From the NCBI GenBank assembly GCA_016281935.1, contig JAEEJN010000104.1, positions 1 through 43,376 of the forward strand: 43,376 nt of DNA, read 5' to 3'. Shown here in pieces: positions 1 through 43,376 of the stretch. The notes below the pieces were generated by a model that saw only the letters and a list, made by a program, of their open reading frames with translations, did not search any database and was not told where the DNA came from. Every line of letters starts with the position of its first letter. Position 1 is the first letter of the stretch. The DNA is from Bacillota bacterium. Its GTDB lineage: Bacteria; Bacillota; Clostridia; Christensenellales; UMGS416. Position numbers and translations under genes: made by a program.

Positions 1-218
1 CACTTTTCTCCTGTACTTCGTGCACCAGACGATATGGTACTGGAGAGAATACACGTATCCTCTACCATGTGTTAATTCGTTGTTTTTGATATTGTACATG
101 TTTTCCATGCGAATATTATATCATAAGATAATAAGAATGTCATGCTTGGTTTTTCTTTTTTATTGTCCCATTCCAACCACAGGTGATTTGTATTCCTCGC
201 AAAGAGCAGTGATAATGG
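1..218. other. AT-rich flank without a recognisable gene
   Basis: This stretch is clearly richer in A+T than the rest of the window and shows no ORF with coding character on either strand. An imperfect 10-bp inverted repeat (7-16 against 37-46, one mismatch) is the only structure seen. It may be the downstream flank of a neighbouring gene outside the window. Confidence 0.4.
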
Positions 219-289
219 AAAAAGCGCTGTATATTTCCGATACGCTCGTGAAGAACTCCTCAGGTTTCTCCGGGAAATATACAGCGCTT
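219..289 (-). terminator. Long-loop hairpin terminator after the lipoprotein gene
   Basis: A perfect 17-bp inverted repeat (222-238 and 273-289) encloses a 34-nt loop. Read on the minus strand, the second arm is followed by five T residues (223-219). It lies about 45 bp beyond the TAA at 335, as expected for a terminator. The loop is unusually long for a simple intrinsic terminator, so another role as a structured RNA or small repeat element cannot be excluded. Confidence 0.5.
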
Positions 290-334
290 CAGGCTGGCTT
301 ACTCACGACTGAAGTCACGAGAATGCGCCAGCGG

Positions 335-538
335 TTATTCAAAATCATCGTCATCGGGATCGAGACAGCTGTTGAGTTCGGACTCGACCTTCTTTTCGAA
401 TTCGGCCTCCCGTACGGTGAATTCATCCGCAGGTATCTGATAATAGATCCTGCCGACACCGTTCTCGAACGGTTCCGTGCCGTCGTTACCCTCTGCCTTG
501 ATCTTCAGGACCGCAGCGGGAAAGAGCTGCGTCAGAGT
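335..538 (-). pseudogene. In-frame 3' remainder of the interrupted lipoprotein gene
   Basis: Directly after the TAG at 541-539 the same frame continues for 67 codons to a TAA at 337-335. The codons have the G/C-rich third positions of neighbouring genes and encode an acidic, soluble-looking segment ending in an Asp-rich tail (DPDDDDFE). This is best read as the C-terminal third of the protein encoded at 539-922, cut off by a nonsense codon or a base-call error. I see no ribosome binding site for independent translation. Confidence 0.6.
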
Positions 539-922
539 CTAGGGATCCGTCACCCATTTATAGGCTTCCGCACTCGAGCACTCGAAGGTCGGCTCTCCTG
601 CTCGCAGCGCGTCACAGAGGCTGTGGAGAGAATCCCAGTAATCCTGAGGCACGTCGTCCAGGAGGATCGGAACGTACAGATGGGGATCGTACTCGAACCC
701 GGTTTTTTCGGGCGTAGGCTCGGCCACAGGCTCCGGCGTGGGAGCCGGCGCTTCGGTCGCGGCTTCCTGCGCTGCGGCAGGCGTCGTCTCCGGCCCCGGG
801 GCATCCGTCGCGTCCGGCTCGAGCCATGCGGTCTGTGCGGGGGTCTTGCCGCCGGAAGCGGCGCTGCATCCGGAAAGAAGGATGAGCGCGGCCAGGATCA
901 GGCAGATAGTCTTCTTGTTCAT
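539..922 (-). CDS. Putative lipoprotein, cut short by an in-frame TAG
   Basis: The product begins MNKKTICLILAALILLSGC, a lipoprotein signal peptide with an LSGC lipobox that places the modified Cys at residue 19. A Pro/Ala/Thr/Glu-rich spacer of about 50 residues follows, typical of a flexible linker on the outer face of the membrane, then a small unrecognised domain. The chosen ATG (922) follows GGAGG by 4 nt; an upstream in-frame ATG at 934 has no better site. The ORF ends at TAG 541-539 after 127 residues, but the frame stays open for another 67 codons, giving about 195 residues with read-through. It lies 71 bp downstream of the aldo/keto reductase gene and is probably cotranscribed with it. 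Its function is unknown. Confidence 0.6.
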   Translation of the reverse strand: MNKKTICLILAALILLSGCSAASGGKTPAQTAWLEPDATDAPGPETTPAAAQEAATEAPAPTPEPVAEPTPEKTGFEYDPHLYVPILLDDVPQDYWDSLHSLCDALRAGEPTFECSSAEAYKWVTDP

Positions 923-993
923 ATGACCTCCCATGATTTACGGCGGAGCGTCCCGCAGGTCCGGGCGCACCGCATTCCGTCTTCGCATCCGTC

Positions 994-1905
994 TCAGTCG
1001 GGCGTATGCATGAACAGGTCGTTCCTGACCTCAGGAAGAAGCCTGTCCAGAAGCGCGCGCTGCGCTTCCGTGATAGGTTCACCCCAGATCTCATCGGCGT
1101 TTTCCACGGCAAAGCGGAAATGTTCGATGTCGCCCGCGGGGATCAGCGTGTTCACGCCCAGAGAACGGGAATACTTCATGGCGGCGATCAGGAGGTCCCT
1201 CTGTTCCACGAGATCGAAGGGCTTGCACCAGCTCTTCGGCCAGCGTTTTCTCGCCGGATCGTCGGCACCGCGGAAGCCGCGCTCGATCATGGACTTCATG
1301 CCCAGGATCCCCATGCCCTTGGATTTTGCCAGAGGCATCAGCTCGTTGCCGTATCCCGTCGCCAGATTCATCTGCCAGTTGAACGGGAACAGCACGGTCT
1401 CGAAATCATATGAATTGATCGCCAGGATTGCTGCCTTCTCGCTGTGCGCGGTGATGCCCACGTGCTTCGCCGTCCCGGACCTGCGGAGTTCTTCCACCAG
1501 GCGCATGACGCCGTCGGATTCGAAGGCACGCTCCGTTTCCGCGATGCTGGACAGTCCATGGAGCTGGTAATTGTCGAAATGATCCGTATGCAGGAGCTTC
1601 AGAGACTCCTCGGCCTCACGTGCCGCGCTGTCATAGTCCCTGCGGTTCGTCTTGCAGGCGAGAAAGATCTTGTCTCTTGATCCGCGAAGGGAGTTGCCAA
1701 GTTTCTCCTGAGCGTCCCCGTAGGTAGGCGCCACGTCGAAATAGTTGACGCCGGATTCCAGCGCGAACTGCACGTAGCCGTCCGATGCACCCTGCTGATC
1801 CCCTTCAAAAGTGTAGTGGTTGAAGTCGTTCATCGTAGAGACGATGCCGCCGTAGGCGATAGCAGATACCTTAAGTCCCGTTTTTCCGAAATCGTTGTAT
1901 TTCAT
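994..1905 (-). CDS. Aldo/keto reductase family oxidoreductase
   Basis: This is a 303-residue NAD(P)H-dependent aldo/keto reductase of the TIM-barrel family. The opening FGKTGLKVS is typical. The catalytic tetrad can be placed at Asp57, Tyr62, Lys85 (ACKTN) and His116 (QLHG). The length is normal for the shorter single-domain members, with no C-terminal ferredoxin domain. The substrate cannot be predicted. The start ATG follows AAGGAG at a good distance. A promoter with an extended -10 lies 60 bp upstream (1965-1993). The gene is transcribed apart from the dapL unit, whose terminator lies at 2004-2044. Confidence 0.88.
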   Translation of the reverse strand: MKYNDFGKTGLKVSAIAYGGIVSTMNDFNHYTFEGDQQGASDGYVQFALESGVNYFDVAPTYGDAQEKLGNSLRGSRDKIFLACKTNRRDYDSAAREAEESLKLLHTDHFDNYQLHGLSSIAETERAFESDGVMRLVEELRRSGTAKHVGITAHSEKAAILAINSYDFETVLFPFNWQMNLATGYGNELMPLAKSKGMGILGMKSMIERGFRGADDPARKRWPKSWCKPFDLVEQRDLLIAAMKYSRSLGVNTLIPAGDIEHFRFAVENADEIWGEPITEAQRALLDRLLPEVRNDLFMHTPD

Positions 1906-1964
1906 GATTCTCTCCTTGTCTTTATTCGGTCATGCGGTGATAGGAAAGTATTCTGTTCCGGCTG

Positions 1965-1993
1965 ATTGTACCACAGCACCGCCGCCGGTTCAA
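1965..1993 (-). promoter_or_regulatory. Promoter for the aldo/keto reductase gene
   Basis: On the minus strand TTGAAC (1993-1988), a 17-bp spacer and TACAAT (1970-1965) form a sigma-70-type promoter. The bases TGG just before the -10 make it an extended -10. It lies 60 bp upstream of the ATG. Confidence 0.6.
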
Positions 1994-2003
1994 TCCAGGC
2001 ACG

Positions 2004-2044
2004 AAGAAAGGCCTTCCGCGCAGAGGAAGCGCGCGGAAGGCCTT
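2004..2044 (-). terminator. Terminator of the glnN-dapL unit
   Basis: A perfect 14-bp stem (2008-2021 and 2031-2044) with a 9-nt loop begins 25 bp after the dapL stop. On the minus strand it is followed by TTTCTTCG, a modest T-rich tract. It is the first strong hairpin after thirteen closely packed genes and probably ends the long operon. Confidence 0.75.
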
Positions 2045-2068
2045 CAGATGAACGTGCGGCCTGGGGGT

Positions 2069-3256
2069 TCAGCAGTGCCCGAGCAGCTTCTCCAGCCGTC
2101 TTGCGGCCTCGGCCGTATCCTCCCTGTTCCCGAAGGTCGAGAAGCGGAAGTACCCTTCTCCGCACTTTCCGAATCCCTCCCCCGGCGTTCCCACGACCTG
2201 GATCTCATGAAGCAGGAGATCGAAAAAGTCCCAGCTTCCCATGCCGTCAGGGCACTTCAGCCAGATGTAAGGCGCGTTCTTCCCTCCGCAGTACCACAGT
2301 CCGATCCTGTCCAGAGCCTCCATGAGTATCTTTGCGTTCTCCTTGTAGAAGCGGATGTTTTCCATGATCTGGCGGCGGCCTTCTTCGGTGAACACGGCTG
2401 CTCCGCCTTTCTGGATGATGTAGGACACGCCGTTCGTCTTCGTCGTACGGTTGCGCACCCACATGTCGTTCAAGGACATCCCGTTCCGGACGAGCGCTTT
2501 ACGGATCACGGTATATCCGAGTCTCGTGCCCGTGAATCCCGCAGTTTTGGACAGAGAGCAGATCTCGATAGCGCAGCTGTCGGCTCCTTCGATCTCATAG
2601 ATGCTGTGCGGCAGGGACGGATCCTCGATGAACGCCTCATAAGCCGCGTCGAACAGGATAACGGAACCGTTTTCATTGGCGAAATCGACCCAGCGCTTCA
2701 GCTGGTCCCGGCCGAAGACGGCGCCGGTCGGATTGTTGGGAGAACAGATGTAGAGGATATCCGCCCGGGATCCGTCGTCCGGTCCGGGCAGAAAGCCGTT
2801 CTCCTTTCCTGAAGGCAGATGCACGATCTTCCTTCCCGCCATGACGTTGGCGTCCACGTAAGCGGGATATGCCGGCTCCATGATCAGCGCGGTGGCAGAG
2901 CGGTCGAACAGGTCCAGGATGTCCCCCAGTTCGTCGCTGGCTCCGCTGGAAACGAAGACCTCATCATCCTCCAGCATGACGCCGCGGGACCGATACTGAT
3001 CCGCGATCGCCTTTCTGAGAAAAGGAGCGCCGCATTCGGGCATGTATCCGTGGAAGCGTCCCGGATCCGCCTGATCGTCCACGGCTTCATGGAGCGCCCG
3101 GATCACCGCATCGCAGAGGGGCAGCGAGACGTCGCCTATCCCCATCCTGTACAGATGGGCGCCCGGATGCCCGTCCAGATAGGCCTTCGTTTTCTGGGCG
3201 ATATGGTAAAAAAGATAGGAATCCTTCAGATCCGCATAGTGCATATTGGGCTTCAT
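2069..3256 (-). CDS. dapL: LL-diaminopimelate aminotransferase
   Basis: This PLP enzyme makes LL-2,6-diaminopimelate from tetrahydrodipicolinate with glutamate as amino donor, a one-step route to lysine and peptidoglycan precursors. The 395-residue protein has the family length and features: SPNNPTG near 172-178, the Schiff-base lysine at 237 (SLSKTAGFTG), and a C-terminal substrate region. Its ATG overlaps the dapF stop as ATGA, and GGAGG lies 10 bp upstream, so translation is probably coupled. The product is the substrate of DapF, encoded just upstream. It is the last gene of the nitrogen unit and is followed by a strong hairpin. Confidence 0.93.
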   Translation of the reverse strand: MKPNMHYADLKDSYLFYHIAQKTKAYLDGHPGAHLYRMGIGDVSLPLCDAVIRALHEAVDDQADPGRFHGYMPECGAPFLRKAIADQYRSRGVMLEDDEVFVSSGASDELGDILDLFDRSATALIMEPAYPAYVDANVMAGRKIVHLPSGKENGFLPGPDDGSRADILYICSPNNPTGAVFGRDQLKRWVDFANENGSVILFDAAYEAFIEDPSLPHSIYEIEGADSCAIEICSLSKTAGFTGTRLGYTVIRKALVRNGMSLNDMWVRNRTTKTNGVSYIIQKGGAAVFTEEGRRQIMENIRFYKENAKILMEALDRIGLWYCGGKNAPYIWLKCPDGMGSWDFFDLLLHEIQVVGTPGEGFGKCGEGYFRFSTFGNREDTAEAARRLEKLLGHC

Positions 3257-4047
3257 TCTATGTCTGCCTCCGCTTCGTAAACGCTTTCCGCGGGGCCGGT
3301 CATCCTGACGTTCCCTTCCCCGTCCACGGTGATCTCGAGCGTGCCGCCGTCCAAAACGACGGACAGGCTCTCATACGTCCTGCAGTATCCCAGGCTGACG
3401 GCCGCCGCGGCGCTGGCGCAGGCGCCCGTGCCGCAGGCCATGGTCACACCGCTGCCGCGTTCCCAGACGCGCATCCGCATTCTGTCAGGTGCCAGGATCT
3501 GCACGAACTCCACATTGACGCCACCCGGGAACGCCGCATGCTTTTCGACCGCGGGTCCCAGCGTCTCGATCGGCATGTTCGAGACATCGTCCGTAAAGAT
3601 GACAAAATGCGGGTTCCCGACGGAAACGGGCGTTCCGGACACGGTCATGCCGCCGGCGACGACCGTCATGCCGGGATCGACCTCAGTCTTTCCCATATCG
3701 ACGGTCACGTTTGCTACCCTGCCGCACCGCGTCCGCATATCCAGCGTCCTGATCCCCGAAAGGGTCTCGATCGTCAGATGCGTCTTGTCCGTATATCCCT
3801 TGTCATAGACGTACTTGCCCACGCACCGGATTCCGTTTCCGCACATCTTCGCTTCACTTCCGTCCGCATTGAAGATCCTCATGCGGAAGTCCGCCCTGTC
3901 GGACGGGGAGATGTAGATCATGCCGTCCGACCCGGCTCCGAAATGTCTGTCGGACAGTTTTCTGCAGATCCGCCCGATATCGTCCGGCACCTGACCGAAT
4001 ACGTACAGGTAATCGTTCCCCAGACCCTGCATTTTCGTAAAGTGCAT
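3253..4047 (-). CDS. dapF: Diaminopimelate epimerase
   Basis: This PLP-independent epimerase converts LL- to meso-diaminopimelate. The 264-residue protein carries both catalytic cysteines in their standard motifs: Cys69 in MCGNG and Cys205 in ACGTGAC. The N-terminus (MHFTKMQGLGND) matches the family start, and GAGGAGAAGGAGAGG lies upstream. The gene begins 18 bp after purF and overlaps dapL by 4 bp. Together dapF and dapL supply meso-DAP; they are the only cell-wall amino-acid genes in an otherwise nucleotide- and glutamine-centred operon. Confidence 0.94.
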   Translation of the reverse strand: MHFTKMQGLGNDYLYVFGQVPDDIGRICRKLSDRHFGAGSDGMIYISPSDRADFRMRIFNADGSEAKMCGNGIRCVGKYVYDKGYTDKTHLTIETLSGIRTLDMRTRCGRVANVTVDMGKTEVDPGMTVVAGGMTVSGTPVSVGNPHFVIFTDDVSNMPIETLGPAVEKHAAFPGGVNVEFVQILAPDRMRMRVWERGSGVTMACGTGACASAAAAVSLGYCRTYESLSVVLDGGTLEITVDGEGNVRMTGPAESVYEAEADIE

Positions 4048-4065
4048 GTTTTCCTCTCCTTCTCC

Positions 4066-8643
<4,578 letters not shown>

Positions 8644-8653
8644 ATCCCGCCTC

Positions 8654-10069
8654 TCAGATCTCGATCTCGTCCGATCCCCGGTCCGCACCGTCCAGAAGCG
8701 GACAGACTTTTTCCAGGAACGCTTCCACCTGCTTCCCGCAGCGCCCGGTGTAGAGCGCCGGATCCAGGATCGACTTCATTTCTGATTCGCTCAGGCCAAA
8801 GGCAGGCTCGGCCGCGAGGCGCTGCAGCATGTCGCACGCGCCGCCACGCTTCATCTCTGCCGTTGCCGCCATGGAGCACTTCCGGATGACTTCATGGAGC
8901 GCCTGCCGGTCACCGCCGCGCCGGACAGCTTCCATGAGCAGGTTCTCCGTTGCGATGAAGGGCATGTATTCATCCGCCGTCCTTCGGATAATGGCTTCGT
9001 TGACGACGAGTCCGTTCGTGACGTTACGGGCGAGCCTCAGAACGGCGTCCGCGCAGAGAAAGCCTTCCGGCATGGAGATGCGCCGGTTGGCGGAATCGTC
9101 CAGAGTCCTTTCCAGCCATTGCACGGACGCTGTCATGGGTGCGTTGGCGGCATCGGCCATGAGATAGCGGGAAAGAGAGCAGATCCTCTCGCAGCGCATG
9201 GGATTCCGTTTGTACGCCATGGCGGAGGATCCGATCTGGTTTTCTTCGAACGGTTCCTCGATCTGGCGGTCATGCTGCAGCAGGCGGATGTCGTTGGCCA
9301 TCCGGTAGCAGCTCTGCGCGATGGAAGACAGGGCGTTCAGGATCCGGCTGTCAGTCTTGCGCGGGTAGGTCTGACCGCAGACGTCGAAGCAGGCGCTGAA
9401 GCCGAAATCTCCCGCGAGAGCTCTGTTCATGCGGTCGATCCTGTCCTCATCTCCGTCGAAGAGCTCAAGGAAGCTCGCTTCCGTACCCGTCGTGCCTCTG
9501 CACCCGAGAAAACGGATCTGGCTCAGCGCGAAATCGACCTCGTCGAGATCCGAAAGGAAATCCTGCATCCACAGCGTTGCACGCTTGCCGACGGTCACGA
9601 GCTGGGCCGGCTGATAATGCGTGTAGCCCAGGGTAGGCAGGTCCTTGTATCGTTCCGCGAACCCGGCCAGATTCTTCAGGACCGCCTGGATGCCGCCGCG
9701 GATATAGCGCAGCGCGTCCCGGTACAGGATGAGATCGGCGTTGTCCGTCACGTAGCAGCTCGTCGCGCCGAGATGGATGATACCCGCCGCGGAAGGCGCG
9801 ACCTTCCCATAGGCGTAGATATGGGCCATGACGTCATGACGCACTTCCTTCTCCCGCTGCCTGACGCATTCATAGTCGATATCCTCGATATGCGCACGAA
9901 GCTCGTCCACCTGTTCCTGTGTGATCGGCAGGCCGAGTTTCATCTCCTCCTCCGCCAGTGCGGCCCAGAGCCGGCGCCAGGTCCGATACCTCGTATCGGA
10001 TGAGAACAGTTCCAGCATATACAGTGAAGCATAGCGGGAAGACAGCGGGGATTCATAGCGGTCGGTCAT
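8654..10069 (-). CDS. purB: Adenylosuccinate lyase
   Basis: The enzyme cleaves fumarate from SAICAR and from adenylosuccinate, releasing the nitrogen brought in from aspartate. The 471-residue protein has the fumarase/aspartase-superfamily signature SSAMAYKRNP near residue 280 and the GATSCYVTDNADL region near 110. AGGAG lies 8 bp before the ATG. It works directly after PurC (SAICAR) and PurA (adenylosuccinate), both encoded a few kilobases upstream in the same unit. Confidence 0.93.
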   Translation of the reverse strand: MTDRYESPLSSRYASLYMLELFSSDTRYRTWRRLWAALAEEEMKLGLPITQEQVDELRAHIEDIDYECVRQREKEVRHDVMAHIYAYGKVAPSAAGIIHLGATSCYVTDNADLILYRDALRYIRGGIQAVLKNLAGFAERYKDLPTLGYTHYQPAQLVTVGKRATLWMQDFLSDLDEVDFALSQIRFLGCRGTTGTEASFLELFDGDEDRIDRMNRALAGDFGFSACFDVCGQTYPRKTDSRILNALSSIAQSCYRMANDIRLLQHDRQIEEPFEENQIGSSAMAYKRNPMRCERICSLSRYLMADAANAPMTASVQWLERTLDDSANRRISMPEGFLCADAVLRLARNVTNGLVVNEAIIRRTADEYMPFIATENLLMEAVRRGGDRQALHEVIRKCSMAATAEMKRGGACDMLQRLAAEPAFGLSESEMKSILDPALYTGRCGKQVEAFLEKVCPLLDGADRGSDEIEI

Positions 10070-10100
10070 CGTTCGTTCTCCTTTTTCTTGTTATCGTTTC

Positions 10101-10847
10101 TCATTCTTCGGACAGTGCGATCCGGATCCCCGGGTCGTAGACCGGCATGGGCAGGAGCTTGAACCGGTTCTCGGCATGCAGCCGGTCGATCCTGGCCCGT
10201 GTTTCAGGATCGTCGATCTCGCCGGTGCGGATATACCTGTCCAGGGTCTCATAGGTGAAACCCAGGTTTTCTTCGTCCGTTCTGCCTGTCAGCCCGTCGG
10301 ACGGCGGTTTGCGGACCAGGCGCTCCGGCAGTCCGAGCAGAGTGCCCAAAGCCCGGACCTCCCGGACCGTCAGGCGGCTCAGAGGACTGAAATCGCCTGC
10401 CCCGTCTCCGTACCGTGTGGCATATCCCACCCAGTCTTCCGAAAGGTTACATGTATTCGCGACCCGGCCGTTGTGGCTCTGCGCGACAGCGTACAGCGTC
10501 GCCATGCGGATCCTCGCGGGAAGGTTGATCTTCGTCTGTTCTGAAAGCGTGAAGGGCAGACTGCCCTGCAGGCCCTGAACAGCCTCCCTGATGTTGACGG
10601 TAAAATACCGGATCCCCAGATGATCCACCAGGAGCTGTGCCGAGTCGATATCGCTCTGTACCCCGTTGGGCATGAGCACGCCTATGACGCGTTCCCTCCC
10701 AAGCGCCTCGACGCAGAGGGCAGCTGTTACGGAACTGTCTTTTCCGCCGGAGATCCCGACTACGGCATTGCAGTCCGGGCCGTTCATTCGGAAGAAGTCC
10801 CGGATCCAGCGGACGCACGCGTCCTTCACCTGTTCCGCTCTGAACAT
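10101..10847 (-). CDS. nadE: NAD synthetase, ammonia-dependent
   Basis: The enzyme amidates nicotinic acid adenine dinucleotide to NAD. The P-loop GISGGKDSS lies at about residues 31-39. At about 248 residues it contains only the synthetase domain; the nitrilase-type glutaminase domain of glutamine-dependent forms is absent, so it should use free ammonia. I choose the ATG at 10847, which follows GGAGG by 8 bp; an in-frame GTG at 10856 would overlap that ribosome site. The ribosome site overlaps the purA stop, so the two are probably coupled. It is an unusual resident of a purine operon but fits the nitrogen-donor theme. Confidence 0.9.
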   Translation of the reverse strand: MFRAEQVKDACVRWIRDFFRMNGPDCNAVVGISGGKDSSVTAALCVEALGRERVIGVLMPNGVQSDIDSAQLLVDHLGIRYFTVNIREAVQGLQGSLPFTLSEQTKINLPARIRMATLYAVAQSHNGRVANTCNLSEDWVGYATRYGDGAGDFSPLSRLTVREVRALGTLLGLPERLVRKPPSDGLTGRTDEENLGFTYETLDRYIRTGEIDDPETRARIDRLHAENRFKLLPMPVYDPGIRIALSEE

Positions 10848-10852
10848 GGCGT

Positions 10853-12861
<2,009 letters not shown>

Positions 12862-12898
12862 GGTATTTCCTTTCTTCAGACATGCAGAAGACGGTCGA

Positions 12899-14719
12899 TC
12901 ATTCGACCGTCACGGATTTGGCAAGATTCTTGGGTTTGTCGATATCGCAGCCGTTCTCCCTGGCCACATGGTAGGCCAGAAGCTGCAGCGGGACGATCTC
13001 GATCACGGCAGAGAAAAGCGGATCTACCGGCGGGATGAAGAGCAGATCGTCCGCGACCGAAACGATCTGCCGGTTGCTGCGGAACGTGAGCGCAAGGACT
13101 TCCGCGCCGCGGGACTTGACCTCGACGATATTGCTCAGTGTCTTCTCCATGATGGAGGCGTTGCAGCACAGCGCGATGACCGGCTGGTGCTCCTCGATCA
13201 GAGCGATCGTACCGTGTTTGAGTTCCCCTGCGGCATAAGCCTCCGAATGAAGATAGGAGATCTCCTTCATCTTCAGGGCGCCTTCCAGCGCGACCGCGTA
13301 GTCCGTGTTTCTGCCGATGAAGAACAGCGCCTTGCTCGCGTGGTACTTTCTGGCCAGTGCAGGGATCGAAGGGTTCATGTCGATAGCCTGCTGGATCCTG
13401 CGGGGCAGTGCCTGCAGCGTATCGGTCAGCGCGGCTTCGTTCTGCAGGAGCCCCAGATGTTTTGCGATATAGGCCGCCAGCATATACAAAACGGCGATCT
13501 GAGTCGTATAGCCCTTCGTCGTCGCGACGGCGATCTCCGGGCCGGCCCAGGTATAGACGGTCCAGTCGGCCAGAGACGCGACCGTACTGCCCACAACGTT
13601 TACGATTGCCAGCGTCTTAGCGCCTTTCGACCGGCATTCCTTCAGAGCGGCGATCGTGTCGGCTGTCTCTCCGGACTGGGAAATCACGATGACCAGGGTC
13701 CCTTCGTCGATCAGGGGGTCACTGTAGCGCAGTTCACTCGCGAGTTCGACTTCGACCGGGATCCGGCACAGCCGTTCCAGGGCGTATTTCCCTGCGCAGC
13801 CCGCATAATAGGCTGAACCGCAGGCCGTGATCACGATCTTGCGGACGTTCTCCAGATGCGGGATCAGCGTCTCCAGTTCTTCGAACACGACTTCCCCGTT
13901 CCGGATCCTCGGCGCGACCGTAGCCCGGACCGCTCCGGGCTGCTCCATGATCTCCTTGAGCATGAAGTGTTCATGTCCGCCCTTTTCCGCCGCCCGGACG
14001 TCCCAGAGGACTCTGGAGATCTTTTTGCGGATCTCCTGACCCGCGCCGTCAAAAACGCGGACGGAATCCGCGTCGATCTCCGCAAACTCACCGTCTTCCA
14101 GATAGATCACGCTGCGGGTATGGCTGACCAGAGCGGTCACGTCCGAAGCGAAGAAGTTCTCACCTACCCCGATACCCAGGATCAGCGGACTCGCTTCCCT
14201 GACCGCATAGATCCTGCCCGGCTCTTCCGAACAGATGACACCGAGCGCGTAGGAACCCTGCAGCCGGTTCGAAGTCTTGATCAGCGCGTCCCGCATGTTG
14301 CCCTTGTAGTAGCGTTCGATCAGATGGACGATGACTTCCGTATCGGTCTCACTTTCGAAACGGTAGCCGCTACGGATCAGCTCATCCCGCAGAGACATAT
14401 AGTTCTCGATGATCCCGTTGTGCACGACGGCGAAACGTCCGTCATTGCTCAGATGAGGATGTGCGTTCTCCTCGGTCGGTGCCCCATGGGTCGCCCAGCG
14501 TGTGTGGCCGATCCCGGTCGTTCCGGGCAGGGCCTCACCATCCTTCGTCTTCTCGCACAGGTTTGCGATCCGGCCTTTCACCTTGCATATGGCGATTGAA
14601 CGGCCTTCCATGACCGCGATGCCCGCTGAGTCGTACCCCCTGTACTCCAGTTTCTTCAGGCCGTCCAGAAGGACCGGTGCAGCTTCCTGCGTCCCGGTAT
14701 AGCCGACGATTCCGCACAT
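12899..14719 (-). CDS. glmS: Glucosamine-6-phosphate synthase
   Basis: Glutamine:fructose-6-phosphate aminotransferase makes glucosamine-6-phosphate for peptidoglycan. The 606-residue protein has Cys2 as the class II amidotransferase nucleophile (MCGIVGYTG), two SIS sugar-isomerase domains (SQSGETADT near 350) and the invariant C-terminus [18 protein letters not shown] lies upstream of the ATG. The gap to asnB is only 30 bp, too short for the glmS ribozyme found in many Bacillota, so control is probably shared with the unit. Confidence 0.96.
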
Positions 14720-14749
14720 GATTTGCCTCCGTTGTCGTTCTTTTCCGTT

Positions 14750-16333
14750 CTATTTCCCGCTCGCCCCGTAGTTGGACAGGACACGAGCCGAGGGATCGTC
14801 CACGTCGCAGCCTTCCCAGGAACGGTTCGGCATCCAGAAGTCGACGATCATATCCGACTGTCCGGGATAGTATTTCTCAAAGATCTCCCGGTACAGCAGA
14901 GATTCTTTCGTAAAGGGGCGTGCGTGAACGTAACGCATCCTCTTCTCTTCGAATTCCGCATTCGTGTAGCATGTTTCCGCATAGGCTTTGAGGTCGTCCA
15001 CCATGGAATGACCGACCGCGTCCGAGAACGCCGCCTTCTCCCGCCAGAGGATGGAATCCGGCAGCAGACCAAGGCCTTCGAAAGCATGGCGGAGCAGATA
15101 CTTGCCCTTGCCGTAGCGGTTCACTTTCATCCCCGGATCCAGCTCCATGACATAACGGACAAAAGCCAGATCCCCGAAAGGAACCCTGGCCTCCAGGGAG
15201 TTGACGGAGATGCAGCGGTCCGCGCGCAGCACATCGTACATGTGCAGTTCCCGGATCCGCTTCTCAGCTTCTTCCTGGAAGGCTGCCGGAGAAGGCGCGA
15301 AGTCCGTGTATTTGTACCCGAACAGTTCGTCGGAGATCTCTCCGGTCAGAAGGACGCGGACGTCGGTTGTCTCATGGATCGCTTTGCAGACGAGATACAT
15401 GCCGATGCTGGCCCTGATCGTCGTGATGTCATAGGTCCCCAGAAGGTGGATGACCTCCTCCAGCGAGGCGATGACGTCGTCCGGCGTCATGAAGACTTCC
15501 GTGTGAAGGCTGCCGATATGCGCAGCGACTTCCCGCGCGTATTTCAGGTCAATCGCATCCTCCCGCATCCCGATGGCGAACGTCCGGATCGGCTCACGGC
15601 TCTCCCGTGCGGCAATCGCGCAGACAAGGGAAGAATCCAGACCGCCCGAAAGCAGGAAACCGACCTTGGCGTCGGACACCAGGCGCTTTTTCACGCCTTC
15701 CGTCAGAAGTTTCCGGATCTCGGAACAGGCGGTCTCCAGTCCCTCCCGGCGCACGGTCTCCGGGCTGGAGGGATCGCTGTATCGAACGAATCTTCCGTCC
15801 TTGTAATAATGTCCGGGCGGAAAAGGCATGATCCGGTCCGTCAGTCCGACCAGGTTCTTTGCCTCGCTCGCGAACAGGACCGTACCGTCCGCACGGTACC
15901 CATAGTACAGGGGACGGATCCCGATCGGGTCGCGGGCGGCGATGTATTCTCCCGTTTCACCATCGTAAAGGATGCAGGCGAATTCCGCGTCCAGTTTCGC
16001 GAACATTTCCGTTCCGTACTCGAAATAAAGAGGCAGAAGGATCTCGCAGTCGCTGTCCGACCGGAAAACGTATCCCTTGTTCCTGAGATTCTCCCGTTCC
16101 TTCTCGAATCCGTACAGTTCCCCGTTGCACACGGCGAAACTCCCGTCCAGTTCGAAAGGCTGCATGCCGGACGGTGTCAGGCCCATGATCGACAGTCGGT
16201 GGAAGCCAAGGAGCCCCTTTCCCGTATCGACGATCCTGCTGCAGTCCGGCCCTCTCGAGACCGTACGGGAGAATCCCTCTTTGAAAACGTCAATATCCGC
16301 CGTGCTTCCGCACCAGCCCATGATGGAACACAT
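14750..16333 (-). CDS. asnB: Asparagine synthase (glutamine-hydrolysing)
   Basis: AsnB converts aspartate, ATP and glutamine to asparagine. Cys2 (MCSIMGWCG) is the amidotransferase nucleophile; the C-terminal synthetase domain carries LLSGGLDSSL near residue 230. The length (527) fits the short E. coli type. AGGAGG lies 8 bp before the ATG. A T-box leader with a likely asparagine specifier fills the gap to amt (16344-16582), so expression of this gene, and perhaps those downstream, should rise when tRNA-Asn is uncharged. It ends in TAG, showing that TAG is a normal stop here. Confidence 0.94.
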   Translation of the reverse strand: MCSIMGWCGSTADIDVFKEGFSRTVSRGPDCSRIVDTGKGLLGFHRLSIMGLTPSGMQPFELDGSFAVCNGELYGFEKERENLRNKGYVFRSDSDCEILLPLYFEYGTEMFAKLDAEFACILYDGETGEYIAARDPIGIRPLYYGYRADGTVLFASEAKNLVGLTDRIMPFPPGHYYKDGRFVRYSDPSSPETVRREGLETACSEIRKLLTEGVKKRLVSDAKVGFLLSGGLDSSLVCAIAARESREPIRTFAIGMREDAIDLKYAREVAAHIGSLHTEVFMTPDDVIASLEEVIHLLGTYDITTIRASIGMYLVCKAIHETTDVRVLLTGEISDELFGYKYTDFAPSPAAFQEEAEKRIRELHMYDVLRADRCISVNSLEARVPFGDLAFVRYVMELDPGMKVNRYGKGKYLLRHAFEGLGLLPDSILWREKAAFSDAVGHSMVDDLKAYAETCYTNAEFEEKRMRYVHARPFTKESLLYREIFEKYYPGQSDMIVDFWMPNRSWEGCDVDDPSARVLSNYGASGK

Positions 16334-16343
16334 CTGCGTAACC

Positions 16344-16582
16344 TCCTGTATTCAGTCAGCAATCTATAGGGCAAGTGCTGCGCTCGCGGTGCCACCTATA
16401 TTTTTTCTTCTTGATCCGGGCCTCGGACAAGGCCCTGCCGGCTGACGCGCGGCTCTGCGTCTCACCTACTCGGATCTGCCTTTCGGATCGCGGCTCGAAA
16501 AGGGTTCTTCGCGCGGACCCGCTGCGGGGCTTCCACCATCCCCCGTTCTCTGGAAGCGGGCTGTCCGCGCTACTTTTCTTTT
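16344..16582 (-). promoter_or_regulatory. T-box leader, probably asparagine-specific, upstream of asnB
   Basis: Read on the minus strand the segment has T-box landmarks in order: an AGTA element near 16575, a stem I terminal motif (CCAGAGA, then GGTG), a candidate specifier AAC (Asn) at 16506-16504, a stem III (16418-16423 with 16430-16435), and the T-box sequence GGTGGCACCGCG at 16396-16385. The antiterminator closes by TATAGG (16400-16395) with CCTATA (16370-16365). The UGGC bulge should pair with GCCA of a tRNA with G73, as in tRNA-Asn. No T-run follows, so control may be translational through the AGGAGG of asnB. Confidence 0.82.
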
Positions 16583-16609
16583 CTCTGACGCCTTTGGTCT
16601 GTTTATCTG

Positions 16610-18334
16610 TTACTCGACGTCCTGGAGAGCAGCGTAGCCCTCCTCGCCCGTACGGACCTTGACGACGTTTTCCACGTCATACACGAAGATCTTTCCGTCT
16701 CCGATATGACCCGTATACAGGACTTTCTTTGCCGTTTCGATCACATCCCTGACGGGAATGGCAGACACGACGATGTCCACCTGCACCTTCGGCCTGAGAT
16801 CTGTCTCCACAGCGACGCCGCGGTAGAACTCTGTATGCCCGTTCTGCATGCCGTAGCCCATGACGTGAGACACGGTCATGCCCGTGATGCCCAGTTTCGC
16901 CATGGCGTCCTTCAAAGCATAGAGGCGTTCTTCCTTGAAAATGATCTCGACTTTGGTGAACTTGTGCCCGTCGGAAGGGAAGGCCGGCTCTCTCTTTACG
17001 GGGACGGCTTCTGCCGGCGGAACGGTTCCTGTCACAGCCACAACGGGCTCCCCGGTACCGAATTCAGCGTACTTGTCGACAGCGGGCATGAAGTCCGCAT
17101 AGGCGCTGGGCAGTCCGTGTTCGCTGACGTCCAGGCCGCTCAGTTCGTCTTCCGCATCCGCCCGCAGGAAGTTCAGCTTCTTCAGGAGGAGGAAGAACGA
17201 AAGCATGGTCACACAAGCCCAGACGGCTACGGCTGCGAAGCCGAGGAGCTGGATCCCGAGCTGTGTGAAATCCCCGGTATAAAACAGTCCGCGCAGGCCT
17301 GCAGGAGCTGCAGGATTCGCGAAGAGCCCGACGGCGACCGTACCCCAGACACCGTTCGCGCAGTGGACTCCCACGGCTCCGACGGGGTCGTCGACATGGA
17401 ACTTCAGGTCGAGCATTTCCACGACGACTACGACGAGGACGCCCGCTACGAGTCCGACTGCCGCGGCCCCCACGGCGTCGAAAGCGTCGCATCCCGCGGT
17501 CACGGCGACCAGGCCGGCCAATGCAGCGTTGAGGCACATGGAAACGTCCGGTTTCCCGTTCTTGATCCAGGTATAGACAAGCGTCGTGCAGGTGGCGACG
17601 GAAGGCGCGATCGTCGTCGTGAGGAAGATCGCCGAGAGTTCGGACGGCGTCGTAGCAGCGGCACCGTTGAAACCGTACCAGCCGAGCCACAGAATGAACA
17701 CGCCCAAAGCGCCCAGGGGGATCGAATGTCCGGGGATCGCGTTGACTTTCGTAACTTTTCCGCTGCGGTCGGTCACATATTTCCCGATTCGGGGACCCAG
17801 TACGACCGCACCGATCAGAGCGGCGATGCCGCCCACCATGTGGATGGCGCAGGATCCGGCGTAGTCATGGAATCCGAGCTGACTCAGCCAGCCTCCGCCC
17901 CAGATCCAATGCGCTTCGATGGGATAGATGACGAGGCTGATGACGGCTGAATAGACGCAGTAAGCAGAGAATTTCGTGCGTTCGGCCATGGCGCCCGACA
18001 CGATCGTTGCGGTCGTAGCGCAGAACACGAGGTTGAACACGAAATAACTCGCATCCGTAAAGCCTTCCGCCGGAGACTGTATGAATTCTCCGAAGCGGGT
18101 GAAAAGCTGCAGGTTCGGGACTCCGATAAGCCCGAAGAACGTATCTTCACCCATCATGAGGGTGTAGCCCAGGAGGGAGAAGACCACGGTCCCGATGCAG
18201 AAGTCCATGAGGTTCTTCATGATGATGTTGCCCGCGTTCTTGGCCCGGGTGAAGCCGGTCTCGACCATGGCGAAACCGGCCTGCATCCAGAAAACCAGAG
18301 CGGCACCGATTAGAAACCAGAATTCAACAGACAT
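16610..18334 (-). CDS. amt: Ammonium transporter fused to a PII signalling domain
   Basis: The first part, to about residue 410, is an Amt/MEP/Rh channel with about eleven membrane segments; DYAGSCAIHMVGG holds the conserved Asp and first pore His, and VHCANGVWGT the second. After a linker, about residues 455-574 form a complete PII (GlnB/GlnK) domain (KVEIIFKEERLYALKDAM, GHTEFYRG, RPKVQVDIVV). Gln39 and Lys58 equivalents for ATP/2-oxoglutarate binding are kept, but the Tyr51 equivalent that is uridylylated in enterobacteria is Val. PII normally plugs Amt when nitrogen is sufficient; here the regulator is tethered. It begins 10 bp after glnN, with its ribosome site overlapping the glnN stop. 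Confidence 0.93.
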   Translation of the reverse strand: MSVEFWFLIGAALVFWMQAGFAMVETGFTRAKNAGNIIMKNLMDFCIGTVVFSLLGYTLMMGEDTFFGLIGVPNLQLFTRFGEFIQSPAEGFTDASYFVFNLVFCATTATIVSGAMAERTKFSAYCVYSAVISLVIYPIEAHWIWGGGWLSQLGFHDYAGSCAIHMVGGIAALIGAVVLGPRIGKYVTDRSGKVTKVNAIPGHSIPLGALGVFILWLGWYGFNGAAATTPSELSAIFLTTTIAPSVATCTTLVYTWIKNGKPDVSMCLNAALAGLVAVTAGCDAFDAVGAAAVGLVAGVLVVVVVEMLDLKFHVDDPVGAVGVHCANGVWGTVAVGLFANPAAPAGLRGLFYTGDFTQLGIQLLGFAAVAVWACVTMLSFFLLLKKLNFLRADAEDELSGLDVSEHGLPSAYADFMPAVDKYAEFGTGEPVVAVTGTVPPAEAVPVKREPAFPSDGHKFTKVEIIFKEERLYALKDAMAKLGITGMTVSHVMGYGMQNGHTEFYRGVAVETDLRPKVQVDIVVSAIPVRDVIETAKKVLYTGHIGDGKIFVYDVENVVKVRTGEEGYAALQDVE

Positions 18335-18344
18335 ATGGGCCTCC

Positions 18345-20441
18345 TTACCTGACGCTGAAGAGGATGTCCCCGTAAGTCGGGAAGGGCCAGTAGCTCTTCG
18401 CCGTCAGAAGCTCGGCTTCGTCGCAGGGGATCCTCAGTTCCGTCATCCCGGGAAGCACGGTATCCCTGATGAGAGCGGACTCGTACACGATATCCTCGGT
18501 CATGCCGCATCCCAGGAGGGCCTTCTCCAGATCATTGCTCTTCTCGACGATCTTGTCGGTCAGGGCCGAGAGGCGGGCGATCAGTTCGGACTCATAGGAG
18601 CAGGCGAGGCCCGGGAACGCCGCCTTCTTCGCAGCCATCTGGGCCGCCAGATCCGCCGTGAAGCGGGTGATCGCCGGCGCGATGCGCTTGTGGACCATGT
18701 TGATCATGGTATTCGCTTCGATCACGACGCTCTTGCAGTAGTTCTCCAGCATGATGTCACGTCTGGATCTCAGTTCGTCTTCCGTGAACACGCCCAGGGA
18801 CGTGAGCATGCGGACGTTCTTGGGATCCATGAGATGCGGCATGCAGTCGGCCGTTGTCCTGTAGTTCAGGAGCCCGCGTTCCTGCGTGGCTTCCCGGATC
18901 CACGCCTCGTCATAACCGTTCCCGTTGAAGATGATCCGTCTGTGTTCCCGGATCGTTTCCTTGATCATCTCATGCAGGGCCGTCTCGAAATCTTCCGCCT
19001 GTTCCAGCCTGTCCGCATAGATCCTCAGGCTCTCGGCGACCGCGCTGTTGAGCATGATGTTGGCGCATGCGATGCTGTTGGAGGAGCCCAGCATGCGGAA
19101 CTCGAACTTGTTGCCCGTGAAGGCAAAAGGAGACGTACGGTTGCGGTCCGTCGTATCACGGTTGAACTTGGGCAGGACGTCGACACCGAGCTTCATCTGC
19201 ATGCGCTCGGCTCCCTCGTAGGGCGTATCCGTCTCGATCGCCCGCAGAACGGCATCGAGCTCATCTCCCAGGAAGATGGAGATAACGGCGGGAGGCGCTT
19301 CGTTGGCACCCAGTCTGTGGTCGTTGCCCGCGGTCGCGACAGAGATGCGCAGCAGATCCTGATAATCGTCCACGGCCTTGATGACCGCGCAGAGGAAGAG
19401 CAGGAACTGGGCGTTCTCGTACGGCGTATCCCCGGGAGACAGCAGATTGACGCCGCTGTCGGTCGCGATCGACCAGTTGTTGTGCTTGCCGGAACCGTTC
19501 ACGCCTGCAAAGGGCTTTTCGTGCAGCAGGCAGACGAGTCCGTGCCTCGCGGCGACTTTCTGCATGATCTCCATCGTCAGCTGGTTGTGATCCGTCGCGA
19601 TATTGGTCGTGGTATAGATAGGCGCCAGCTCGTGCTGAGCGGGGGCTACCTCGTTGTGTTCGGTCTTGGCGAGGATCCCGAGCTTCCAGAGTTCATCGTT
19701 CAGATCCTCCATGAAGGCAGCGACGCCGGGCTTGATCACGCCGAAGTAATGATCGTCCAGTTCCTGCCCCTTGGGCGGTTTGGCCCCGAAGAGCGTGCGC
19801 CCGGTGAAGCGCAGATCAGGCCTCTGGTCATACATCTCTTTCGTGATGAGGAAATACTCCTGCTCGGGTCCCACGGAGGAAACGACGCGTTTGGCGCTGT
19901 CGTTGCCGAACAGGCGCAGGATCCGCAGAGCCTGACGGCTCAGGACTTCCATGGATCGGAGCAGAGGCGTCTTCTTGTCCAGCGCATGACCTCCGTAGGA
20001 ACAGAAGGCCGTCGGGATGCAAAGCGTCTTCCCCTTGATGAACGCGTAGGACGTGGGATCCCATGCGGTATAGCCGCGGGCCTCGAAGGTCGCGCGCAGA
20101 CCGCCGGACGGGAAGGAAGAAGCATCCGGCTCGCCTTTGATCAGTTCTTTGCCGGAGAATTCCATGATGACGCTTCCGTCGGGAGCCGGCGCGATGAAGC
20201 TGTCGTGCTTTTCGGCCGTGATCCCGGTCAGCGGCTGGAACCAGTGGGTGAAATGGGTCGCGCCTTTGGCGACCGCCCAGTCCTTCATGGCCTCCGCAAC
20301 GGCATTGGCCACGGTGATGTCGAGTTCTTTCCCCTCGTCGATTGTTTTTCTCAGGGATGCATACACGTCGGCGGACAGTGTGGCCCGCATGACACGGTCA
20401 TCGAAGACCTGGCTTCCGAAATAGTCCGATACAGTACTCAT
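18345..20441 (-). CDS. glnN: Glutamine synthetase, type III
   Basis: GSIII joins ammonia to glutamate using ATP. The 698-residue length is typical of type III, far longer than GSI. Family segments seen are [27 protein letters not shown] and [22 protein letters not shown] precedes the ATG. This is the first gene of the long leftward unit and is followed after 10 bp by the amt-PII fusion, so uptake and capture of ammonium are made together. Its leader (20442-20597) carries two ANTAR-type hexaloop hairpins and a terminator, pointing to antitermination control. Confidence 0.95.
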
Positions 20442-20455
20442 TTGGGTTCTCCTTG

Positions 20456-20514
20456 AAAAAAATAATTAAAGGCAAAGACAGCTTTCGTACGATACAAAAG
20501 ACGCCTTTGCCTTT
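20456..20514 (-). terminator. Leader terminator in front of glnN
   Basis: On the minus strand a 10-bp outer stem (20514-20505 with 20477-20468) and an 8-bp inner stem (20500-20493 with 20489-20482) are followed by AATTATTTTTTT just before the glnN ribosome site. Its 5' arm is the same sequence used by hexaloop hairpin P2 (20496-20515), so the two folds exclude each other. Confidence 0.75.
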
Positions 20515-20515
20515 T
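20496..20515 (-). promoter_or_regulatory. ANTAR-type hexaloop hairpin P2 in the glnN leader
   Basis: On the minus strand AAAAGGC pairs with GTCTTTT (7 bp, one G-U) around the loop AAAGGC. A at loop position 1 and G at position 4 match the known ANTAR antiterminator signature. The hairpin covers the 5' arm of the leader terminator, as P2 does in known EutV/NasR-type targets. Confidence 0.75.
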
Positions 20516-20528
20516 TATTCATCCTGCG

Positions 20529-20557
20529 GCCCATTCTCCCGGAAAAGGAGAAAGGGC
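20529..20557 (-). promoter_or_regulatory. Alternative stem in the glnN leader
   Basis: TTCTCC/GGAGAA and GCCC/GGGC arms form a 10-bp stem with one U-U mismatch and a 7-nt loop. It uses bases of the 3' arm of the hairpin at 20552-20588 and so would exclude it while leaving the hexaloop hairpin at 20577-20594 free. Confidence 0.45.
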
Positions 20558-20588
20558 GTCCCCGAGTCCGAAACTCGAAGACGCCCTT
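20552..20588 (-). promoter_or_regulatory. Strong competing hairpin in the glnN leader
   Basis: A 9-bp outer stem (20580-20588 with 20552-20560) and a 5-bp inner stem (20573-20577 with 20563-20567) lie just after the transcription start. It overlaps the loop and 3' arm of hexaloop hairpin P1, so only one of the two can form. The tract after it is pyrimidine-rich but a poor terminator T-run. Confidence 0.6.
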
Positions 20589-20594
20589 GCCTTC
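20577..20594 (-). promoter_or_regulatory. ANTAR-type hexaloop hairpin P1 in the glnN leader
   Basis: On the minus strand GAAGGC pairs with GTCTTC (6 bp, one G-U) around the loop AAGGGC, again with A1 and G4. It begins within a few bases of the expected transcription start and lies about 60 nt before P2, giving the tandem P1-P2 order of ANTAR targets. Confidence 0.7.
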
Positions 20595-20603
20595 ACGAAC
20601 GGG

Positions 20604-20632
20604 ATTATACTTCATGGTTTTGCTGCTGTCAA
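20604..20632 (-). promoter_or_regulatory. Promoter of the glnN unit
   Basis: A perfect consensus promoter on the minus strand: TTGACA (20632-20627), 17-bp spacer, TATAAT (20609-20604). Transcription should begin near 20597, giving a leader of about 155 nt before the glnN ATG. Confidence 0.9.
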
Positions 20633-20706
20633 CCCCCTTTTTTTGCAATTTTGAAACTGCATCCTGCATATTCTTGCTTTGTCAGACCTGAAATCTGTAA
20701 TTTTGC

Positions 20707-20735
20707 TTGACAGGTTGCAGGAACGGCATTATAAT
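20707..20735 (+). promoter_or_regulatory. Promoter of the glt unit
   Basis: A perfect consensus promoter: TTGACA (20707-20712), 17-bp spacer, TATAAT (20730-20735). Transcription should begin near 20742, about 85 nt before the first glt start codon. It is divergent from the equally perfect glnN promoter about 75 bp away. Confidence 0.9.
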
Positions 20736-20742
20736 CGCTGCA

Positions 20743-20762
20743 GATGAGCAAAGGCGTTCATT
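20743..20762 (+). promoter_or_regulatory. ANTAR-type hexaloop hairpin in the glt leader
   Basis: GATGAGC pairs with GTTCATT (7 bp, two G-U) around the loop AAAGGC, the same six-base loop, with A1 and G4, as P2 of glnN. It overlaps the 5' arm of the leader terminator at 20750-20800, so its formation would prevent termination. I could not find a second hexaloop hairpin on this side. Confidence 0.65.
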
Positions 20763-20800
20763 CCATGCGGCTGCACCGCGCGGAAATGAGCGCCTTTTTT
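20750..20800 (+). terminator. Leader terminator in front of the glt genes
   Basis: A long imperfect stem (20750-20764 with 20782-20797) capped by GCGG/CCGC is followed by TTTTTT (20795-20800). It lies between the promoter and the first gene, the arrangement of transcription attenuation. Confidence 0.8.
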
Positions 20801-20826
20801 GATTTTCCCCGAAAGGAAAGGATCCC

Positions 20827-21921
20827 ATGATGAGAGAAGGTCTGATCCGCATCCCCTCCGGATGTGCGATCGCAGCTGTCATATCCCGGAGCGGAGAAAG
20901 GATGTCCGGAGACCTGATCGTGAAGGCCATGCGGCCCATGCACGACAGGAGCAACGGACTGGGCGGCGGCTTCGCAGGCTACGGTATCTATCCGGAATAT
21001 AAAGATTATTACGCCCTGCATCTGTTCTTCGACAGCCGCACCGTACGCAAAGAATGCGAGGCATTCCTGAAGGAATACTTCGAGATCGTCGGATCCGAGG
21101 TGATCCCTACGAGGAAGATACCCGAGATCACGGACGAGCCGATCATATGGAGGTATTTCGTGGCACCCCTTCAGTCCATGCTCGCAAGCTTGCAGCTGGA
21201 TGAAAAGGAACTGGTTGCCCGCACCGTCATGCGGATCAACACCTCGATGGACGGCGCCTATGTGTTCTCCAGCGGAAAGAACATGGGGACTTTCAAAGCG
21301 GTGGGCTTCCCCGAAGATGTCGGCGTTTTCTACCGTCTTGAGGAATATGCGGGCTATTCCTGGACAGCGCACGGCCGTTATCCCACGAATACTCCGGGAT
21401 GGTGGGGCGGCGCCCATCCCTTCACGCTGCTCGATTATTCCGTCGTTCACAACGGTGAGATATCCTCTTACGACGCCAACCGCCGTTTCATCGAGATGTT
21501 CGGATACAAGTGCACGCTGCAGACGGACACGGAAGTCATCACCTACATTCTGGACTATCTCGTACGTGTTCAGGGCCTGACCCTGACGGAGGCTGCGAAC
21601 GTCATCGCGGCTCCGTTCTGGAGTACGATCAATGCGGAAAAGGATGAAGAAGCCAGAAAACGCCATGCCTATCTGCGCACCGTCTTCCCCAGTCTGCTCG
21701 TGACCGGCCCCTTCTCGATCGTCCTCGGCTTCACAGGCGGGATCATGGCCCTCAACGACCGTCTCAAGCTCCGTTCCATGGTCGTGGGAGAAAAAGGCGA
21801 CCGAGTCTACATCGCGAGCGAAGAAGCATCCATCCGCACGATGGCTCCGGACGCAGAGAACGTCTGGGCTCCCGCCGGTGGCGAGCCCGTGATCATAAGG
21901 GTCGAGGAAGGAAGGTACTGA
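20827..21921 (+). CDS. Glutamate synthase, glutaminase domain (stand-alone polypeptide)
   Basis: This 364-residue protein corresponds to the class II amidotransferase domain at the N-terminus of large glutamate synthases; it releases ammonia from glutamine for the FMN subunit encoded next. The nucleophile is probably Cys13 in IPSGCAI, so a 12-residue propeptide must be removed. The segments WTAHGRYPTN, VVHNGEISSYDAN and LQTDTEVITYILD match the glutamine-binding pocket. AAAGGAAAGGA precedes the paired ATGATG start. Its stop overlaps the next start (TGATG). It is the first gene of the glt unit, behind an attenuator leader. Confidence 0.88.
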   Translation: MMREGLIRIPSGCAIAAVISRSGERMSGDLIVKAMRPMHDRSNGLGGGFAGYGIYPEYKDYYALHLFFDSRTVRKECEAFLKEYFEIVGSEVIPTRKIPEITDEPIIWRYFVAPLQSMLASLQLDEKELVARTVMRINTSMDGAYVFSSGKNMGTFKAVGFPEDVGVFYRLEEYAGYSWTAHGRYPTNTPGWWGGAHPFTLLDYSVVHNGEISSYDANRRFIEMFGYKCTLQTDTEVITYILDYLVRVQGLTLTEAANVIAAPFWSTINAEKDEEARKRHAYLRTVFPSLLVTGPFSIVLGFTGGIMALNDRLKLRSMVVGEKGDRVYIASEEASIRTMAPDAENVWAPAGGEPVIIRVEEGRY

Positions 21922-23426
21922 TGGGCATCGATTTCATGTATCCTGAGTTTGAAGTGGTCCGGAACGAGGACCGCTGCATTGCATGCCGCGTATGCGAGCG
22001 GCAGTGCTCAAACGAAGTCCATTTCTTCAGCCCCGAACGTGGCCGCATGATGAGCGATGAGACAAAATGCGTCAACTGCCAGCGCTGTGTGTCCCTGTGT
22101 CCCACGAGGGCTCTGAAGATCGTCCGCAGCGACTGCGTCCTGCGCGAGAACGCAAACTGGCGCAACGAGACGATTCGTGAAGTCTACAAACAGGCAGGAT
22201 CCGGCGGCGTTCTCCTGTCTTCCATGGGAAACCCCAATCCCCTGCCCGTCTATTGGGACAGGATCCTCATCAATGCGTCCCAGGTCACGAATCCCCCGAT
22301 CGATCCGCTGAGGGAACCCATGGAAACTCACGTGACACTGGGAAAGAAGCCGGACAGGATCCGCAGGGACGCGGACGGGAAGATCGTTCCCGATCTGCCA
22401 CCGCAGATCAGTCTGTCGATGCCCGTCATGTTCTCCGCCATGAGCTATGGTTCCATTTCCTACAATGCGCACGCGTCTCTGGCCCGGGCCGCGACGAAAC
22501 TGGGCATCGTATACAATACGGGCGAGGGCGGACTTCACGAAGACTTCTACCGTTACGGTCCGAACACCGTCGTGCAGGTCGCGAGCGGCCGCTTTGGCGT
22601 GCACGAGGACTATCTTCAGGCAGGAGCCGCGATCGAGATCAAGATGGGCCAGGGAGCCAAACCGGGCATCGGAGGCCACCTGCCCGGTGCGAAGATCGTG
22701 GGTGACGTTTCCAGAACAAGGATGATCCCCGAAGGTTCGGACGCCATCTCCCCCGCTCCTCATCATGACATCTATTCGATCGAGGACCTGCGCCAGCTCG
22801 TCTATTCCCTCAAGGAAGCGACGCAGTACGAAAAGCCCGTCATCGTCAAAGTCGCCGCGGTACACAACATCGCGGCCATCGCGAGCGGTATCGCGAGAAG
22901 CGGAGCCGACATCATCGCGATCGACGGATTCAGAGGCGGCACAGGTGCAGCGCCTACCCGCATCCGGGACAACGTGGGCATCCCCATCGAACTGGCCCTG
23001 GCCGCCGTCGACCAGCGTCTCCGGGATGAGGGCATTCGCAACAGCGTGTCCCTTGTAGCCGGCGGTTCCATCCGCAGCGCGGCAGACGTTGTCAAAGCAG
23101 TGGCGCTCGGTGCAGACGCCTGTTACATCGCCACTGCAGCCCTTCTGGCCCTGGGCTGCCATCTGTGCAGGACATGTCAGACCGGAAAATGCAACTGGGG
23201 CATTGCAACCCAGAGGCCCGATCTCGTCAGGAGACTCAATCCGGACATCGGAGAAGAGCGTCTCGTGAACCTGATGACCGCCTGGCGGCATGAGATCATG
23301 GAGCTCATGGGCGGGATGGGCATCAACTCCATCGAAGCACTCAGAGGGAATCGTCTCATGCTGCGCGGCGTGGGTCTCAACGAAAAGGAACTGGAGATCC
23401 TCGGGATCTCCCATGCGGGGGAATGA
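21921..23426 (+). CDS. gltB: Glutamate synthase, FMN-binding synthase subunit
   Basis: The 501-residue protein is the synthase core that reductively aminates 2-oxoglutarate to glutamate. An N-terminal extension has two 4Fe-4S motifs (Cys19/22/25/29 and Cys50/53/56/60). The FMN/2-oxoglutarate barrel follows (SAMSYGSIS, GEGGLHEDFYRYG, KMGQGAKPGIGGHLPG, IDGFRGGTGAAP), then the cysteine cluster CHLCRTCQTGKC that in this family binds the 3Fe-4S centre. It resembles the archaeal-type synthase subunit rather than the 1500-residue bacterial protein. The two flanking genes encode the missing glutaminase and electron-transfer parts. Confidence 0.92.
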   Translation: MGIDFMYPEFEVVRNEDRCIACRVCERQCSNEVHFFSPERGRMMSDETKCVNCQRCVSLCPTRALKIVRSDCVLRENANWRNETIREVYKQAGSGGVLLSSMGNPNPLPVYWDRILINASQVTNPPIDPLREPMETHVTLGKKPDRIRRDADGKIVPDLPPQISLSMPVMFSAMSYGSISYNAHASLARAATKLGIVYNTGEGGLHEDFYRYGPNTVVQVASGRFGVHEDYLQAGAAIEIKMGQGAKPGIGGHLPGAKIVGDVSRTRMIPEGSDAISPAPHHDIYSIEDLRQLVYSLKEATQYEKPVIVKVAAVHNIAAIASGIARSGADIIAIDGFRGGTGAAPTRIRDNVGIPIELALAAVDQRLRDEGIRNSVSLVAGGSIRSAADVVKAVALGADACYIATAALLALGCHLCRTCQTGKCNWGIATQRPDLVRRLNPDIGEERLVNLMTAWRHEIMELMGGMGINSIEALRGNRLMLRGVGLNEKELEILGISHAGE

Positions 23427-23430
23427 GCCG

Positions 23431-23871
23431 ATGAAACGTGTCTATGTGAACGAAGAGTGGTGCCTTGCCTGTCATCTTTGCGAATACAACTGCGCCTTCG
23501 CCAATTCCGGGGTGAGCGATATGGTCCTGGCCCTCAAAGGCAAATCCATCTATCCCCGCATCCACGTAGAAGGAGATGAAAGGATCTCCTATGCCGTATC
23601 CTGCAGGCACTGCACGGACCCTGTATGCGTCAGGAGCTGCATCGCCGGTGCGATCTCCAAAGACGGCGGTGTCGTCCGGATCGACAGGGAGCGCTGCGTA
23701 GGGTGTCTTACCTGCGTCCTGGTATGCCCTTACGGTGCGCTGGCTCCCGGCGAGGACGGCGTCATGCAGAAATGCGAGCTGTGCCTGAAGAACGCCTGCG
23801 GAGAACCTGCATGCGTCAAGGGATGTCCCAACCGAGCGATCGTCTATGAGGAACGGGAGGAAGCGCTGTGA
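23431..23871 (+). CDS. Four-cluster ferredoxin-type electron-transfer protein
   Basis: The 146-residue protein has four cysteine groups of the DmsB/HycB iron-sulphur type: Cys11/14/17/21, CRHCTDPVCVRSC, CVGCLTCVLVCP and CELCLKNACGEPACVKGCP. I start at the ATG at 23431, 4 bp after the gltB stop, where the sequence matches the family. It is likely to pass electrons between the FAD oxidoreductase encoded next and the glutamate synthase FMN subunit. Its stop overlaps the next start (GTGA). Confidence 0.87.
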   Translation: MKRVYVNEEWCLACHLCEYNCAFANSGVSDMVLALKGKSIYPRIHVEGDERISYAVSCRHCTDPVCVRSCIAGAISKDGGVVRIDRERCVGCLTCVLVCPYGALAPGEDGVMQKCELCLKNACGEPACVKGCPNRAIVYEEREEAL

Positions 23872-25100
23872 AGAATTATGTCATCGTCGGCAACGGCATC
23901 GCGGCCGCAGGCTGCATCGAAGGGATCCGTTCCCTGGACCGGGAATCTCCGATCACCGTCGTGTCCGAAGAAAAAAGAGACGTTTACTGCCGTCCTCTCA
24001 TCTCCTATTATCTGGAAGGAAAGACCGATCTGACGCGCATGCGCTACCGCAGCGAATCCTTTTACAGAGACATGGGCTGCCGTGTGCTGTACGGACGCAC
24101 AGCCGTATCGGCGGAACCGGAAAAATCCCGGATCGTCCTGGGCGACGGGACGGTACTTCCTTATTCGGATCTGTGCGTCGCCACAGGATCCACCCCTTTC
24201 GTTCCTCCGTTTGAAGGTCTGGAAACAGTCGGCAACGTCTTCTCCTTCATGACGCTGGACGACGCGCTCGCACTGGAAGAGGCACTTTTCCCGGACAGCC
24301 GTGTCCTGATCGTCGGTGCCGGTCTAATCGGTCTGAAGTGCGCGGAAGGGATCCTGGAAAGAGTGAAAAGCGTCACGGTCTGTGACCTCGCGGACCGGAT
24401 CCTGTCCAGCATCCTCGATTCCGAATGTGCGGCGCTCATGCAGAAGCATCTGGAAGCCCACGGAATCCGTTTCCTCCTGAACGACTCCGCAGTCCGATTC
24501 GCAGGCGACACCGCCTGGATGAAAAGCGGCGCCGAAGAGAAATTCGATATCCTCGTGCTCGCAGTAGGTGTCCGGCCGAACGTCTCGATCGTCAGGGACG
24601 CCGGCGGTGAAATCGGACGCGGCATCCGGGTCGATACGGAAATGCACACGTCCATCCCCCACGTCTTTGCTGCCGGCGACTGTACGGAAAGCTTCGACGC
24701 TTCATCCGGACAGAACAGGGTGATGGCCATCCTCCCCAACGCCTATATGCAGGGACATGCTGCCGGCGTAAACATGGCCGGCGGATCCGAACGCCTCGAC
24801 AGCATGATACCCATGAACTCCATCGGATTCTTCGGACTGCACGCCATGACTGCCGGGAGCTACGAAGGAGAAACCGAAGAAGAGAAAACCGACGGTTCCA
24901 TTCACAGGCTGTTCGTAAAGGACGGATACCTGAAGGGCTTCATCCTTATCGGATGCAGCGACCGTGCAGGCATTTACACTTCCCTCATCCGCGACAGGAT
25001 CCCTCTCGAGTCCCTGGACTTCGAAATGCTGAAAAAAGCCGCAACGACCGCAGCATTTCCCGCGGACATACGTAGAAAAAAGTTTGGAGGCATTGTATAA
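23868..25100 (+). CDS. FAD-dependent NAD(P)H oxidoreductase of the glutamate synthase complex
   Basis: The 410-residue protein has an N-terminal FAD dinucleotide fold (VIVGNGIAAAG), a central NAD(P) fold (VLIVGAGLIGLKCAEG near 148) and the FAD-binding VFAAGDC motif. It resembles the pyridine nucleotide-disulphide oxidoreductases of the nitrite reductase and rubredoxin reductase group and lacks the redox-active CxxxxC pair. Position suggests that it takes the place of the usual GltD small subunit. The start is GTG at 23868, preceded by GGGAGG and overlapping the previous stop. Confidence 0.85.
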   Translation: MKNYVIVGNGIAAAGCIEGIRSLDRESPITVVSEEKRDVYCRPLISYYLEGKTDLTRMRYRSESFYRDMGCRVLYGRTAVSAEPEKSRIVLGDGTVLPYSDLCVATGSTPFVPPFEGLETVGNVFSFMTLDDALALEEALFPDSRVLIVGAGLIGLKCAEGILERVKSVTVCDLADRILSSILDSECAALMQKHLEAHGIRFLLNDSAVRFAGDTAWMKSGAEEKFDILVLAVGVRPNVSIVRDAGGEIGRGIRVDTEMHTSIPHVFAAGDCTESFDASSGQNRVMAILPNAYMQGHAAGVNMAGGSERLDSMIPMNSIGFFGLHAMTAGSYEGETEEEKTDGSIHRLFVKDGYLKGFILIGCSDRAGIYTSLIRDRIPLESLDFEMLKKAATTAAFPADIRRKKFGGIV

Positions 25101-25101
25101 T

Positions 25102-25836
25102 ATGGTATCCGACAGGATTTACATCAACGCGGAAGATATGGATCACCGATCCCTGAACAAGGCGATACGGGCCTCAACCGGTCCCTGCACCGTGGAAGGC
25201 TGCTGCGGACAACGTTTTCTCGCTTCCGGAATGTCCGGCAGGGACATCATCTTCAGGGGCATCCCGGGCAATGCGCTGGGAGCCTATCTGAACGGCGGCA
25301 CGCTAACTGTCGAAGGCAATGCGCAGGATGCGGTCGGCGACACGATGAACGACGGTACGATCGTCATTCGAGGAAACATCGGTGACGCCGCAGGATATGC
25401 CATGCGAGGCGGGAAGATCTATGTCCGCGGAAGTGCGGGCTACCGCGCCGGGATCCACATGAAGGCCTACAGGGACAAGGTGCCCCTCATGGTGATCGGC
25501 GGAAAAGCGGGGAGCTTCCTCGGCGAATACCAGGCCGGCGGACTGATCGTCGTTCTCAATCTTGACCGGCCGGATGAGAAGTGCGTAGGCTATTTCCCCT
25601 GCACAGGGATGCACGGAGGCAGAATGTTCCTGCGCTCCGACTGCAGAGACGTGGTCTTCCCCCCGCAGGTCACGGCACGCCCGGCCCGGGAGGATGAACT
25701 GCAGGAACTCCGTTCCATGCTTGAAGAATACTGTACGCTGTTCGACCTGGATTCCGATACCGTCCTGTCGTCTCCCTTCACCGTCGTGACGCCCGACAGC
25801 AGCAATCCGTACAGACAGATGTACGTACCCAATTAG
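25102..25836 (+). CDS. Glutamate synthase GXGXG-domain subunit
   Basis: The product, about 244 residues, consists of the right-handed beta-helix (GXGXG) domain found at the C-terminus of large glutamate synthases, with repeated turns such as GNAQDAVGDTMNDG, GNIGDAAGYAMRGG and GSAGYRAG. It is structural and probably completes the split enzyme. I choose the ATG at 25102 just after the upstream stop; GGAGG lies 11 bp before it. An in-frame start at 25084 would overlap the previous gene and the ribosome site. It ends in TAG. Confidence 0.87.
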   Translation: MVSDRIYINAEDMDHRSLNKAIRASTGPCTVEGCCGQRFLASGMSGRDIIFRGIPGNALGAYLNGGTLTVEGNAQDAVGDTMNDGTIVIRGNIGDAAGYAMRGGKIYVRGSAGYRAGIHMKAYRDKVPLMVIGGKAGSFLGEYQAGGLIVVLNLDRPDEKCVGYFPCTGMHGGRMFLRSDCRDVVFPPQVTARPAREDELQELRSMLEEYCTLFDLDSDTVLSSPFTVVTPDSSNPYRQMYVPN

Positions 25837-25848
25837 GAGGATCAGAAT

Positions 25849-27060
25849 ATGAAGTATTCCAGGGATGATGTCATCCAGTACGCACAGGAAGAAGACGTGA
25901 AGTTCATCCGTCTTGCCTTCTGCGACGTATTCGGGACACAGAAGAACGTCGCGATCATGCCGGACGAACTGCCCAGAGCCTTTGAGCACGGCATCGCGTT
26001 CGACGCTTCCGCGATCGCGGGATTCGGTGACGAAATGCACAGCGATCTTCTCCTTCATCCCGAAGCGGATACTCTGGTGCCCCTGCCTTGGCGTCCTGAG
26101 CACGGACGCGTGGTCCAGATGCTGTCGGAGATCACCCATCCGGACGGAACGCCTTTTGCCTGCGACACGCGCAGTCTGCTGAAAAAGGCGGTCATGGACG
26201 CAGAGAAGAAAGGCATCCGGTTCACTTTCGGAACGGAACAGGAATTCTATCTTTTTCTTCTGGATGAGAACGGCAAACCGACCCGCATCCCCTGCGATGA
26301 TGCCGGTTATATGGACATCGCACCCGAGGACCATTGTGAGAACGTGCGGCGCGAAGTCTGTCTGACCCTGGAGCAGATGGGCATCTATCCCGAAAGCTCA
26401 CACCACGAAGAGGGCCCCGGTCAGAACGAGATCGATTTCCGCTACGCGGACGCTCTGGTTGCAGCCGATGACGCCATGACTTTCCAGCGCGTCGTTAAAA
26501 CGGTCGCATACAGGAACGGGCTCGCCGCTGATTTCACTCCCAAGCCGCTGGGTGACGCTCCCGGAAACGGTTTCCATATCAACATGTCCCTTCGTCCTTT
26601 CGGAGACGGAGCTGTTTTCTCCCATATGATCGCGGGCATCCTTCGCCATGCCTCTGCCATGACCGCATTCCTGAATCCCCTGGATGATTCCTACAGACGG
26701 CTGGGAAGCCATAAGGCTCCCCGCTGGGTCTCCTGGTCCGCCGAGAACCGTTCACAGCTCGTGCGGATCCCGGCTGCATCCGGAGAATACCGCCGTGCCG
26801 AACTCAGATCCCCGGATCCGTCCGCAAATCCCTATCTGGCTTTTGCGCTTATGATCTATGCGGGTCTGGACGGGATCACAAACCGCATCCCCCTATGCGA
26901 ACCATCCGACATCAACCTGTATGCAGCCGGCGAAGCCGTCCTGGCACGTTTCGAAAAGCTTCCGGCAACCCTTCAGGAGGCGCGTGCTGCGGCAGCCTCC
27001 AGCGAATTCATCCGTTCTCACATTCCTTCCGAGATACTGGATATTTACTGCGGACGGTAA
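25849..27060 (+). CDS. glnA: Short GlnA-like protein, possibly a glutamine sensor rather than an enzyme
   Basis: The 403-residue protein aligns along its length with type I glutamine synthetase (about 444). Metal ligands appear kept (Glu130, Glu132, Glu187, Glu194, His243, Glu318), as do Arg301, Arg306 and Arg320. Several active-site features differ: the flap Glu (PGYEAP in GlnA) is Lys289 in SHKAP, the glutamate-loop Asn is Pro238, FDGSS is FDASA, and the feedback-related Arg62 segment and the final 25 or so residues are missing. These comparisons are from memory. AGGAGG precedes the ATG, and the ANTAR gene follows after 21 bp. It could be a weak or specialised ligase, or a non-catalytic sensor. 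Confidence 0.82.
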   Translation: MKYSRDDVIQYAQEEDVKFIRLAFCDVFGTQKNVAIMPDELPRAFEHGIAFDASAIAGFGDEMHSDLLLHPEADTLVPLPWRPEHGRVVQMLSEITHPDGTPFACDTRSLLKKAVMDAEKKGIRFTFGTEQEFYLFLLDENGKPTRIPCDDAGYMDIAPEDHCENVRREVCLTLEQMGIYPESSHHEEGPGQNEIDFRYADALVAADDAMTFQRVVKTVAYRNGLAADFTPKPLGDAPGNGFHINMSLRPFGDGAVFSHMIAGILRHASAMTAFLNPLDDSYRRLGSHKAPRWVSWSAENRSQLVRIPAASGEYRRAELRSPDPSANPYLAFALMIYAGLDGITNRIPLCEPSDINLYAAGEAVLARFEKLPATLQEARAAAASSEFIRSHIPSEILDIYCGR

Positions 27061-27081
27061 AACCTGCAGAGAAGGATCCTT

Positions 27082-27666
27082 ATGAGCCTGAAAGAGCGAA
27101 TCTACAGCGTACTCATCGTCTCCGCTGCGGAAAAACTGAATAGCGCTCTCTCATCTCTTTTGGGAGGCCCCCGCTTCCAGCCTGTGAAAACCGTTTCCGG
27201 CATAGGAGCGGCAGAGAGGGCATGGAACGAACGAAGCTATGACTTCGTCATCGTCAACTCTCCTCTGCCTGATGACGCGGGCATCCGCTTCGCCATCGAC
27301 ACCGCCGGGGCGGAAGGAGCTGTCGTGCTGCTCCTCGTACGCACGGAAGTCCATGATGAGGTCCGGGAAAGAGTCACGCCCCACGGAGTGTTCACGCTTG
27401 CAAAGCCGCTGTCCCTTCCCCTGGTCTCTCTCGCTCTGGACTGGATGGAGAGCGCAAGGGAAAGCATGCGCAAATCCCAGAAGAAAACTCTTTCCTTTGA
27501 GGAAAAAATGGAAGAGATCCGGGTCGTCAACCGGGCGAAGTGGCTCCTCATCTCCGAACTGAAGATGGACGAGCCTCAGGCTCACCGCTACATCGAGAAA
27601 ACAGCGATGGACCGCTGCATCTCACGAAAGGAAGTCGCTGAAGAGGTCATAAGGATATACAGCTGA
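27082..27666 (+). CDS. ANTAR-domain antitermination regulator with a degenerate receiver
   Basis: The 194-residue protein has a receiver-like domain (about 5-122), a linker, and an ANTAR RNA-binding domain (about 139-193: KMEEIRVVNRAKWLLI, then MDEPQAHRYIEKTAM and the final helix). At the usual phosphoacceptor site the residue is Asn59 (FVIVNSPLP), and the acidic pair near residue 14 is Ser-Ala, while Lys108 (AKP) is kept. It therefore resembles AmiR, whose pseudo-receiver answers to a partner rather than to phosphorylation. It is the last gene of the glt unit. Likely targets are the hexaloop hairpins in the glt and glnN leaders, which would make its own synthesis self-reinforcing. Confidence 0.88.
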   Translation: MSLKERIYSVLIVSAAEKLNSALSSLLGGPRFQPVKTVSGIGAAERAWNERSYDFVIVNSPLPDDAGIRFAIDTAGAEGAVVLLLVRTEVHDEVRERVTPHGVFTLAKPLSLPLVSLALDWMESARESMRKSQKKTLSFEEKMEEIRVVNRAKWLLISELKMDEPQAHRYIEKTAMDRCISRKEVAEEVIRIYS

Positions 27667-27702
27667 AAACGCGCTTATCCGGTACTCTTTAATCAATCCC
27701 AC

Positions 27703-27735
27703 AGAAAAAGCAGCCCGAAACGGGCTGTTTTCTTT
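27703..27735 (+). terminator. Terminator of the glt unit
   Basis: A GC-rich stem CAGCCCG/CGGGCTG (27711-27717 and 27721-27727) with an AAA loop, flanked by A-rich bases upstream and TTTTCTTT downstream, lies about 45 bp after the ANTAR gene. Confidence 0.85.
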
Positions 27736-27859
27736 CACCCGTGTCCACATTGTGTTTTCCGCGGCAGGAAGATATGGCAAATACGAAACAGATGTGGTAT
27801 TGTATGTCGTGAAAACAGTTTTTGAGAGAGCTGCGGCTCGATAAGGAAAGAAGGATTCT

Positions 27860-29206
27860 ATGGCACGCATGGATTCGGACATGACCACAGGGAACATTTG
27901 GCTGCATATGATACGTTTCTCGGTCCCGACGGCGCTCGGACTGCTGTTCCAGCAGCTGTACAACACCGTGGACACCCTGGTCGTCGGCCAGTTCGTCGGA
28001 AAACAGGCTCAGGCCGCCGTAGGATCCACGGGCCCCATCATCAACACGATCGTGGGCTTCTGCGCGGGTCTTGCCGTCGGTTCATCCGTCGTGATCTCCC
28101 AGCGCTACGGCGCGCATGACGACGAAGGGCTCAGCAAAGCGGTGCATACGACCGTCGCGCTCACGTTCATCCTGAGTCTCATCGCGACCGGCATCGGACA
28201 GCTCATCATCATGCCCATGCTGCGCTTCATGAAGACGCCGGACGACGTGATCGGAGATTCGGCGCGGTATCTTTCCATCTATTTCGCAGGGGTCACGGGG
28301 ATCCTGTTCTACAATCTGGGCAGCGGCATCCTCCGCGCGGTGGGCGATTCGAAACGTCCTCTCTTCTTCCTCATCGCTTCGGCCCTTCTCAACACGGGTC
28401 TGGACCTTCTGTTCGTTCTCGGCTTCGGCATGCAGGTGGAAGGAGTCGCCCTGGCAACCGTCCTCGCGCAGGTCGTGTCCGCCGTGCTCATCCTCATCAC
28501 CCTGACCCTGGAGAAAGGCAACTACGGCATCCGGTGGCGCAGGCTCCGCATCGACCGGGATTCACTGCGCCAGATCCTGCGTCTGGGACTCCCCAGCAGC
28601 GTACAGTCCGCCATCACATCGTTCTCCAACGTTTTCGTGCAGTCCTATATCAACCAGTTCGGATCCGCCTGCATGGCCGGGTACGGCGTATACGGCAAGA
28701 TCGACGCCTTCGCCCTCATCCCCGTACAGAGCATCTCCATGTCCTCGACCACTTTCGTCAGTCAGAACTGGGGCGGCAGAAAACTCTCGCGCGCCCGGGA
28801 GGGCGTGCGTAACTCGATTCTCATGAGCCTCATCGCGACGGCCGCGCTGGGTTTCCTGGTCTTCGCGCTGGCCGAACCGCTCATGAAGATCTTCTCCCCC
28901 GAACCGGACGTCATCGAATACGGCGTCCGCTTCATCCGCATCATCACGCCTTTCTACATCGCCATCTGCTTCAACCAGATCTATGCCGGTGCCCTGAGAG
29001 GCATCGGGGACGCGACCATGCCCACGGTCATCATGCTGATCTCCTTCGTGGGCTTCCGTCAGGTCTATCTGGCCGTATCCAAGCTTCTGGGCGCCGGTTT
29101 CGTCGCGGTGGCCCTCGCCTACCCCGTCGGATGGATCCTGTGCTCCACCCTGCTGATCATCCGCTATTCCAGATCTGCGATCGTGCGGGCAGACGGCGGC
29201 AGATAA
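27860..29206 (+). CDS. MATE-family multidrug/Na+ antiporter
   Basis: The 448-residue protein has the 12-helix profile of MATE exporters (MatE type), in two similar halves starting at about residues 10 and 235. PTALGLLFQQLYNTVDTLVVG is the typical first helix, and the second half repeats the pattern with INQFGSACMAGYGV. Substrate unknown. AAGGAAAGAAGGA lies upstream of the ATG. It is monocistronic, between a terminator of the glt unit and a two-way terminator at 29227, so a link with nitrogen metabolism is not indicated. Confidence 0.88.
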   Translation: MARMDSDMTTGNIWLHMIRFSVPTALGLLFQQLYNTVDTLVVGQFVGKQAQAAVGSTGPIINTIVGFCAGLAVGSSVVISQRYGAHDDEGLSKAVHTTVALTFILSLIATGIGQLIIMPMLRFMKTPDDVIGDSARYLSIYFAGVTGILFYNLGSGILRAVGDSKRPLFFLIASALLNTGLDLLFVLGFGMQVEGVALATVLAQVVSAVLILITLTLEKGNYGIRWRRLRIDRDSLRQILRLGLPSSVQSAITSFSNVFVQSYINQFGSACMAGYGVYGKIDAFALIPVQSISMSSTTFVSQNWGGRKLSRAREGVRNSILMSLIATAALGFLVFALAEPLMKIFSPEPDVIEYGVRFIRIITPFYIAICFNQIYAGALRGIGDATMPTVIMLISFVGFRQVYLAVSKLLGAGFVAVALAYPVGWILCSTLLIIRYSRSAIVRADGGR

Positions 29207-29223
29207 CGTTCACGCCGATCAAG

Positions 29224-29261
29224 AAAAGCCGGAACGGCCACGAGACCGTTCCGGCTGTTTT
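29224..29261. terminator. Two-way terminator between the MATE and transporter genes
   Basis: A perfect 11-bp stem (29227-29237 and 29246-29256) with an 8-nt loop has AAAA on its left and GTTTTT on its right, so it can end transcription from both convergent genes. Confidence 0.85.
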
Positions 29262-29291
29262 TATGAGGTCAGGCCCCCAACGGGGCCCTGA

Positions 29292-30767
29292 TCACGGGAT
29301 GAGTATGCACCCCGCTGCGGACTGGACCGCTTCCACCGCCTTGGATACCGCTTCCGGATCCATGGATACGATGAACTTGGCCAGGATGGAGAGCATGAGG
29401 CTCGCCAGAAGCAGGATGATCGCACCGCCCAGACGGGAGGAGATCTGCGCGAAAGGCATGAGTTCCATCCGGTTCGCGGCAGAGAGCACAGCCACGTCTC
29501 CCGTGCCGCCCATGTTGGACATGCACAGACCCGCGGTGATGCCGGACTCGAACGGATAGAAACCGACGAGTTTTCCGATGAGAGCCGCGCCTGTGAACGC
29601 GCCGATGCAGGTCGCCATGCAGAGAAGGAGATACGTCAGGCTGAAGCTCCGGATGACGGTCCCGATCTCCAGATAGCACACGCCAATGCCCAAAAGCAGC
29701 ACGTTGGTAAGGTTCTTCATGATGAACTGGAACCACTGATAGCAGGCGATCTCGATCCTCTCGGGGATGATGTTCGTGATCTTGCAGATCGCGACGGTGA
29801 TGATCATCCAGGCGTAGGCGTGGATCGTGATGCCCGTATTCAAAGCGTTCCATGCACCCTGCAGGATATAGCCGAAGGCGAAGAACCCACCGGACACGAG
29901 CAGGCCGATTCCCAGATTCGGGAGGCTGATCGCATCGCGTTTGGCCTGGATCTCGGGGCTGATCTCCAGTTCCTTGGGGTCTATGCTCCCCGCCTGCATG
30001 AGCGCACCCTGGCCGTTCCACTTCTTGCTGGAGATGATCTTGACGAGTACGCCCGCGAGGACGATCGAGATGGCGTTGCCGATGGCAACAGCCGGCGTCA
30101 TGACGGACAGGGCTTCCGCGGCGCTCATGGAGCCGCTGCTTTCAAAGATCTTGGACAGGGGGGATGCGCCGGCGCCCATGCCGCCGCCCATAATGGGCAG
30201 AGCGATCAGGAGCAGCGCGTTCATGATGGGATAGCCCATGATGGCCGCGACGCCGATGCAGAGGCCGAAAGCCAGGATCAGGCCGCCGAAGATGGCCGGG
30301 AAATAACGGGCGGCCGCCTTGATCAGGAGCTTGCGGTTCATGCCCAGGATGGAGCCCGTGATCAGTGCGGCGATGTACCAGTCGAGAAAGCCGCCGGTCG
30401 TCTTGAAGAACGTGCCGATGTTCCCCACAAGGTCGAGGTTGCCGAAGGGGAGCTGCATGTTGTAGACAGTGTTTCCGTCGACGGTCGACGCGGCGGGGAT
30501 CAGATTGAAATAGACGAGAAGTGCGGAACCGAAGATCACGACGATCGCGCCGCCTCCCAGATAATCCTTCACGATGGGGGTATGATCGCCGATCCAGGCA
30601 AGGATGTCACCCACGACGATCATGAACACGAAGCAGCCGGCCATGCCTTTGGGCAGGACGCCGAGGTATGTCGCCGCAAGGACGACGACTGTGATAATCA
30701 GGAAAATCGGCCAGGGAAGATGAAAGAAGGTCAAGGGTTTTCTGGCCTGTGTCTTCTCAGTGCTCAT
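29292..30767 (-). CDS. 2-hydroxycarboxylate transporter (malate/citrate family)
   Basis: The 491-residue membrane protein belongs to the 2HCT family (CitS, MaeN, CimH, MleP). Two glycine-rich re-entrant motifs mark its two halves: GGGMGAGASP near 215 and NMGGTGDVAV near 430. These proteins take up malate or citrate with Na+ or H+, or exchange malate for lactate. The malic enzyme gene lies 52 bp upstream on the same strand, so malate is the likely substrate. GAGGA precedes the ATG. Confidence 0.9.
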   Translation of the reverse strand: MSTEKTQARKPLTFFHLPWPIFLIITVVVLAATYLGVLPKGMAGCFVFMIVVGDILAWIGDHTPIVKDYLGGGAIVVIFGSALLVYFNLIPAASTVDGNTVYNMQLPFGNLDLVGNIGTFFKTTGGFLDWYIAALITGSILGMNRKLLIKAAARYFPAIFGGLILAFGLCIGVAAIMGYPIMNALLLIALPIMGGGMGAGASPLSKIFESSGSMSAAEALSVMTPAVAIGNAISIVLAGVLVKIISSKKWNGQGALMQAGSIDPKELEISPEIQAKRDAISLPNLGIGLLVSGGFFAFGYILQGAWNALNTGITIHAYAWMIITVAICKITNIIPERIEIACYQWFQFIMKNLTNVLLLGIGVCYLEIGTVIRSFSLTYLLLCMATCIGAFTGAALIGKLVGFYPFESGITAGLCMSNMGGTGDVAVLSAANRMELMPFAQISSRLGGAIILLLASLMLSILAKFIVSMDPEAVSKAVEAVQSAAGCILIP

Positions 30768-30819
30768 ACTAGGATCCTCTTTTCTTGATCGTTAAGACAT
30801 TCGGACAGGGTTGTTGCCG

Positions 30820-31989
30820 TCAGAGACGCGCTACACCGCTTTCCCGCGCCGCCGCAGCCACGGCCGCAGCCACGGCAGGACCTACGCGCTTGTCGAACGC
30901 AAGGGGCAGGATGTATTCGGCGTTCAGTTCCTCTTCGCTCACGAGATCCGCCAGGGCATGGGAAGCCGCCTGCTTCATCGCCTCGTTGATGTCTCTCGCA
31001 CGCACGTCCAGAGCGCCCCGGAACAGGCCTGGGAACGCGAGCACGTTGTTGATCTGGTTGGGATGGTCGCTCCGTCCGGTGCCGACCACGGCGGCTCCGG
31101 CAGCAAGGGCCTCATCCGGCTCGATCTCGGGCACGGGGTTCGCCATGGGGAACACGATGGCGCCTTCGTTCATGGAGCGGATCATATCCTGGCTCACGAT
31201 GTGAGGCGCGCTGACCCCGATGAAGACGTCGGCGCCCTTCATGGCGTCCGCTAGTTTACCGCTGAACTTTTCGGGGTTCGTGAGGGCCGCCATCTCCGCC
31301 TGCGCCGAATTCATCTCGGCGCCTTCGCACAGGATGCCGCAGCGGTCCACCATCTTGAGATGCTTCACGCCCAGGTTCATGAGATGCCTGCCGATCGCGA
31401 TGCCCGCGGAACCCGCGCCGTTGATCACGACCCTGGCTTCTCCGATGGACTTGCCGACGACGCGGAGCGCGTTCAGCATGGCCGCTCCGACGACGATGGC
31501 CGTGCCGTGCTGGTCGTCATGGAACACGGGGATGTCGCAGATCTCCTTCAGTTTCCTCTCGATCTCGAAGCAGCGGGGCGCGGCGATGTCCTCCAGGTTG
31601 ATGCCGCCGAAGCTGCCGGAAATGAGATAGATCGTCCGCACGATCTCGTCCACGTCCTTGCTCCGGATGCAGATGGGGAACGCGTCCACGTCGCCGAATG
31701 CCTTGAAAAGAGCGCACTTGCCCTCCATGACGGGCATGCCGGCTTCGGGTCCGATGTCTCCGAGTCCCAGGACGGCCGTACCGTCCGTGATCACGGCGAC
31801 GAGGTTGTGTCTGCGGGTCAGAGAGAAGGAAAGATCATAGTCCTTCTGGATCTCCAGACAGGGCTGAGCCACGCCGGGCGTATAGGCGAGGGACAGATCC
31901 TCCTTGTTGCGGACAGGGACGCGGGAAACGATCTCGATCTTTCCCTGCCATTCTCCATGCAGACGAAGGGATTCCTCCGCATAGTTCAT
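30820..31989 (-). CDS. Malic enzyme (NAD(P)-dependent, malate to pyruvate)
   Basis: The protein, about 389 residues, is a short-type bacterial malic enzyme that oxidatively decarboxylates malate. Segments [21 protein letters not shown] (metal site) and [14 protein letters not shown] (NAD(P) fold) are present. I choose the ATG at 31989 because AGGAGG lies 8 bp upstream; the 35 extra residues of the longer frame would begin upstream of the promoter's expected start site. Cofactor preference cannot be told. It forms a unit with the 2HCT transporter for malate use, driven by the promoter at 32029-32057. Confidence 0.92.
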
Positions 31990-32028
31990 ATAGGCCACCT
32001 CCTTGTAAAGTTTGCCATATCTGTCTTC

Positions 32029-32057
32029 ATTATATATTAGGACAGTGTGCAAATCAA
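32029..32057 (-). promoter_or_regulatory. Promoter of the malic enzyme unit
   Basis: On the minus strand TTGATT (32057-32052), a 17-bp spacer and TATAAT (32034-32029), 40 bp upstream of the chosen ATG. Confidence 0.75.
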
Positions 32058-32108
32058 CCAAAATCGTTATAGATTCGCTTGTATCGTTTGCCATGCATAC
32101 TATAAGCC

Positions 32109-32143
32109 AAAAAGGAAGCCGTCCCCTCCCGGGAACGGCTTCC
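32109..32143 (-). terminator. Terminator after the small Nif11-like gene
   Basis: A 9-bp stem GGAAGCCGT/ACGGCTTCC (32114-32122 and 32135-32143) is followed on the minus strand by TTTTT (32113-32109), directly after the TAG of the 65-residue gene. Confidence 0.85.
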
Positions 32144-32149
32144 CACCGT

Positions 32150-32347
32150 CTACCTTATGAATCCGAGTTCCCGTGCTTTGCGCATGTACTTCGGGATATC
32201 GGCGAGCGAAAGCTTCACGCCGTATTTCCCGGCGAATGCGAGAAGATCTCCCGGGGACAGCTTCCCGTCCGCCGTGAGTGCTTCGACTTCCTTACGGAAC
32301 GCTTCATCCGTCCGGTACCTTTCGACCAGTTCTTCTACGGTCGCCAT
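32150..32347 (-). CDS. Small protein, weakly Nif11-like
   Basis: The 65-residue protein starts MATVEELVERYRTDEAFRKEV and continues with a second helix and LLAFAGKYGVKLSLADI, a pattern similar to Nif11-type leader peptides (two helices, then a GV-like step). Unlike a classical Nif11 precursor it has no glycine doublet followed by a Cys/Ser/Thr-rich core; it ends in a basic KARELGFIR. AGGAGG lies 8 bp before the ATG and a good terminator follows, so the gene is probably real. No peptide-modifying enzyme is nearby. Function unknown; it may be a small regulatory or binding protein. It lies 71 bp after the GNAT gene and may be cotranscribed. Confidence 0.7.
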   Translation of the reverse strand: MATVEELVERYRTDEAFRKEVEALTADGKLSPGDLLAFAGKYGVKLSLADIPKYMRKARELGFIR

Positions 32348-32418
32348 TGGTCACCCCTCCTCTCGCTTGCATCCATCCGGCATCACTGAATACCGTGATG
32401 ACCGGTACCCGCAGCCGT

Positions 32419-32970
32419 TCATGCTTCTTCCCCTCTCCCGCAATCGATCCGATACTGCAGGATCGTCCGGTCCGGATGCTCCGGATCAGGCACTGTCCGC
32501 CAGAAGACGCCGCCGCAGTGCTCCATGACGCGCGCAGACGCAGGATTATCCTCATAACAGCCGAGGACTGCCCGGCGGATGCCTCTCTTTCCGGCCTCTT
32601 CCAGCGTCAGACGCAGGATTTCCGTCGCGCAGCCCCGATTCCGGAGAGAAGGTCGGACACCGTACCCGATGTGCCCCCAGGACGCGAGCGTCTCTGCAAA
32701 AAGCTCCAGACGCAGGGAAGCGGCTCCGACCAGTGTCCCCTCCGCGTCCGTCACGAACCATGAAACGGTCCGAGGATACCGCGGATCCAGGCCGACACCT
32801 TCCTCGTAACCCTCCAGTGCCTTCGCAAAAGCGGCAAAAGCCTCCGGGCTCTCCACGGCCATGCCCAGGAACCAAGGCGCGATCCGTGTTCCGCTGGCCT
32901 CCCATTCCTCCATCATCCGAAGATAAGCCCCGTAATGCTCCGGTCCCGGCTTCACGAGCTTCAATTCCAT
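32419..32970 (-). CDS. GNAT-family N-acetyltransferase
   Basis: The protein, about 183 residues, has the GNAT fold. IGYGVRPSLRNRGCATEIL is the acetyl-CoA-binding segment (RxxGxA-like) and AVLGCYEDNPASARVMEHCGG is the typical C-terminal strand and helix. The acceptor is unknown; the sequence is of the ElaA/RimJ-like acetyltransferase type. I choose the ATG at 32970, preceded by GGGAGG at 10 bp; an earlier in-frame ATG at 33006 has no ribosome site and lies at the promoter -10. TTCACA-N17-TATAAT lies upstream. Confidence 0.85.
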   Translation of the reverse strand: MELKLVKPGPEHYGAYLRMMEEWEASGTRIAPWFLGMAVESPEAFAAFAKALEGYEEGVGLDPRYPRTVSWFVTDAEGTLVGAASLRLELFAETLASWGHIGYGVRPSLRNRGCATEILRLTLEEAGKRGIRRAVLGCYEDNPASARVMEHCGGVFWRTVPDPEHPDRTILQYRIDCGRGEEA

Positions 32971-33011
32971 ACCGTCTTTGCCTCCCATGCTCGTTATACT
33001 GTTCACAGGAC

Positions 33012-33040
33012 ATTATAAGGGAAAAGCCGGCCCGTGTGAA
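33012..33040 (-). promoter_or_regulatory. Promoter for the GNAT gene
   Basis: On the minus strand TTCACA (33040-33035), 17-bp spacer, TATAAT (33017-33012), 42 bp upstream of the chosen ATG. Confidence 0.7.
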
Positions 33041-33163
33041 GCCTCGCACGACTAAAGCCGCGTGCTTCCCAGTGCTGCCGCTGATGTGCAGTACGCGCTC
33101 TTCGGGAGGATCGGACGGGAGGATCTGGAAAAGGCCTCCTCCTCTTCTGTCGGATGACGTGCA

Positions 33164-33193
33164 TTGCACCGTTTCGGGATTCTATGCTACAAT
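33164..33193 (+). promoter_or_regulatory. Promoter for the TIGR04076-family gene
   Basis: TTGCAC (33164-33169), 18-bp spacer and TACAAT (33188-33193), 25 bp before the ATG at 33218. Confidence 0.6.
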
Positions 33194-33217
33194 GAGAAAA
33201 AAGATCCGGAGGCGGAT

Positions 33218-33718
33218 ATGAGATACAAAGTCAGAGTAACCGTCCTTGACAAAAAGGCGTTCGCCGAATTCCGCGACCGCTGCTGCCCCGATCCCGGGGA
33301 GAGCGTATGTTCCTGCTATCAGATCGGTGACCAGTTCCTGTTCGATCCGGACAGGGACCGGAACTGTTTCAGGAACTGCGGGCTGAATACGCTGACCCGC
33401 ACGGCCGGAGATCCCCGGGCCATTCCCGGCGGCCCGGTCATCCCCCACTGTGCTCTGGCCTGGGACGTCCTTTCCCGGTTCATCACGGTCGGGCTCGCGG
33501 GCGGTTCCTTCCGCGGAACCGGGAGCGAACCGAACGGCTCCGCCGTCCTGTGCTGCCCTGACGGAACAAGGCCCGTTGTGTTCAGGATCGAGCGTCTGGA
33601 CGCACAGGAAGCCCCCTCCCAGCAGCTGCGGTCCACGGAAAAAGCGGACTCCGGCGATGCCTCCCGTTCCGAACGGATGGAGGAAGGCGGGACTCGCGAC
33701 CCGGAGCGGATGCGGTAG
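33218..33718 (+). CDS. TIGR04076-family protein of unknown function
   Basis: The 166-residue protein starts MRYKVRVTVLDKKAFAEF and has the family's GLNTLTRTAGDP, IPHCALAWDVLSRFITVGLAGGS and CCPDGTRPVVFRIERLD segments. The first 125 residues match the usual family core; the last 40 are an extra, Ser/Glu/Arg-rich, probably disordered tail. Conserved cysteines (CCPDPGESVCSC, HC, CC) suggest metal binding, but no function is established. I choose the ATG at 33218, preceded by GGAGG at 5 bp, since an upstream in-frame ATG lies inside the promoter. Confidence 0.82.
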   Translation: MRYKVRVTVLDKKAFAEFRDRCCPDPGESVCSCYQIGDQFLFDPDRDRNCFRNCGLNTLTRTAGDPRAIPGGPVIPHCALAWDVLSRFITVGLAGGSFRGTGSEPNGSAVLCCPDGTRPVVFRIERLDAQEAPSQQLRSTEKADSGDASRSERMEEGGTRDPERMR

Positions 33719-33735
33719 TCAATAACGGTCCTTAT

Positions 33736-33766
33736 AAAAGAGGGCAGCACGAAGCTGTCCTCTTTT
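33736..33766. terminator. Two-way terminator between convergent genes
   Basis: A 13-bp stem (33736-33748 and 33754-33766, one G-T) with a 5-nt loop has AAAA at its left end and TTTT at its right end. It serves the gene ending at 33718 and the one ending at 33779 from the other strand. Confidence 0.85.
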
Positions 33767-33778
33767 CATATCCGGTCT

Positions 33779-34345
33779 TCAGTAATACATGTCGAAGCCG
33801 TTTTCCAATGCCTTCGCATAGGTCACACCGGCCTGTTCCAGTGCCGGGACAATGTATTCCCTGTTGTACCGCCCCACGGAGATACGGTCATAGGCCCGCA
33901 TACCCATATGCGTGAGTCCGCGCTCCAGCTGTGTCAGGCATTCCAGGGTGCCTCTGCCCGTACCGCCGGCACAGGCGACGAGGACGCAGCGCTTCTCCGC
34001 GAGCGAATGATTCTTCGCGGCGTCACAGCGGCGGAGCCTGTCGAAGAACGCCTTGAAGCATTCCGTCATGTCCGACCAGTAGACCGCGCTGATCCACACG
34101 ATGCCGTCCGCTTCCCGGAGTGTACGGTAGATCTCCTCGAAATCGTCACGGATGACGCAGGAACCCGTCTTGTTGCAGGTCCCCCACCCGTTGCCGCAGG
34201 CGCGGCAGTGTTCCAGTTTTTTTCTGTTCAGATGGATCTCTTCCGTCTGTACGCCCGCATCCGCGAGACCGCGCACGAAGCTGTCCTTCGCGGACGCCGT
34301 CAGTCCGTCCGTGTTGGGACTGGACCATACGACTGCCACTCTCAT
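33779..34345 (-). CDS. Flavodoxin-fold NAD(P)H-dependent oxidoreductase
   Basis: The 188-residue protein starts with VAVVWSSPNTDGLTASA, the phosphate loop of NADPH-dependent FMN reductases, and has the CRACGNGWGTCNKTGSC cysteine-rich segment common in the iron-sulphur flavoprotein-like subgroup, then ADGIVWISAVYWSDMT at the flavin site. Substrate unknown. GGAGG lies 9 bp before the ATG. It is the last gene of a three-gene unit, 31 bp after the methyltransferase-like gene. Confidence 0.88.
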   Translation of the reverse strand: MRVAVVWSSPNTDGLTASAKDSFVRGLADAGVQTEEIHLNRKKLEHCRACGNGWGTCNKTGSCVIRDDFEEIYRTLREADGIVWISAVYWSDMTECFKAFFDRLRRCDAAKNHSLAEKRCVLVACAGGTGRGTLECLTQLERGLTHMGMRAYDRISVGRYNREYIVPALEQAGVTYAKALENGFDMYY

Positions 34346-34376
34346 CCTTCTTATCCTCCCTTCGTCTCCTTCCCGG

Positions 34377-35048
34377 TCACCAGAGGAACGGGATCAGTCT
34401 GTATCTGACTTTGTTTTTGTATTCTCTGTATCCCTCGAGTCCTTCTTCCAGGACTTTTTCCTCGTTGGCGATCCGCCTGACGATGATGGGGATGTAGGCG
34501 AGCATGACCGCAAAGGAAAGGATGGATCCGAGCACAAGGGGCATGGCCAGGAACAGCAGCAGCGTCACCGCGTACATGGGATGTCTCACGATCCCGTACA
34601 GCCCGCTGTCCACGACTTTCTGTCCTTCCTGCACCTCCACTGTGCGCGACAGATACATGTTCTCCTGCAGGACCTCCGCATACAGGGCGTAGGCGGCAAG
34701 GAAAACAGCCGCAGCGATCCACGATACGGCGTCCGGAAGGACGATCCATCCGAAGCGGCGGTTCAGTCCGGCCAGCACGAAGGCCGTCAGGAACATAAGG
34801 GCGCTCAGCCGGATCACCGTTTTCTGCTCATCCTGCTTTTCCCGAGCGTCCAGGCGTCTGCGGAGCAGATCCGGATCCTTTTTCATGAGGACGAGGCCGG
34901 CTGCGAACATGGGGACGAACAGGATCCCCATGAAGAGCCAGGCCTGGGGCCAGTCGAGCGTCCACGCGGGTAGGAACAGCAGGAGCGCTACGAGAACGAC
35001 TCCCGCCGCGAATTTTCCGACGGCTTCTCCGAACAGCTTTTCGTCCAT
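34377..35048 (-). CDS. Isoprenylcysteine carboxyl methyltransferase family membrane protein
   Basis: The 223-residue protein has about five hydrophobic segments and the C-terminal motif of the ICMT/PEMT-like family: GLYGIVRHPMYAV, a hydrophobic stretch, then RRIANEEKVLEEGLEGYREY. Such bacterial proteins are predicted SAM-dependent methyltransferases whose substrates are mostly unknown. GGAGG lies 11 bp before the ATG. It sits 24 bp after the Sel1-like membrane protein gene and 31 bp before the flavodoxin-fold gene. Confidence 0.87.
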   Translation of the reverse strand: MDEKLFGEAVGKFAAGVVLVALLLFLPAWTLDWPQAWLFMGILFVPMFAAGLVLMKKDPDLLRRRLDAREKQDEQKTVIRLSALMFLTAFVLAGLNRRFGWIVLPDAVSWIAAAVFLAAYALYAEVLQENMYLSRTVEVQEGQKVVDSGLYGIVRHPMYAVTLLLFLAMPLVLGSILSFAVMLAYIPIIVRRIANEEKVLEEGLEGYREYKNKVRYRLIPFLW

Positions 35049-35072
35049 AACCGGCTTAACCTCCAGAATCCG

Positions 35073-36392
35073 TCAGCGGTTTTCCTGCAGCCACTTCTTT
35101 GCACTATCCGACCCGAATGCGGAAGCCTTTCGCATGAGTTCACGGCCAACCGTATCGTTTTTTTCAACGCCTATGCCTGCACAGTATGCGAAGGCCAGGA
35201 CATATAAAGCGTGCGGGGTGTCTTCCAGGAAGTAGTCTCCCCCGTCGGACTCCGCCCGGAAACCGCGGGCCGCGGCTTCGGCCCAGAAGAATGCAAGCAC
35301 ATCGTTCTTTGTTTCATTTTCATTATGATAATAGATCGCGAGCGCTGTCATGGCGCCCACCAGGCCCTCCCTCGCGTTGCGGCGGAACAGTTCGAGGATC
35401 TCGGGTTTGCCGGCCGGGACTTTCATGTCCCAGTCTGCGAGCAGCCGGCGATACACTTCCGGCGACACGTTCATCCACTTTTTCTGAGGCGGCGAGGATT
35501 TCATGCGGGATGCGAGCGCACCGCTGAACCAGGAAGGCGTCAGTTCGTATTTCCAGTCCCTCCGCGCGAGAGACCAGTCGACGATGCTCCGTCTGACCTC
35601 GTCCATTCTTGCGCTGCATTCATCTGCTTTGGCTTTTCGGATCCGCCGGACCTCGGGAGAGGCGCCGTCCCAGTCCCCTGCGAAATCATACATGCGCTGA
35701 CGGAAGGCCTCGAACATGGCGTCGGCCTTGGCTTCGACGTTCTGTTTCTGCCGTTCGATCTCCTTTCTCGGTCCAATCGGCGCCGTGACGCGCTTGATCA
35801 GGAAGACGATGAAGAGGATCAGGCAGACACCCAGGACGATGGGCAGAGCCAGCGGCTTGTCCACGAACTTCGTATAGGCGATCGTCCCCGCGATCCCGAC
35901 GATGATCCCGAAGCCTTCCCATTCGAGGTATTTCCCGAACAGGACGCAGAGGGAGATGCCGAAGGCGAGGAAAACGATGACGGAGACGAGCGTGAAGGCG
36001 GTCGACGGGTTGTCCGTATAGAGCACCGCGCCGAGGTAGTACATGACTCCGGCAAGCACGGCGCTGATCACGGACCAGACCATGCCGGGCACGCCGTCGG
36101 AATACTCGATCGCTTTGGCGACAGGATCGCCGCCCAGATAGCGGTCACGTTCTCTGACCGCGATCTTCAGATCGACCGCAAGCGGTCCGTTGAGTTCCGA
36201 TACGTATTCATAGGGAGCAGCGACCTCCGGCGGAAGCTCCGCGGAACCGACCCACACCGTCCGGTTGGTCAGGAACGTCGGGATCGGGCTGCTCACGGAG
36301 AGAGGACGGTCGGCCATCGCCTGGTTTACCGGTTCCCTGCTGCTGTTGCTGTATTTCGGGTCTTTTTTGCTGTAGTCCTTCATGTCTTTCAA
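35073..36392 (-). CDS. Membrane protein with a C-terminal Sel1-like repeat region, TTG start
   Basis: The 439-residue protein has a hydrophilic N-terminus of about 100 residues, three or four membrane segments at about 104-210, a charged helical middle that may be coiled coil (GPRKEIERQKQNVEAKADAM), and a C-terminal region with Sel1-type helical repeats (MTALAIYYHNE..., ALYVLAFAYCAGIGVEKND). Sel1 repeats usually bind proteins. GGAGG at 36406-36402 lies 9 bp before a TTG at 36392 but 18 bp before the first ATG (36383), so the TTG is the better start. It heads a three-gene unit. Function not recognised. Confidence 0.72.
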   Translation of the reverse strand: MKDMKDYSKKDPKYSNSSREPVNQAMADRPLSVSSPIPTFLTNRTVWVGSAELPPEVAAPYEYVSELNGPLAVDLKIAVRERDRYLGGDPVAKAIEYSDGVPGMVWSVISAVLAGVMYYLGAVLYTDNPSTAFTLVSVIVFLAFGISLCVLFGKYLEWEGFGIIVGIAGTIAYTKFVDKPLALPIVLGVCLILFIVFLIKRVTAPIGPRKEIERQKQNVEAKADAMFEAFRQRMYDFAGDWDGASPEVRRIRKAKADECSARMDEVRRSIVDWSLARRDWKYELTPSWFSGALASRMKSSPPQKKWMNVSPEVYRRLLADWDMKVPAGKPEILELFRRNAREGLVGAMTALAIYYHNENETKNDVLAFFWAEAAARGFRAESDGGDYFLEDTPHALYVLAFAYCAGIGVEKNDTVGRELMRKASAFGSDSAKKWLQENR

Positions 36393-36431
36393 GAAACTGC
36401 ACCTCCATCCGGCAGGACCTGCCTTGTGCTC

Positions 36432-36461
36432 ATTGTATCACGGACACATCGGAATCGGCAA
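36432..36461 (-). promoter_or_regulatory. Possible promoter for the Sel1-like membrane protein unit
   Basis: On the minus strand TTGCCG (36461-36456), 18-bp spacer, TACAAT (36437-36432), 40 bp before the TTG start. Confidence 0.5.
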
Positions 36462-36483
36462 TCGCAAATCGCCCGGGATCCGT

Positions 36484-36512
36484 TTGTCATTTCCCTGCAA
36501 AACTGTTATCAT
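36484..36512 (+). promoter_or_regulatory. Promoter for the GH31 gene
   Basis: TTGTCA (36484-36489), 17-bp spacer, TATCAT (36507-36512), 40 bp before the ATG; both boxes are one base from consensus. Confidence 0.6.
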
Positions 36513-36551
36513 TAAGGCAGTCAATGCAATCTGTCTCAGGAGGTTCACACC

Positions 36552-39032
36552 ATGGCTTCCCAGCGTTTCACCTATCCCGTGCATCCCCTGGCTCTTTCCG
36601 AAAACATCGTCTCAGGGAGTCATTACCGCTTCACGGTCCTTACGGACCGGCTGCTCCGTCTGGAATACGATCCGGACGGCGTGTTCGAGGACAGGGCAAG
36701 CCAGCGCATCTTCTACCGCGATCTTCCCCCCGTTCCCTTCCGTGCGGAAAAGGAAGGAGACGACCTCGTCATCACGACCGCTTCCCTCCGTCTGAGGTAC
36801 CGTCAGGACGCTCCCTTCGGCCGTGACACGCTGAATGTCACGCTTCTTACGGAACCGGCTTCCTCCTGGGCTTTCGGCGAGGAATTCGAGGACCTGGGCG
36901 GAACGGCCGAGACACTCGACACGATCAACGGAGCTCTTCCCGTGGACCGTGGCGTCGTCTCCCGGAACGGTTTCTCCGTTCTCGACGATTCCTCCGCCAT
37001 GCTTCTGGATGAGGACGGCTGGGTGCAGCCCAGGCGGGAAGGCGTGACGGACGTCTATTTCTTCGGATACGGCTTTGCCTATACGGAAGCCGTCGCCGAT
37101 TTCTACCGTCTGACCGGAAAGCCGCCCATGCTCCCCGCCTACGCCCTTGGCAACTGGTGGAGCCGCTACTATTCCTACAGGCAGCAGGAATACCTGGACC
37201 TCATGGACCGCTTCCGCGAAGAAGACGTGCCCTTCACCGTATCCGTCGTGGATATGGGCTGGCATATCACGGACGTGCCGGAAGACGTCGCAGAAGAGAG
37301 CCGTGCCATGAACCTCGGACCCGGCTGGACGGGCTATACCTGGAACAAGGATCTCTTCCCGGACTACAGGGCTTTCCTGCAGGAGCTCCACAAGCGGCAC
37401 CTGAAGACCGCGCTGAACCTGCATCCCGCCAACGGGGTCGCGCGCCATGAAGTGCAGTACGAAGCCATGGCAAAGGCCCGCGGCATCGATCCCGCAAGCG
37501 GAAAGCACGTGCCCATCGACCTGCTGTCCAAGGAAGCCATGAGCGACTACTTCGACATCCTCCACCATCCTTATGAGAAGGACGGCGTGGATTTCTGGTG
37601 GATGGACTGGCAGCAGGGCCGGGATTACCGCTGGATCCATGAACCCAACCGGAACGGCAGGCTGAAGGATCCCCGAGAGATTCTGGATCCCCTCTGGCTC
37701 CTGAACCACCTGCACATCGCGGACATTACCCGGGACGGGAAAAGGCCCATGTTCTTCTCCCGCTACTCCGGGCCCGGAAGCCACCGCTATCCGGTCGGCT
37801 TCTCCGGCGATTCCTACGTCACGTGGGAGAGTCTGGACTTCCAGCCCCGCTTCACCGCCATGGCCTCCAACATCGGCTACGGTTGGTGGAGCCATGACAT
37901 CGGCGGCCACAACCTGGGTTACCGGGACGAAGACCTCCTCATTCGCTGGGTGCAGCTCGGTGTCTTCTCTCCGATCAACCGGCTCCACAGCACGCAGAAC
38001 GACTTCATCCGCAAGGAACCCTGGACCTGCGACGCAAGGCACGAAGCGGTCATGAAGGACTTCCTCAGGCTCCGTCACAGGCTCTTCCCCTATCTGTACA
38101 CCATGAACAGGCGCTGCCACGAAGAAGGTCTTGAACTGGTGCAGCCCCTGTATTACCGGTATCCCAAAGCCTCCGCGGCCTACGAGCACAAAAACCAGTT
38201 CTTCTTCGGGGACCAGCTCATGGTCGCGCCGATCACGGAGCCCAACAGCGGCGTGGATTTCCTCGGACGCGTGGAGACCTGGCTGCCTCAGGGCGACTGG
38301 TTCGACGTCTTCACCGGGATCCGCTATCACGCGGAGAAAGCCCGGACGATCGAGATGTTCCGTCCGATCGAACGGATCCCCGTGCTGGCCAAGGCCGGAG
38401 GCATCGTGCCCCTTATGGTGCATCAGCCGCGGGAAAACCGTCTCTACAACAGTGACGCCATGGAAGTCTTCGTCTTCCCCGGTGCGGACGGGCGTTTCGT
38501 CCTGTATGAAGACGAAGGCGAAGGCAGCGCTTTCGAGAACGGCGCATACGCCCAGACAGAGATGAAGCTTGCCTGGGGAGACGGGGCCGTCTTCACGATC
38601 TCTCCCGCAGAGGGCGACAGAAGCCTGATTCCGGAGCTGAGACGCTGGACGATCCGTTTCCGCGGTTTCGGGAACATCCGCGCAGAAGCATCCGTTGCCG
38701 GACGGACCGTTTCCTGTGAAGTGCAGAGAGACGACGGGACGCACACGTCCACGGTCGTCCTGGAAGCCGGGACGAACGAAGAGATCCGGATCGTTCTGAC
38801 GGGCAGTCTGATCACGGACAACGGGGACGAGCTCGAGCGCTGCTTCGACCTTCTGCAGTCCGCCCGCATGTCCGCCGAAGTCAAGGCGTTCATGTACAAA
38901 CAGCTCTGCCGGACGGATCTCTCGATCCACCAGCGCCTGCACAGACTCGACGTGCGATCCTATGAGGAACAGCATCTGCACAATGCGATCCGCGAACAGC
39001 TGACCCTCATCCAGGAGGAGTTCCCCCGCTGA
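36552..39032 (+). CDS. Glycoside hydrolase family 31 (alpha-glucosidase/xylosidase type)
   Basis: The 826-residue cytoplasmic protein (no signal peptide) has a beta-sandwich N-domain, a catalytic barrel with nucleophile Asp352 (DFWWMDWQQG) and general acid Asp420 (GFSGDSYVTW), the GWWSHDIGGH segment near 440, and beta domains beyond 560. After the usual end, about 85 residues form a helical extension (ELERCFDLLQSARMSAEV onward) that I do not recognise. The enzyme should cleave terminal alpha-glycosides; exact sugar preference is not predictable. AGGAGG lies 8 bp upstream. It is apparently monocistronic. Confidence 0.92.
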   Translation: MASQRFTYPVHPLALSENIVSGSHYRFTVLTDRLLRLEYDPDGVFEDRASQRIFYRDLPPVPFRAEKEGDDLVITTASLRLRYRQDAPFGRDTLNVTLLTEPASSWAFGEEFEDLGGTAETLDTINGALPVDRGVVSRNGFSVLDDSSAMLLDEDGWVQPRREGVTDVYFFGYGFAYTEAVADFYRLTGKPPMLPAYALGNWWSRYYSYRQQEYLDLMDRFREEDVPFTVSVVDMGWHITDVPEDVAEESRAMNLGPGWTGYTWNKDLFPDYRAFLQELHKRHLKTALNLHPANGVARHEVQYEAMAKARGIDPASGKHVPIDLLSKEAMSDYFDILHHPYEKDGVDFWWMDWQQGRDYRWIHEPNRNGRLKDPREILDPLWLLNHLHIADITRDGKRPMFFSRYSGPGSHRYPVGFSGDSYVTWESLDFQPRFTAMASNIGYGWWSHDIGGHNLGYRDEDLLIRWVQLGVFSPINRLHSTQNDFIRKEPWTCDARHEAVMKDFLRLRHRLFPYLYTMNRRCHEEGLELVQPLYYRYPKASAAYEHKNQFFFGDQLMVAPITEPNSGVDFLGRVETWLPQGDWFDVFTGIRYHAEKARTIEMFRPIERIPVLAKAGGIVPLMVHQPRENRLYNSDAMEVFVFPGADGRFVLYEDEGEGSAFENGAYAQTEMKLAWGDGAVFTISPAEGDRSLIPELRRWTIRFRGFGNIRAEASVAGRTVSCEVQRDDGTHTSTVVLEAGTNEEIRIVLTGSLITDNGDELERCFDLLQSARMSAEVKAFMYKQLCRTDLSIHQRLHRLDVRSYEEQHLHNAIREQLTLIQEEFPR

Positions 39033-39039
39033 TCCGCTC

Positions 39040-39068
39040 TTGCTTTCCCGAAGGTTTTCGTGTATGCT
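39040..39068 (+). promoter_or_regulatory. Possible promoter for rubredoxin
   Basis: TTGCTT (39040-39045), 17-bp spacer, TATGCT (39063-39068), 35 bp before the ATG. The -10 is weak. Confidence 0.45.
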
Positions 39069-39103
39069 GATAGCGGGTAATTTCTGCAAAGGAGGAACAG
39101 TTC

Positions 39104-39241
39104 ATGAAGTATATCTGCGATGTGTGCGGCTGGGTCTACGACGAAGACGAAGCCGGTGTCAAGTGGGAAGATCTTCCGGATGATTTCACCTGTGAGATCT
39201 GCGGCGTAGGCAAAGACAGCTTCAGCCCCGCCGAGGAATAA
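39104..39241 (+). CDS. Rubredoxin, short form
   Basis: A 45-residue protein with the two metal-binding pairs Cys5/Cys8 (YICDVCGWVYD) and Cys30/Cys33 (FTCEICGVGKD), and the WEDLPDDF segment before the second pair. Rubredoxins carry one Fe bound by four Cys and shuttle electrons to oxygen- or peroxide-reducing enzymes in anaerobes. The loop between the pairs is about 7-8 residues shorter than in the usual 52-54-residue protein. AAAGGAGG lies just upstream and a strong terminator follows, so it is a monocistronic gene. Confidence 0.9.
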   Translation: MKYICDVCGWVYDEDEAGVKWEDLPDDFTCEICGVGKDSFSPAEE

Positions 39242-39255
39242 TCGTCAGAACAATA

Positions 39256-39288
39256 CAGGCACGGCGTGAGCCGTGCCTGCTTTTATTT
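39256..39288 (+). terminator. Terminator after rubredoxin
   Basis: A perfect 10-bp stem CAGGCACGGC/GCCGTGCCTG (39256-39265 and 39270-39279), a GTGA tetraloop, then CTTTTATTT. Confidence 0.9.
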
Positions 39289-39352
39289 ATCCGGTCTTGG
39301 GTGTTCTTTCGGATCTCTTATACCGCAAGGCCGTTCATCCCGCTCGCGGGAT

Positions 39353-40615
39353 CTATTCCCCCTGTTCGTTCAGGAACTCATCCATGCGTACCAGTTCGCC
39401 GTCCTTCAGGCGGGACGCCTCCGCCGCGAATGCCACGTAGTGAGATTCCGCGGAACGTGCGATCGTCGTGATGGAAGAACTGTCGAAATCATCTCCCCTG
39501 TAATAGCGGACGACGTCGTGCATGAGGCCCGCGTCCCCGCCCCCATGCCCGTCGAAATCGTCGGTCAGGGCATTCAGGTCGATGTCGTGCCGTTCTTCAT
39601 GATAACGCTGCCAGTGCAGATCGTTCGCTTCGAAGTCTCCCCAGATCTCGCCCTCCGTGCACATGACGCGGATCTTTCTCGTCTGGATCTCGTTGAAGCC
39701 GGTCATCGTGAAGGAGACCGTCACGTGGTCCTCCAGCTGCAGGTTCACGATCTGATGGTCGACGACGTCGTTGTCCATCTTCCACACGCAGCGTCCGTAA
39801 TCCGAATGCTTCAGGTTCTCCAGGATGTTCTCCGGCGTGGGTTCGGGCTCAAGCACGTTGCTGGGCCATCCGGGAATGTGTTCCAGATAGAAGCGGGGCG
39901 CGTTGTAGGGACAGTTCTCCACCTTGCAGTCAAGGCAGCGCTCGGCGGAACCTTCCGGCGCGTTCTCCCGGGTAAAATAGTCCAGGGAACCGAAAGAAGA
40001 CACCCGCAGGCACTTTTTGCCCGTGAGCCAGAGGAAGATATCCATATCATGGCAGCACTTGGCGAGGATCATGCAGGAGGAATCCTCTTCCCTGTGCCAG
40101 TTGCCGCGCACGTAGCTGTGGGCCTGATGATAGTATCCCACGTGCTCCGCCGCCTCGATCGTCATGACCCGGCCGAGGATGCCGGAATCCAGGATCCGCT
40201 TGATCTCCTTGTAGAATACGGTGTAGCGCAGGACGTGGCAGATGAAGACCTGTCTTCCCAGGCGTTCCGCCGTCTTCTGGATCTCCGTGACTTCCTCTAT
40301 CCTGTTGGAGATGGGCTTTTCCAGCAGCAAATCATAGCCCAGTTCCATCGCCTTCAGAGCGTGTTCCCTGTGCTGAGCGTCCTGCGTCGTGATCGTCACG
40401 ATGTCGGCGAGCTTCGGCACGGAGAACAGAGCGTCCGCGCTGTCGAAAAGGGCTTCCTCGGGAAGCCCGAGTTTTTTGTTCACGGCGTCGATCCGCTCCC
40501 TGCGGTTGTCCGCGAGCGCCACGATCTCCATATCCTCGGGATAGCGCTCCTGCATGAGAGCATAGCGGGTACCGCGGTTGCCCACACCGCATACGGCAAA
40601 GGTGATCTTTTTCAT
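39353..40615 (-). CDS. Gfo/Idh/MocA family oxidoreductase
   Basis: The 420-residue protein has an N-terminal NAD(P) fold (FAVCGVGNRGTRYA), the EKP motif near residue 99 (LLLEKPISN), and the C-terminal beta-sheet domain. The CCHDMDIFLWLTGK stretch contains the His/Asp seen near the active site in this family. A CLDCKVENCPY cysteine cluster occurs in a subset of members. These enzymes oxidise or reduce sugars and inositols; the substrate is not predictable. The start ATG has GGAGG 5 bp upstream. It lies 12 bp after the EamA transporter gene, suggesting a sugar or metabolite uptake and use pair. Confidence 0.9.
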   Translation of the reverse strand: MKKITFAVCGVGNRGTRYALMQERYPEDMEIVALADNRRERIDAVNKKLGLPEEALFDSADALFSVPKLADIVTITTQDAQHREHALKAMELGYDLLLEKPISNRIEEVTEIQKTAERLGRQVFICHVLRYTVFYKEIKRILDSGILGRVMTIEAAEHVGYYHQAHSYVRGNWHREEDSSCMILAKCCHDMDIFLWLTGKKCLRVSSFGSLDYFTRENAPEGSAERCLDCKVENCPYNAPRFYLEHIPGWPSNVLEPEPTPENILENLKHSDYGRCVWKMDNDVVDHQIVNLQLEDHVTVSFTMTGFNEIQTRKIRVMCTEGEIWGDFEANDLHWQRYHEERHDIDLNALTDDFDGHGGGDAGLMHDVVRYYRGDDFDSSSITTIARSAESHYVAFAAEASRLKDGELVRMDEFLNEQGE

Positions 40616-40627
40616 AACTACCTCCGT

Positions 40628-41464
40628 TTATAGGTTGAGCAGCACGAGAGCTGCGAGTATCATAACGAGAGCGACGGCTTTGCGGCGGTCGGGTTTTTCA
40701 CGGAACGCAAGGAAGCCGACGAGGGCCACCAGCACGATCGTACCGACGGAATAGCTGGGATGCGCCACGACGGCGGGAATCGTGTCCAGCGCCTTGAAAA
40801 GGAAGCGGGACGACAGATAGTTCGGCACGCCTATCGCGAGTCCGAAGCCCGCGTCCGCCCATGTGATCGGCTGCTTTTTGACGGCGCACAGTACAAGGCA
40901 CAGGATCAGCGCGGAGAAGAAGATGTAGAAAAGGAACTGATCGGAAAGGGCGGGACTGCCGACCTCTCCGTAGATCTTCGTCATGGAATCCGCGAACCCC
41001 CCGACGAGAAGGAGGGCGATCAGGGGAAGGAGATCCTTTTTCTCCACATGTCCCTTCCCTCCCAGGATCAGGATGGCGGCTACGGCCAGCACCAGTCCGA
41101 CTGCCTGCACCGCCCGCGGCGATTCGCCGAAAAAGAGGACGGACAGGACGACAGGAACGATGACTCCCAGCTTCATGAAGGTCGTGGGAAGCACGAGGCC
41201 GGACCGCGCGATCGTCGCCTGCAGCAGTAGGAAACAGGCGAGGAACAGCACGCCGCCGAGCACGCCCCAGGCCAGCGCGGGAACAAGGCCCGGATCCTTC
41301 GGGAACAGACGTGTCGGGCCGCCCGCGAACGCACCGGCGACGACGCAGCACATGATGTAGTTCGTCGCGAGGCGGGAAACGGAATTGCGGCTGTATTTCT
41401 CGCTGATCCGCATGACGACGCTGACCAGCATGCTGCACAAAACCGCCAGGACCAGATACAGCAT
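40628..41464 (-). CDS. EamA/DMT-superfamily transporter
   Basis: The 278-residue protein has ten hydrophobic segments in two five-helix halves, the DMT/EamA layout. The second half begins near residue 145 after the short charged linker (GGKGHVEKKDLL). Members export or import small metabolites or sugars; the substrate is unknown. GGAGG lies 7 bp before the ATG. It is cotranscribed with the Gfo/Idh/MocA oxidoreductase gene. Confidence 0.87.
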   Translation of the reverse strand: MLYLVLAVLCSMLVSVVMRISEKYSRNSVSRLATNYIMCCVVAGAFAGGPTRLFPKDPGLVPALAWGVLGGVLFLACFLLLQATIARSGLVLPTTFMKLGVIVPVVLSVLFFGESPRAVQAVGLVLAVAAILILGGKGHVEKKDLLPLIALLLVGGFADSMTKIYGEVGSPALSDQFLFYIFFSALILCLVLCAVKKQPITWADAGFGLAIGVPNYLSSRFLFKALDTIPAVVAHPSYSVGTIVLVALVGFLAFREKPDRRKAVALVMILAALVLLNL

Positions 41465-41495
41465 CCGTTTTCCTCCCTCGTTTGATTCTTCTGTT

Positions 41496-41524
41496 ATTGT
41501 ATCACCGAAAGGGCCGGTTTTCCA
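41496..41524 (-). promoter_or_regulatory. Possible promoter for the EamA unit
   Basis: On the minus strand TGGAAA (41524-41519), 17-bp spacer, TACAAT (41501-41496), 32 bp before the ATG. The -35 matches only four of six bases. Confidence 0.4.
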
Positions 41525-41562
41525 TAGACAGACGCAGGTTCTCCTCTTCTTCCTCTGTGCTC

Positions 41563-41591
41563 TTGCAACGGAGATGCTTACAGACTACAAT
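41563..41591 (+). promoter_or_regulatory. Promoter for the gene at 41651
   Basis: TTGCAA (41563-41568), 17-bp spacer, TACAAT (41586-41591), 60 bp before the ATG. Confidence 0.6.
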
Positions 41592-41650
41592 GAAGGCAGG
41601 ACGGATCCCGCAATACCGCAGGATCCGAAGAAAAGAAGGAGGACGCGGAT

Positions 41651-42601
41651 ATGAAGCGTCTTTTCGGTCCCGCGCGCGCTGTGCTCTGCCTGCTGGCGGC
41701 ATTCCTGATCTTCACGATCCATGCCGTACTGCCCGTTTCGGCCAATGCCCCTGCGCCCCGCTTCAATTTCGACATCAGGGTCACGAACGCCCCGGAAGGC
41801 GCCTATGCGGTGGATTTCCTTGTGCCCGGAGACCTGATCCCGGACGGTATCTTTACGGAACTGAACCGGGAAGGGCTCGGGGAAGCCGGTTTCCCGGAAG
41901 ACTGCGAACTGGCGCTCTATGACAGGGACGGGTACGTGAGCTGGCTCACCCACGCAGAGGGAGCACGTCCTCAGGGCATCCTGAAGGAAGCCGAAGGTTT
42001 CCTGTACGTCTGGCAGTATTCCGAAGCATACGACCTCATCACCCGAAGCGACACTGACGTCCGGCTGGCGTTAGTCGACGCCGGAGGCGGCATCCTGTGC
42101 GTATCGGAACCGTTCTCTCCCGCTAAGAGCACGCCGCGGCACTATTACGGGGACATCACCTACGACGCCGCGTCGGGTGCCGTGGAAGCGCCTCAACCGG
42201 CTGACGCATCGAAGGACGGAGATCCGATGGCGGACAAGATCATCTACTCGTTCGTCATCGTGCTCATGCTCATGATCCTCGCGGTCGTGACGATGCTCAT
42301 CGAGCTGGGGATCGCCGCTCTCTTCCGGCTGAAGCCTGTCTGGCACGTGCTCTGGGTCAACCTGATCTCCAATCTGGTCTTCAACACGTCCCTCCTGTAT
42401 TTCTGCTGGCTCCGGTATCCCCCTCTTCCCTACGTGCCTTTCGTGGCTGCAGGTGAAGCGGCCGTCATGCTGATCGAGTTCCTGATCTACACCCGGATCT
42501 ACCGGGAACGGAAGGCCGGGGTCCTCCTCGTCTATTCCGTAGTCGCCAATCTCGTCAGCTGTCTTCTCGCTCTGTTCGCTTCGGCCGTCCTTTTCGGATA
42601 G
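41651..42601 (+). CDS. Unrecognised membrane protein with an extracytoplasmic N-terminal domain
   Basis: The 316-residue protein has an N-terminal signal peptide (about 1-31, ending PVSANA), an extracellular domain of about 160 residues with beta-rich character (FDIRVTNAPEGAYAVDFLVPGDL), and four hydrophobic segments from about 195 to the end. I do not recognise the family. The layout, outer domain first and helices last, is common in small Bacillota membrane proteins encoded alone. AAGGAGG lies 8-9 bp before the ATG. A two-way terminator follows. Confidence 0.75.
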   Translation: MKRLFGPARAVLCLLAAFLIFTIHAVLPVSANAPAPRFNFDIRVTNAPEGAYAVDFLVPGDLIPDGIFTELNREGLGEAGFPEDCELALYDRDGYVSWLTHAEGARPQGILKEAEGFLYVWQYSEAYDLITRSDTDVRLALVDAGGGILCVSEPFSPAKSTPRHYYGDITYDAASGAVEAPQPADASKDGDPMADKIIYSFVIVLMLMILAVVTMLIELGIAALFRLKPVWHVLWVNLISNLVFNTSLLYFCWLRYPPLPYVPFVAAGEAAVMLIEFLIYTRIYRERKAGVLLVYSVVANLVSCLLALFASAVLFG

Positions 42602-42616
42602 AAAGGAATATAAAAC

Positions 42617-42646
42617 AAGATCGGCGGATCTCTCCGCCGATCTTTT
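42617..42646. terminator. Two-way terminator between the membrane protein gene and tyrS
   Basis: A perfect 12-bp stem (42617-42628 and 42633-42644) with a TCTC loop; A-rich on its left side and TTTT on its right, suitable for both convergent genes. Confidence 0.85.
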
Positions 42647-42656
42647 GTCTGTCTGC

Positions 42657-43286
42657 TTATTTCAGGATGACTTTCTGGAAGACCTTCTTGCCCTTGCGGA
42701 TCCGGATGCCCTCACGCAGTTCGTCCGCCGTGAAAGCCATTTCCACGTTCGTCACCTTTTCGTCGTTCACGGATACGCCGCCCTGGGCGATGAGGCGCCG
42801 GGCTTCGCCCTTGCTGGCGGTCAGGCCCGCCGCGACCATGATGTCCAGGAGACCCATGCCGTTCCCGGCCTGGTCGGCCGTCAGCTCGGTCGTGGGCATC
42901 TGATCGTTGGACGCGCCGGAGAACAAGGCGCGCGCCGTGGCCTGCGCCTTGTCCGCCTCTTCCTTTCCGTGCACCAGTTCCGTCAGTTCGTGCGCCAGGA
43001 TCTCCTTCTTCTCGTTGATGCGGGAATCGTCCAACTTCTCCATTTCCTCGATCTCTTCGATCGGGAGGAAGGTGAGCATGCGCAGGCACTTCATGACGTC
43101 CTTGTCGCCCACGTTGCGCCAGTACTGGTAGAAGTCGAAGGGAGACGTCTTGTTGGGATCCAGCCAGACGGCGTTGCCGGCGGTCTTGCCCATCTTGTTG
43201 CCGTTGGAGTCGGTCAGGAGGGTGATCGTCATGGCGTGGGCGTCCTTGCCGAGCTTTCTGCGGATGAGCTCGGTGCCTCCCAGCAT
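42657..43286 (-). CDS. tyrS: Tyrosyl-tRNA synthetase, part after an in-frame TGA
   Basis: The 209 residues match the second half of bacterial TyrRS: GTELIRRK, the KMSKS-like loop KMGKTAGNAVWLD, the anticodon-binding helical domain and a C-terminal S4-type RNA-binding domain (SKGEARRLIAQGGVSVNDEKV). The first ATG of this open part is inside the catalytic domain and has no ribosome site, so it is not a true start. The same frame continues upstream past a TGA at 43295-43293 (GGDDQ-stop-SNM), where TyrRS normally has Trp (DQW). The gene runs out of the window. As tyrS is normally essential, the stop is probably a sequence error or a second, decayed copy. Confidence 0.85.
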   Translation of the reverse strand: MLGGTELIRRKLGKDAHAMTITLLTDSNGNKMGKTAGNAVWLDPNKTSPFDFYQYWRNVGDKDVMKCLRMLTFLPIEEIEEMEKLDDSRINEKKEILAHELTELVHGKEEADKAQATARALFSGASNDQMPTTELTADQAGNGMGLLDIMVAAGLTASKGEARRLIAQGGVSVNDEKVTNVEMAFTADELREGIRIRKGKKVFQKVILK

Positions 43287-43292
43287 GTTGCT

Positions 43293-43376
43293 TCACTGGT
43301 CGTCTCCGCCGAACTGCCGATTGCAGTTCACATGCTGGCACAGATAATAGAAATCATATCTCTGTATGGTCATGTA
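43293..43376 (-). pseudogene. tyrS: Upstream part of tyrS before the in-frame TGA (window edge)
   Basis: Read from the window end, this frame gives YDFYYLCQHVNCNRQFGGDDQ-like sequence (27 codons), matching the TyrRS segment that precedes the DQW motif, and is stopped by TGA at 43295-43293. It joins in frame with the downstream part. The N-terminal part lies outside the window. Confidence 0.75.

Follow-up and report, generated by a model that had tools for sequence, protein, structure and literature searches.

We identified two divergent nitrogen-assimilation operons in an uncultured gut-type Clostridia bacterium, each preceded by a leader that is, with good confidence, an ANTAR-controlled transcription attenuator with one hexaloop hairpin per terminator; the glnN leader would carry two such attenuators in series. 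Judging from sequence, the leader hairpins are very probably recognised by the ANTAR protein encoded in the neighbouring gene. In the account of Stutz 2007 given within PMC6316151, NitR of Clostridium saccharobutylicum is an ANTAR regulator proposed to induce the GS/GOGAT genes by antitermination under nitrogen limitation, and ANTAR targets ahead of glutamate synthase and glutamine synthetase genes have already been described (PMC3369931). An ANTAR switch for GS/GOGAT operons is therefore not new. What is new here is the single-hexaloop layout, its position at about +1 and its wide conservation.

Divergent operons and their leaders

The window, by which we mean the whole stretch of 43,376 nucleotides that was analysed, contains the glnN unit on the minus strand and the glt unit on the plus strand, back to back (Table 1). 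The region between them spans 385 bp, from the glnN start codon (ATG at 20441, minus strand) to that of the first glt gene (ATG at 20827, plus strand). The minus-strand unit combines ammonium uptake with many glutamine- or ammonia-using enzymes, and the gaps between its genes from 2069 to 16333 are at most 37 nt or overlapping. These genes were named by Pfam, except glmS, which was named from its own sequence. glnN, amt and then asnB, glmS, nadE, guaA, pyrG and purF, together with purA, purB and purC, lie in one gene run (2069-20441, minus strand). The transporter and the P-II signalling domain of amt-PII share a single reading frame, and glutamate synthase is encoded by separate GATase, core, ferredoxin, oxidoreductase and GXGXG genes.

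Table 1. Genes and regulatory features of the two operons (positions in the window; energies are predicted)
Feature	Position	Strand	Remarks
Ammonia/glutamine-use genes, part 1: asnB, glmS, purC, purA, nadE, purB	2069..16333	-	
Ammonia/glutamine-use genes, part 2: guaA, pyrG, purF, dapF, aminotransferase	2069..16333	-	
Ammonium transporter fused to P-II domain (amt-PII)	16610..18334	-	gene annotation by profile search
glnN, type III glutamine synthetase	18345..20441	-	gene annotation by profile search
Terminator T2, overlapping H2	20468..20514	-	-24.5 kcal/mol; then AAUUAUUUUUUU
glnN hexaloop H2, loop AAAGGC	20496..20515	-	-4.4 kcal/mol; 60 nt after H1
Terminator T1, overlapping H1	20550..20590	-	17 pairs, -28.7 kcal/mol; weak U-tract UCUCCUUUUC
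glnN hexaloop H1, loop AAGGGC	20576..20595	-	-7.0 kcal/mol
glnN promoter, TTGACA-17-TATAAT	20604..20632	-	12/12 consensus match
glt promoter, TTGACA-17-TATAAT	20707..20735	+	12/12 consensus match
glt hexaloop hairpin, GAUGAGC[AAAGGC]GUUCAUU	20743..20762	+	-5.6 kcal/mol; at about +1
glt intrinsic terminator, 5' arm starting with the hexaloop	20750..20797	+	-29.4 kcal/mol; U-rich tail after
Glutamate synthase split genes: GATase, core, Fer4, oxidoreductase, GXGXG	20827..25836	+	
glnA, type I glutamine synthetase	25849..27060	+	immediately 5' of the ANTAR gene
NitR-like ANTAR protein	27082..27666	+	194 aa; pseudo-receiver, coiled coil and ANTAR

Both promoters of the divergent region point outwards, and a hairpin with a six-base loop follows right after each -10 box. 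The perfect glt promoter places the start of the glt hairpin at about +1. The preliminary description had proposed three hairpins of one design, and we found them: in each, the loop carries A1 and G4 and is closed by C-G, followed by a G.U pair. In all three elements, the 5' arm of a terminator consists of the loop plus the 3' half of the hexaloop hairpin. This overlap had been claimed for H2 and the glt hairpin, correctly in both cases; H1, which had not been credited with one, also overlaps a terminator. Folding of both leaders predicts the hexaloops and their competing terminators for glt, H1 and H2, and since the terminators are predicted to be far stronger than the hexaloops (Table 1), termination should be the default.

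Three hexaloop-terminator elements in 385 bp are poorly explained by chance. A descriptor combining a hexaloop with an overlapping terminator recovers all three in this region, while among 2000 dinucleotide shuffles of the region at least one element arose in 12 and two never did; shuffles of the whole window gave a mean of 0.33 matches. A search of the intergenic region against Rfam, at both gathering and E-value thresholds, returned nothing relevant and no riboswitch match. Within the same genome, a search allowing up to 2-3 mismatches returned the three window copies and noise, with no further hexaloop copies.

Leaders in related genomes

Scanning for relatives with the window's ANTAR protein yielded 77 loci, mostly from metagenome-assembled genomes of rumen and gut Clostridia, with one cultured isolate, Merdimmobilis hominis An559 (L089), whose layout is that of the window. 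About 40 related loci keep the hairpin design, including the loop AANGGC and a consensus promoter, and draw on one pair of stem families. The first family is of glt type, AATGAGC[AAAGGC]GTTCATT; the second, of glnN type, reads AAGGC[AANGGC]GTCTT. The core motif is direct in 35 of the 41 glt leaders that have upstream sequence, and in 35/35 where the GATase gene comes first; in the other six, a gene is inserted ahead of the GATase gene, and the element precedes the inserted gene in five, and in the sixth the contig ends too early. In L039, L040, L041, L043 and L057, a gene for a protein of about 860 aa separates the hexaloop leader from the GATase gene of glt; the first 250 residues of this protein gave no Pfam match. 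Of the 37 related glt elements, 35 have a consensus-like promoter whose 3' end lies 13-15 nt ahead of A1, so these hairpins also begin at about +1. The first glnN element in relatives likewise has a consensus-like promoter and a hairpin at about +1.

The number of hexaloops per terminator sets these leaders apart from known ANTAR targets, which are closely linked hexaloop pairs, the linker of eut leaders measuring 5-12 nt (PMC3369931); later target searches used linkers of 2-25 nt (PMC8164766). In eutP, both hexaloops are required and linkers of 3 or 14 nt abolish control (PMC3369931), and EutV likewise needs both, a linker extended by 20 nt abolishing antitermination (PMC8934654). When set against the dual-hexaloop target (Ramesh 2012), our leaders have the A1/G4 hexaloop closed by C-G and, by prediction and covariation, a hairpin mutually exclusive with an intrinsic terminator, but not two hexaloops joined by a short linker. 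A rival reading makes the glnN tandem pair a classical P1/P2 unit as in EutV, in which H1 would serve recruitment and H2 would be the antitermination hairpin. Two hexaloops are indeed present in 21 of 39 glnN leaders, yet their linkers measure 44-112 nt in relatives and 60 nt in the window, whereas EutV control fails with 3 or 14 nt (PMC3369931) or with +20 nt (PMC8934654). Each hexaloop of these two-hexaloop leaders, H1 included, has its own terminator, the glnN attenuator is single and compact in some relatives, and only one hexaloop is present in glt leaders and in many glnN leaders. A partner hexaloop within reach, with at least 3 Watson-Crick pairs, was found for only 2 of 38 glt elements (1.5 expected) and 1 of 59 glnN elements (4.5 expected); a looser threshold gave 6 of 38 (2.6 expected) and 3 of 59 (7.4 expected). 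We therefore consider the P1/P2 arrangement improbable. With terminators of their own and linkers of this length, the glnN leaders are best understood as single attenuators or as two arranged in series. Given the EutV pair requirement and the affinity of NasR for a single hairpin, about 12-fold below that for two (PMC7496416), one hexaloop alone might seem too weak; in the EutV-RNA structure the dimer grips one hexaloop, and its authors left the reach of single-hexaloop targets open (PMC8934654).

The expectation of covarying hexaloop stems in relatives was borne out in part: the hairpins are conserved, but the stems are near-invariant. Paired stem changes are few, comprising a TGAAGC/GTTTCA lineage and the difference between the glt-type and glnN-type families, and covariation within the stem is limited because the stems hardly vary. 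Because the search pattern itself specified A1, G4 and the closing C-G, their invariance adds no independent support. Covariation with the 3' arm of the terminator is seen at the free loop positions L3, L5 and L6. L3 pairs with that arm in 106 of 110 elements, against 82.7 expected by permutation, although the terminator finder favours paired arms; it nonetheless tolerates mismatches, which are seen at the closing C. The L3 pairs are of the types A-U, G-C, G.U, U-A and C-G. This covariation between loop and terminator is stronger evidence than that within the stems. The same observations weigh against reading the palindrome at about +1 as a repressor's DNA operator, with the terminator overlap secondary. 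A 7-6-7 inverted repeat at +1 with a strongly conserved sequence would suit an operator, but the second pair is a G.U wobble in 108/110 glt- and glnN-type elements, which breaks the DNA symmetry, the loop is asymmetric as well as covarying with the terminator arm, H2 lies about 80 nt inside the transcript, and the elements co-occur with an RNA-binding protein. An operator is thus very improbable.

Co-occurrence was assessed in the 61 nearest genomes with strict patterns for the two stems, a real leader being one with a promoter, a terminator and an adjoining glnN or glt. Real leaders are present in 9/9 genomes with a close NitR homologue (E about 1e-39 or better), and the strict patterns found none in the other 52; as this threshold was chosen after the data were seen and the compared genomes are related, 9/9 versus 0/52 is not an independent probability. 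Matches in G242, G096, G136 and G001, considered as exceptions, had neither the promoter-terminator layout nor a glt or glnN neighbour and were set aside as chance. Among 396 genomes of the order, most of them judged by pattern alone, the glt pattern occurs in 15 of 34 with a close homologue versus 6 of the 362 others (Fisher p 1.4e-13). Four of these six are chance matches lacking the layout, G395 has a split gene, and G351 is an incomplete assembly (83% complete) in which the leaders are present, the ANTAR gene was not detected and the contig ends just past the leaders. Attenuators read by some other RNA-binding protein or by a metabolite, with the ANTAR gene a bystander, would fit stems that are conserved beyond the needs of ANTAR recognition alone, and the binding of the ANTAR protein is itself a prediction; but given the empty Rfam search, the A1/G4 loop and closing C-G that form the ANTAR signature in EutV mutagenesis (PMC3369931) and NasR SELEX (PMC7496416), and leaders that track close NitR homologues, we give this explanation very little credence.

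A NitR-like ANTAR protein

The glt unit does end in an ANTAR gene, as had been noted, and it is the sole one found in this genome (88% complete). The ANTAR domain of its product (PF03861) scores 61.3 bits against a curated cut-off of 27.3, and the Response_reg profile scores below its own cut-off. The best PDB matches of its AlphaFold model (pLDDT 87) are Rv1626, EutV and AmiR. N59 occupies the phosphoacceptor Asp position, with Asn in 23/24 family members, and the N-terminal acidic pair of the receiver is absent, so the receiver is a pseudo-receiver. The protein thus lacks the phosphoacceptor Asp and acidic pocket of an EutV-type response regulator, and it has the receiver fold without a phosphorylation site, the coiled coil and the ANTAR domain of the AmiR/NitR type. 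The missing Asp points to control unlike that of EutV and more like that of AmiR/NitR. Comparison supports the earlier claim of ANTAR-type targets, in that the elements compete with terminators, are conserved and track the ANTAR gene; the analogy with EutV does not extend to a dual hexaloop or to the receiver.

AmiR of Pseudomonas is a pseudo-receiver ANTAR protein controlled by its partner AmiC. Our protein shares its domain plan, but the gene neighbour here is glnA and the regulon is ammonium assimilation. RNA contacts of EutV include K149, E160, M172, Y164 and R142 (PMC8934654), of which K149, E160 and M172 align with the invariant K153, E164 and M176 of the NitR-like protein, so that the K/E/M contacts are retained as in EutV. 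R142 is replaced by I146 and Y164 by H168; AmiR also has His at the latter position.

The ANTAR gene adjoins glnA, on its 3' side, in 70 of 71 related loci, an adjacency that is only suggestive of control by a binding partner. The NitR gene of C. saccharobutylicum is also linked to glnA. The NitR system resembles ours in pairing an ANTAR protein with GS/GOGAT genes; here, glnN and an extensive run of glutamine-use genes lie opposite as well. In L036, L083 and L105, where glnA-nitR stands apart from glt, no hexaloop was found ahead of the pair on that strand. A close ANTAR gene is also present in two records titled Spirochaetaceae and Spirochaetales (L084 and L088), in L088 together with the complete leader system, through either horizontal transfer or mis-binning.

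Proposed mechanism and regulon

From the observed anatomy, conservation, covariation and ANTAR co-occurrence, we infer the following course of events. By default, the nascent RNA would form the strong terminator, and transcription would halt ahead of the genes. When active, the NitR-like ANTAR protein would bind the hexaloop hairpin at the extreme 5' end of the transcript, and the bound hairpin would withhold AANGGCGU, the bases that open the terminator 5' arm. Polymerase could then read through into the glt-glnA-nitR or glnN-amt units. Each terminator would be served by a single hexaloop, with glnN having two such attenuators serially. The leaders resemble EutV/eutP leaders in the A1/G4 hexaloop, closing C-G, 3'-side GU and terminator overlap (PMC3369931, PMC8934654); they differ in having one hexaloop per terminator, a hairpin at about +1 and a regulator whose receiver has no phosphoacceptor Asp.

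Control would be switched on under nitrogen limitation. As the receiver is closed to ordinary phosphorylation and the gene almost always follows glnA, the signal most likely arrives through a partner protein, possibly GlnA in its feedback-inhibited state. That GlnA might do the sensing is suggested by gene order, by the inactive receiver and by the analogy of Bacillus GS-TnrA (PMC6316151). Tentatively, a single 5'-end hexaloop might suffice with a constitutive ANTAR dimer, which GlnA, sensing glutamine, would hold or release; we offer this as a possibility and consider it less likely than not.

In relatives, hexaloop-terminators of their own precede guaA (L061), pyrG (L083, L095), purA (L074), gdhA (L067, L074, L077) and amt (L034). 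There, guaA, pyrG and purA lie elsewhere than in an operon of the 18-kb type, yet carry their own copy, the pattern to be expected of a regulon set by the element itself and not by gene order alone. A single switch for the entire 18-kb operon, as first proposed, was not established, because a T-box leader interrupts the unit between amt-PII and asnB (16364-16597, minus strand; RF00230, 63.2 bits, E 1.4e-13, below the gathering score). The place at which one might look for an Asn specifier reads AAC; as the leader lacks a downstream U-tract, it may act on translation. Genes from asnB onward may therefore have a second control point.

A search with a dual-hairpin model has already revealed ANTAR regulons in Desulfotomaculum that include glutamate synthase and further nitrogen genes (PMC3369931). 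There, as here, several nitrogen operons per genome share ANTAR targets, but that search would skip single-hexaloop leaders. Dual-hairpin genome scans would miss the leaders described here, and ANTAR regulons of Clostridia may consequently be under-counted. The current ANTAR model requires two close hexaloops, and our leaders bear on whether one is sufficient; as natural, widely conserved single-hexaloop attenuators with well-placed promoters, they make this question directly testable. They also suggest nitrogen control through RNA, not through a DNA-binding regulator. If a single hexaloop suffices and GlnA is the sensor, the result would be a glutamine-gated RNA regulon spanning ammonia uptake, GS/GOGAT, GDH and glutamine-dependent amidotransferases.
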